Positions 1-45,991 of a DNA stretch of 45,991 bases are shown in pieces. The stretch comes from a virus. Both the position numbers and the translations under genes were made by a program. The notes under the pieces were generated by a model. The model searched no databases, had not been told where the DNA came from, and saw nothing but the letters and a program-made list of their open reading frames with translations. The stretch's first letter is position 1. Each line of letters begins with the position of its first letter. Location: IMG/VR virus record IMGVR_UViG_3300009504_000009, positions 1-45,991 of that record. One strand, written 5' to 3'.

Positions 1-138
1 ATACGACAAATATACGATAAAGTTTCGTAACTACCAAATTTATTTTTAATTATTTTTCTTCTCACCCTAAAAAAATAAAAACTTCTTTAGTTCTTCGTAT
101 TGAAATTCAGGTAGATAAACCGCATCAGCCGATAACAA

Positions 139-248
139 GGTGTATATGTAATGTGATGTTCGGTGGTATATTCATCATTTCTACTTCTAATTAAGTTCAT
201 CGGTTAAGTCAAAGTTCAGTGTTTCAAATCTCACACTACATATACACC
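139..248 (-). repeat. Inverted repeat, 18-base arms, 3' of the leftmost small gene
   Basis: Arms at 139-156 and 231-248 are reverse complements with a single mismatch (A151 against C236) and enclose a 74-base loop. In a leftward transcript the mismatch becomes a U-G pair, so the arm would be fully paired in the RNA sense of the flanking gene. It lies just downstream of the stop codon of the gene at 270-488. No T-run follows, so it is not a classical terminator. The rest of 1-269 shows no convincing gene. Confidence 0.6.
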
Positions 249-269
249 CAACCGTTATAAGCAATAAAA

Positions 270-488
270 TTACTTACGTTCTCTGTCAAGAAAAACGCTT
301 TCATCAATAATTTGCGAGCATTCTTCTGAACGCACATCAATACTTTTACTCCAATCAAATCTTATTCCCACATTTAACCTCGCACCTAATCTATGAACAA
401 TACATAGTGCGTTCCATTCTTCTTGTGTGAGATTTTCGTTAAATAAATCTACAAGTTTGCCAGTCGTTCCAATTATTTCTTCTTCCAT
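270..488 (-). CDS. Small hypothetical protein (72 aa)
   Basis: I do not recognise this protein. It is acidic, soluble in composition, has no membrane segment, and has one cysteine in the middle and one near the C-terminus. The N-terminus is mostly helical in composition (residues about 8-35) and contains LNENLTQEEWN-type spacing, often seen in small regulatory or accessory phage proteins, but I infer no function. It is the last of three small leftward genes separated by palindromic spacers. ATG is the only sensible start. Reality as a gene is supported by intact frame, strand agreement with neighbours and normal amino-acid composition. Confidence 0.6.
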   Translation of the reverse strand: MEEEIIGTTGKLVDLFNENLTQEEWNALCIVHRLGARLNVGIRFDWSKSIDVRSEECSQIIDESVFLDRERK

Positions 489-514
489 AATCGTAATTTT
501 TACAGCCTATAACA

Positions 515-592
515 GCAACTAACAGAAGTGGCTGCTACGAGCATTTGTTTTTAATCCAGAAGTTCTTACAAGCAACCACTTCTGTTAGTTGC
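515..592 (-). repeat. 22-base inverted repeat between two small leftward genes
   Basis: Arms at 515-536 and 571-592 are reverse complements over 22 bases except C532 against A575. The loop is 34 bases. In the leftward RNA the mismatch is a G-U pair, giving a continuous 22-pair helix. It fills the spacer between the genes at 599-814 and 270-488, so it could act as a processing site, an attenuator or a translational control element for the downstream gene. It shares the string GCAACTAAC with the hairpin at 844-865. Confidence 0.75.
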
Positions 593-598
593 GTCACG

Positions 599-814
599 TT
601 ACTTGCTATCATTTATATCGTCTTGGATTTTGTGAAGTCGTGCAACTTCTTCCTCTGTAAATACGAGCATCCTAACTTTTGTCTTTTCACCATTTACATA
701 AGTATCACAAAATCCTTTTTCATCTCGTTCACCGCAAGTAATACTATGTATAACCGCAGGTTTGGTTGGTTGCTTATCCTTGCTTCTAAATAAGTTTTTA
801 ATCCAATTTATCAT
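599..814 (-). CDS. Small hypothetical protein (71 aa)
   Basis: Unrecognised small protein. It starts MINWIKNLF followed by a lysine-rich stretch, which resembles a short amphipathic membrane-surface helix, then a beta-rich middle with two cysteines (near residues 27 and 35) and a charged C-terminal helix. A rightward frame of similar length covers the same bases (545-793), but its composition (runs of F, S, Y, I) looks like an antisense shadow. This leftward frame agrees with its neighbours in strand and has a reasonable composition. No Shine-Dalgarno sequence precedes the ATG. Confidence 0.55.
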   Translation of the reverse strand: MINWIKNLFRSKDKQPTKPAVIHSITCGERDEKGFCDTYVNGEKTKVRMLVFTEEEVARLHKIQDDINDSK

Positions 815-843
815 TTGTGTTTCAATTTAAGTTTTCTATATTC

Positions 844-865
844 ACGCAACTAACTAAACCTGCGT
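844..865 (-). repeat. Short hairpin after a small leftward gene
   Basis: ACGCA at 844-848 and TGCGT at 861-865 can pair around a 12-base loop directly downstream of the stop codon at 870-872. The loop and arm contain GCAACTAAC, also present in the much longer palindrome at 515-592. Short and without a T-run, so weak on its own. Confidence 0.35.
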
Positions 866-869
866 ACCA

Positions 870-1103
870 TTAAACTTCAACGATATTAAATTCCTCAAAC
901 GGATAAGGACCATCCTCAGTCTCAAAGTTATCACTACCAAGAGTTGTGTAGTACACTTTATAGTGTTCGTCAATAGCCTTCTGAGCTAAATCTTTGGTCT
1001 TATAAGAAAAGAGATAATTATCATCTTCCTGAAGGAAAACTCCTGATTCATCTTCTTGTACCCAACGCTTCGTTGGCTCATGTTGTATTGCAAATCTTGC
1101 CAT
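870..1103 (-). CDS. Small hypothetical protein (77 aa)
   Basis: Begins MARFAIQHEPTKRWVQ and continues with aromatic and acidic residues (YLFSYKTKDLAQKAI, then a tail rich in E, D, P and F). The frame is open further upstream (to 1169), but that extension overlaps the HAD gene by about 55 bases and has an unrelated basic composition; the ATG at 1101-1103 leaves an 11-base gap to the HAD gene and is preferred. Looks like a small alpha/beta cytoplasmic protein of about 70-80 residues; function unknown. It probably shares a transcript with the HAD gene upstream of it. Confidence 0.6.
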   Translation of the reverse strand: MARFAIQHEPTKRWVQEDESGVFLQEDDNYLFSYKTKDLAQKAIDEHYKVYYTTLGSDNFETEDGPYPFEEFNIVEV

Positions 1104-1114
1104 ATATTTAACTA

Positions 1115-1777
1115 TTATTTTACCATAAATGAATGTGCCCAATCTTGCTGATATTTTCCGCAAGGACAAATCCAGCCATCATTTGTTGCAATCAAAATAC
1201 CCTCTCGCTCTTCAAAAGTTTCACCTTCTTTTTTCTTTCTTTTACAATCAGGTATATCATCTGGTGAACAACAAGTAAATGGGTGGAATCCGCTTGATTT
1301 TTGATTTTTATTTAACTTATCAACTTGGTTCTGTGTAAATGGTGCTTTTATTATTTGCTCCATTTTATTGATTATTCGGTCCAGGTCTTCTGGAACTAAA
1401 CCACTATGAGAGTCGGTTCGGACGCAAAAATTTTTTAACACTGGGTCTTGAAGCTCTAAATTATCGTCAATTATAACAAAATCTTCGACCTGAGAATGCT
1501 CCAGAAAATTTTTGATTCCCTGTTCCTTAGAAATATCACGCTCTGTGGAATCAATAATACTTCCCGCAAGTACACCTCTTTGATATAATAAATCTCTAAC
1601 TACTTGAAAATCAAAGTTATCCTTCCATGAGGAAATAATTACAATTTTTGCACCAACTCTTCTAATTGCTTCATTTAAAATTGCTATGCAGTAAATATCT
1701 GTTGAATTTTCGTGGAATACACCTGTGGAATTACAGTCATTTAGAACTCCATCTATATCTAAAAAAAATATTCTCAT
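1115..1777 (-). CDS. HAD-family phosphatase-like protein with C-terminal zinc-ribbon-like tail
   Basis: Residues 1-145 have the HAD signature: FFLDIDGVLN (nucleophile D7, acid D9), IISSW (motif II, S49/S50) and FVIIDDN (motif IV, D104/D105). This layout, without a cap domain, fits the HAD 'Swiss Army knife' type found in RNA-repair and phage proteins. Residues 165-210 are cysteine-rich (C169, C170, C178, C204, C206) with HPFTC and ICPCG, suggesting a small metal site. Likely a phosphohydrolase acting on nucleic-acid ends or nucleotides; the substrate is not deducible. A host-type promoter lies just upstream and diverges from the virion genes. The combination of HAD core and cysteine-rich tail is the odd feature. 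Confidence 0.8.
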   Translation of the reverse strand: MRIFFLDIDGVLNDCNSTGVFHENSTDIYCIAILNEAIRRVGAKIVIISSWKDNFDFQVVRDLLYQRGVLAGSIIDSTERDISKEQGIKNFLEHSQVEDFVIIDDNLELQDPVLKNFCVRTDSHSGLVPEDLDRIINKMEQIIKAPFTQNQVDKLNKNQKSSGFHPFTCCSPDDIPDCKRKKKEGETFEEREGILIATNDGWICPCGKYQQDWAHSFMVK

Positions 1778-1793
1778 TGTAATAATTTAATTA

Positions 1794-1824
1794 CAAATGT
1801 ATCTTTTTTTTCGATTAAATCAAA
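1794..1824 (-). promoter_or_regulatory. Bacteroidota-type promoter for the HAD gene
   Basis: Read leftward: TTTG (complement of 1821-1824), a 19-base spacer, then TACATTTG (complement of 1794-1801). This matches the known Bacteroidota housekeeping consensus TTTG-N19-21-TAnnTTTG exactly. The start codon of the HAD gene follows 16 bases later. Confidence 0.75.
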
Positions 1825-1873
1825 ATTTTATCAATTTTCAAAACTTGTTATTGTGAATCAAGTTTTCTTAGCC

Positions 1874-1880
1874 TATTTAT
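1874..1880 (+). promoter_or_regulatory. Putative phage late promoter motif TATTTAT
   Basis: C-TATTTAT-AAGAAAA; 15 bases before the ATG at 1896. First rightward copy of the motif, opening the neck and tail-completion unit. Confidence 0.6.
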
Positions 1881-1895
1881 AAGAAAATTATAATT

Positions 1896-2180
1896 ATGGC
1901 TTTTCACAACACAAATTGGACCGCACTACCTATGCCAATTGGAACTTATACACTTGCTGAACTTGGTGATGGATTGACTGGTTCTACAGTACATCAAATT
2001 TTCTGTACTACTACTGGAGCCGCTACTATTAGCGCCATGGGTGGCGGAACTTTTACTTGGAATGCAACTGCAGGGCAAAAAATAGATGTAGTATGTGCCA
2101 AGGTGATTGTTTCTTCTGGAGCTTTTGTAGGATTTAAGGCTTCGTTTCAACCAAATTATATTCAATCTTTAAGAGGATAA
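1896..2180 (+). CDS. Small beta-rich putative virion protein (94 aa)
   Basis: Not recognised by family. The sequence is rich in G, T, A and aromatic residues, with almost no lysine or arginine until the C-terminus, and looks all-beta (for example GTYTLAELG, then a TTTGAATISAMGGGTFTW stretch). Such small beta proteins near neck genes are usually head or neck decoration or fibre-like components, which is an inference from composition and position. It is followed after 7 bases by the gp13-like gene and carries its own late-type promoter motif. No signal peptide or membrane segment. Confidence 0.7.
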   Translation: MAFHNTNWTALPMPIGTYTLAELGDGLTGSTVHQIFCTTTGAATISAMGGGTFTWNATAGQKIDVVCAKVIVSSGAFVGFKASFQPNYIQSLRG

Positions 2181-2187
2181 ATAAATT

Positions 2188-3387
2188 ATGAGTGTTTTTT
2201 GCGCAGAAGGATGTCTTACAGGAATGACTGTAACCGAGAAAAACCAAATCTTTCGTAGGATTAGGAGGAAACTTGGTGCGCCTGTAATGGGAGTAGAACT
2301 TCTTGATGAACAGATAGAAGAATGTATCTGTGAAGCAGTAGAGGAGTACTCAGGATACATTAACGATTGGGTTCTTAGAAATAGACTCGGAGAGATGCTT
2401 GGCCTCCCTTCTGAGGTTGATTTTACTCTAAAATATGTTTCTAATTCTCTTTACTTCGAAAATTCTTTTGCTACTCAAATTGGTGAGCAAATAGGTCTTG
2501 GAGCAAATGGAACCAGAGAAGTCAAAACAACTTCAATTACCCTAACTGCTGGTACTCAGGACTATATAATTCCTGCTGAAAGAGAAGTTTTAGATATTCT
2601 TTGGTACACACCTGCTTTTATAAATCTTTTTGGTCTTGACCCATTCAGCAATCAAAATATAGCTTTCAGTGAATTTGGTGCTTCATTTGCGGGGCACTCT
2701 CTCTATAGTGTGATGCCTGTATTTGATACAATCATGACAGCTCAGGCTGCTGAATTAAGAAATAGAGTTAGAGGTTCAGAATACCACTATCTAATAAGGC
2801 CAGGTGCTGACGGAACAAAAATTTTAAAATTATTTCCAGTACCAAGAAATGGGGTAAACAGTGTTGCTGGACCAAGTTTAGGAATTGGAGGTGGAGCTGG
2901 TACTCCAGGAACAATGTTCTACACTTACAGAGATAGAGCTGGAAATTATGGAAACTCTAATTACAGCGGTTATACAGCAAATCCTGGATTTACAGGAACC
3001 ACTAATATTGATGGAACCATACAACAAGGGAATGGTCTTGTATCTGGGCCTGGTGATGCAGAACTTAACTACATAAACTGGTATCAACTCAATTCGGTTG
3101 CTCAAACTTGGGTTAAGAAATATGCTCAAGCGCTTGCAAAAGAATTACTTGGAATCGGTATTAGAGGTAAATTTAATGGGCAATTACCAATTCCAGGGGC
3201 CGAGCTTACACTAAACAAAGATGACCTTATTAGCACAGGTAGAGAAGACCAACAAAAATTACTTGATAAACTTGAGAAAGACCTTGAGGAATTGTCTTAT
3301 GATAGAATAATGGAAAAACGTGCTGCTGTACAAGAGTCTGTAAATAAGACACTTGCTTATGTGCCAATGAAAATTTGGATTTACTAA
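2188..3387 (+). CDS. gp13: Neck protein, T4 gp13-like
   Basis: The N-terminus (residues about 22-55) has RRIRRKLGAPVMGVELLDEQ followed by an acidic helix ending in EEYSGYINDW. This corresponds to the T4 gp13 start, where LGAP, VEL and a following helix before an aromatic stretch are the hallmark. gp13 with gp14 closes the filled head and forms the platform for tail attachment. At 399 residues it is longer than T4 gp13 (about 309); the extra length includes a Gly/Asn/Tyr-rich loop at about residues 228-280. Next comes a gp14-like gene, the same order as T4. No Shine-Dalgarno site; the ATG follows the previous stop by 7 bases. Confidence 0.8.
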   Translation: MSVFCAEGCLTGMTVTEKNQIFRRIRRKLGAPVMGVELLDEQIEECICEAVEEYSGYINDWVLRNRLGEMLGLPSEVDFTLKYVSNSLYFENSFATQIGEQIGLGANGTREVKTTSITLTAGTQDYIIPAEREVLDILWYTPAFINLFGLDPFSNQNIAFSEFGASFAGHSLYSVMPVFDTIMTAQAAELRNRVRGSEYHYLIRPGADGTKILKLFPVPRNGVNSVAGPSLGIGGGAGTPGTMFYTYRDRAGNYGNSNYSGYTANPGFTGTTNIDGTIQQGNGLVSGPGDAELNYINWYQLNSVAQTWVKKYAQALAKELLGIGIRGKFNGQLPIPGAELTLNKDDLISTGREDQQKLLDKLEKDLEELSYDRIMEKRAAVQESVNKTLAYVPMKIWIY

Positions 3388-3410
3388 AATTATTGTATCA
3401 AATAAAATAG

Positions 3411-3983
3411 ATGGCTGATTTAAACGAAATAGGAAGGCAACCAGAGGAGTTCAATGACAATGAGAGAAAGCCTGATGGTATAGATTTATTCTTTGGAGAC
3501 AAGGAACGTGCTTTCTTTAGTTCTGCGGGTAGAGAAATTTCAGAAAATATTCTCAAGGAATCATTTATCTTATATAGAATGGACCTTAAGAGGACTGAGA
3601 CACATTCTCTATATGGACAATCAAAATCTTTTCAGAAAGCATGGAAACCAGAGGTGAAGATTCTTGGTAGAATAAATGTAGAAACTGTTGAGCCAGAATA
3701 TATGGCTGATGGTGGTCTTGTTAAAAAAGGTTTTGGTAAATTAACCGCACATGTATATATGGAGCAACTTGAAGAGCTTGAGCTTGCTGTATACAAACAA
3801 AATCAACTTTCTGTTTTTGATATTAACAATGGAGATTACATAGGATACAAGGATGAGTATTACATGATAGTAAATAATGGACATGCTCAAATATCAAATG
3901 AATTTTCCTGGGGTGGTGATAGAAGATTTTATATCACAATATCAGCAATTGAGGTTGATGAAGATGTTTTTAAGGCGAGATAA
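3411..3983 (+). CDS. gp14: Neck protein, T4 gp14-like
   Basis: 190 residues. The pattern ESFILYRMDLKR, then LYGQSKSFQKAWK, then a beta-rich core ending GDYIGYKDEYYMIVNN parallels T4 gp14, in which an N-terminal ES-I motif is followed by LFGED, F-KAWK and a late GDLIYFP-type motif. Gene order (after gp13, before gp15) gives independent support. The role would be head completion and head-tail joining. Shorter than T4 gp14 (256 aa), lacking the acidic C-terminal tail. A 411-base gene-free element follows directly after its stop. Confidence 0.75.
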   Translation: MADLNEIGRQPEEFNDNERKPDGIDLFFGDKERAFFSSAGREISENILKESFILYRMDLKRTETHSLYGQSKSFQKAWKPEVKILGRINVETVEPEYMADGGLVKKGFGKLTAHVYMEQLEELELAVYKQNQLSVFDINNGDYIGYKDEYYMIVNNGHAQISNEFSWGGDRRFYITISAIEVDEDVFKAR

Positions 3984-4079
3984 AAAATCTAAGTTTAGAA
4001 AAATCTTAGAGTTTATTCAGTTAATATTAACTTCAGTAAATCCTTTACCAGAATTAGGGAAAACACAAAAAAGATAACG

Positions 4080-4098
4080 CCCCCCCTATAGCCCCCCC
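4080..4098 (-). other. Putative G-quadruplex motif (minus strand)
   Basis: On the minus strand two G7 runs are separated by CTATA. Each run can supply two GGG tracts, so G3-N1-G3-N5-G3-N1-G3 can be drawn, which meets the usual intramolecular quadruplex pattern. The plus strand has the corresponding C-tracts. No comparable G/C run was seen elsewhere in the window. Confidence 0.5.
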
Positions 4099-4121
4099 TC
4101 TTTTGAAATTTCTTTCTAAAA

Positions 4122-4169
4122 AGGTGCTGTGTGAGAGATTGCCAGCGATTATTCACTGGTCTTACACCT
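4122..4169 (+). other. Imperfect RNA hairpin inside the gene-free element
   Basis: AGG 4122-4124 pairs with CCT 4167-4169, TGTGAG 4130-4135 with CTTACA 4161-4166 (one G-U), and GCCAG 4141-4145 with CTGGT 4156-4160 (one G-U), leaving a 10-base loop. No T-run follows, so it is not a terminator. Confidence 0.5.
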
Positions 4170-4270
4170 GCAGGGACAGCTAATCAGATAAATCTGATGG
4201 ACTATAGGGAAGTGCGCTTATTTTAAATGTTTTTAACGAGTCTGATAAATTACCATGCCCAGTGTAAAAT

Positions 4271-4318
4271 CTCTGCATCAGAAAGCAACGCCCCCAAAAA
4301 TAAAACTGGTATGCAGAG
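4271..4318 (+). other. Perfect 8-pair stem inside the gene-free element
   Basis: CTCTGCAT (4271-4278) is the exact reverse complement of ATGCAGAG (4311-4318); CAG 4279-4281 and CTG 4306-4308 can extend it past a small bulge. The loop contains the third C-run (4291-4295). Confidence 0.5.
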
Positions 4319-4373
4319 CAAAAGCCGAGCAAATGTAATAAATAAAATAGTATGTTTCCAAATTTATTGTAAC

Positions 4374-4380
4374 TATTTAT
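4374..4380 (+). promoter_or_regulatory. Putative late promoter motif TATTTAT
   Basis: C-TATTTAT-TAAAAAAA; 14 bases before the ATG at 4395 of the gp15-like gene. Confidence 0.6.
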
Positions 4381-4394
4381 TAAAAAAAGTATAA

Positions 4395-5111
4395 ATGGCT
4401 ATTAATGACAACATAGGAAAGTTTTTAGATAAGGATTTTGAAAACTTCAACTATCTCCCACAAAAACTCATGCTTGAGGACTTGGACCAAGGAATAAAAG
4501 ATTATATTGATAGTCTTGAAATAAGCATGGTTAATGAAAACGGTCTTCTTACAAAAGTTCCAATTGTTTGGCTTGCTCAAGAACTTTGGGCTGAGAGAAA
4601 AATGAACTGGAAAGAGATGAGAAGTGAACTTGGAGAAGAGATTACAAGACCATTTATGACAATCTATAGAAATTCTGCAGTTCCTGGAACATCTCCACTC
4701 AAGAGAACAATTCCAAAGAAAATGACATTTAGATTTGTTAAGGTTCCAATTTTTGATGGAACCCTTAAGGGATATGAATTATATAAAGTACCTCAACCAG
4801 TATATGTTGACACAAGCTATACACTTAGTCTTTTCACTCATTATATGGTAGATGTCAATGTTTTTTATGAAATGATATTGGCTGAAGGATATTCTGATGG
4901 ACAAGGATACATGAAAATTAATGGGTATAATATCTCATCAAAATTGAATGGGGACCCAAGTGAAAATAACAAGACAGATATTACTCAGGAGAAGATTTAT
5001 AGGATAGATATACCATTGCTTGTTCAGGGTAAAATTGTTGACCCCACTAAGTTTGAGAAAGTAAATACTATTACAAAGGTGTTAATTAAAATTTCAGAGA
5101 AAAGAAGATAA
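4395..5111 (+). CDS. gp15: Tail terminator / completion protein, T4 gp15-like
   Basis: 238 residues. The sequence order VPIVWLAQELWAERK, PFMTIYRNSAVPG, then TLSLFTHYMVDVNVFYEMIL and a final RIDIPLLVQGKI follows T4 gp15 (VPITYASKE, then INLHLVDFSYNAP, ELSIFTRYEDD, and a C-terminal WSLTFEV strand). gp15 forms the hexamer that caps the finished tail and docks to the neck. Position after the gp13 and gp14 genes and before the sheath gene matches T4. Its own late-type motif sits 14 bases upstream. Assignment rests on motif order and synteny, not on close identity. Confidence 0.75.
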   Translation: MAINDNIGKFLDKDFENFNYLPQKLMLEDLDQGIKDYIDSLEISMVNENGLLTKVPIVWLAQELWAERKMNWKEMRSELGEEITRPFMTIYRNSAVPGTSPLKRTIPKKMTFRFVKVPIFDGTLKGYELYKVPQPVYVDTSYTLSLFTHYMVDVNVFYEMILAEGYSDGQGYMKINGYNISSKLNGDPSENNKTDITQEKIYRIDIPLLVQGKIVDPTKFEKVNTITKVLIKISEKRR

Positions 5112-5139
5112 TTCAATAATGTTTTATCTTTTTTCTTCT

Positions 5140-5146
5140 ATTTATA
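5140..5146 (+). promoter_or_regulatory. Putative late promoter motif TATTTAT
   Basis: C-TATTTAT-AATAAAG; 15 bases before the ATG at 5162; probably also serves the sheath gene, which lacks a copy of its own. Confidence 0.6.
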
Positions 5147-5161
5147 ATAAAGTTTGAGTAT

Positions 5162-5464
5162 ATGAAGATTAAGAACAAGAAAAACACTGCAAATTATGTC
5201 AATTATAAGGATAATGGATTGCCTATGAAGGTCATGATTGCAGGTGGTCAAACAGTTGATATTCCAGGTCTTAATAATGTATCACAAATATTCAACAGCG
5301 GAGACTTCAAGAGAGGTTTTTTTGAGGTAGTAAACGAAACAACAGTAATTGCTGATGTAGAAGTTGCTCCTAAGAAAAAATCTTCTACTAAAAAAAGTAA
5401 AACTGAAGATTCTCTTGATAAAGTTGAAAAAGAAGTAAAGAATTATACCGATAACGAGGAATAA
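5162..5464 (+). CDS. Small hypothetical virion-associated protein with lysine-rich tail (100 aa)
   Basis: Not recognised. Residues 1-70 look like a small beta domain (VMIAGGQTVDIPGL, FEVVNETTVIADVEV). Residues 71-100 form a charged, disordered tail (PKKKSSTKKSKTEDS then acidic). The gene lies between the gp15-like and sheath genes, 38 bases before the sheath start, and most likely shares its transcript. Small proteins of this kind ahead of sheath genes are often tail or head accessory components; this is an inference from position only. Confidence 0.65.
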   Translation: MKIKNKKNTANYVNYKDNGLPMKVMIAGGQTVDIPGLNNVSQIFNSGDFKRGFFEVVNETTVIADVEVAPKKKSSTKKSKTEDSLDKVEKEVKNYTDNEE

Positions 5465-5502
5465 TAAATAGAAAGTAACTAACAAAAATTAATAAAAGCG
5501 AT

Positions 5503-8181
5503 ATGGCAACAATATTTGTTTCACCTGGTGTTTTCACAAGAGAGCAAGACTTCACAATCTTTGCATCAAGAATAGGTATTACAAGATTGGGAGTTGTAGG
5601 AAAAACCCTTAAGGGACCAGCCTTCGAACCAATTAAAATAAGAACTACAGATGACTACTTGCTTAGATTCGGGTCTACTGACCCAGATTATCCACTACCA
5701 TACGTGGCTAATTCATTCTTAGCACAGTCTAATGAATTAACTGTTACCAGAGTTCTTGGTACCAGTGGTTTTGAAAATTCACCAGCTTGGTTAATAGTTG
5801 CTGGTTTATCAGAAACTTTTTCAGGAACATCAACATTTAGTGGACTTACATTTACTAAGACAGGCGCTCTTGCTCCAATTACTTACAACTTCTCTTCTAT
5901 CACAGAGTCTACAATGGCCGATGGAACAGTGAGTGCATATACAGTTGGAAATGATGTTGTAATTAACTATAGCGGTACAGTAATTTCAAGCGAAGTTAAT
6001 ACAGCCCTTTCTTTAGACCCAGATTATGTTGCTCTTGGAATTACAACTACAAGCGATACTGTTACAACTCTTGGAGATGGAACGTGGTCACTTGTTGTGT
6101 CAGACGTTGAGCCAACTCCAAAATCTGGTGCTACACTTGCAGTTCTTAGAAGTAAGAGAAATCAAATTACAAATTCTTTTTATCTCGATGAACAGAGTGA
6201 TGTAACTATTGGCGCTATAACTACAACCCTTGGTTCATTCATGTTGAGTGCAACTACTGGTCCACTTACAGCACAAACAAATAGCGGTTTCACTATTTCA
6301 CTTGACGAAACAAGAGAAGATTACATTGTGAAGATTCTTGGTAAAAACCCTGAAGTGATTGAAGGAACTTCAAATCTTTATGTAGAGAGAATTTATCCTC
6401 ACTTCATTAGACAAGCAGAATCAGTAAAAGATATTCGAAATATTAATCCAGAGCTTGTTTACACTGAAGAAACTTCATATACAGATTTTCAAAATTCATA
6501 CACTAACGCTGTAACACCTTGGGTGGTATCAAGAGTTATTGGTGGAGACGTAAAAAATCTATTTAGAGTTCAAACTATCTCTGATGGTGATGCATCTAAT
6601 AATGAAATTAAGATTTCGATTGCAAATATCGACATTAACAATTACACTTTTGACATCATCGTAAGAAGATTTGAAGATACAGATGCTACTGCATCATCAA
6701 CAGCGCTTGAAAGATGGTCTAATCTTTCTCTTAGAGAAGAAGACTCAAATTACATCGCTAAGGTAATCGGTACAACAGATGAAGAATATCCAAGAAAATC
6801 AAATTTCATTACAATTGACTTGGCACCTTCTTTCCCAAGAAACACTGTTCCTGCTGGATTTAGAGGTTATAGCTTAAGAGAGTCTGGTTTATCAGGTTCA
6901 ACTTCGGCTGACATCTATTACAAGACAGGATACCTTTCTGGTGACTCAGTATTTAAAACATTCCTTGGAATTTCTGAACTTGGATACACTAACTTTACTG
7001 CTAATGAAGTTTCTACAAGAAATGCAGTTAAGAATATCGAGTTAGACTTATTTGTTTACGAAGGAGGAGAATCAGCTGATAGAAGAGTGATTAAAGGTTT
7101 CCACCTTGAGAATACAGCGAATTCAAATGATTTCGTTACTGGAGACGTTGATTCACTTACTGGATATACAAATGCTGCTCAAACTCTTATCGACAGAAAT
7201 AAATTGAAGTTTACTTTGGTTCCTGCAGGTGGATTTGATGGATGGGATAAATACCAATCATACGCAGAGCTTTTTGATGAGTTCACAGATGCTTATACAT
7301 CAAATGTAAATGCATTTAAGTCAGCTCTTGATGAAATAGCTAATCCAGAAATAGTAGACATTAATGTTCTTGCTACTCCAGGTGTTGACTTCAGCAATAA
7401 CAGAACAATCGTTAGATATGCTCTTGACATTGTAGAAGATAGAACTGATGCAATCTATGTAATGGATGCACCAAGGCTTACTTCAGGTTCTATAAAAGGA
7501 ACAGCAGAAGAAGTGGTTTCAAGACTTGAGGCAACTGGTATCGACAGCAACTACGCTGCTACATACTGGCCATGGGTTCAAATTGAAGACCCTAACTCTG
7601 GTAAATATACTTATCAAGCTCCTACAATGCTTGCGGTTCAAACTTATGCACTTACAGATAATGTAGCTGCGCCATGGTTCGCTCCTGCAGGTCTTAACAG
7701 AGGTCTTGCTGGACCACAAATTGTTAGAGCTGACGTTAGATTGAACAATAACCAAAGAGATACGCTTTACCAAGGTAGAGTTAACCCAATCGCAACATTT
7801 GTACAACAAGGTGTTGTTATCTGGGGACAAAAAACTCTTCAAGTTAGACAATCTGCTCTTGACAGAATTAACATCAGAAGATTGCTTCTTCAAGTTAGAA
7901 GATTGGTATCTGCTGCATCTCTTACACTATTGTTCGAACAAAACGACCAAACATTGAGAGACCAGTTCCTTGCAAAAGTTGAGCCGATTCTTCTTCAGAT
8001 TCAAAATCAAAGAGGTCTTACTGCGTTCAAGGTTGTTATGGATGATTCTAATAACACTGCAGACACAATTGATAGAAATACATTGGTTGGTAAGATTCAA
8101 CTTCAGCCTACAAGAACAGCTGAATTCATCGACCTTACGTTCCAAGTTCTTCCGACTGGTGCAAGGTTTGAGGATTTCTAA
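5503..8181 (+). CDS. gp18: Contractile tail sheath protein, T4 gp18-like
   Basis: Starts with the sheath signature ATIFVSPGVFTREQD, continues with GVVGKTLKGPAFEP and LTVTRVLG. It ends with the conserved C-terminal block QGVVIWGQKTLQ, VRRLVSAAS, FEQNDQTLRDQF, and a final VLPTGARFEDF. This is the subunit whose rings around the tube contract to drive injection. At 892 residues it is larger than T4 gp18 (659); the extra length is a Ser/Thr/Gly-rich, beta-type insertion at about residues 95-300 that would decorate the outer surface. It is followed by a strong terminator. No TATTTAT copy lies directly in front, so it is probably read from the promoter at 5140. Confidence 0.95.
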   Translation: MATIFVSPGVFTREQDFTIFASRIGITRLGVVGKTLKGPAFEPIKIRTTDDYLLRFGSTDPDYPLPYVANSFLAQSNELTVTRVLGTSGFENSPAWLIVAGLSETFSGTSTFSGLTFTKTGALAPITYNFSSITESTMADGTVSAYTVGNDVVINYSGTVISSEVNTALSLDPDYVALGITTTSDTVTTLGDGTWSLVVSDVEPTPKSGATLAVLRSKRNQITNSFYLDEQSDVTIGAITTTLGSFMLSATTGPLTAQTNSGFTISLDETREDYIVKILGKNPEVIEGTSNLYVERIYPHFIRQAESVKDIRNINPELVYTEETSYTDFQNSYTNAVTPWVVSRVIGGDVKNLFRVQTISDGDASNNEIKISIANIDINNYTFDIIVRRFEDTDATASSTALERWSNLSLREEDSNYIAKVIGTTDEEYPRKSNFITIDLAPSFPRNTVPAGFRGYSLRESGLSGSTSADIYYKTGYLSGDSVFKTFLGISELGYTNFTANEVSTRNAVKNIELDLFVYEGGESADRRVIKGFHLENTANSNDFVTGDVDSLTGYTNAAQTLIDRNKLKFTLVPAGGFDGWDKYQSYAELFDEFTDAYTSNVNAFKSALDEIANPEIVDINVLATPGVDFSNNRTIVRYALDIVEDRTDAIYVMDAPRLTSGSIKGTAEEVVSRLEATGIDSNYAATYWPWVQIEDPNSGKYTYQAPTMLAVQTYALTDNVAAPWFAPAGLNRGLAGPQIVRADVRLNNNQRDTLYQGRVNPIATFVQQGVVIWGQKTLQVRQSALDRINIRRLLLQVRRLVSAASLTLLFEQNDQTLRDQFLAKVEPILLQIQNQRGLTAFKVVMDDSNNTADTIDRNTLVGKIQLQPTRTAEFIDLTFQVLPTGARFEDF

Positions 8182-8200
8182 TATTAGAAAACATAAAATA

Positions 8201-8237
8201 AAAAAGAGGATTTGAAAATAAGTCCTCTTTTTTTTTG
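8201..8237 (+). terminator. Rho-independent terminator after the sheath gene
   Basis: AAAAAGAGGA (8201-8210) pairs with TCCTCTTTTT (8223-8232) around a 12-base loop and runs into a T-tract. Confidence 0.85.
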
Positions 8238-8266
8238 TTACCTCTCCCTAAAATGATTTCTATTTC

Positions 8267-8273
8267 TATTTAT
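8267..8273 (+). promoter_or_regulatory. Putative late promoter motif TATTTAT
   Basis: C-TATTTAT-ATAAAAA; 20 bases before the ATG at 8294 and just after a terminator, so it starts a new unit. Confidence 0.6.
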
Positions 8274-8293
8274 ATAAAAAGCTGTATTTTAAG

Positions 8294-8770
8294 ATGTCTG
8301 GAATATATTTTCACCCAATAAAAAGAATATTTTTGAACCTGTCAGGGGGCACTGTGACAGGGGATACTGTATTTACAGAAGGTGTATATTCTGAGCGCTT
8401 TTCAGGTGGTACAATTTTCTCTGGTTCAACGCCTCTTGAGACAATAATTAGAAATATTGCAACTGGCCAAACAACTCAGGGAGACTACCTTCCACTCTCA
8501 GGAGGAACAGGGGGTCCTTATAATTTTGTTGGCTCAACTACTGCGGATACAATAAACATCATAACTACAATGGAGCCAACAACAGATAATACTGTTAGCC
8601 TTGGTAGTCCTGTGAGAAGATTTAGAAGTCTTAATGTAGTAGATGGTGTAGCAGTTAATTTTACAGCATCAACAAGGGTTAAAACAGCACAACTGGAACT
8701 TGGAAGTACATTGGTAACTGAGCATAATATTATTTTATCAGGAAACTGTATTGATGGTGGAGTTTGGTAA
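8294..8770 (+). CDS. Short fibre or appendage protein (158 aa)
   Basis: Composition and motifs are those of phage fibre shafts: LSGGTVTGDTVFTEGVY, FSGGTIFSGSTPLE, then a TVSLGSPVRRFRSL unit. The last type (LGS, RW/RF, a beta strand) also occurs in the 700-residue fibre protein that follows. Both end with an IDGG motif plus aromatic residue (here IDGGVW). It is probably a short trimeric appendage or a baseplate-proximal fibre segment. It has its own late-type motif. Assignment as virion fibre is confident in class, not in position on the virion. Confidence 0.7.
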   Translation: MSGIYFHPIKRIFLNLSGGTVTGDTVFTEGVYSERFSGGTIFSGSTPLETIIRNIATGQTTQGDYLPLSGGTGGPYNFVGSTTADTINIITTMEPTTDNTVSLGSPVRRFRSLNVVDGVAVNFTASTRVKTAQLELGSTLVTEHNIILSGNCIDGGVW

Positions 8771-8779
8771 AAAAAAACA

Positions 8780-8786
8780 TATTTAT
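8780..8786 (+). promoter_or_regulatory. Putative late promoter motif TATTTAT
   Basis: A-TATTTAT-TAATAAA; 23 bases before the ATG at 8810. Confidence 0.5.
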
Positions 8787-8809
8787 TAATAAACAATAAA
8801 AAGCAAAAA

Positions 8810-10912
8810 ATGGCTGAAATTAGACAAGCAACAATTAAAGTAAGAGATAGACAAGTAACTGGAGGTTCCATACCTGGAGATGCATTATTTGGTGAACCAT
8901 TTGTAAACCTATACAATGGTGTTCTTAGGTTTTCAGGAGTAACTGGGGGTGATTATGAAGCTTCAGCACAATCTGGAATTTTTGAAGTAGGGTCAACACT
9001 TTACAATTCATATGTATCAAACAGGTTTAATATTAATGATAACTTTATTATCAGCGGTGGCACTGGATTAATATCTACTTATGGTGGTGTATCTGGAGCT
9101 GGTCTTGGTGGTAAATTTCTTTCTGGTACAACCAACGGCTTTGTTCTTGGTAATATATCAGATATTCAAGGAGTAACCACAAGAGTTCAGCCAGGTGTTA
9201 ATACATATACTGGTGGAACTCCAGATAACCCAACTGTTAATGTTGTTGACTCTCCAAGTTTTAATCAAGTTACAACCTCAGGCTCATCAACTTTTGCAGG
9301 GGCAAATTTCACTGGAGCTATTCAATCGGGCGGAACAGACCTTTATTCTATATTTGTAACTGAGAATACAGATGACATAACAAGAGTTCAAGCAGGAACA
9401 AATATTGTGACTGGAGGAACAGCGAACAATCCAATAATTAGCGTTGTTGATTCACCAAGTTTTAACAATGTTTCTTTCTCAGGTGTTGCGACTGGAGGCG
9501 ATATAGTTGTTGATGAATTAAGTGCATCTACAATATACTCTGGCGGAACAGACCTTTATGACATTTTCTTAACTTTTGGAGATGTATCGGGAACAAGTGT
9601 GAGTGCAGGTTCAAATATAAATGTTCAGCAATCTGGAAACGATTATCATGTTTCAGTTGTTGACTCACCAAGTTTTAATCAGATTACAACTTCAGGTACA
9701 TCAACTTTTGCTGGAGCAAATTTCACTGGAGCAATTCAATCAGGTACAACAGACCTTTATGACATATTTGTCACAGAAGACACAAACGACATAACAAGAG
9801 TTCAGGCAGGAACAAATATTGTGACTGGAGGAACAGCTAATGAACCAATTATTAGTCTTGTTGACTCACCTTCAATTAATGGATTGACTACATCAGGAGC
9901 CTCAACTTTTAAAGGAACTGTTACTGTTACTGGTCTTACAAACACAAGGGTTGTATTTGCAGGAGCTGGAGGATTACTTTCAGATGACGATGGGATGACA
10001 TATAACTCAGGAACGGATGTTCTTACAGTTAATGGAAATCTTACAACAAATGGCACTCAGTATTCTGGTGGAACGATTGTTGATGATGGAATTTTCACAA
10101 TTGCCGCAGCAACACAAGTTGAAGTAGATAGTAACCTTCTTCCAAGCGCCCACTTAACATACACACTTGGTGCTGTAGGAAAAAGGTGGGATGAAGTGTT
10201 CACAAGAAAAGTTAGCATCGGAACATCCACAACAGTAATTGAGGACAACTTATTCTCTTCAACAACTGGAGACATGTTGTTTGATTTTTCTGGAAACCTT
10301 TCAATTAATAACAATGTACTTCCAAATTCAAACCTTGATTATGAACTCGGTTCAACAGGTTCAAGATGGAGCACAGTTTTCGCACAAGACCTTGACCTTA
10401 CGGGAGCACTTACAGTTACTGGCATTTCAAATTCAAGTTTGACAGCTGGAAGAGTTGTATATGTTGGAACAGGCGGAGAGCTTATTGATGAAACTGGCTT
10501 TGAATATGACCAAGCAGTAAATCTTCTTAAGGCTGGAAATATTCAAATTGGTAATCCAGGAGATACAGGAACGACAGCTACAATATATGGAGATGTTCTT
10601 ATTATTGGAGACGCTATAAGCGGATTTACTTCAGAGCTTTATATTGAAGATAACTTCATTGAACTTAACTACAATCCAACAGCATCCACAGAATCAACGT
10701 CTCTTGGAGCTGGTTGGTCAATTCAAGATGGTTCAGGCACAGCGGGAACAGATGTTATTTGGGATATTAGAGGAGCTGCCACTGGTCTAAATAATCGTTC
10801 ATTCTCAACAAACTTATTTGACCTAAGAATTAGAGAGACTGGAACAGCATCTGCTCCTAATGGATTGAGGGTTATAGTAGAAACGGATATTATTGATGGT
10901 GGGTCATATTGA
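8810..10912 (+). CDS. Repetitive tail fibre protein (700 aa)
   Basis: The N-terminus (MAEIRQATIKVRDRQVTGG, then a GEPFVNLYNGVLRFSG segment) is the attachment-type start also seen in the fibre gene at 13667. The shaft consists of beta-rich repeats: SGGTDLYDIF followed by ITRVQAGTNIVTGGT and VVDSPSFN units, one of which is duplicated at DNA level. Further on come two LGS-RW-VF units (TYTLGAVGKRWDEVF, DYELGSTGSRWSTVF). The C-terminus ends IDGGSY. It is probably a trimeric fibre for host contact. Downstream of its TGA, in the next frame, a further IDGGIY-stop can be read, suggesting an old frameshift at the tip. A strong terminator follows. Confidence 0.85.
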   Translation: MAEIRQATIKVRDRQVTGGSIPGDALFGEPFVNLYNGVLRFSGVTGGDYEASAQSGIFEVGSTLYNSYVSNRFNINDNFIISGGTGLISTYGGVSGAGLGGKFLSGTTNGFVLGNISDIQGVTTRVQPGVNTYTGGTPDNPTVNVVDSPSFNQVTTSGSSTFAGANFTGAIQSGGTDLYSIFVTENTDDITRVQAGTNIVTGGTANNPIISVVDSPSFNNVSFSGVATGGDIVVDELSASTIYSGGTDLYDIFLTFGDVSGTSVSAGSNINVQQSGNDYHVSVVDSPSFNQITTSGTSTFAGANFTGAIQSGTTDLYDIFVTEDTNDITRVQAGTNIVTGGTANEPIISLVDSPSINGLTTSGASTFKGTVTVTGLTNTRVVFAGAGGLLSDDDGMTYNSGTDVLTVNGNLTTNGTQYSGGTIVDDGIFTIAAATQVEVDSNLLPSAHLTYTLGAVGKRWDEVFTRKVSIGTSTTVIEDNLFSSTTGDMLFDFSGNLSINNNVLPNSNLDYELGSTGSRWSTVFAQDLDLTGALTVTGISNSSLTAGRVVYVGTGGELIDETGFEYDQAVNLLKAGNIQIGNPGDTGTTATIYGDVLIIGDAISGFTSELYIEDNFIELNYNPTASTESTSLGAGWSIQDGSGTAGTDVIWDIRGAATGLNNRSFSTNLFDLRIRETGTASAPNGLRVIVETDIIDGGSY
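9242..9884 (+). repeat. Internal duplication in the fibre gene
   Basis: About 228 bases beginning at 9242 recur, diverged mainly at third positions, beginning at 9656 (offset 414). Both copies encode VVDSPSFNQ, a TFAGANFTGAIQSG stretch, TDLY and ITRVQAGTNIVTGGT. It is a shaft-module duplication. Confidence 0.75.
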
Positions 10913-10942
10913 TGGCGGAATTTACTAAATTTTAAACTATTT

Positions 10943-10976
10943 AAAAAGACAAAGCTTGATTGCTTTGTCTTTTTTA
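10943..10976 (+). terminator. Rho-independent terminator after the fibre gene
   Basis: AAAAAGACAAAGC (10943-10955) pairs perfectly with GCTTTGTCTTTTT (10962-10974) around a 6-base loop. Confidence 0.9.
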
Positions 10977-10981
10977 TTTAT
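10975..10981 (+). promoter_or_regulatory. Putative late promoter motif TATTTAT overlapping a terminator
   Basis: TATTTAT-AATTAAT begins in the T-tract of the preceding terminator; 19 bases before the ATG at 11001 of the homing endonuclease. Confidence 0.45.
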
Positions 10982-11000
10982 AATTAATTTAAAACTTAGT

Positions 11001-11783
11001 ATGAAATCAGGAATTTATAAAATAACAAATACAACTAATGGAAGGGTCTATATTGGACAGGCAGAGAATTTGAAAACAAGATATAATATTCACTTGTATA
11101 GAATTAAAAGAAACGAGCATCACAATGAGCATTTGCAAAGGTCTTTTAATAAACACGGTGAAGATAAATTTGTTTTTGAAATTTTAGAAGAAGTAGAAGA
11201 TTTGTCTACTTTAAATTTACGAGAGAAGTTTTGGATTGACTACTATGGAGGAATCAATAGTAAAGATACTTATAATCTAAAGGACCCACTTCTTAATGAA
11301 CACAATGATTATGTCAAAAGCAAATTAAGTAAAGCTACTTCTGGAGAAAATAATCCTAATTATGGAAATAAGTGGTCTGATGAACAAAAAGAAAATATGT
11401 CTAAATCCAGGAAAGGAAAATCATGGGTTGAAATTTATGGAGAAGATAAAGCGAGTGAAATGAGAGAAAATGCATCTGAGTCACAAAAAGGTAGGGAACA
11501 TTCTGAGAAGACAAAAGAAAAAATAAGACAAGCTAATATTGGAGAGAAGAATCCTTTTTATGGAAAAGGGTATACTCAGCTTGGAGAAAATAATCCAAAT
11601 TATGGTAAAGAATCAAGTCAAAGAAAAATTTTGCTACAATTTAATAAAGAAGGTGATTTAATTAAAGAATATGAATTTTTATCGCAAGTAAAAGAAGGTG
11701 GTTTTCATATAGGAAATGTAGCTTCAGCAGCAAGAGGTGAGTTGAAATCTTCTGGAGGTTTCATTTGGAAGTATAAGGAATAA
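11001..11783 (+). CDS. GIY-YIG homing endonuclease, I-TevI-like
   Basis: Residues 1-95 form a GIY-YIG nuclease domain: GIY at 4-6, VYIG at 16-19, catalytic R27, and E75 in LREKFW. The start MKSGIYKITNTTNGRVYIG is strikingly like I-TevI of T4, and the catalytic residues fall at the same numbers. Residues about 115-215 hold NUMOD3-type DNA-binding repeats (GENNPNYG, GEKNPFYG, GENNPNYG). The C-terminus (RKILLQFNKEG to the end) resembles a NUMOD1 helix-turn-helix. I chose ATG 11001 over the earlier frame opening because the domain starts exactly here. It is free-standing between a fibre gene and a DUF4326 gene; I see no intron around it. Mobile genes like this spread into cognate phages lacking them. 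Confidence 0.92.
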   Translation: MKSGIYKITNTTNGRVYIGQAENLKTRYNIHLYRIKRNEHHNEHLQRSFNKHGEDKFVFEILEEVEDLSTLNLREKFWIDYYGGINSKDTYNLKDPLLNEHNDYVKSKLSKATSGENNPNYGNKWSDEQKENMSKSRKGKSWVEIYGEDKASEMRENASESQKGREHSEKTKEKIRQANIGEKNPFYGKGYTQLGENNPNYGKESSQRKILLQFNKEGDLIKEYEFLSQVKEGGFHIGNVASAARGELKSSGGFIWKYKE

Positions 11784-11799
11784 TTTACACTTTTGCATT

Positions 11800-12195
11800 A
11801 TGATTAAAGTGATTCACAAGAAAGATTCAGATAATCACGATAACGTGATTTATATTGGAAGAGGCTCTGCGTTGGGAAATCCTTACACAAGCATACAGGG
11901 TCGAGATACGCTTGCTAAATTCGTTGTAGGCTCAAGAAAGGAGAGTATTGAGAGCTTTAGAAAATATCTTCTTGAGTGCATAGAAAAAAAAGAAGAAAAA
12001 GTATGTAACTTGCTGAATCAAATATATACTTTGGCCCAGGAGAAAGAAGTATGCCTATCGTGTTACTGCAAGCCCAAGTCTTGCCATGGAGATGTAATAA
12101 AGGAAGTAGTAGAAATGAAGATAAAAGAAAAGTCCCTGTCATCTAAAACAACAGGGACTCAGCTTAATATTTTTGGAGAAATTAATAAGGATTAA
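11800..12195 (+). CDS. DUF4326 family protein with C-terminal clamp-binding-like motif
   Basis: Matches the DUF4326 pattern: VIYIGRGSALGNPYTSIQGR near residues 16-35, a helical middle, then LSCYCKPKSCHGDVI near residues 84-98 with three cysteines and a histidine. The biochemical role of DUF4326 is not established; the family is frequent in phages. The C-terminal 25 residues extend beyond the domain and include QLNIF (about residues 121-125), which resembles the beta-clamp-binding peptide QLxLF. Its 3' end carries a hairpin that is a good terminator for the opposite strand, and it overlaps the convergent gene at 12182 by 14 bases. Confidence 0.8.
   Translation: MIKVIHKKDSDNHDNVIYIGRGSALGNPYTSIQGRDTLAKFVVGSRKESIESFRKYLLECIEKKEEKVCNLLNQIYTLAQEKEVCLSCYCKPKSCHGDVIKEVVEMKIKEKSLSSKTTGTQLNIFGEINKD
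12121..12159 (-). terminator. Leftward terminator embedded in the DUF4326 coding region
   Basis: AGTCCCTGT (12131-12139) and ACAGGGACT (12151-12159) form a perfect 9-pair stem. Read leftward it is followed at once by TTTTCTTTT, and it lies 22 bases after the stop codon of the leftward tube operon. Read rightward, no immediate T-tract follows. Confidence 0.75.
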
Positions 12196-12541
12196 CATCC
12201 TTTGGTATCTCTATTTGTATTTGACCATTCTGTGGAATTGATAATTTATTTCCATCTGAATATAGCAATTGAAATTCTCCAAGGAATCTACCAGACTCAT
12301 TGGTATCTCCAGCTTCCCAATTATATTGAATTGTTCCTCCAGAGTATGATACAATCTGAGCTGTCTTAGCAAAAATCTTGTAGTCCCCACAACTACTTGC
12401 CATTGTAAATGTGACCCCAGTCAAGCCATCCAGGCTAAATGGTTGTTTACCACCAAGGCACCCCTTATCTATCAAACAAACTTGAAGAGATGGAAGTGTG
12501 TCGTTTTTTTTAATAATAAACGTGCTTTTATTCATTGGCAT
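12182..12541 (-). CDS. Small Ig-like / BppU-N-like virion protein (119 aa)
   Basis: The sequence DTLPSLQVCLIDKG, then LTGVTFTMASSCGDYK, TIQYNWEAGDT, GRFLGEFQLLYSDGNKLSIP and a last strand IQIEIP is the strand order of the small immunoglobulin-like domain at the N-terminus of phage upper-baseplate proteins (BppU-N type). Such domains link receptor-binding modules to the baseplate or decorate the virion. It is last in the leftward block after the tail tube, 11 bases downstream of the next gene, and ends inside the convergent DUF4326 gene. Two related small proteins lie at 12553 and 16637. Confidence 0.65.
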   Translation of the reverse strand: MPMNKSTFIIKKNDTLPSLQVCLIDKGCLGGKQPFSLDGLTGVTFTMASSCGDYKIFAKTAQIVSYSGGTIQYNWEAGDTNESGRFLGEFQLLYSDGNKLSIPQNGQIQIEIPKDVNPY

Positions 12542-12552
12542 AGTTAGTAGTT

Positions 12553-12930
12553 TTAAAGTACATCAATATCTATAGGGTAAACACTTAGAATTTCATAATC
12601 AAGTTGATTTGCAATATTGAATGGCATAATTCTAAACCTTGTTATAAGTTTTTTGTCAATTGGTGCAAGCGGTGTATACTGAACATAGAAAACCAAGTCA
12701 TAAGTTACGTCAGAGGAATATAATGTTGGATTAAGGTCTGCATAAAATATCCCAGGCTCTTCCTCTGTTAAAGGAATTCCAGATTCAATTAATGTGTTTG
12801 AGTGGGTACCACCAGTTCCAGCGACATATGTTTCAGCTGTAACAGATGTAGGTGTTATGGGTACATAGACATTTGAAGCGTCAGCTGTTGACACACGGTA
12901 AAATTTTCTATATAACCTTAAAAGTCCCAT
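12553..12930 (-). CDS. Small Ig-like virion protein (125 aa)
   Basis: An all-beta protein with EEEPGIFYADLNP followed by a long paired-strand region (VTYDLVFYVQYTPLAP). The GIFYAD motif and surrounding spacing match GIFTAD in the 102-residue protein at 16637, so the two are probably paralogues of a BppU-N-like fold. No membrane segment. It lies between the tube gene and the 119-residue gene on the same strand; a terminator-like hairpin at 12939-12982 separates it from the tube gene. Likely a minor structural protein; exact role unknown. Confidence 0.6.
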   Translation of the reverse strand: MGLLRLYRKFYRVSTADASNVYVPITPTSVTAETYVAGTGGTHSNTLIESGIPLTEEEPGIFYADLNPTLYSSDVTYDLVFYVQYTPLAPIDKKLITRFRIMPFNIANQLDYEILSVYPIDIDVL

Positions 12931-12938
12931 ATTTGTAT

Positions 12939-12982
12939 TAAAAAAACAAACCTTGAACGCTCAATAGGCACCCAAGGTTTGC
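12939..12982 (-). terminator. Leftward terminator after the tail tube gene
   Basis: CAAACCTTG (12947-12955) and CAAGGTTTG (12973-12981) pair over 9 bases with a 17-base loop; read leftward the stem is followed by a run of seven T. It may partly terminate transcripts so that tube RNA exceeds that of the two genes beyond. Confidence 0.75.
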
Positions 12983-13007
12983 GTTAATATTTTGAAAATA
13001 TAAAATG

Positions 13008-13496
13008 TTATGCAGCAAGCAGACATCTGTCTGGTTGGATGGTAATGTTTACCATTGCAAGGTCATCTGCACTGTAGTCATAATCATCAAATGATGCACT
13101 TGTGATTTGACATCCAATAAGAGTCCACTTTTCAACTTCAACACCTGTTGGGTCAAGAGCCTTAAGAACAAGGTTTTTCTTGTATCCAATTGCATAACCC
13201 ATTCTACCAGTAGCAGATTCGAAGTGAAGTCTAACCCATTCCATAATCTTCTGTGTAGTAGATGGTCCGATTACGTCAATAAACGTAATGTCGATTGTTT
13301 GCCATATTGAACGACCAGCAACGAAAGTTGATGTGTTCATATATGGAATCTCTGTAGAACCGATTTCAAGTGATGGCTTTCCAGAAGTCTGTACCAAGAA
13401 TGACTCGATACCAAGCTCTGTTGGAAATTCCAACACAAATCTATTCTTTCTTTTTGGTTCCTGTTCGATTGGAACGGGTCTAAACATGTCAGCCAT
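13008..13496 (-). CDS. gp19: Tail tube protein, T4 gp19-like
   Basis: 162 residues, the same size as T4 gp19 (163). It begins ADMFRPVPIEQEPKRKNRF, with FVLEFPTELGIESFLVQT, SKP-type turn (SGKPSLEIG), then IDITFIDVIGPSTTQKIMEW and a C-terminal MVNITIQPDRC strand, which fits the gp19/Hcp-like tube fold. It forms the inner tube inside the sheath. Unlike in T4 it is not adjacent to the sheath gene: it lies about 4.8 kb away and on the opposite strand. A TATTTAT copy occurs 31 bases upstream in its direction and a terminator follows. Confidence 0.92.
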   Translation of the reverse strand: MADMFRPVPIEQEPKRKNRFVLEFPTELGIESFLVQTSGKPSLEIGSTEIPYMNTSTFVAGRSIWQTIDITFIDVIGPSTTQKIMEWVRLHFESATGRMGYAIGYKKNLVLKALDPTGVEVEKWTLIGCQITSASFDDYDYSADDLAMVNITIQPDRCLLAA

Positions 13497-13527
13497 AATA
13501 GTATTTTGTTAGTTGTTTTGTTTATTA

Positions 13528-13534
13528 ATAAATA
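13528..13534 (-). promoter_or_regulatory. Putative late promoter motif TATTTAT (leftward)
   Basis: Leftward T-TATTTAT-TAATAAA; 31 bases before the tube start codon, longer spacing than most copies. Confidence 0.45.
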
Positions 13535-13584
13535 AGTAGAAAAAAAAATTTTTAATTCGATTCTTTTTTAATTAAAGAATTATT

Positions 13585-13635
13585 AGCCTATTTATTGACA
13601 AGGGTTAAATAACTCTACATATAGCTAAATAGGCT
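13585..13635. repeat. Inverted repeat in the divergent tube/fibre spacer
   Basis: AGCCTATTTA (13585-13594) and TAAATAGGCT (13626-13635) are exact reverse complements 31 bases apart. The left arm is part of a late-type motif (CCTATTTAT); the right arm gives AGCCTATTTA on the leftward strand. It may reflect facing promoter elements or an operator. The stem is followed rightward by GATTTTTTAA, so terminator activity is possible. Confidence 0.5.
13589..13595 (+). promoter_or_regulatory. Putative late promoter motif TATTTAT
   Basis: C-TATTTAT-TGACAAG; 71 bases before the ATG at 13667, the longest spacing seen, within the inverted repeat. Confidence 0.35.
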
Positions 13636-13666
13636 GATTTTTTAATAAAGAATTATATAATTCAAC

Positions 13667-15055
13667 ATGGCAGAATTAAGAGATGCTCGTTTAATAACGA
13701 AAAGAACCTCTGTACCTGGCAAGATTCCTACGGGAACCACTGGAAATGAACTTAATTTCATAAAATCTGGTGAGCTTGCCTCCAACCTTGCAGACCATAC
13801 TTTGTGGGGATTTGATGGCGTAAATGTATTCGAATATGGCTCAAATTCATTTTTGGGACTTACAGGGGGTACGGTAAGTGGTGATTTAGTTATCACTGGA
13901 AATTCAATATTAAATATTGTAAGCGCAACAACATATTTTGGGGATGGCTCAAATCTTACTGGAATAAGCGGTTCAACTGATACTTTTGTAACTGGTTTTA
14001 CATACACACCAAACTCTTTTACAATAAGTCAAAATGATGGCTCAAATTACTCTGCTATAATTGATGAATTAAGTGGGTTGACTATAAACGGTGTTTTAAG
14101 TATTAATGATTACACTATAGATTCAGACACATTTAATGCTAACAGAATCATTACAATAGGTTCAGATAATGATTCAGTAATAGCTTCAAATTATATATTT
14201 AACGATTCTGGTATAACTCAAAATGATATTTGGTCTGCGGATAAAATAATTGACTTTTTTAATTTTGTATCTTCTGGAACTGGTATAACATCCTTAAATA
14301 ATTTAGCAGGAGCTGTTCAGTTTTTTGACACGAATGATGATGCTAACTTAAAATTAGCAATAAACAGCGTTAGTAATACTCACACCTTTAATATTTCTTG
14401 GGATGGTGTATTATCAGTAGAAAGGGGTGGTACAAATAATACTGGTTTCACTAATAGTGAAATATTAACCTATAGCGGACAATCAATAATTAGTTCTGGA
14501 TATAAGTTTAATGACAGTGGATTAACTAATTCTGATATATGGTCTGCAGAAAAAATAATAGACTATTCTATTCAGTCCCACAACGATTTATCAGGCTTAC
14601 AAGGTGGTCAAGCGAATCAATACTACCATCTAACGCTTAATGAGTACAATAACAATGCACTTAAGACAGACTCTTTAATAACAAATAAGGTGGTTGTTTC
14701 TGGTGGTTTAAGTACAACATCCGCAACAGATGTCTTGATGACTTCTCTTCAGTTTACTAACGTTCAAACTGGTGAATATTTAGCTAACTTTGGAACTTCA
14801 CTTTCTCATAACTCAACTAACTCGAATATTTGGATTTCAATTTATGTTAATGGGACACAAGTGGTCGCATCAGAAAGAATTTGGCAAAGAGGGGGTGTTC
14901 AGGCAAATATTATTGCTGGTGTTGACTTAGCTGGATTTCCACTTACAATAACAACAACTTCAACTGTTGAAATCAGGTGGAGAACTGATGCGGCAACAGC
15001 CACTTCAACAAACAGACACTTTACGCTATTAAGAACAGATAGGTTGTCAATATAA
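13667..15055 (+). CDS. Tail fibre protein with jelly-roll-like tip (462 aa)
   Basis: The N-terminus (KRTSVPGKIPTGTTGNELNF, then KSGELASNLADHTLWGFDG) is the common attachment domain of phage fibres with PG-K-P and GELA motifs. The shaft has LTGGTVSGDLVITG and two copies of FNDSG-T-DIWSA-KIID. The segment LQGGQANQYYHLTLNEYN is a widespread fibre motif preceding the tip. The C-terminal about 120 residues (from SLQFTNVQTGEY) look like a C1q/TNF-type jelly roll, a typical receptor-binding head. It is probably trimeric. The next gene starts 12 bases later and may be its partner. Confidence 0.85.
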   Translation: MAELRDARLITKRTSVPGKIPTGTTGNELNFIKSGELASNLADHTLWGFDGVNVFEYGSNSFLGLTGGTVSGDLVITGNSILNIVSATTYFGDGSNLTGISGSTDTFVTGFTYTPNSFTISQNDGSNYSAIIDELSGLTINGVLSINDYTIDSDTFNANRIITIGSDNDSVIASNYIFNDSGITQNDIWSADKIIDFFNFVSSGTGITSLNNLAGAVQFFDTNDDANLKLAINSVSNTHTFNISWDGVLSVERGGTNNTGFTNSEILTYSGQSIISSGYKFNDSGLTNSDIWSAEKIIDYSIQSHNDLSGLQGGQANQYYHLTLNEYNNNALKTDSLITNKVVVSGGLSTTSATDVLMTSLQFTNVQTGEYLANFGTSLSHNSTNSNIWISIYVNGTQVVASERIWQRGGVQANIIAGVDLAGFPLTITTTSTVEIRWRTDAATATSTNRHFTLLRTDRLSI

Positions 15056-15067
15056 ATTTATTAGGAT

Positions 15068-16090
15068 ATGAGAAAATATATACACGGATATAATATACAA
15101 GGTAGAGGGGTTGTAGGTATTGACATCAACTCTTGGTCAAGTGATGAATTAGAAGGTAATGAGCCAATAATTATAACATTTAATGCTGAAGAAGTTGGTT
15201 ACACTAATATAACCTCTATAGAGAATTGGCAAAAATATGGTCATAAATTTGAAAAGTGTAAACAAATAAAGCATGTTTATGATGAGACAGATTGGGAATC
15301 TTTAATGTTAGAAGAAAAAAAAATTGTAGCAAAGCATTTTTTGGTCGAAAAACAATTGAGAGATGAAGTTTTAACACAAGAAGAGCAGGATGATAATAAT
15401 TACTTTAAGATTTATAATTTATTGTCAATTGATGCCATAGAGACTCGTGGAATATCAAATCCGTTTTTAACTCCTAAATCAATTGACTATAAAAAAGAGA
15501 TTGACGGTAGACTTCATGCAAAATACGTTTTTGATAGTTATGGATGGCTTATTGAGTGTGAGTATTTTGAGCATTTAGAAATATCACAAAATCAACTTGG
15601 ATTTACAGAATATGACTATTCAAACCCAATATTAAAATATGGGGCTGAATATTTTATGAAACCTGATGGTTACGTAGGTTCAAGAACTGTTACTCGAAGA
15701 TGGTATCGCCTGGACGGTTCATTAGATTTAGATTCTAAGATAACCCAAAAGTTTTATGAACCAATGGCAGCAAGAAATGAGGGCAGGAGCAGAAGACAAA
15801 ATTTAATAAATAATTTGATAGTACAAGTAGTTGGGCTAATAATTATGACCAGCGAAGATTTAAGTAATGTAAGTGATGCCGAGTCTGATGCAATACCTTT
15901 CATGAAAGAAGTTGCAAATGGAATATCAGATTATTATGAATACGGAACGAAAGAAGATAGTGAGGGTAATCCTTGTAAGTTGGTTCAAGATGTTATGGCT
16001 TCCAATTATTCAAGGTTAGATAATTTTGTGCCAGGAACAAATGATACAGTTACGATTAGAATGTTTATAATTTCTAAGTTGACACCATAA
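15068..16090 (+). CDS. Hypothetical virion-associated protein (340 aa)
   Basis: Not recognised. Mixed alpha/beta protein, rich in Y, D and E. Residues about 60-110 are helical and charged (ETDWESLMLEEKKIVAKH); residues about 150-235 look beta-rich (AKYVFDSYGWLIECEYF, a GSRTVTRRWYRLDG stretch); the C-terminus is helical again. No membrane segment or signal peptide. It follows the fibre gene by 12 bases and has no strong promoter motif of its own, so it is likely cotranscribed with the fibre. Possibly a fibre-associated or capsid accessory protein; this is inference from position. Confidence 0.7.
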   Translation: MRKYIHGYNIQGRGVVGIDINSWSSDELEGNEPIIITFNAEEVGYTNITSIENWQKYGHKFEKCKQIKHVYDETDWESLMLEEKKIVAKHFLVEKQLRDEVLTQEEQDDNNYFKIYNLLSIDAIETRGISNPFLTPKSIDYKKEIDGRLHAKYVFDSYGWLIECEYFEHLEISQNQLGFTEYDYSNPILKYGAEYFMKPDGYVGSRTVTRRWYRLDGSLDLDSKITQKFYEPMAARNEGRSRRQNLINNLIVQVVGLIIMTSEDLSNVSDAESDAIPFMKEVANGISDYYEYGTKEDSEGNPCKLVQDVMASNYSRLDNFVPGTNDTVTIRMFIISKLTP

Positions 16091-16099
16091 ATTTCAAAC

Positions 16100-16106
16100 T
16101 ATTTAT
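16100..16106 (+). promoter_or_regulatory. Putative late promoter motif TATTTAT
   Basis: C-TATTTAT-AAGAAAA; 13 bases before the ATG at 16120. Confidence 0.6.
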
Positions 16107-16119
16107 AAGAAAAAATATT

Positions 16120-16608
16120 ATGAAAGAGTTTTTTATTGGCATTTGGGTTTTAATTTGGGCATGCCTTGTGAGCGTGTTAATGTTTTCAATTGGAACAGCA
16201 TATTCTCTTGGGTATGCAATTTGGTTATCAGTAACACTGAAGGATTGGAAGGCCTTCTTCAAGTTTTGGTGGAGACTTTTAGATGGATTTGGAGCGGCAA
16301 TTGGGCATATGCTTTATGAAATAGCATACAGTCTTGACCTTGGGTGGAATGTTAATGGAGAAATTCTTGAAGATATGTTTACTGCAAAAGAGGATACGCA
16401 CTTCACTGAAAAAAACATCTCTGTATCAGCAACGATTGGTAAGTTAGAAATTGATGGTGATTTGAATAAGTCTGGAATAAGATTTAGTAAAGTCCTTAAT
16501 TTTTTCTTTAATCAAAAGCAGCATGCAGTTGATGCCTGGAATTATACTCAAGCTAAAAAAGACTTGAAGGACCAGTACTTTGAAAAAAGAAAAAAAAGAA
16601 AAAAATAA
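16120..16608 (+). CDS. Membrane protein with N-terminal hydrophobic hairpin (162 aa)
   Basis: Residues about 3-38 are strongly hydrophobic (FFIGIWVLIWACLVSVLMF then GTAYSLGYAIWLSV), enough for one long or two short membrane spans. A further amphipathic aromatic stretch follows (FKFWWRLLDGFG, about residues 47-58). The remainder is soluble, ending in a very basic tail (EKRKKRKK). It sits between virion genes with its own late-type motif, so it is expressed late; a holin-like or injection-related role is conceivable but not shown. No family recognised. Confidence 0.7.
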   Translation: MKEFFIGIWVLIWACLVSVLMFSIGTAYSLGYAIWLSVTLKDWKAFFKFWWRLLDGFGAAIGHMLYEIAYSLDLGWNVNGEILEDMFTAKEDTHFTEKNISVSATIGKLEIDGDLNKSGIRFSKVLNFFFNQKQHAVDAWNYTQAKKDLKDQYFEKRKKRKK

Positions 16609-16615
16609 ACAATTC

Positions 16616-16622
16616 TATTTAT
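16616..16622 (+). promoter_or_regulatory. Putative late promoter motif TATTTAT
   Basis: C-TATTTAT-AGAAAAA; 14 bases before the ATG at 16637. Confidence 0.6.
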
Positions 16623-16636
16623 AGAAAAAATCAAAC

Positions 16637-16945
16637 ATGACAATTGGAACAGGACAAACCGTATATGAGCAGATACTATCTGTTAACCAAGACAGCATCC
16701 CTGTTACTGGAGCCACATTTGACATAGCCATGTATAGAGATGGTGTTTCATACACTGGCATTACAGTTAACGTAGTATTGACAGACGCAGATAGGGGCAT
16801 TTTTACGGCAGATTGGTCAGCATCTACAACTGGCGACTATCAATTGTATGCAAAAAACAATGAAACTTCTGTTATATTTATATCAGACAGTGTTATTGTC
16901 AAACCACTTAGTGAACTTGACACAAACATCTATATAGGCCTGTAA
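16637..16945 (+). CDS. Small Ig-like / BppU-N-like protein (102 aa)
   Basis: Single beta-sandwich-like domain: QTVYEQILSVNQDSIPVTGA, then TFDIAMYRDGVSYTG, VVLTDADRGIFTADWSAS, GDYQLYAKNNE and a final VIVKPL strand. The pattern matches small immunoglobulin-like domains of phage baseplate and appendage proteins and is shared with the proteins at 12182 and 12553 (notably GIF-AD). A probable minor virion component. It is preceded by its own late-type motif and followed by the terminase gene. Confidence 0.65.
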   Translation: MTIGTGQTVYEQILSVNQDSIPVTGATFDIAMYRDGVSYTGITVNVVLTDADRGIFTADWSASTTGDYQLYAKNNETSVIFISDSVIVKPLSELDTNIYIGL

Positions 16946-16970
16946 TTTCGAAAAACGCATTTTTTACCCC

Positions 16971-16977
16971 TATTTAT
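16971..16977 (+). promoter_or_regulatory. Putative late promoter motif TATTTAT
   Basis: C-TATTTAT-GTAAAAA; 15 bases before the terminase ATG at 16993. Confidence 0.6.
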
Positions 16978-16992
16978 GTAAAAACAATAAGT

Positions 16993-18738
16993 ATGGTAGA
17001 TAAAAAAATGCTTGAGTACATGAAGTGTGCAAAAGACCCTGTGTATTATATGAATACATATGGGCATGTATTTAATGCGAAAGAAAAAATGGTCACTCCC
17101 ATGACTTGTTTTGAATATCAAAATAAGTGTCTTAGAAAATTTCATAAATATCAAAATAGTATAATTCTTAAGTCGAGACAGACAGGTCTATCAGTTATTA
17201 CTGCTGGGTACGTTGCTTGGAGACTCTTGTTTCGATATGATGAGAAGATTCTTATCATTGCCAACGATGGTGCTGGAGCTATTCGATTCCTTGAAACTGT
17301 TAAGCAGTTTATTGAGCATACTCCAGTGTGGCTAAAGCCAGATGAGATTGAACAAAACAACACAAAGAAAATATCCTTTTCAAATAACTCATACGCTGAA
17401 GCTAAGGCATCAAGTCCGAATGCTGGTCGTGGAGATTCACTTACAATGTTGGTTCTTGATGAAACTGCCTTTATTAAGGATGATGAGGCAATTTGGATGG
17501 GAGCTGGTATGGCCCTTTCTCAGACTGGAGGTAAGTGTATAATGATTTCTACTCCAAATGGTACTGGTAACTTATATTACAAGACTTGGGTGGATGCTGT
17601 TAATAATGAGAATGACTTTGAGGGGACCATGGTTCATTGGACCGAAAATCCCAATAGTATTGATGGTCTTGAGTATAAGTTAAATCCAAGTGGAGAAAAA
17701 GTTGCGTGGAGTCCTTGGTATGAATCTCAGTGTAAGAGATTAAATTGGGATTCCGTTAAAATTGCCCAAGAGCTTGACCTTTCATTTGAAGGGTCTAAGA
17801 GACTTGCGGTAGACCCTCAACTTGTAACTAAATATCACACAAGAGTCATGGATGACCATAAGGTGGAGGGTTACATGAGATTTGATTATCTTGAAAAAGA
17901 TAATCCACTTAGTTTTGCGAGTTTAATTAGTGACGTTACGAATATGGCCATATTCAAATTACCAGAAGAAGGCAGGCAATATATATTAGGGGCCGATGTT
18001 GCCAGGGGTGATGGACAAGATTACTCGACAATACAAATTCTTGATGTTGACACTCTTGAGCAGGTTGCTGAATTTAGAGAAAAGATTTCTCCAGACTTGT
18101 TTCCTTTTGTAATTAATCACATAGCGAGAATGTATAACATGGCCTATGTTGTAATTGAGGCAAACTCATTTGGTCTCGGTGTTTGTTTCGATATAAGAGA
18201 TAAATTCAAGTATCCAAGAAACAGGTTATATTTTTCTAAAAATATCAAAGACATACACGTTAGACATCATTCATATAAAGTTAATGAAGGAACTGAGATA
18301 CCAGGATTCCAGACATCAAGAAAAAACAGGGTACTTCTTGTCAAGGCCATTATTGAACACATGAGAGAAAACTCTCTTATTCTTCACTCCAAGAGATTAA
18401 TGGCAGAGTTTCAAACATTTGTCATGAATGGGGATAAGCCTGAGCACGAACCAGGTTTTAATGATGACCTTATTCTGGCTCTTGGCTTGGCATTGTACAT
18501 AAGAGATACTGAATTTGAAAATGTTACTGCCAGCACAGAAATGTACAAGAGCATGCTCAACGCAATGATGTTGAATGCCAGTTCGACTGTTGGAAAAGTA
18601 ACAGAGACGAACAATCCAAATAAGAGAGTTGATATTCCTAAGGGTGGGGGTGGTTTATATATCTTCAACGGAACGAATAACATCAATATTGGTGGTAGTG
18701 ATGACAACTTAGACGATACAAGCTGGCTTTTGGGATAA
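16993..18738 (+). CDS. terL: Terminase large subunit, T4 gp17-like
   Basis: The packaging motor ATPase and nuclease. Residues 61-67 (SRQTGLS) are the Walker A variant, LVLDETAF at about 153-160 is Walker B with the catalytic Glu, and MISTPNGTG at about 184-192 is the coupling motif. The C-terminal RuvC-like nuclease shows LGADVARGDGQDYS (D335), VVIEAN (E389) and a later FNDDLILAL acidic motif. The length of 581 residues is close to T4 gp17 (610). It is followed 49 bases later by the portal gene. No small terminase gene is recognisable in the window. The protein is expressed from its own late-type motif. Confidence 0.96.
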   Translation: MVDKKMLEYMKCAKDPVYYMNTYGHVFNAKEKMVTPMTCFEYQNKCLRKFHKYQNSIILKSRQTGLSVITAGYVAWRLLFRYDEKILIIANDGAGAIRFLETVKQFIEHTPVWLKPDEIEQNNTKKISFSNNSYAEAKASSPNAGRGDSLTMLVLDETAFIKDDEAIWMGAGMALSQTGGKCIMISTPNGTGNLYYKTWVDAVNNENDFEGTMVHWTENPNSIDGLEYKLNPSGEKVAWSPWYESQCKRLNWDSVKIAQELDLSFEGSKRLAVDPQLVTKYHTRVMDDHKVEGYMRFDYLEKDNPLSFASLISDVTNMAIFKLPEEGRQYILGADVARGDGQDYSTIQILDVDTLEQVAEFREKISPDLFPFVINHIARMYNMAYVVIEANSFGLGVCFDIRDKFKYPRNRLYFSKNIKDIHVRHHSYKVNEGTEIPGFQTSRKNRVLLVKAIIEHMRENSLILHSKRLMAEFQTFVMNGDKPEHEPGFNDDLILALGLALYIRDTEFENVTASTEMYKSMLNAMMLNASSTVGKVTETNNPNKRVDIPKGGGGLYIFNGTNNINIGGSDDNLDDTSWLLG

Positions 18739-18766
18739 CTATTTAATTTAGAAAGTCAAATACATA

Positions 18767-18773
18767 TATTTAT
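18767..18773 (+). promoter_or_regulatory. Putative late promoter motif TATTTAT
   Basis: A-TATTTAT-AAAAATG; 14 bases before the portal ATG at 18788. Confidence 0.55.
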
Positions 18774-18787
18774 AAAAATGCACATAA

Positions 18788-20830
18788 ATGGCGGGAGAAG
18801 ATAAAAATAACTTAAGTATTTTCAGTGGCGTTAATAACGCCATCAATAAAAATAAGCGTAGAACACCGCAGGTAGAGAATCCAGGCGTTGTACAAAATAC
18901 TATCGGTGGGTTACGTCAGCGTGAAAATAATAATATTGAACATGTTCAGCAGCAGTTTTTAGATTGGCAAGTTAATAAAATTGCTCATGACCTGTATACA
19001 AGAACTATTTATTACGATACAGATAGAATTTCTGCCTACAACGACTTTAGGGCGATGGATATGTCGCCAGAAATCGCAGCTGCACTTAACATTATAAGAG
19101 ATGAGTGCATCACCAGGGGGGAAAAAGGAAAAATTCTTGATATATTTTCTGAAAACTCAAGAGTAAAAACTGTTCTTGAAGACCTTTTCTACAACAGACT
19201 TGACATTGATTTTGCGCTTAAATTATGGATTAGAGATTTGTTAAAGTATGGAGATTTCTTTCTTCATCTACAAATTGACAAGAATGAGGGAATTTATGAT
19301 ATAATGGCACTGCCTTCTGAAGAAATTCACAGAGAAGAGGGGTATGAAGGCAAAACCGATAACATAAGATTTAGGTGGGATACCACTGGAGATTATTTTG
19401 AAGATTGGCAGATTGCTCACTTTAGACTTTTGGAGGATACAAGAAAACTTCCTTACGGACGCTCAATTCTTGACCCAGCAAGAAAACTTTGGAAACAACT
19501 TCAACTTGCTGAAGACTCAATGCTTGTGTATCGTATTACAAGAGCTCCAGAAAGAAGAGTATTTTACATTGACGTAGGTAATCTTGAACACGCAGACGTT
19601 GCTCAGTTTATACAACAATTTCAGATTCAACTTAAGAAGCAGCCGATAGTTGACCAGAGAACTGGCAATATCAACTTGAAGTATAATCCAATGAACGTAA
19701 CTGAGGATTACTTCATTCCTATGAGAGCTGAGAGGTCATCAAGGATTGAAACCCTCCCAGGTGCATCAAATCTTGGAGACATACAAGATATTGAATATCT
19801 TCAAAATAAATTATTTGCATCTCTTCAGGTTCCTAAAAATTACTTGAATTATGGAGAGTCCCTACCAGGAGGTTCAACACTTTCTCAGCAAGACCTTAGA
19901 TTTGCTCGTACAATTAATACGATTCAGCAAGCTATACTTGCGGAACTGAAGAGGATTGCGAATATTCATCTTTATTTTAATGGGTTTAAAGATGAGATAG
20001 ATAATTTTACACTTACACTTAACAATCCATCTACTCAACAGGAATTGCTTAAGTTGGAGACAATGAAGGCAAGGCTTGAGGTATTCAAGGAAATGTTCTC
20101 TGCAGAGGCAACATCTCCTGTATCTTATGTTTGGGCGATGGAAAATATTCTTGGTTTTTCTAAGAATGAGATTAAACTTATTCTTAAGCAGAAAAAAGTT
20201 GAGAAGAAAATATTTGCTGAAATTGACAGTGCTGTTGAAATGTATAAGAAGATTGGACTTTTCAGAGACCTTGATGATAAATTTGAAATTGAGGGAGCTG
20301 AAGAAATGATGAAAGCTCAACAAAGTGGTGAAGGCGCAGAAGAGGGCGGAGATATTGGTGGAGGCGGAGGCGGAGGCTTCGGAGGAGGCTTCGGTGATGC
20401 CGCAGAGCTTGACTTTGGTGCTGATGTTGGAGGGGAAGTTGGTGGAGCAGAAGCTGAGGCGGCTCCAGAAGAGGCAGCCCCAATTGCTGAGTCTAAATTT
20501 AGAAAGGTTCAACATGCATCTGATAAGTATGTAGATAGAATGCTTATTGAATTACTTGGAGAAGATGAATCAAAGGTCCATAAGCCAAAGGTTGAAGATA
20601 ATGCATTAATCAAGAGAAGTAATTCTATGAAGTCTGAATCTCAAAAGTTAATTAATAGCATTAATGATGGGCTCATAAAAAGAGGTGCTGGAAAAACGGT
20701 GATACAAGAAGAGGTAATTCAAACTCCTAAGTCAAATCCATTAATTGACGGTTCTAATCAACTTGGGAAAGACAACGAGGAGTTGATGAATGATATTGAG
20801 AAATTCTTGAGAAACAGAAAAAGGCAATAA
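18788..20830 (+). CDS. gp20: Portal protein, T4 gp20-like
   Basis: 680 residues, position directly after the terminase. Typical gp20-family blocks are visible: YYDTDRISAYNDFRAMDMSPEIAAALNI-type N-terminal region, a GYEGKTDNIRFRWD clip/stem segment, LLEDTRKLPYGRSIL, APERRVFYIDVGNL, GASNLGDIQDIEYLQNKLFASLQVPKNYL and GGSTLSQQDLRFARTI. Dodecameric ring at the head vertex through which DNA passes. Residues about 505-565 form a Gly/Glu/Ala-rich low-complexity linker, absent from T4 gp20, leading to a charged C-terminal region of about 110 residues. The neighbour at 20832 begins 1 base after the stop and must be coupled. Confidence 0.95.
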   Translation: MAGEDKNNLSIFSGVNNAINKNKRRTPQVENPGVVQNTIGGLRQRENNNIEHVQQQFLDWQVNKIAHDLYTRTIYYDTDRISAYNDFRAMDMSPEIAAALNIIRDECITRGEKGKILDIFSENSRVKTVLEDLFYNRLDIDFALKLWIRDLLKYGDFFLHLQIDKNEGIYDIMALPSEEIHREEGYEGKTDNIRFRWDTTGDYFEDWQIAHFRLLEDTRKLPYGRSILDPARKLWKQLQLAEDSMLVYRITRAPERRVFYIDVGNLEHADVAQFIQQFQIQLKKQPIVDQRTGNINLKYNPMNVTEDYFIPMRAERSSRIETLPGASNLGDIQDIEYLQNKLFASLQVPKNYLNYGESLPGGSTLSQQDLRFARTINTIQQAILAELKRIANIHLYFNGFKDEIDNFTLTLNNPSTQQELLKLETMKARLEVFKEMFSAEATSPVSYVWAMENILGFSKNEIKLILKQKKVEKKIFAEIDSAVEMYKKIGLFRDLDDKFEIEGAEEMMKAQQSGEGAEEGGDIGGGGGGGFGGGFGDAAELDFGADVGGEVGGAEAEAAPEEAAPIAESKFRKVQHASDKYVDRMLIELLGEDESKVHKPKVEDNALIKRSNSMKSESQKLINSINDGLIKRGAGKTVIQEEVIQTPKSNPLIDGSNQLGKDNEELMNDIEKFLRNRKRQ

Positions 20831-20831
20831 C

Positions 20832-21086
20832 ATGATTGATAGAGGCTATTACGAAGGCTGGAATATTAATGACCACTACGAAATTAAACAAGAGGTTCTT
20901 GCCCTTCTTGAAGAGCTTAAAAAGTTTGACAAGAGGGTAAAGAAATTTCTTGGACCAAATAAGGTTAAATCAGCTGGTACAGATGCCAGGAGAAGTTGTA
21001 GATTAATGGAAAAACATTTGGAAGAAATAAAGAAAAAAATTCAAATGACCAAGCAAGATTATGAAGCTGATTATGAGAACTATTAA
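20832..21086 (+). CDS. Small lysine-rich protein resembling histone H1-like Hc1 family
   Basis: 84 residues. Residues about 20-75 fit the bacterial Hc1-type histone-like pattern: a helix with LLEELKKFDKRVKKF, then KSAGTDARR (46-54) and a second helix MEKHLEEIKKKIQ. Small Bacteroidota proteins of this family have AGTR-R-ARK followed by a helix ending in REIQE. It differs by acidic, tyrosine-bearing ends. The gene starts 1 base after the portal stop, so it is coexpressed with a capsid vertex protein; it could be a DNA-associated head protein or a scaffold-like helper. Assignment is by motif reading only. Confidence 0.5.
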   Translation: MIDRGYYEGWNINDHYEIKQEVLALLEELKKFDKRVKKFLGPNKVKSAGTDARRSCRLMEKHLEEIKKKIQMTKQDYEADYENY

Positions 21087-21114
21087 TTTCTGAATAAACT
21101 TTTTTGTCAATTTA

Positions 21115-21146
21115 TTTGCATTCACTTTTTTTTTAATATACTTTTA
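21115..21146 (+). promoter_or_regulatory. Bacteroidota-type promoter for the DNA polymerase gene
   Basis: TTTG (21115-21118), 20-base spacer, TACTTTTA (21139-21146), one mismatch from TAnnTTTG. The polymerase ATG is at 21206 and no TATTTAT precedes it, consistent with early, host-polymerase-driven expression. Confidence 0.55.
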
Positions 21147-21205
21147 CAGTTAATTACTTGTGGGAGCTCCAATCTTCCAATTAGAGACAAATAAACTGGA
21201 AATAA

Positions 21206-24200
21206 ATGTATATAGTATTTGATACCGAAACAACTGGTAAGGCAAAGAGCTTCTCCGCACCCATAACAGACTTCAACAATTGGCCAAGAATGGTTCAGAT
21301 TGCATGGAAAGTCTTCGACAAAAATGGGGTAGAAATAGATTCTCAGAATCTAATCATTAAGCCTCAGGGCTATGTCATTCCTGATGATGTCATTAAGATT
21401 CATAGAATTACAAATGAGAGAGCCAAAGCCGAAGGAGTACCTCTTAGGGAAGCGCTTCAAAAATTTGCACAAGTTGTAAAGAATAGTAAATATCTTATTG
21501 CACACAACATTACATTTGATGAAAATGTGGTTGGGTGTGAGCTATTGAGAGAGGGGATGCATAATTACATCCCAGACATCTTGCATATTGATACCATGAC
21601 AAGCACAACAGAATTTGTTGGCTTGCCAAACAAGATGGGAAGAAGTGGGTTTAAGTATCCATCAATGGCTGAGCTTCATGAAAAGCTTTTTGGAAGAGGA
21701 TTTGAAGATGCGCACGATGCACTTGCGGATGTTACTGCATTAGCAAGGTGTTTCTTTAAATTACAAGAAATAGGAGTTCTTGGGTTTAAAGAAAGTGATA
21801 GTGAGGTTAGCACAGAATCACTTGTTGAATTTGTAGAAAGCAATACTCCATCTAAATCTGAGAGTAATAGCTCTATTCCGATGGTTCCGCTTGGGCTTCA
21901 CACTTTTCACTCAATACTTGAAGGGGCTGGCTCTGTTGATGAGTACATAAAAATAGCTCAATCACTTGGTCACACATCTATGGCCATAACTGATAATGCA
22001 ACTTTATCTGGAACATTCGAATTTTTTAACAAGTGCAAGTCCAAGGGTATTAAACCAGTTTTTGGGATTGAAGTGCTATTAAATGATAATATTGGGGCGT
22101 TTGAAGATAAAGCTATTGAGGGCGATAATTTTAAAATTAAGATATTCATAAAAGATAAAGCTGGGTATAGCAACTTAAATCACCTGCTGTATCTTGCAAA
22201 TACAGAAGGCTACTACAAGAAAGAGGGGAGAATAACTACTGATTGGCTTTTGAAATATAAAGAAGGTCTTCTTGTGTCTACATCAGGTCTTGATAGCAAA
22301 CTTGCAAGTATGGTGTTGAGAGGAAAAGAAAATGATGCAGAAAATTATGTAAACATGATGAGGTCCGAGTTTGGAGATGACCTCATAATAGAATTAAAAT
22401 TTAGTAAATTCGCCAATCAAAAACAGTATAATAACTTCTTGCTTAAGATGATGCGGAAGTATAATATCATGCCAGTGTTAAGCAATGATACTTACTATCC
22501 ATCTAAAGAGGACTCTGTTCTACAAGACATTGTGACATCAATTAAGCAGCATCGACCTATGTCTAACTGCTCCCTGAAGGAAAATAGAGAGCTTTGGTAT
22601 TTTGGGAGTGAAGATTTTAGGCAGATGAATTCTAAGTATGATTTTAACTATCCAGATACATTCCTTGAATTATGTATGAACAATACACTTAAAGTTTCTG
22701 AGAAGTGTAATTTTGAATTCGAGACTGGTGTTGAAAAATATCCAAGGTATGAGCCCACTGAAGATGTTGTCAAATACTTTGGTACTGAAAAGTCGGATGA
22801 GATTATTAAAAAACTTGCCTTTGCAAAACTAAAGAAGAAGATTAAGAAGTATCAGGAAAATGGTATTGTTGAAATGACAGATGATAAAATTAAGGATTAT
22901 GTTGACCGCCTTAATTATGAGCTTGAAGTCATCGAATCTAAGAAGATGCTTGATTACTTTCTTGTGAACTGGGAGATTATAAACTACTACAGAAACAGGG
23001 GTTATGATATTGGTCCTGCTCGTGGTTCAGCTGCTGGCTCGCTGTTATCATGGTGTCTTGACATTACTAAGATTGACCCAATAAGATTTGGCTTATACTT
23101 TGAGAGATTCCTAAACCCAGAGAGAAATTCACCTCCTGATATTGACATAGATTTTATGACTGGAACTGATGACATCACAAATCAGTTTTTAATTGAAAAA
23201 TATGGGAAGGAACGTGTAATGTCTGTTGGTACATTTGGTACTTTTTCTGAGAAGAATACAATCAAGGACGTTGTTAGAGCATATCAAGGCAAGGAGGCAA
23301 CTGGATTTGGCTCTGATGTATTTGCTGTTACTGATGAAATGCCAGATTTCCTCAAATACAATGATACACTCAAGCATTGGTTTGAAACGTGGCCAGATAA
23401 GCCAGAGTGTACTCCAAGAGTTAGGAGTTGGATTCGAGACCCAAAGAACAAAGAAATGATTGATGTAGCTCTTAAGCTGCAGGGAAATATTAGAGGAATT
23501 GGACAGCATGCTGCTGGTATAGTTATCACTCCTGATGTATCTTGGAATTATGTTCCGACAAACATAATTGCATCAAATGAAAATATAGTTACAGCATTTC
23601 AAGAGGCGGATAAGTCTGGAAAGGATTTGTCAGCTCTTGGAATTCTAAAATTAGACAGACTTAAACTTGAAACGCTCAATGTAATTAAAGATACGATTGA
23701 GATTGTGAAGAAAAATAAGGGAATCGACATATCTGATAAGGTTGATTATGTTGACCTTGAAGATGATAATTTGTTTATTGAACTTAGGCTTGGTTTGAAT
23801 CATGGTATATTTCAGTTTGAGAGCCATGGTATGAACAACTTAATTAGAGGCATGCAAGTTGAAAGGTTTGAAGAACTTGTTGCCTGTAATGCACTATATC
23901 GTCCAGGACCAATGGGTATTGGCGCTCACGAAGAGTTCATCATGAATAAATTTAATCCTGAAAAAATTAACTTGGTTCACCCAGCTCTTGAGCCTATTCT
24001 TAGGGAGACAAATGGAGTACTTGTATTCCAGGAACAACTAATGTTCATTGCTGACAAGATTGGTGGAATGGGCCTTGGTAAGGGAGATAATCTTAGACGA
24101 TACATGGATAAGGCGAGTAGGATTATTGCTCGACACTCGGCTGGGGAAAAGTTAACTCCAGAAGAAGAAAATAACTCGAATTGGAAAGGTTTCCAACAGT

Positions 24201-25294
24201 ATTGGAATATGTTCCTTGATGGAGCTGCTGCGCAGGGTTATGATAAAGGTGAGGTTGATAAGATTAAGGATTGGGTTATTCAGTATCTTGGATATTCATT
24301 CAACAAGAGTCACTCATTATCATATAGCTATCTTGCAATGCAAACTCTATATTTGAAGCACTACTATCCTACAGAGTTTTATACAGCATTATTAAATCAC
24401 CCAAAATCTGGCACAAAAGAAAAGCAGCAACAATGGATTGCGTCTGCAATTGCCTCAGCAATGTCTAAGGGAATTGTAATCAAGAGACCTTCAAGAAAGT
24501 CTGGGTGGGAATGGACAATGACTGGCGAGCATGAAATATCAATTGGATTTTCTGGAATTAATGGCCTTGGTCCAATTGCTTATGAGGAAATGGTTCAATT
24601 GATAGCAGACATTCCAGTGGATAGTGGAAAGCCAAAAAAAACACTTGAGACAATCAATATGAGTACATTCATGAGATTGCCATTTAGTAAGTTTAACAAA
24701 GGAGCATTCACAGCATGTCTTAAGGCGGGAGTTTTTGATGATTGGGGCGATTCAAGAGAACAGTTATTGGCTCTTAAGCAGAAAAAAAAGAAAAAAGTTC
24801 CAGCAAATCAAGGTGTTTTATTTGATATGAATGACCCAGCGTTTGACATACCAGTTAAAAAAGAGGAGAACAAATATCCTCCAACATCAGAAGCGCTAAA
24901 GAGGTTGGATTTTATCGAGGTTTGTAATTTTGACCTTGAAAAAATTAAGTATGTGCTCGATATTAAGAATGATGTAAACCAAAGGGCAAGGAGAAGTAAG
25001 CCAGTTGAGACTGTGATTAATTTTGACGACAATGACTACTACATTTTTGTTGTGGAAACATTTAGGTTAATGCAGGGCAAGACTGGAAAGGAATATTTAA
25101 CGATGAAAGTTGGGGATGGAATTAGTTTCACGACACTTAGAGCATTTGAACCAACAGTCCAAGACCTTCTACCAGTTCTTGCTACAAATGGAATCTATGT
25201 AGCTGAATTCGTTAAGAATGAGAAAGGTTACATAAATTTCAAGAGAGGAACAAGGATAGTTAGAGTTGATAAAGATATTAGTAAAAATAAGTAG
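21206..25294 (+). CDS. dnaE: DNA polymerase III alpha subunit fused to DnaQ-like exonuclease
   Basis: 1362 residues. Residues 1-190 are a DEDDh exonuclease: FDTETTG (D6, E8), AHNITFDEN (D105) and HDALADV (H170, D175). Residues about 228-500 are a PHP domain (HTFHS 232-236) with metal ligands partly lost: ITDN at 261-264 replaces ITDH. The polymerase core has GPARGSAAGS near 602-611, PDIDIDF near 644-650, LKLDRLKLETL with D817, and CNALYRPGPMG. QGVLF at 1202-1206 resembles a sliding-clamp motif, followed by an OB-type domain (about 1265-1350). It is the replicative polymerase with built-in proofreading. It begins a replication block and carries a host-like promoter. Uncommon for T4-related virion gene sets, which normally go with family B polymerase. 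Confidence 0.96.
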   Translation: MYIVFDTETTGKAKSFSAPITDFNNWPRMVQIAWKVFDKNGVEIDSQNLIIKPQGYVIPDDVIKIHRITNERAKAEGVPLREALQKFAQVVKNSKYLIAHNITFDENVVGCELLREGMHNYIPDILHIDTMTSTTEFVGLPNKMGRSGFKYPSMAELHEKLFGRGFEDAHDALADVTALARCFFKLQEIGVLGFKESDSEVSTESLVEFVESNTPSKSESNSSIPMVPLGLHTFHSILEGAGSVDEYIKIAQSLGHTSMAITDNATLSGTFEFFNKCKSKGIKPVFGIEVLLNDNIGAFEDKAIEGDNFKIKIFIKDKAGYSNLNHLLYLANTEGYYKKEGRITTDWLLKYKEGLLVSTSGLDSKLASMVLRGKENDAENYVNMMRSEFGDDLIIELKFSKFANQKQYNNFLLKMMRKYNIMPVLSNDTYYPSKEDSVLQDIVTSIKQHRPMSNCSLKENRELWYFGSEDFRQMNSKYDFNYPDTFLELCMNNTLKVSEKCNFEFETGVEKYPRYEPTEDVVKYFGTEKSDEIIKKLAFAKLKKKIKKYQENGIVEMTDDKIKDYVDRLNYELEVIESKKMLDYFLVNWEIINYYRNRGYDIGPARGSAAGSLLSWCLDITKIDPIRFGLYFERFLNPERNSPPDIDIDFMTGTDDITNQFLIEKYGKERVMSVGTFGTFSEKNTIKDVVRAYQGKEATGFGSDVFAVTDEMPDFLKYNDTLKHWFETWPDKPECTPRVRSWIRDPKNKEMIDVALKLQGNIRGIGQHAAGIVITPDVSWNYVPTNIIASNENIVTAFQEADKSGKDLSALGILKLDRLKLETLNVIKDTIEIVKKNKGIDISDKVDYVDLEDDNLFIELRLGLNHGIFQFESHGMNNLIRGMQVERFEELVACNALYRPGPMGIGAHEEFIMNKFNPEKINLVHPALEPILRETNGVLVFQEQLMFIADKIGGMGLGKGDNLRRYMDKASRIIARHSAGEKLTPEEENNSNWKGFQQYWNMFLDGAAAQGYDKGEVDKIKDWVIQYLGYSFNKSHSLSYSYLAMQTLYLKHYYPTEFYTALLNHPKSGTKEKQQQWIASAIASAMSKGIVIKRPSRKSGWEWTMTGEHEISIGFSGINGLGPIAYEEMVQLIADIPVDSGKPKKTLETINMSTFMRLPFSKFNKGAFTACLKAGVFDDWGDSREQLLALKQKKKKKVPANQGVLFDMNDPAFDIPVKKEENKYPPTSEALKRLDFIEVCNFDLEKIKYVLDIKNDVNQRARRSKPVETVINFDDNDYYIFVVETFRLMQGKTGKEYLTMKVGDGISFTTLRAFEPTVQDLLPVLATNGIYVAEFVKNEKGYINFKRGTRIVRVDKDISKNK

Positions 25295-25570
25295 ATGAAT
25301 AAAGAACCAGCAGAGTCAATAGAGGCGTATTCTGTATACTGTCCTCATTGCGGAGTAGAACAGGCAGAACATCCAGAAAATTTTTGTCACTTTAGTCAGG
25401 ATGATTATGAATATGAATGTGATGAATGTGAGAAATTATTTACAGTAGTTAGAGATGTGGTCACAACCTATACAACAAGAAGGGTAGAAAAAAAAGACCC
25501 CAATATAAGAGAGTATTGGATAGATATGCCAACTGGAGAAAAAGTTTATAAAGATGAAGTTAACAATTGA
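25295..25570 (+). CDS. Small zinc-ribbon protein (91 aa)
   Basis: Two CxxC knuckles (C16/C19 in YCPHCG and C42/C45 in ECDECEK) define a zinc ribbon, with H18 and H26 nearby. The C-terminal half contains a positively charged stretch (TTRRVEKKD) and a short WIDMPTGEKVY hairpin. The ATG directly abuts the polymerase stop codon, so it is translationally coupled, and its 3' end overlaps the next gene by 17 bases. It is probably a nucleic-acid or protein-binding accessory of the replication block; exact function unknown. Confidence 0.75.
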   Translation: MNKEPAESIEAYSVYCPHCGVEQAEHPENFCHFSQDDYEYECDECEKLFTVVRDVVTTYTTRRVEKKDPNIREYWIDMPTGEKVYKDEVNN

Positions 25571-25988
25571 ATTAGTTCCAAGTACAGCTTGGTATAGTAA
25601 TGTAAGGAGTAATGTGACAACTCAAGAGTGGGATGTTCTCAGAAAAGAATGTTACAAGAAAGCTGGATATAGGTGTGAAATATGTTCTGGAAAGGGACCG
25701 AAGCACCCAGTGGAGTGTCACGAGATTTGGGAGTATGATGATACTGAGTGTAAGCAAACTCTTGGTGGATTAATAGCTCTTTGTCCAAGTTGCCATCAAG
25801 TTAAGCACATAGGGCTTGCTCAAATTAATGGAAAATTTGATGAAGCTCTTGGACACCTTGCAAAGGTGAACGGAATCACAGAAGAGGATGCGAAACTTTA
25901 TGTTGAATCTTGTTTTGAGACCTGGAGCCAGAGAAGTCAGAAAGAATGGAAATTAGATATAACAATTTTAGAAAAGAAAGATGAGTAA
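25554..25988 (+). CDS. HNH-type nuclease-like zinc protein (144 aa)
   Basis: Residues 39-87 form an HNH/treble-clef domain: YRCEICSGKG (C41, C44), VECHEIWEYDD (H56) and LCPSCHQVKH (C77, C80, H81, H85). This compact form with 'CHEIW' and 'LIALCPSCHQVKHIG' is common in phages and usually annotated as HNH endonuclease. The C-terminal 55 residues are helical. It overlaps the zinc-ribbon gene upstream and precedes RNase H, so I read it as part of a DNA-processing set rather than as a homing element, because there is no DNA-binding repeat. Confidence 0.8.
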   Translation: MKLTIELVPSTAWYSNVRSNVTTQEWDVLRKECYKKAGYRCEICSGKGPKHPVECHEIWEYDDTECKQTLGGLIALCPSCHQVKHIGLAQINGKFDEALGHLAKVNGITEEDAKLYVESCFETWSQRSQKEWKLDITILEKKDE

Positions 25989-26024
25989 AGATATAGAATC
26001 AATTAATTTAAAGGATTTTAGCTA

Positions 26025-26516
26025 ATGATAACTATATATACAGATGGAGCTTGCAAAGAAAATCTAAGAGATAACGGGATTGCTTATGGAGTAGGTGGTT
26101 GGGCCTATGTAGTTCTTGACCAAGAAGATGGCAAAGATATGGAGATTGTGTTGTCTAATTCTGATTCTAAAAATGGAACCACTAATCAGGAGATGGAAAT
26201 AATTGCTGTTGCAGAAGCTTTTGAGGCACTTAGGAGTTATAAGGCTGGTGAGAAGGTGATTTTATACTCAGATAGTGCTTATGTAATTAATTGCTTTAAG
26301 GATAGGTGGTATGATAAGTGGAATTCAAATGGTTGGCTGAATAGCAAATTAAACCCAGTAGAAAATCGTGATGCCTGGGAAAAAGCAATAAATTCAATTA
26401 TAGGATTTGACGTAACTTTTTTTCACGTCAAGAGAAATAGCACCAGATATATTACAATGGTTGATGAGATGGCTAAGAAAGCGTCTAAGAAGCAAACCAG
26501 CCAACAACTGTTATAG
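26025..26516 (+). CDS. rnhA: Ribonuclease HI
   Basis: 163 residues, usual size. Catalytic residues are present in order: YTDGAC (D7), NQEMEIIA (E58), YSDSAYV (D83) and VDEMAKKA (D147). The characteristic basic protrusion region KWNSNGWLNS also appears. The usual VKGH loop reads HVKRNS, so the catalytic-helper histidine is shifted or missing. It removes RNA from RNA-DNA hybrids such as Okazaki primers. It fits with the upstream polymerase. Its 3' end overlaps the convergent gene at 26485-26892 by 32 bases. Confidence 0.93.
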   Translation: MITIYTDGACKENLRDNGIAYGVGGWAYVVLDQEDGKDMEIVLSNSDSKNGTTNQEMEIIAVAEAFEALRSYKAGEKVILYSDSAYVINCFKDRWYDKWNSNGWLNSKLNPVENRDAWEKAINSIIGFDVTFFHVKRNSTRYITMVDEMAKKASKKQTSQQLL

Positions 26517-26892
26517 CGGTAGAAAATATGATGGTTAATATGGCAACAACTGTTTTTGCTTTGATTTTAAAAGTCTTTAAGTCCTCCAGCTCTAATCTAT
26601 CCTTTGCCTTTTCTAATTTAATTTCCTTGAGCTCAATCTCAAGCCTATCTATTTCTTCGCTTGAAATTTTAATTTCTTGAAGAGCCCTCTTCATTTCTCT
26701 TAAGTCTTCTGGATTTACAACGCTCTCCACATTCTCTTTCCAATTTTTTAAGTCCTGAAGAGCATGTTTCATCCCTCCTATTCGAGTCATTTCAAGATTT
26801 GTATCATGAAGCGCTGTAGCTAAGTTGTCAAGTTTATCTTCCATCTTTTGCAATTGCTGTAAAATTATAATATTACTATCGGGACTTGCCAT
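26485..26892 (-). CDS. Coiled-coil protein with C-terminal membrane anchor (135 aa)
   Basis: Residues about 8-108 are continuous heptad-type helix rich in L, K and E; residues about 111-132 (VVAILTIIFSTAITVVGWF) form a single membrane segment, so it is C-tail anchored. The layout is similar to XhlA-like hemolysin-type phage proteins that work with holins, but no family signature proves this. It is translated from ATG 26892, one base after the stop of a 56-residue gene. Convergent with RNase H. A lysis or membrane-associated role is possible. Confidence 0.7.
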   Translation of the reverse strand: MASPDSNIIILQQLQKMEDKLDNLATALHDTNLEMTRIGGMKHALQDLKNWKENVESVVNPEDLREMKRALQEIKISSEEIDRLEIELKEIKLEKAKDRLELEDLKTFKIKAKTVVAILTIIFSTAITVVGWFAS

Positions 26893-26893
26893 G

Positions 26894-27064
26894 TTATTTT
26901 TTTATTTTTTGAGTTAAAAAATTTGATAATTCTACCTTGTTTTCTATAATACTTATTGAATTTTGTAGTTTTTCAATTAATCCAGTAAACTTCTTGTTGT
27001 CTTCAGTTAATTCTTTGATTACCTCTATTGAATCATCATTAAATTTTGCTAAGATGTTTTTCAT
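26894..27064 (-). CDS. Very small helical protein (56 aa), coupled to the membrane-anchored gene
   Basis: An intact leftward frame starting ATG at 27064 encodes MKNILAKFNDDSIEVIKEL followed by a lysine/glutamate helix and ending TQKIKK. It is mostly predicted helical with amphipathic spacing. Its stop is one base before the ATG of the 135-residue gene, strongly suggesting translational coupling. No known family. It accounts for most of the otherwise empty 26893-27184 stretch; the remaining 120 bases hold a late-type motif for the rightward gene and an imperfect 7-pair hairpin near 27129-27152. Confidence 0.6.
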   Translation of the reverse strand: MKNILAKFNDDSIEVIKELTEDNKKFTGLIEKLQNSISIIENKVELSNFLTQKIKK

Positions 27065-27162
27065 GCTTTAAGATAGATTTATGTGGGTTGTCTCTTTATT
27101 GTATATATTCTATTTTTTTGCAAAAAACAGACCTTTCTTCAAATAAAAGTCTTTTTCTTCCA

Positions 27163-27169
27163 TATTTAT
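27163..27169 (+). promoter_or_regulatory. Putative late promoter motif TATTTAT
   Basis: A-TATTTAT-TAGAAAG; 15 bases before the ATG at 27185. Confidence 0.6.
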
Positions 27170-27184
27170 TAGAAAGTTATTTAT

Positions 27185-27967
27185 ATGAGCAACAAAAAGA
27201 AGTTAATAGAAGAGTCTTTTAATAAGATGAAAAATCTTATTGAGAATAGAATTAATGAGGCACCAACAGCTCCTGCAGCTCCTGCTCAGCAACAAGTTGC
27301 TGCAGACCCGCAGAGAGACCAAAAAATAGCGCAAAACATTGATGCCACAATGGACCAGGCTATGCAAACCATGATTAATAAGCTACCTGGACTTCTTGCT
27401 AATTTTGCAAAAAATTCTGGAGATAAGGATGGCGTGATTGACGCTCCAGGCGTATATGATAATCAAGATGGAGCAGTTGCTGGACAGCCATCAGCACAAC
27501 CAGGGGGTCAACCAATTCAAGAGGGAAAAGTAAATGAGATTACATTTAATGAGGCAAAGTTTTTTGAATGCATGGATGAGGGAGAACTTAATGAAGGGGG
27601 TCTTCTTGGTCTTGCCGCATCAGCTCCAGCAATTTTGAAATACGGAGGAAAAGCTTCTCAGTGGATAGGCAAGAAAATGGATTCCGCATGGCTTCAGAAG
27701 TGGGGAGGAAAGACTGCAGAGGCTGGAGAAAAGCTTCATCATAAATATATCTCTGTAATCGAGAAGGCTTTGAAGCCTTTTATGCCGAATGCCACTCCAG
27801 AGCAACTTCATAAGGCTGCGGATGGTATTTTTATGGGTGGTGTTGCTATTTTATTTGCAGGAGGACTTGCTCACCCAGGATTACTTACTGGAGTAAAGGG
27901 TGCAGAACTTGGGGAAAAAGCGCTTGCCGTTATGCAGACAGCTTTGCCTGCAATAGGATTTGCATAA
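27185..27967 (+). CDS. Hypothetical virion protein with hydrophobic C-terminus (260 aa)
   Basis: Not recognised. N-terminal basic helix (KKKLIEESFNKMKNLIENRI), then an Ala/Pro/Gln-rich linker (about 27-50), an acidic middle, and a C-terminal region from about 140 with amphipathic helices. The last 50 residues are hydrophobic (IFMGGVAILFAGGLAHPGLL, then AVMQTALPAIGF). This could be membrane-interacting during DNA entry or an internal head protein. The motif near the N-terminus resembles the helix IIREE seen in the gene at 28432. It carries a late-type promoter motif. Confidence 0.7.
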   Translation: MSNKKKLIEESFNKMKNLIENRINEAPTAPAAPAQQQVAADPQRDQKIAQNIDATMDQAMQTMINKLPGLLANFAKNSGDKDGVIDAPGVYDNQDGAVAGQPSAQPGGQPIQEGKVNEITFNEAKFFECMDEGELNEGGLLGLAASAPAILKYGGKASQWIGKKMDSAWLQKWGGKTAEAGEKLHHKYISVIEKALKPFMPNATPEQLHKAADGIFMGGVAILFAGGLAHPGLLTGVKGAELGEKALAVMQTALPAIGFA

Positions 27968-27968
27968 T

Positions 27969-28439
27969 ATGCCAAAGAAAAGTTTATATGGTAAGTTGGT
28001 AAAAAAAGCAATGGCTAAAACCATAGCAAGTGCCAATCCAGCTGCGGCAAAGCTAAAAAAGGAGAAAAAACTTATTAGGATGGCCAATAAGATGTCAAAT
28101 AAAATGACAGAGCCAGAGAGAATATTTGCCAGTATGATGAATGAGTTGGGTGTGGAATTTGAAACTCAAAAGATTATTGAAAACAAGATATTTGATTTCT
28201 ACATACCATCTAAAAATATGATAATTGAGATAGATGGAGATTATTTCCATGGAAATCCACTTATATATGAGTCTAAGGACTTAAATAAGATGCAGTTGAG
28301 GAATATGAGAAATGATGTATTCAAAGATATTCTGGCGAAAGGAAGAGGTTTTCAGTTAGAGAGAGTTTGGGAATATGAGCTCAAAAATGACTATAAAGAA
28401 CAGAAGATTAGATTTAAAAAATTGTTGACAAATGAATGA
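27969..28439 (+). CDS. PD-(D/E)XK nuclease-like protein (DUF559/Vsr-like)
   Basis: 156 residues. The N-terminal 40 are basic and helical; residues 47-150 match the DUF559/very-short-patch-repair fold: TEPERIF (E48/E50), FDFYIP (D76), MIIEIDGDYFH (E87, D89, H94) and RNDVFKDILAKG, RVWEYEL. D76 and E87-x-D89 would be the metal site. I chose ATG 27969; a TTG 9 bases earlier overlaps the previous stop and is less likely. It is sandwiched between two structural-type genes and overlaps the next by 8 bases. It could be a head-packaged or free-standing mobile nuclease; unclear. Confidence 0.75.
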   Translation: MPKKSLYGKLVKKAMAKTIASANPAAAKLKKEKKLIRMANKMSNKMTEPERIFASMMNELGVEFETQKIIENKIFDFYIPSKNMIIEIDGDYFHGNPLIYESKDLNKMQLRNMRNDVFKDILAKGRGFQLERVWEYELKNDYKEQKIRFKKLLTNE

Positions 28440-28800
28440 TTCACTTAGAAATATAATAAGAGAAGAGGTGTATAGGGTTATGCAAGAAATTGGAGAAGAC
28501 CCAGTAAAGCTTAGCAAGGAAATGATTAAGTCTAATGAAGAGCAAATCAAGGCCCTTGAAGCTGAGCTAAAGTTTAGGCAAAATGATGTGAGAGTTGGCG
28601 GTCTTGACCCAGATGAAAAAAAAGCAAGGATTACAAAGATGGATATAACCAGGGACAGACTTGAACTATCCAAGAAAGAACTTGAAATGGCTAAGCAGTC
28701 ACAACTTGCCATTATGCAGATGCAACAAAATCAACCTCAATCTGATGAGCAGTCTCAGACACAAAGTGTGTCACAGAGCCAGGTTCAATCTCAAACATAA
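28432..28800 (+). CDS. Coiled-coil hypothetical protein with Gln/Ser tail (122 aa)
   Basis: Starts MNDSLRNIIREEVYRVMQE, an amphipathic 'IIREE' helix frequently seen in phage virion proteins, followed by a long charged helix (about residues 28-92) and a low-complexity tail with alternating Q and S (about 93-122). The ATG lies inside the end of the nuclease gene. It is probably a small structural or scaffold-like protein. No known family recognised. Confidence 0.65.
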   Translation: MNDSLRNIIREEVYRVMQEIGEDPVKLSKEMIKSNEEQIKALEAELKFRQNDVRVGGLDPDEKKARITKMDITRDRLELSKKELEMAKQSQLAIMQMQQNQPQSDEQSQTQSVSQSQVQSQT

Positions 28801-28848
28801 GGAAAACAAAAAAAGTTTTTCTATTTACTTTATTTTTTTTTACCATTA

Positions 28849-28855
28849 TATTTAT
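28849..28855 (+). promoter_or_regulatory. Putative late promoter motif TATTTAT
   Basis: A-TATTTAT-TAGAAAT; 23 bases before the ATG at 28879. Confidence 0.5.
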
Positions 28856-28878
28856 TAGAAATCATAAAACTAATAAAT

Positions 28879-29811
28879 ATGGATAACGAACCAATCGTTT
28901 TAGGAGGTAACTCCGAAAAAAATCAAAGACCTGAACCAGTTAATGTCGGAGCAAATATTCCCACCAACGAAGAAGAGAGCTCGAATGTGACTGAGAGGGT
29001 TGAGAGAACTGCTCAAGATATAGCTAAAGAACACAATATCCCTCAACAGTATCTTGAGACAGAATTCCAGGTTCCAACAGAAACTGTAAGCCTACCTTCA
29101 AAGGGTGTATTTTACCAAAATAATAAATCTTCTGTAACACTTAAGTATCTTACTGCTGAGGAAGATGATATTCTTTTTTCTCCAGACCTAATTAAGTCAG
29201 GTAGAGTATTGGATGTTCTTCTTGATAAAGCTGTTATGGATAAAGACCTTCGACCAGAAGATATGCTTTCTGGCGACAGAAACTTTCTTTTAATTGAAAT
29301 GAGAAAAACTGGTCTTGGAACAGATTACGTTCCAGGGGAGATTTCATGTCCATCTTGTGGTCAGGCGCATACGCCAGTTATTGACCTTGATAGACTTTCG
29401 TCTAAGGACCTTGAGATTATGCCAGATTCAGCAGGTGAGTATGATGTTCAACTGCCTATAATTAAGGCAAATATCAAATTCAGACTTCTTACAGGTAAAG
29501 ACGAGAAAAGGTTATCTAAATTATCTGAAGCTAAGGGTAATAGTGCTGGTGGAGTCAAAGTTTCAAAACTTATTACCGAGAAGTATGTAATGCAAATTAT
29601 GGAAGTTAATGGTAATAGGGATAAGTTGCACATCAAAAAATTCATTAGCATTATGCCTATGAAGGATTCTGCTTTCTTCAGAGAGTACGTTAGGAGAATT
29701 GAACCAGGATTGGACCTTTCTTATGATTTCGATTGTCCAAACTGTGGTCATGTTGATTCAAGAGATATTCCAATTACGCCTAAGTTGTTCTATCCAGATT
29801 TAGAAAATTAA
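28879..29811 (+). CDS. Baseplate hub assembly protein, T4 gp26/gp51 family
   Basis: 310 residues. After an acidic, disordered 65-residue N-terminus comes the family core: VSLPSKGVFYQ, LTAEEDDILFSPDLIKSG, then LLDKAVMDKDLRPEDML and LLIEMRKTGLGTDY. Two zinc knuckles follow, C157/C160 (SCPSCG) and C286/C289 (DCPNCG), which together can hold one zinc ion. In T4 the related gp26 and gp51 are needed for baseplate hub assembly. The next gene is a paralogue with knuckles at the same first position, starting 1 base after the stop. Together they precede the tape measure gene. Confidence 0.8.
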   Translation: MDNEPIVLGGNSEKNQRPEPVNVGANIPTNEEESSNVTERVERTAQDIAKEHNIPQQYLETEFQVPTETVSLPSKGVFYQNNKSSVTLKYLTAEEDDILFSPDLIKSGRVLDVLLDKAVMDKDLRPEDMLSGDRNFLLIEMRKTGLGTDYVPGEISCPSCGQAHTPVIDLDRLSSKDLEIMPDSAGEYDVQLPIIKANIKFRLLTGKDEKRLSKLSEAKGNSAGGVKVSKLITEKYVMQIMEVNGNRDKLHIKKFISIMPMKDSAFFREYVRRIEPGLDLSYDFDCPNCGHVDSRDIPITPKLFYPDLEN

Positions 29812-29812
29812 T

Positions 29813-30898
29813 ATGTCAGATAATCATCAAGAGGATAATATAATTAAGTCTATTGATGATTTAAAGAAGGTAGTAGAAGGCAATAAGGATGCCAACAAAC
29901 TTATGGAATCTGTTGATGAGCTGAGCAAAAAGTTTAGTGAGAATACAGATGAAGTAAGAAAGCTTTCTGCATTAATCCAGCAAGAAAAAAAGGATAAACA
30001 CATAGAGAGGCCTTTTGAGATGTTATTCATACCCTCAAGAGGCCTTTTTTATCCAAGCAAAGAAAACTATCTCCTCCTAAATCAACTGACTTATGTTGAG
30101 GAAAATCTCCTCACCAGTGAATTTCTTGTGGAATCTGGGAAGGCTATGGAGTTTGTTCTCAAGAATATTCTTGTAGAGCAGAATGTAAAGCCGACAGAAT
30201 TGCTGGCGGGAGATGTTCAGGCAATTGGCCTATTTCTTCGCTCATTTGCATATGGAGATAAGTTTGACTTAGAATTTGACTGCACTCACTGCGGATTTAA
30301 GGAAGAAGTTCCCGTTAGGCTATCGGCATTTCAGATGAAGGACATTGTTGTGGCTCCAGAAAATGGTCTCATACCAATGCTCCTGGATGGAACAGAGCTT
30401 GTGTTCATGTTCAAGCCGCTCACTTATTTTGAAGACGTTGGAATGACAAGGGCTAAGGTAAGCGGTTTGGATAGAATAATATATATGACTCAATCTATAA
30501 ATGGATGTGAGGACAAAAATATTATAGCTCAAGTAATTAGGAAGATGAAGTTGCCTGAGATAAGAAGAGTCAAAAAATTTCTTGAGAAAGCTATACCTGG
30601 AGTTGATGCGGTTATTCGACACAACTGTAGTTCTTGTGGTAAGGATAATAGCTATAATATGGGAGGTGCTCACAGTTTCCTATCATTTCCAGCATCGTTT
30701 AGGGAGAATGTCGAAGAGGAGTGCTTCTTGGTATCTTACTATGGGAAGGGCGTTAGTCTTGAATATGCAAAGAAAATGTCTGTTACCGAGAGAAGGTGGT
30801 TATTGAATAGAATAAATGAAGAGCTGACCAAGAAGAAGGAGGCGGAAGAGAAAGCTCATAGAGCTGCAAAAGCTAAGTCAAAAGGTGGGGGTAGATAA
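29813..30898 (+). CDS. Baseplate hub assembly protein paralogue, T4 gp26/gp51 family
   Basis: 361 residues; core LFIPSRGLFYPSKEN, QLTYVEENLLTSEFLVESG, ILVEQNVKPTELLAGD and IGLFLRSFAYGD parallels the upstream protein block by block. Zinc knuckles are at C157/C160 (DCTHCG) and C272/C275 (NCSSCG). It also has an extra C-terminal region of about 85 residues ending in a long Lys/Glu/Ala helix, with ECFLVSYYGKGVSLEYAKKMS, reminiscent of tail assembly chaperones. The two genes look like an old duplication with divided functions. Translational coupling to the upstream gene is likely (1-base gap). Confidence 0.8.
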   Translation: MSDNHQEDNIIKSIDDLKKVVEGNKDANKLMESVDELSKKFSENTDEVRKLSALIQQEKKDKHIERPFEMLFIPSRGLFYPSKENYLLLNQLTYVEENLLTSEFLVESGKAMEFVLKNILVEQNVKPTELLAGDVQAIGLFLRSFAYGDKFDLEFDCTHCGFKEEVPVRLSAFQMKDIVVAPENGLIPMLLDGTELVFMFKPLTYFEDVGMTRAKVSGLDRIIYMTQSINGCEDKNIIAQVIRKMKLPEIRRVKKFLEKAIPGVDAVIRHNCSSCGKDNSYNMGGAHSFLSFPASFRENVEEECFLVSYYGKGVSLEYAKKMSVTERRWLLNRINEELTKKKEAEEKAHRAAKAKSKGGGR

Positions 30899-30920
30899 GA
30901 GATTATTTAAAAAAAAGACC

Positions 30921-30927
30921 TATTTAT
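30921..30927 (+). promoter_or_regulatory. Putative late promoter motif TATTTAT
   Basis: C-TATTTAT-TATAAAA; 18 bases before the ATG at 30946. Confidence 0.55.
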
Positions 30928-30945
30928 TATAAAACTACCTTTTTG

Positions 30946-32472
30946 ATGAATAACCAGTCTAAAAATCTTCAGAACTTAAGAGAGAGCAATGATGCTATCT
31001 TCCAAGAGCTTTTTGGTTTTGGAAAAAAGAAGGAGCCAAAGGTTGGTGATAGAGGAAACTTGAATGCCAGCGGATTGATGTATGAAGATGATGTCGTAAA
31101 GATATATCCAAACTGGAGTGTAGAATTTAAGTCTACTGGAAGTGTTGTTGAAAAGCCTCTTCCAGGATATGCTGCATTTACAAATCAAGATTGGAATAGC
31201 CCAGGTCTTAAGTGGTTGGTTAATGCTGATTTTATTGCTGAGATGATGCAAATTAAAGAGGGGGGTGTTGACCGATTTGTGGGCAAAAACTGGTATTCAG
31301 GAAATTTTGGTGGTAGAGCTTTTATAAAAGCTGAGTTTGGCGTGAAGAATGGCAACAAGGCTTATTTCAATGGTGGCAAATTTATAGATAGCACTTGGCT
31401 CCCAAGTCCACACTATTTTGTTAATGGAACAACAAATGAATCTGAAACAATTCTTGGATTTAAGAATATTCAGACTATGAATCAAAACCAGTTCAAATTT
31501 AACATTATCGCTGTAATTCCTGGAAGAAAAATTATAATGGAAATGGAGGATGGTACTGCCCATGAGGTTACTGTTCTTAAGAGGTTGGATGAAACAAGCT
31601 CAAATTTTGAATATAGAATAAAAAATGGAACTACGGGAGAGGAATTTAGGATTCCACTTAAGTGGTCAGCAATTAGGGGTAATAACGAAGGAGAGTTTAT
31701 CCAGCTTACAACACTGAGTAATAACAGGGTTCCTGCTTTATTTACAAATTCATTTGGATTGAAGTTTAATTCTCCTATTGTTAAAGTGATGGTTACAGAT
31801 GATACTGAGTATGGTAAAAAGACTGTAGAGAAACAAGGGGAAATTCCTCAAGAAACACCAGCAGACCTTTCTAAGAAGCAGGTTAGTTATGAATTATCTA
31901 ATCTTTCTTTTCTCGGTATTGATAAAATTCCAAGAAAAGGCGGTTCAGAGACAAGTATTTATTTTAACTTTCCAACACCAGCACTTCAGAATGAGTATAA
32001 TAACATCATTGGATTATTGCAGCAAGGGTGGATTAACTCATACATAAAACAAATTAAGTCAGCCAAAGACAATGGTGTATTATCAGGAGCTCCAGCTAAT
32101 TATAATTTTCTTGCATCTATAATCGGAAAAGATGAAAAAGTTGATGTTAAAAATCTTGATAAAGATATAGTTAATGCATTAAATGGCATCGAGAGTTTCT
32201 TGAAGAGCTTTGTAAACACAATGGTTAGAAGAGTTAGAAAAACTGGGGCTGAAAAGGGCATTTTTGATGTTGAGGACACGATTGCTAAGCAGATGATTAA
32301 AGATAGGCTAAAAGCGCTTCTTGGAGTAAAAGAGCAAGAGGGTCAGTCTGCTGCAGCCCAAAAGTCGGCTGCACCAAAATCTGGAACAGCTGCAAAGATG
32401 AAATTTGCCGAATCCTCAAGTGTTAGGAGTATAATAAAAGATATTTTATCAGAAAATTTGAAACATTTTTAA
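30946..32472 (+). CDS. Hypothetical virion protein (508 aa)
   Basis: Not recognised. N-terminal 'SNDAIFQELFGFGKKKEPK' is a helix typical of phage virion peptides, followed by two or three beta-rich blocks with repeated aromatic/Gly turns (GKNWYSGNFGGRAFIKAEFG, FINST-type strands, and IIMEMEDGTAHEVTVL). The C-terminal third is helical, then an Ala/Ser/Lys linker (about 462-485) and a terminal helix SVRSIIKDILSENLK. I start at ATG 30946; a TTG one codon earlier is possible. It lies between the baseplate-assembly pair and the tape measure. It is possibly a virion protein with a processed tail, but this is unproven. Confidence 0.7.
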   Translation: MNNQSKNLQNLRESNDAIFQELFGFGKKKEPKVGDRGNLNASGLMYEDDVVKIYPNWSVEFKSTGSVVEKPLPGYAAFTNQDWNSPGLKWLVNADFIAEMMQIKEGGVDRFVGKNWYSGNFGGRAFIKAEFGVKNGNKAYFNGGKFIDSTWLPSPHYFVNGTTNESETILGFKNIQTMNQNQFKFNIIAVIPGRKIIMEMEDGTAHEVTVLKRLDETSSNFEYRIKNGTTGEEFRIPLKWSAIRGNNEGEFIQLTTLSNNRVPALFTNSFGLKFNSPIVKVMVTDDTEYGKKTVEKQGEIPQETPADLSKKQVSYELSNLSFLGIDKIPRKGGSETSIYFNFPTPALQNEYNNIIGLLQQGWINSYIKQIKSAKDNGVLSGAPANYNFLASIIGKDEKVDVKNLDKDIVNALNGIESFLKSFVNTMVRRVRKTGAEKGIFDVEDTIAKQMIKDRLKALLGVKEQEGQSAAAQKSAAPKSGTAAKMKFAESSSVRSIIKDILSENLKHF

Positions 32473-32515
32473 ATATCTTGCGTATAACAAGATAGAACCA
32501 ATAAATAAAAATGTT

Positions 32516-32995
32516 ATGAAAACCGTAATCAAAAAATTGTTAACCTTATTGTATTTGTGGTATTGGATGATTCCAATTAGATTTTCAGCACTTGCTTTTT
32601 TTGCATACTTCGGGCTAATGTATATGATTTACGGAAGCCTTGACCCTACTGAAATTGAACGATTACTTAAGTCTTATGGAATAAGTATGTTTTGGGGTTT
32701 TTTCGTTCCTTTCGGAGTTCCAACATTCTTATCTCTTGGTGCCATGTTTGGAACGACAAGTCCAGATAATGCACCAAGCCCAAGTGCTCTTGACCAAGCA
32801 ATTCAATTTAGAAATGGTCAAATGAGTGTTTCAAGTCCTACTGAGGCAGCAGAAATATTAGAAAAGACCTCTCATTTGGATGCTATGCGTGTTTATGGCC
32901 ATATGGATGTGATGAAGTCTGCTCAACAAGGTTTTGATGCTAAATATGGAGCTTCAAGTCCAACGAAAGTATACAATGACATAATGAAAAAATAA
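32516..32995 (+). CDS. Two-span membrane protein (159 aa)
   Basis: Residues about 5-40 hold one or two hydrophobic segments (LLTLLYLWYWMIPIRFSAL, then FFAYFGLMYMIYG) and residues about 56-78 another (MFWGFFVPFGVPTFLSLG). The C-terminal 80 residues are soluble with SSPTEAAEIL and a second SSPTKVY motif. Not recognised; a holin-like or injection-channel role would fit a membrane protein just before the tape measure, but nothing proves it. It is followed immediately by a perfect 24-base palindromic terminator. It has no TATTTAT directly upstream; a similar AATAAATAA lies about 6 bases before the ATG. Confidence 0.7.
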   Translation: MKTVIKKLLTLLYLWYWMIPIRFSALAFFAYFGLMYMIYGSLDPTEIERLLKSYGISMFWGFFVPFGVPTFLSLGAMFGTTSPDNAPSPSALDQAIQFRNGQMSVSSPTEAAEILEKTSHLDAMRVYGHMDVMKSAQQGFDAKYGASSPTKVYNDIMKK

Positions 32996-33031
32996 AAAAA
33001 AGCCACTCTAAATTTAGAGTGGCTTTTTTTC
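32994..33031 (+). terminator. Strong terminator (perfect palindrome)
   Basis: AGCCACTCTAAA (33001-33012) and TTTAGAGTGGCT (33013-33024) are exact reverse complements, then a T-run; A-rich on the left, so it may work both ways. Confidence 0.92.
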
Positions 33032-33061
33032 TTTATATTACTCCATTAATTTTATTATATT

Positions 33062-33089
33062 AAACCAGGCGATAGCTTGGTTTTTTTGT
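33062..33089 (+). terminator. Second terminator-like hairpin before the tape measure gene
   Basis: AAACCA (33062-33067) pairs with TGGTTT (33078-33083) around a 10-base loop and is followed by T-rich sequence. Tandem with the stronger terminator 31 bases upstream. Confidence 0.6.
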
Positions 33090-33096
33090 TTTCGTC

Positions 33097-33103
33097 TATT
33101 TAT
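33097..33103 (+). promoter_or_regulatory. Putative late promoter motif TATTTAT
   Basis: C-TATTTAT-AATAAAA; 14 bases before the GTG start of the tape measure, immediately after the tandem terminators. Confidence 0.6.
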
Positions 33104-33117
33104 AATAAAATTGAATT

Positions 33118-36100
33118 GTGGCAGATAATTTTGACGATAAAATAAAAGCAGCAAAACTTTATCAAGACTCACTTGATGCTGTAAATAAAAAGATTAAAGC
33201 TCAAGAGAGTGCGGTCAAGGGATTGGCTGATATTACTGGGGTTGCATTTGCTGGTTTTATACAACAAATAGAGAAATCTAATACCCAAAGGAGAGAGGAG
33301 GCAAGGTTAATCAATGACTCTAAGAAAGCAATTCAAGAACAATCAAAAGAAATAGGTTCATTAATTGATAAGACTTATGGAATTAGTGATGCTTTAAAAA
33401 ATTCAGTTGACCAATCATCTGTGTTTTCAAAAACAATCAAAGAACTTAAATTTGATAAAGTATACAAAGATTTAAGTAGTATTGAAGATGTAAACAAAAA
33501 AATAAGCGAATTAAGTAAGGACCAGGGTAAGCTATCAGGTGAGCAACTTAAGGAGTTTAATGAACTAACAAAGTTAAAGGAGGAATTTCATAAGAGTGAA
33601 AAATCAGCTGCAAAGTTAACTCAAGAAAATCTTGATGATTTTTTAGATAAAAATACAGAGATTGTGGCATTGCTTGGAGAACTCCCAATCAACATGAATG
33701 ATGCTGTGGAGGTTCAAAAAGCCCTTAACGATATGATGTCTGGAGAAAAACAATTGGTCGATTCGATTATTACATCAGAATCAGCCAATGTTAAGCTCAA
33801 AGAACAATTAGTTGCTCTTGATGATAGACGTATAGAGTCACAGACTAATATGAACAAATTAGTTCAGGAGCAGTCAAATCAGATGACTAATCAGATTTCT
33901 ATTTCAAAGACTCTTTGGAGCATGGTTGAAAAAAACTCAGGAAATGCAATAAAATCTATTTGGAGCGGTATGAAGCAGAACAACCAACTCTTCAAGGATG
34001 CTCAAAAAGATTTTGGTCTTATGTTTAAGGGTAAGTATGACCAAATGGCAGCTCTTACAAGTAAGGCTGCTGAATTTAGTATGTCAACAAAAGATACCCT
34101 TCAAATGATGGGTGAACTTGGCGAAGAACTTAAGACTACTGATACGCAATATCTTGCCTCTGCAACAGAACACTTCGTTGCAATTCAGAAGGCAACTGGG
34201 GTATCTTCTAAAGAAGTAACAACAATAGCTGGGGAGATGATGAGGGCTGGTAGTTCTGCTGAAGATGTAAAGTCGGCTATGGAGGGAGCAAATAAGACAG
34301 CGAAAATATTTGGAGTTAACACCAAGAAGGTTCTTGAGGGTGTTTCTAAGAATCTTGATAAGATGCGTAAGATGGGATTCCAAGGAGGAGTCGAATCATT
34401 GACCAAGATGGTTGCAGAAGCTGAGAGGCTTCGATTAAATGTTGACGAAATATTTGACATGGGCCAGAGAGCACGCTCAATTGAGGGGGCCATGGATATG
34501 GCTGCTGAACTTCAGCTTGCAGGTGGTTCATTTGCTCAAGTTAACCCAATGGACCTTTTATCTGCTGCTCGTAAGGGTCCTGGAGAATTACAGAACATAC
34601 TCAAGACAATGGGTGGTGATATTGGTAAGTTTGATGAGAAGACTGGAGAGTTTACATTTGACCCAGTTGATGTTGACCGTCTTCAAATTATGGCTGATGC
34701 CACAGGTGTATCTCTTGACTCAATGCAAAAAATGATTCAGAAGAATGCTGAGGATAATAAGAAAATGGATTTCATGCCTGATATGCAAATGGGAGAAGTT
34801 CTTGGTCCTGATGGAAAACCCCTCGACCAAGACTTGATGAATAGCATGCTCCTTGATGCAGTTGATGTTAATGGAAAGGCTCTTGAGGGTGGGCTTCTTG
34901 ATAAGGCTGGGATTAGTAGTCTTGAAGATTTAACGGCAGACCAAGCAACACAACTTATACAAAAGAAGTTAGATGAGCAAGCAACTCTGGAGGAGCAGGC
35001 AAAGCAAAATCAATCATTTGATGATAGTATCACAGCATTTAAGGATGCTGTTATGAATTTATTTACAGTATTTCAGCCATTTATTGATGTTCTGACATCG
35101 GTGGTTCAAGCTCTTAATTCAGCTCCAGGCCCAATCAAATTTTTAGCAGCTGCGCTCATAGGTTTTGTTGCAATCGCTCCAAAGCTTGCTATGGGGCTCA
35201 ATATGCTAAAAGGATTTACGAGTGGTGAAGGGATTGTTGGAAAATTGAAGGGAGCAATCATGGGCTCTAAAGATGGTGGACAGTCATCAATACAAGATAG
35301 CGCTAATAATGCGTCAAAAAAAGGTGGAGAGACATCAAAATCTGATGGAAAATCAGGACTTTCAAGTCTTGCTCAGGGGCTTGCTAAGATGGGTGGTAAA
35401 AATGTGTTAAAAGGAATTGGTAATACGGCATTAGCTGGTCCAGCGCTTGCATTGATGCTCCCAGGGATGCCAACTCTTGGCTTAATGATAGCAATAGGAG
35501 CAGGTGGAGCTTTGTTGGAAGCTGGATTTAAGGCGCTATCTTCTGGTATAGCATCTTTTGGAAATAAGAAAAATATATGGAAAGGAATTGCTGCTATTGC
35601 TGTAGCTGGACCTGCCTTGCTTGTTTTTTCTGCCGCATTATTACCACTTGCATTAATGATACCAATAGGTTTAGGTGGTGTATTAATTGTTGCAGCATTT
35701 CAAGCATTATCCACTGGGTTGTCTATTTTGGGCAATAACTTTAGTAGTGTAGCGAAGGGTGCTATTGCTTTGATTTTAGTTGGAGCTTCTTTAATACCAT
35801 TTGCGATTGCTGCTCAAATTATGACAGGAGTTGATTGGCTAAGCGTATTAGCGGGAGTGGGAGTTTTAGCTCTTGTGGTTCTTGGTTTAATGGGATTGGG
35901 AGCGTTATTGATGGGTCCTCAAATTTTATTTTTACTACTTGGGGTGGCGACTTTAATAATGGTTGGAGCAGCATTATTGATTGCTTCAGTTGGTTTATTA
36001 GCAGCTGGTGTAGCATTTCAAAAGTTGGCAGAAGTTAATTGGGAGGGAATTTCTGGAATGGGTTCTGCACTAATGTCATCTGTACCAGGTTTAATAGCCT

Positions 36101-36519
36101 TTTCTCTTGCAAGTATGATGTTTTTAAATCCACTTACCTTACTTGGTATGTTTGCTATGATAGGTACGCTTGGAACTTTAGCGCTTGTCATGATTCCGCT
36201 TGGAGCATCATTGGTTATGGCTGCTGATGGAATGGATAGATTTGCGGATGGCCTAACAAAACTTCAGGCTGCAGCAAATAGTCTTGACCTTGAGAAGCTT
36301 GAGATGCTTAAAGACCTTTCTTGGTCAATGGCAATGGCTGGAATGCTTGGCGGTGGAATGGGAGACCAAATTCAAAAAATTGCAGAAGCACTTGCGGCAC
36401 TTACTAAAACTTCTGGAGGCGGAGGTGGTGGAGGAACCAAGAAAATTGAAATTAATCTTAAACTTAATGGTAGAGATATGCAGAGTATTATTGTGGACGA
36501 CACATCAATCGTTTCATAA
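33118..36519 (+). CDS. Tail tape measure protein
   Basis: 1133 residues, GTG start. Residues 1-290 are coiled coil (long charged heptads, repeated LSKDQGKLSGEQLKE-type segments); residues about 300-470 form a helical domain with AATEHFVAIQ- and GASSKEV-type alternation. Residues about 660-1080 are repeated hydrophobic blocks (for example ALALMLPGMPTLGLMIAIG, ALLPLALMIPIGLGGVLIV, LVGASLIPFAIAAQIM). A Gly7 stretch precedes a final beta motif (IEINLKLNGRDMQSIIVDD). This is the profile of tape measures, which set tail length and may form a membrane channel on ejection. It sits between baseplate-assembly and tube-initiator-like genes as expected. Confidence 0.9.
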   Translation: MADNFDDKIKAAKLYQDSLDAVNKKIKAQESAVKGLADITGVAFAGFIQQIEKSNTQRREEARLINDSKKAIQEQSKEIGSLIDKTYGISDALKNSVDQSSVFSKTIKELKFDKVYKDLSSIEDVNKKISELSKDQGKLSGEQLKEFNELTKLKEEFHKSEKSAAKLTQENLDDFLDKNTEIVALLGELPINMNDAVEVQKALNDMMSGEKQLVDSIITSESANVKLKEQLVALDDRRIESQTNMNKLVQEQSNQMTNQISISKTLWSMVEKNSGNAIKSIWSGMKQNNQLFKDAQKDFGLMFKGKYDQMAALTSKAAEFSMSTKDTLQMMGELGEELKTTDTQYLASATEHFVAIQKATGVSSKEVTTIAGEMMRAGSSAEDVKSAMEGANKTAKIFGVNTKKVLEGVSKNLDKMRKMGFQGGVESLTKMVAEAERLRLNVDEIFDMGQRARSIEGAMDMAAELQLAGGSFAQVNPMDLLSAARKGPGELQNILKTMGGDIGKFDEKTGEFTFDPVDVDRLQIMADATGVSLDSMQKMIQKNAEDNKKMDFMPDMQMGEVLGPDGKPLDQDLMNSMLLDAVDVNGKALEGGLLDKAGISSLEDLTADQATQLIQKKLDEQATLEEQAKQNQSFDDSITAFKDAVMNLFTVFQPFIDVLTSVVQALNSAPGPIKFLAAALIGFVAIAPKLAMGLNMLKGFTSGEGIVGKLKGAIMGSKDGGQSSIQDSANNASKKGGETSKSDGKSGLSSLAQGLAKMGGKNVLKGIGNTALAGPALALMLPGMPTLGLMIAIGAGGALLEAGFKALSSGIASFGNKKNIWKGIAAIAVAGPALLVFSAALLPLALMIPIGLGGVLIVAAFQALSTGLSILGNNFSSVAKGAIALILVGASLIPFAIAAQIMTGVDWLSVLAGVGVLALVVLGLMGLGALLMGPQILFLLLGVATLIMVGAALLIASVGLLAAGVAFQKLAEVNWEGISGMGSALMSSVPGLIAFSLASMMFLNPLTLLGMFAMIGTLGTLALVMIPLGASLVMAADGMDRFADGLTKLQAAANSLDLEKLEMLKDLSWSMAMAGMLGGGMGDQIQKIAEALAALTKTSGGGGGGGTKKIEINLKLNGRDMQSIIVDDTSIVS

Positions 36520-36539
36520 CTCTATTTTTTTTATCTCAT

Positions 36540-36546
36540 TATTTAT
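36540..36546 (+). promoter_or_regulatory. Putative late promoter motif TATTTAT
   Basis: T-TATTTAT-AATAAAC; 15 bases before the ATG at 36562. Confidence 0.6.
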
Positions 36547-36561
36547 AATAAACACTAATTG

Positions 36562-39500
36562 ATGGAAGACGGTTTTCCTTTATTTGACCCTAATGATGAA
36601 GCAGCGAGACAAGAGCAGAGGCTAAAAGAATACTATGAAGAATTCTCAGCAAATGCCAGACAAAGACTTCTTGCAAAAGCTATCGTTAGACCAATCACTG
36701 TTTATGATGTACTGTATCCACAGACAAGGGAGGTTTTATTGTCAAAAAATACTCCATTTGAAAGTAATCTTGAGGAAGATGCGAAAATCATTAGAGATAG
36801 ATTAATTGCGAAAATTATTACTGATGAGACTGATTTAGAAAAGATTTCTGTTGACTTTAGAAACTCGATGCTTGCAAGAGCTAAGTTTCAGGATGATAGA
36901 GAAAGGTTAATGAGAGATGGTGATTCTTTCAGAAAAAATCTTATTTCAAAAAACTCACCAAACTCAAGTGATATTGAAAAAGATTCTGAATTAATAAGGA
37001 GAAATAATATTTCTAAAAATAAACCGAATCCATCACTCGCTGATAGCATTGATGATAATAGTCCTACATTTAGGGGTAATAACATTTCTAAGAACACTCC
37101 TAAGGAGCAGGATTTATTAAGAGATAGTGAATCATTCAGAAATCAATTTAGAAAGAATGATATTCATAAGAACGTACCAATTAATGCTGACCTTGAAAAA
37201 GATTCTGAAGCATTTAGAAGAAACAATATTGCTAAGAATAATGATAGTGGCACCGATAATGCTGAAGAGCTATCAAGGCTTAGGAGAGAAAATCAATTAG
37301 CAAAGAACTCATCAAACACTTCTTCTATTGAAGAAACCTCAGATGCATTTAGAAAAAATGAATTATCAAAAAATCTTCCTAAGGACCAGGATTTATTAAG
37401 AGATTCTGAGAGTGTAAGAAATCAGTTCAGAAAGAACGACATCAACAGAAATGTTCCTAAGGATAGTGACATTGAAAGAGATAATAGTGCTTTTAGAAGA
37501 AATAATCTCACTAAGAATATTCCTGCAAAATATGATATTGATAAGGATTCTGAAATTTACAGAAACAATAACCTATCAAAAGATGCTAATGGTGTTGGGC
37601 CAAATATTGATGATATAGCTAAAGAAAAAAGAATCAATAGCCTGGCAAAGAACATTCCAAGTAATTCTAATATTGAGAGTGATTCTGTTGTATTTAGAAA
37701 AGACGATTTATCAAATAATCTCCCTAAAAAATCTAATCTTGAAAAGGATTCTGAAGAGTTTAGGGCAGATGACTTATCGGCAAATAAACCGAAGGTTAGT
37801 GACCTTGAGAAAGATTCAGCTCCATTTAGAGCAGATGACTTATCTGCAAATAAACCAAGTTTTACAAATTTAGAAAATGACTCAATTCAGTTTAGAACAG
37901 ATGACCTTTCTTTAAATAAGCCAAGCAAAAGTGACCTTGAGAGAGATTCTGTTAATTTTAGAAAAGATGACCTTTCTTTAAATAAACCAAATTTTAGTGA
38001 CCTTGAGAAAGATTCGGCTCAATTTAGGGCAGATGACCTTTCTGTAAATATACCAAATAATAGTGACCTGGAGACGGATTCAGCTCCATTTAGAGCAGAT
38101 GACTTATCTGCAAATAAACCGAGTTTTACAGATTTAGAATCTGATTCTGTTATATTTAGAGAAGATGACCTCTCTTTAAATAAACCGAGTTTTACAAATC
38201 TTGAAATTGATTCAGTACAATTTAGAATAGATGACCTTTCTTTGAATACTCCTAATTTTAGTAATCTTGAAGAAGATTCGGTTCAATTTAGAGAGGATGA
38301 CTTATCTTTTAATGTACCAAGTACAAGTGACTTAGCAACCGACTCTACACCATTTTTGTTTAATAACCTTTCTCCAAATGTTCCAAACAATAGTGACTTA
38401 GAGCTTGACTCAGTTCCATTTAGAGAAGATGACCTTTCTGCAAATGTGCCAAGTAATAGTAATTTGTTTGTAGATTCTGAAGATTTTAGAGCTGACAACC
38501 TATCTTCAAATGTTCCGAGTAATAGCAACCTACTTGTTGATTCAGCTTTATTTAGAGCGAATGGTATTGCAGCAAACGTTCCCAATAGCACAAGTGTATT
38601 ATTTGATTCTATTCCTTTTAGGGAAAGCAATCTTTCTCCAAATGTTTCAAGTGGAACAGATTTGTTGACTGATTCTTCATCGTTTAGGAATAGTGCTATC
38701 GCAAAGAATGCTGGATTTGGCCTTCTTGGTGTAAATGTGCAAGGTGCTGGAACCAGTGCGTTCCTGGGAATATCAAGAGTGTTTACTCAGGGTATTCTCA
38801 TTAGACAATTGCTATTCTCTAAGAATAAGTCAAAAAACACTAATTTACTTTTAGATTCTGAAACATTCAGAAAAAACAATCAGGTTCCAAATAATTGGCA
38901 GATTAGTAGTAATGAATATACTTCAACAAATCAAAATTGGAAGCTTGGAAGAATAATGCAAGGTAGCTATAATACAAATATTGTTGACTATTCTCCTCTT
39001 GAGCCATATAAAACACCTACAGCTAAAGCGATATTTTCAACGGATGATTATATTGTGACTAAGGGTAGGGAGATGCAGAAGTTATATGGAACCAGCCAGA
39101 GTGTTGATTTTCCAACTGGTAGAAAAGAAAGGGAAATAACTGATGCTCTTTATTCTGTAAATTCAAAAAATCCTAAGGGTGGAGAATTTTTGGACCCATT
39201 CTTTAAGAGACAAACTTTTGTTAATTACTTGGAAGGTTCTGTTACAACTACGATAAGAAAATATGCTCAAGAGAGAAGTACATTTAATTTGCGTGGATTA
39301 CAAGCTGGAAATCCAGATTCTCTTAATGCTTTAAATAATTTTGCACAAGACGGATTTCAAGACCTAATTCAAAAGACAATTGGCTCCTTTAAGGCTTTGG
39401 CTCAGCTAAGAACGCTCACGACTCCAACTAACATAATTCAGAAGAATGGAGGAGTTTATTATGCGGGTGGAGCTGGAGAGGCTGATATATTAAGGCCAAA

Positions 39501-40923
39501 TGCTGTGGGCGCAGAGCTTGGTTCAGCAGAATCAATGATGGCTAAGACAGTTCTTGGAAATCCTTTTGAGGATAGTGATTTCTTTGCTGGAAAAAGAGGT
39601 GTTAAACACATTGTTAATACAATTAAAAAGAGTGATTCACCTTTAGCTGCAAATTTTGACCCACAGAACAACAAGGCTTACATTACTGGAGTTAATAGAG
39701 ATGGTTCACCTAAGGTATCAAGACAAAGGTTTACAATAGCAAATCCTTATGCTCCTGGGCAAGCTGGAAAACTTATATTTTACATCAAGAATTATTCGAG
39801 CGGAGACCAGTTTTTCTTCCCTCCATACATTCAAAGTATTTCAAATACAGAAAATGCAAATTGGAATTCTACAAATTTTCTTGGAAGACCAGAGGCTGTT
39901 TACACATACAATAATTCCAGCAGGGATGCGTCAATATCATTTTATGTGCTTACAGATTATTCTCAAAATGTTGACATTGGTAGAGATTGGGGGAGCGAAA
40001 ACATGGAAAAAGTTACAGCCAACATAAGTCGTCATTTTACCGACTCTGATGTATCACAAAATTCTCGAAGACAACTTAAGGAAGAGCAGCTTCAAAAACT
40101 TAAGTCTGAGCAAACTAAAAAAATGAATGAAGTTAATGATAAGATTTCAGAGAATAATGCCGAAGCAATTCAATTGGAGAAACAGCCAGAGATAACAGCT
40201 ACTACAGGAGAGGGGCCAACACAAGTAAGTTCAAATGTTGCAAGTGCTAAGAAAAATAAGGAAAAGAAAGATAAGGAAATAGCTTTTAATAAATTTAAAA
40301 ACAACACAGAAGGCGCAGCTCTATCAATAGAATTGGCTAATATTACTAAAGAACTTGGTAATACAGAGAGTTCTATTGGGCAAACTGATGCTGATTTCAA
40401 TACAGTTACAAATTATTCCGAAACTAATATTGTTGGCAATAATGTTTATAACATAAATGTAACTAAGCGAGAATTTAATAATGGAGAAATAATTACTAAA
40501 CCAGAAGATACTATAACCAGAATCGACACAATGAAGCAAAGTTTAATGTTTCAACCAGCTTTTTTCTCTGGAGATAAAGTTGATTTTGTCAGAAAGGTTG
40601 AGTTTTTATCTAAGCTTACAAGGCCTGCTGCTGCATATGAGGGGGATGAGATTCCTAAGACTGGATTTTCATTCACCAAGCCACCTATATGCCACATTCA
40701 TCTTGGAGATTGGTGGAATCATGACATCGTTGTAAACAGCGTTGCATTTGACTATGCTGATGCTCCATGGACACTTGACGGAGGAAGAGTTCAGCCTATG
40801 TGGGTCCTCGTGAGTATTAACTTTAATATCATTGGTCCATTTATGGCACAAAACTCTCGCCCACCTCTTTCTACTGATGCTGGTGGTATGTTTAGTCCGC
40901 TTAAGGGAGTAACCAGAGCTTAA
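36562..40923 (+). CDS. Baseplate/tube-initiator-like protein with about 30 tandem 22-residue repeats
   Basis: 1453 residues from ATG 36562 (a TTG one codon earlier is possible). Residues about 59-711 are an uninterrupted array of about 29 units of 22 residues with consensus D-L-S-x-N-x-P-x-x-S-D-L-E-x-D-S-x-x-F-R-x-D; one more unit sits after a short break. Residues about 1050-1150 (ANPYAPGQAGKLIFYIKN then FFPPYIQSISN) and 1330-1450 (KPPICHIHLGDWWNHDIVVN, then AFDYADAPWTLDG and FNIIGPF) look like a tube-type baseplate domain such as T4 gp48/gp54. A coiled-coil, Lys/Glu-rich insertion lies between them (about 1170-1285). The position after the tape measure supports a tail-tube/baseplate junction role. 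I know of no named family for the repeat. Confidence 0.8.
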   Translation: MEDGFPLFDPNDEAARQEQRLKEYYEEFSANARQRLLAKAIVRPITVYDVLYPQTREVLLSKNTPFESNLEEDAKIIRDRLIAKIITDETDLEKISVDFRNSMLARAKFQDDRERLMRDGDSFRKNLISKNSPNSSDIEKDSELIRRNNISKNKPNPSLADSIDDNSPTFRGNNISKNTPKEQDLLRDSESFRNQFRKNDIHKNVPINADLEKDSEAFRRNNIAKNNDSGTDNAEELSRLRRENQLAKNSSNTSSIEETSDAFRKNELSKNLPKDQDLLRDSESVRNQFRKNDINRNVPKDSDIERDNSAFRRNNLTKNIPAKYDIDKDSEIYRNNNLSKDANGVGPNIDDIAKEKRINSLAKNIPSNSNIESDSVVFRKDDLSNNLPKKSNLEKDSEEFRADDLSANKPKVSDLEKDSAPFRADDLSANKPSFTNLENDSIQFRTDDLSLNKPSKSDLERDSVNFRKDDLSLNKPNFSDLEKDSAQFRADDLSVNIPNNSDLETDSAPFRADDLSANKPSFTDLESDSVIFREDDLSLNKPSFTNLEIDSVQFRIDDLSLNTPNFSNLEEDSVQFREDDLSFNVPSTSDLATDSTPFLFNNLSPNVPNNSDLELDSVPFREDDLSANVPSNSNLFVDSEDFRADNLSSNVPSNSNLLVDSALFRANGIAANVPNSTSVLFDSIPFRESNLSPNVSSGTDLLTDSSSFRNSAIAKNAGFGLLGVNVQGAGTSAFLGISRVFTQGILIRQLLFSKNKSKNTNLLLDSETFRKNNQVPNNWQISSNEYTSTNQNWKLGRIMQGSYNTNIVDYSPLEPYKTPTAKAIFSTDDYIVTKGREMQKLYGTSQSVDFPTGRKEREITDALYSVNSKNPKGGEFLDPFFKRQTFVNYLEGSVTTTIRKYAQERSTFNLRGLQAGNPDSLNALNNFAQDGFQDLIQKTIGSFKALAQLRTLTTPTNIIQKNGGVYYAGGAGEADILRPNAVGAELGSAESMMAKTVLGNPFEDSDFFAGKRGVKHIVNTIKKSDSPLAANFDPQNNKAYITGVNRDGSPKVSRQRFTIANPYAPGQAGKLIFYIKNYSSGDQFFFPPYIQSISNTENANWNSTNFLGRPEAVYTYNNSSRDASISFYVLTDYSQNVDIGRDWGSENMEKVTANISRHFTDSDVSQNSRRQLKEEQLQKLKSEQTKKMNEVNDKISENNAEAIQLEKQPEITATTGEGPTQVSSNVASAKKNKEKKDKEIAFNKFKNNTEGAALSIELANITKELGNTESSIGQTDADFNTVTNYSETNIVGNNVYNINVTKREFNNGEIITKPEDTITRIDTMKQSLMFQPAFFSGDKVDFVRKVEFLSKLTRPAAAYEGDEIPKTGFSFTKPPICHIHLGDWWNHDIVVNSVAFDYADAPWTLDGGRVQPMWVLVSINFNIIGPFMAQNSRPPLSTDAGGMFSPLKGVTRA
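36736..38694 (+). repeat. Coding tandem repeat, 66-base unit, about 29 copies
   Basis: Unit of 22 codons. Early copies are diverged and a few carry 1-4 extra codons; copies 14-23 (about 37640-38310) are the most alike. The most conserved positions are the FR pair, D-L/I-S/A, N-x-P and L-E-x-D-S. Third-position differences between units show the array is old and under protein-level selection rather than a recent slippage product. Confidence 0.9.
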
Positions 40924-40952
40924 TACTTTATTTTCATATTTTTTATTCGTAT

Positions 40953-40959
40953 TATTTAT
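40953..40959 (+). promoter_or_regulatory. Putative late promoter motif TATTTAT
   Basis: T-TATTTAT-AGAAAAA; 15 bases before the ATG at 40975. Confidence 0.55.
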
Positions 40960-40974
40960 AGAAAAATAAATACG

Positions 40975-41280
40975 ATGCCATATAATTTCTATAATTTACT
41001 GAAATCAAATGATGTGCTAAAAAATATGCCACCCATATCTATTAGCAAGAGAAGTTCTGATAAATCAGTTTTATATAATAAACAAAAGAATAGGCTTGAT
41101 ACAATTGCTGGAACCATCTACAAGGATGAAACATTCTGGAAACTGATACTATGGGCTAATGAGGAATATTTTATGGAATTTGACATTCCAGATAACACTG
41201 TAATCAGAGTACCATATCCACTTCAAGATGTTTTATCTGAAGTTACTGGTAAAATAGTTGCAAGAAGAGATAGAGGATAA
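40975..41280 (+). CDS. LysM-like small baseplate protein (gp53/gpX-like)
   Basis: 101 residues. Residues about 39-85 follow the LysM pattern: RLDTIAGTIYKDETFWKLIL (D, IA, Y, W in register), then WANEEYFMEFDIPDNTVIRV and PYPL. In contractile tails a LysM-like protein (T4 gp53 segment, P2 gpX) joins the hub to the wedge or caps the tube. The gene sits between the tube-initiator-like gene and the giant hub gene and stops 2 bases before the latter. Assignment is by motif and synteny; gp53 of T4 is longer. Confidence 0.7.
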   Translation: MPYNFYNLLKSNDVLKNMPPISISKRSSDKSVLYNKQKNRLDTIAGTIYKDETFWKLILWANEEYFMEFDIPDNTVIRVPYPLQDVLSEVTGKIVARRDRG

Positions 41281-41282
41281 TT

Positions 41283-44200
41283 ATGGCACAAGAGCAACCA
41301 GAACCATTTAGTATGAAAGACCTTTTCATTGACGTAAAGCTTGAGGCTTGCGTTGGTGGAACTACTTTTGATTTCCTTGGGAGAAAACTTTTTAGTACAG
41401 AGTTTTTTAGGGAGGGAATTGGTTTTGGTATAACCAATATTGATATTGAAATAAACACATCTCTCCAACCTCTTGTCACAATTACTTTTAAAGACCTTTA
41501 TGGCTTAACGGTATTTGGAGGTCAAAGTAGAAATGCAGATAGTGATAATCAATCTCATGACTATAGTGTTTTATTTAATTGGCCCCCTCCAAAATTTTTA
41601 TTTTCATTTAAAGGTTACCTTGGAAAGCCAGCAAGTTGGGTTCTTAATTTAAAGAGAACGAGCACATCATTTAACTCAAGTGATGGTAGCTATGATGTTA
41701 AGTGTGAATTTGTTCCAAATCAATGGGGTTTTTTCGCAGACCTTCCATTTCTTTATCTTCTTGCTGTAAAAAGATTGAGAAAAGATAAGATTGGTCCTGG
41801 AGCAAGTCAGGAGCAATTAAAAAATGTAATTAGTGTTTTCGACCTCATAAAGATTGGTAAGCAAGTTGAAATAAAAACAAGTGATACCACAAAAGAATTT
41901 GATGAACTTGTTAACCAGCTTGGTTCACTTAAATCAAATTTGGCCAGAGCAATTACGGCAACAAATATAGTGTCGGAGGGCCAAGAAATAGATGGAGTAG
42001 TTAATAATCAACCAGTAAAAGATTTTCAGAAAATTACAATTCCTAAATTAAAATCTCTTGATGCAAATATAGATACCAAGGAAAAGTTGGAGTTAAAACT
42101 TGGAAATCCAAGAGAGCTATCAACTTTGAATTCATACTTGCTTTTAGCTATAGAATTTAATGGACAAGATAGTTTTGGGAGTATTACCAAAAATTATAAG
42201 ACATTTAGCGACCAATCAAACGTAGCTGGTGGTAATGACGCTATCAACACAGCAAAAGCAGATGCTTTAAATAAAATATCTGCCAACCTACAAAAAGTTG
42301 ATGATGAAATTAAGAGAAGGGTATTTGCAACATCTGAAACTAAACTTGAAAAAATAACTATAGGAGAAATATTTTCTCAACTCGCAAAAGATTCAGCCTA
42401 TACAATGGGAAGTATACTTGATGCTGGTCTTGATGGATATAGAGGAGATAAAGATAGACAAGGCGCAAGAGATAATTTAGTTGATAAAGGTCGTCTAATT
42501 GGGCAATCATTTCCGCTGGTTTTACTTGAAGATGGAGAAGAGGTTCCAGCAACTAAAAAAAACTTAGGAAATGATGCAGCTGGAGTTGGTGTTGATGAGC
42601 ATGAGATGCAGTTTGTTAAAAATTTTATTTCAGCAATTAGTGAGGGTATAGCAAAAGACCTTCTTTCGAACAATGAACAAAATGGACAAGATGATAGCAT
42701 CCTTAAGCAGAGGGTTAATAATATAGAGATGTCATCATCAAATCCATACAAACCATATTACACAAATATAGCAACAAATATCCTTGTTAGAGGTGGGATT
42801 GCAGCTTATATGACTCGGAGTAATGACCCAAATCTCCCTGGAGATTATACAAATATATTGACAGATAGGGATGATATTCAATCAATCCAGGAGTTGGCAG
42901 ATAGGGATATGCAAAATGTTACTGATAGCATAATACAAAATCTTTCAGATGTTGATTTTTTATTACTCAGGAGGTTTGCTACATTTTTCTCAAGATATTT
43001 TACCTCAGATTGTGAAGCTATTGCAGATTCAGAGGGGAAACCTGGAATAAAATATGATGGAGATTTTGATGATGGAGGTAATTTAATTACTGATGGAGTT
43101 ACTGATTTTAGTGGCGCAGACGTATTGAATTGGAAAGTTGTAATGAGCAATAAAAATCAAAAAGTTGACGAAGTATCTGTTGAAGAAATTAATAAATTCT
43201 CAAAATCTCAACTTGCTAAGGGTGCAGAAGGGGGATTGGAGTACTTGACATTTAAACAAGTGTGGAATGAACTATCCAATGAATCGTTGTTGGCAAATAT
43301 AAGTGTTGTTGGCGAAAGGCTTGAAGGGTTTACAGATATTGAAGACGTTGAATCAAGAAGGGAAGACCAAACTGATGGTGCAGCGAGCGGGTTAAATGGA
43401 TTAGTAACATCTTTCTTGTCGGGTTTGAAATCAGAAGGTGTCAGAAATGCACAAAATCCACTTTCCTTTGTTGACACAACCGACTACACTGCGACAAGAA
43501 TAATTAACAACGGAATAGCTTACATGTATCCACAAAAATTAATTAAATATATAAGCGGTGCCCCTCAAGAAAGAACTTTAGAGAAAAATGTGTATATGGT
43601 TGCTTTATTTGAAGGAGAAGACCATAAGAGAGCTCTTGAGGCAAATACCGCTCCGTCAGATTCTCAATTTAAAAATTCAAATAAAGATACTACTGATGCT
43701 GGACAAAATGAGCCTACTGGATACATTTCTCTTAATGCTAAATTTGGAAAACAAGGGGATGAAGCTGAGGTTCAAGTTGGTGATAAATATTTATTAAACA
43801 GAGTTGGCACACTTGTGGGCTATAGAGATGGAACATCCACTTCTTTTGGAGATAATGTATTTGATTTCAGTAAGTGTAAAAATCCAGGCCCAGCATTTTA
43901 CACTGGAGCTGATGCTCAGTTAAAGTGGAGAAAATCATTTAGGTCAGACAGCGCAGAATCAATAGTCAGCGAAAGTCCAGAAGGGTCAACATTCGCAGGT
44001 TCAGTTGGGTATACGGTTTGTGCTCACATCGGAGAAGAAGAAGACTCAGGTCTTATTTTTGGATTATTTAATATAACCTATGGAGGTAGAAATCAAAGAG
44101 CTTATATTAAAAAGTGTGCTGAAGTTATTTTGGAAAAAATAAAAAATATTGAAGATAAGAGAAATCAGATAATTGGAGAAGTTCTTGGTAAAGCTGGAGA

Positions 44201-45991
44201 CCAGGAAGGTTCAATATATAAGCAAATGCATACTTTATTTCATCAGTGGCAAACACTTTCTTATAAGGACATGAGAGATTCAAGCGGTTCTCTTTGTGGT
44301 GATGTTGATGAAAACAAAACTGGAGATGGAGGAACAAAAGGAAGGGTGTTTGATGTTGCAACATCTCTTGAGAGAAGATTTGGAAATAATCATAAAGACC
44401 TTCAGATTAATGAAATGCTTTGTTTTTCTCAAGAAGAACTTGCCGAGGGAGTTAGTCTAACAGCGGAAGAGCTACAAAGTTTATCTGAAGTTAGTTCTGG
44501 TCCAAATGCGGGAAAAATCTGCCTTAATATAGCTAATCAAAACCAGTCGTCATCAGTTCCAGACGGAACTTTTATCTATGACTACCCAATGCAAAGGATA
44601 GCTGCTCCCAAGGACCCAATTGATGTTAGAGATTCTATTATAAATTTAGAGCCATTGTATAAGCCAAATGCTAATACAACGATTCTAAACATAATTCAAC
44701 AAGTTTGTACAAAGAATAATTTTTTATTCATTCCGATTCCTGGAAATCCAGGATACCTGAATGTAAAGGAAATTTATACTCCAAGTAGAGAGCCAGCAAA
44801 TATTACAATTAAGAATTTCTTTCATGTATTGTTTACTCCAACGCCTGAGTCAAGAACTAAGACAAAAAACACTGATGGAACAGCTCTTGCTGATTATGCA
44901 GATAAGCAGAAGACTTATAATGTAGGGTCATTTGTGATTAAATACGGCCATCCAGATAATCAAATTGTAAGTAGCATACAAGTTGGGACCGAAGATAATA
45001 AAGTTACTGCAGAAAGTATTGTTAACTTGCAAAGATTGGTTGATAATGAAAACCAAAATAAGAAAGTAACAACCGACTGCTCAATGCTCCCAGTTCTTGC
45101 GGGTCGTTCATATAAGGCAAGTGTTGAAATGCTTGGAAACTCCCAGTGTTATCCAATGCAGTTCTTCTTCCTTGAAAATTCACCACTATTTGGAGGGTTA
45201 TATCAAGTAATGAAGGTAAAGCATAGTATTCAGCCAAATGACATGAAAACATCAATGGAGGGAATACGAATGAGATTTTCTCCTGGGGATGGTTATGGTT
45301 CTATAAAACCAATTACACTTCAGACGTTTAGAGCTCTTGGTGAGTCTGAAGCTCCCCTTGCGCTTGGACAAGGGTTTGATGCGGCTGATAGGGAGGGATT
45401 GGCTAATTTTGCGGCTGGGATTATTTCAAACGCTATTTCTAATCTCAGTGCAAATCCAGCTGATTATACAGGAAGTGGCTTTGTTAATGGACCTAAAGGT
45501 GGCCCAGTGGCACTTTCAATACCTGTTTTATCTAACACTCAATTAAATACATATGATACTTCACTTGGTGTTAGAGACCTTTGGAGTGATGGAAAAATAG
45601 TTGGTTCAGAACAACTATACATCATAGATAGCTATCCAGTAACAGCAAAGGTGCTATCAGCCTATAAGGCAATGAGGGATGCTGCTCTTAATGATGGAGT
45701 TAAGCTTGCTCTATCAAGTGGGTATAGAGACCCGTTCAATAATATTATTGCCTCTAATGGTAGATTTATATCGACAGCTCAAAGTGAGCTTAGAAGACAA
45801 AATGTAAAAAATAAATCTAAGAAAAATGATGATAACTGGATTAGAACTGCTTCCTCAAGTGAGTTTAGTCCAGCGACAGCGAGGCCAGGATACTCAAATC
45901 ACAACTCAGGACTTGCAATTGACCTAAATTGTAAGGGAGCGGCATTTGGTGGGGTTGTATTTCCGATTTATGAGTGGCTTGTTCTTAATGC
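41283..45991 (+). CDS. Baseplate hub protein with VanY-type peptidase domain (partial, runs off the end)
   Basis: At least 1569 residues, open to the end of the window. The N-terminus (FIDVKLEACVGGTTFDF, then TNIDIEINTSLQPLVTITFKD, LFNWPPPKFLFSFKGYLGK) is like hub/tail-spike platform proteins (T4 gp27-type beta domains). A long middle is mixed. From about residue 1478 a D-Ala-D-Ala carboxypeptidase-like (VanY) domain begins: ALSSGYRDPF and GYSNHNSGLAIDLN, where H and D six residues later are zinc ligands; the third ligand would lie beyond the window. The peptidase would open peptidoglycan for the tube, replacing the lysozyme of T4 gp5. It follows the LysM-like gene by 2 bases. Confidence 0.85.
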   Translation, partial: MAQEQPEPFSMKDLFIDVKLEACVGGTTFDFLGRKLFSTEFFREGIGFGITNIDIEINTSLQPLVTITFKDLYGLTVFGGQSRNADSDNQSHDYSVLFNWPPPKFLFSFKGYLGKPASWVLNLKRTSTSFNSSDGSYDVKCEFVPNQWGFFADLPFLYLLAVKRLRKDKIGPGASQEQLKNVISVFDLIKIGKQVEIKTSDTTKEFDELVNQLGSLKSNLARAITATNIVSEGQEIDGVVNNQPVKDFQKITIPKLKSLDANIDTKEKLELKLGNPRELSTLNSYLLLAIEFNGQDSFGSITKNYKTFSDQSNVAGGNDAINTAKADALNKISANLQKVDDEIKRRVFATSETKLEKITIGEIFSQLAKDSAYTMGSILDAGLDGYRGDKDRQGARDNLVDKGRLIGQSFPLVLLEDGEEVPATKKNLGNDAAGVGVDEHEMQFVKNFISAISEGIAKDLLSNNEQNGQDDSILKQRVNNIEMSSSNPYKPYYTNIATNILVRGGIAAYMTRSNDPNLPGDYTNILTDRDDIQSIQELADRDMQNVTDSIIQNLSDVDFLLLRRFATFFSRYFTSDCEAIADSEGKPGIKYDGDFDDGGNLITDGVTDFSGADVLNWKVVMSNKNQKVDEVSVEEINKFSKSQLAKGAEGGLEYLTFKQVWNELSNESLLANISVVGERLEGFTDIEDVESRREDQTDGAASGLNGLVTSFLSGLKSEGVRNAQNPLSFVDTTDYTATRIINNGIAYMYPQKLIKYISGAPQERTLEKNVYMVALFEGEDHKRALEANTAPSDSQFKNSNKDTTDAGQNEPTGYISLNAKFGKQGDEAEVQVGDKYLLNRVGTLVGYRDGTSTSFGDNVFDFSKCKNPGPAFYTGADAQLKWRKSFRSDSAESIVSESPEGSTFAGSVGYTVCAHIGEEEDSGLIFGLFNITYGGRNQRAYIKKCAEVILEKIKNIEDKRNQIIGEVLGKAGDQEGSIYKQMHTLFHQWQTLSYKDMRDSSGSLCGDVDENKTGDGGTKGRVFDVATSLERRFGNNHKDLQINEMLCFSQEELAEGVSLTAEELQSLSEVSSGPNAGKICLNIANQNQSSSVPDGTFIYDYPMQRIAAPKDPIDVRDSIINLEPLYKPNANTTILNIIQQVCTKNNFLFIPIPGNPGYLNVKEIYTPSREPANITIKNFFHVLFTPTPESRTKTKNTDGTALADYADKQKTYNVGSFVIKYGHPDNQIVSSIQVGTEDNKVTAESIVNLQRLVDNENQNKKVTTDCSMLPVLAGRSYKASVEMLGNSQCYPMQFFFLENSPLFGGLYQVMKVKHSIQPNDMKTSMEGIRMRFSPGDGYGSIKPITLQTFRALGESEAPLALGQGFDAADREGLANFAAGIISNAISNLSANPADYTGSGFVNGPKGGPVALSIPVLSNTQLNTYDTSLGVRDLWSDGKIVGSEQLYIIDSYPVTAKVLSAYKAMRDAALNDGVKLALSSGYRDPFNNIIASNGRFISTAQSELRRQNVKNKSKKNDDNWIRTASSSEFSPATARPGYSNHNSGLAIDLNCKGAAFGGVVFPIYEWLVLN

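Follow-up and report, generated by a model that had tools for sequence, protein, structure and literature searches.

Current understanding assigns the control of tail length to the tape measure protein (TMP), the known tail ruler in other phages, whose length (T4 gp29, lambda gpH) is proportional to that of the tail, approximately one tail ring corresponding to 24-27 helical residues. The T4 proteins gp48 and gp54 are hexamers, and their genes, like those of the tube initiators of contractile injection systems (CIS), share with the gene described here a position between the TMP gene and gp53-like genes. To our knowledge, a long N-terminal repeat array is absent from the known tube initiators.

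The DNA analysed (the window, that is, the whole stretch) is a 45,991-base record of an uncultured virus. Its genes include those for a portal and a terminase that are T4-like, for a contractile sheath and for a tube protein of the gp19-like kind (Table 1). The array gene lies directly downstream of the TMP gene and is followed by the gp53-like wedge gene; it thus adjoins TMP and baseplate genes, as expected of a tail tube initiator (T4 gp48/gp54, CIS tube initiator). The ATG at 36562 is a more likely start for its reading frame than the TTG at 36559. The tube gene belongs to a short inverted block, away from the sheath gene. Other genes of the window include one for a DNA polymerase III alpha-type polymerase with PHP and exonuclease domains (21206-25294) and an open reading frame (10956-11783) whose start is similar, by eye only, to GIY-YIG homing endonucleases.

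Table 1 Features of the window discussed in the text, with the basis of each assignment.
Feature	Position	Strand	Basis
Contractile tail sheath protein	5503..8181	+	PF17482 above its cut-off; PF04984 just below its cut-off
Tail tube protein (gp19-like), 162 aa	13008..13496	-	phrog_4542, E 2e-27; PF06841 below its cut-off
Tape measure protein (TMP), 1133 aa	33118..36519	+	Position; match to the annotated TMP of Flavobacterium phage immuto; orthologue in relative L026 matches a tape measure PHROG
Array-bearing tube-initiator-like protein, 1454 aa	36559..40923	+	ORF; same layout in IMG/VR relatives
30 tandem units of ~22 residues (residues 39-713)	36673..38697	+	Profile decomposition
Last 16 units, strictly 22 residues	37642..38697	+	Profile decomposition
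39-residue conserved hydrophobic motif GLLGVN...FLGISRVFTQG, closing the array	38698..38814	+	Alignments
Separated 31st unit (residues 753-774), behind the hydrophobic motif	38815..38880	+	Profile decomposition
C-terminal domain, putatively tube-like, with long helical insertion	39595..40923	+	Conserved alignment; AlphaFold model; Foldseek
gp53-like baseplate wedge subunit, 101 aa	40975..41280	+	phrog_7145, E 1e-8

The repeat array noted in an earlier, sequence-only reading of this DNA was confirmed. Its units scored up to 60 bits, compared to 9.4 bits for the best among 140 shuffled proteins, and the autocorrelation of the protein showed maxima at lags of 22, 44, 66, 88 and 110 residues. The span (36736-38694) and the count (about 29 units plus one separated copy) given in that reading were right, except that a degenerate first unit had been missed. 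The 16 regular units have a mean identity of 62% at the DNA level and 55% at the protein level, and where residues are identical the codon is shared in only 58% of cases, which fits its proposal that the pattern is kept at the protein level. Searches of the array against Pfam, PHROG and PDB by sequence returned zero matches, in keeping with its description of the repeat as unfamiliar, and neither a family match in these searches nor a compact predicted fold (AlphaFold) connected the array to a known solenoid repeat family. The solenoid that it had also envisaged was not supported as a self-standing fold: AlphaFold modelled 16 units with low confidence and in a form that is not compact (pLDDT 55, pTM 0.15), each unit being modelled, with low confidence, as a helix of ~14 residues and a loop of ~8. 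The motif that closes the array was modelled as a beta hairpin plus a helix (low confidence). Charge per unit was negative in the four arrays for which it was computed (-0.6 to -4.7).

The C-terminal part of the protein (~700 residues, after the separated unit) was modelled with medium confidence (pLDDT 59, pTM 0.38). The best Foldseek matches of this model were contractile-injection baseplate/tube proteins, with the baseplates 7b5h, AFP 6rao and PVC 6j0n among the matches, and would fit a tube-like C-terminal fold; the best E value in PDB was 3e-3, none being below 1e-3, 16 matches below 1e-3 were obtained against BFVD, and viral models annotated as 'contractile injection system tube protein' were also matched. 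The array protein showed no sequence match to a curated family (Pfam, PHROG, PDB), a difference from T4 gp48/gp54. The Foldseek matches, together with the gene order, support, but do not prove, that the C-terminal part acts as a tube initiator, and back the term "tube-initiator-like" used in the sequence-only reading.

IMG/VR searches identified 28 sequences with the 22-aa array type, near-duplicates included; few relatives were found in phage collections, a genome-collection scan revealed no relatives, and open-literature searches returned no account of such an array, which is not proof of absence. The near relatives of the window carry units, and even short insertions, at matching positions. 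Units were counted with a cyclic profile model and a spacing rule, restricted to the array region; an earlier, unrestricted model overcounted (spurious C-terminal hits, partial units). Most relatives have 30 units, some have 28 or 29, others 23-27, and three have 83, 84 and 98. Two counts were amended: that of one relative (L060) was lowered to 30 from 31, and that of another (L008) was set by hand at 30, since the automatic count failed on its few units of at least 31 residues; the number of units is kept in this protein despite their length. In L022, a frameshift at 8479-8498 splits the array protein; since the near-identical L023 is intact, this is probably either an error or a mutation of recent origin. 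The array is absent from L028 (with a 1222-aa ORF in the TMP position) and from Flavobacterium phage immuto (1006-aa TMP), whose gp035 has a related C-terminal core and the same neighbours; these genomes show the array to be dispensable at moderate length.

TMP length, which stands here for tail length, follows the number of units almost linearly: TMP length = 346 + 25.93 (±0.22) x units (r 0.999; 27 proteins, 23-98 units). TMPs were identified across members by position, homology and, for some, PHROG matches. The slope was 25.86 ± 0.32 with one representative per cluster (16 representatives) and 19.4 ± 3.3 (r 0.865) in the 14 short representatives alone; most of the overall slope is set by two long-tailed sister phages. 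When independent contrasts were taken, with a tree built from the C-terminal part, the slope was 26.2 (r 0.997), or 21.8 (r 0.96) once the three strongest contrasts were removed. Control lengths did not scale, neither that of the downstream gene (r 0.31) nor, within the protein itself, that of the C-terminal part (r -0.09). The count in relatives that the sequence-only reading had proposed comparing with tail length thus runs from 23 to 98 units and tracks TMP length, a proxy for it. At an assumed helical rise of 1.5 Å, 26 residues span 39 Å, i.e. one tail ring; in two contractile phages with solved structures, the ring rise is 39 Å (phiCD508, PMC11948020) and 36.2 Å (A-1(L), PMC10966104).

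The TMP ORFs upstream of the two longest arrays, those of the pair L055 and L058, encode, counted from their likely starts, 2505 residues (L071, ORF 2379-9986, minus strand) and 2900 residues (L072, ORF 653-9403, minus strand). Both TMPs are built on a tandem repeat that is hydrophobic and has a period of exactly 56 residues, in ~24 and ~31 copies, respectively. The arrays of the pair differ by 308 aa, exactly 14 x 22, and their TMPs by 395 aa, that is 7 x 56 + 3, corresponding to two array units per 56-aa TMP repeat; they are sister phages and amount to one comparison. At equal TMP length, L054 is without one 23-residue unit that is present in L055 (after residue 1629 of L054), a strain variation or an assembly difference. 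Given this pair, the TMP, and not the array, is probably the primary ruler.

Arrays built from other units occur in related proteins. Microcystis phage Mel-JY01 was reached through a weak match; its protein WWT39329.1 shares the related C-terminal core and the same neighbours with the window protein, and carries a different array, of about 26 units, with an unrelated 44-residue unit; no published report of the tail length of this phage was found. A scan with the shared domain revealed further loci with periods of 44 or 39 residues, and ~60 loci without a detectable array. In the arrays of the 44-aa family, the 44-type units are preceded by others of ~37 and ~22 residues. TMP length increases in this family by 22.6 ± 1.8 residues per unit (r 0.98, n = 8), with units of all three types counted partly by eye and not blind to TMP length; 44-type units alone gave 23.7 ± 6.5 (r 0.83). 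These hand counts replaced two automatic counts that had failed on irregular units, one of which, with visible miscounts, gave 16.7 ± 5.7 (r 0.74). An additional member (L161), counted by eye after the fit, has 23 units and a TMP of 1265 residues, compared to 1277 on the line. The intercepts of the two families are unlike (346 in the 22-aa family versus 757 in the 44-aa family), and, since the hand counts were not blind, the 44-aa lineage backs the scaling less firmly than the 22-aa family. In a 484-kb phage (LR756508), for which a scan revealed no close relatives, ~51 units of 16-17 residues accompany a TMP of 1602 residues, 48 units being predicted from the 22-aa line. Across units of 17, 22 and 44 residues, what follows the TMP appears to be the number of units and not the number of residues. 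The array scales with the neighbouring TMP as TMPs do with tails, but unlike them it resides in a protein of its own, joined to an initiator-like domain, and it is the number of its units, not of its residues, that follows.

The scaling suggests a previously undescribed strand that runs along the tail ring by ring. In the mechanism that we favour, the initiator-like protein would form a ring at the start of the tail tube. From there its N-terminal array would extend along the tail as this grows, next to the TMP, with one unit per tube ring; a hexameric initiator would give six strands, and consequently one unit per tube subunit. We consider it reasonably probable that initiator-anchored strands follow the tail in this manner, one unit per ring. 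The equivalence of one unit and one ring, the hexameric state and the permanence of the strands in the tail are inferred, the first of them from TMP length as a proxy for tail length and from the assumed 1.5 Å per residue. The array may help tube subunits to add in register, or it may reinforce long tubes; its strands may lie in the lumen or between tube and sheath. The negative charge of the units would suit the DNA channel. By our own estimate, six 44-residue units plus the TMP would hardly fit, per ring, into a lumen of ~40 Å, and this bulk favours a strand outside the tube in the 44-aa lineage. If this mechanism is true, long contractile tails would possess a structural element not described before, a second protein following the TMP at about one ring per unit; counting units in a genome would give tail length, and both the matching of tube growth to the TMP and the reason why only some long tails carry a strand would become testable.

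The main rival to this mechanism is an assembly chaperone covalently linked to the initiator-like domain, each unit of which would coat ~26 TMP residues ahead of tube formation and be displaced as tube rings add, so that the array would act on the TMP without forming part of the finished tail. The lambda proteins gpG and gpGT are thought to coat the TMP and then be displaced. Such a chaperone predicts the same scaling with TMP length, and agrees with an array gene placed directly after the TMP gene and with modelled units made of short helices and loops with no compact fold. However, the domain to which the array is fused should, being tube-initiator-like, remain part of the virion, and a coat on the TMP need not show the observed equality of slope and ring rise; we regard the chaperone as unlikely, though worth serious consideration.

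The sequence-only reading had suggested a ruler, a wrap around the tube or a flexible appendage; it was partly supported overall, and the scaling favours a ring-by-ring, tail-matched element and counts against a free appendage. A fibre or wrap on the outside of the tail that lengthened along with it for some other reason, with no ring-by-ring contact, would agree with the bulk of the 44-aa units, which by our own estimate seem too large for the lumen; yet two observations, a slope of nearly one ring per unit and the exact match of 14 units to seven TMP repeats between L055 and L058, would then be coincidences, and we hold this explanation to be highly improbable. Very little credence is given to the array as the ruler itself, with unit number fixing tail length and TMP length following. 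The near constancy of 28-30 units over much divergence, and the agreement of unit number with TMP length, are what such a ruler would produce, but L054 and L055 are one unit apart at the same TMP length, array-free relatives must measure their tails by other means, and other phages use the TMP.

The C-terminal domains of the 22-aa and 44-aa families are related over a 54-column core. A common origin of the 22-aa and 44-aa units found no support, their profile similarity being no better than chance (p 0.5). We see about an even chance that covalent, initiator-anchored strands, with one repeat per ring over the whole tail length beside the TMP, evolved independently in several lineages of long-tailed contractile phages as a second tail-length-matched element. 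The array had the appearance, by eye, of an amplification of one ancestral N-terminal unit present in array-free relatives; most of their N-termini scored no higher than shuffled sequences, and this origin is consequently not claimed. In the broad family of array-free relatives (L087-L154), the ORFs in the TMP position are mostly of ~600-750 aa.
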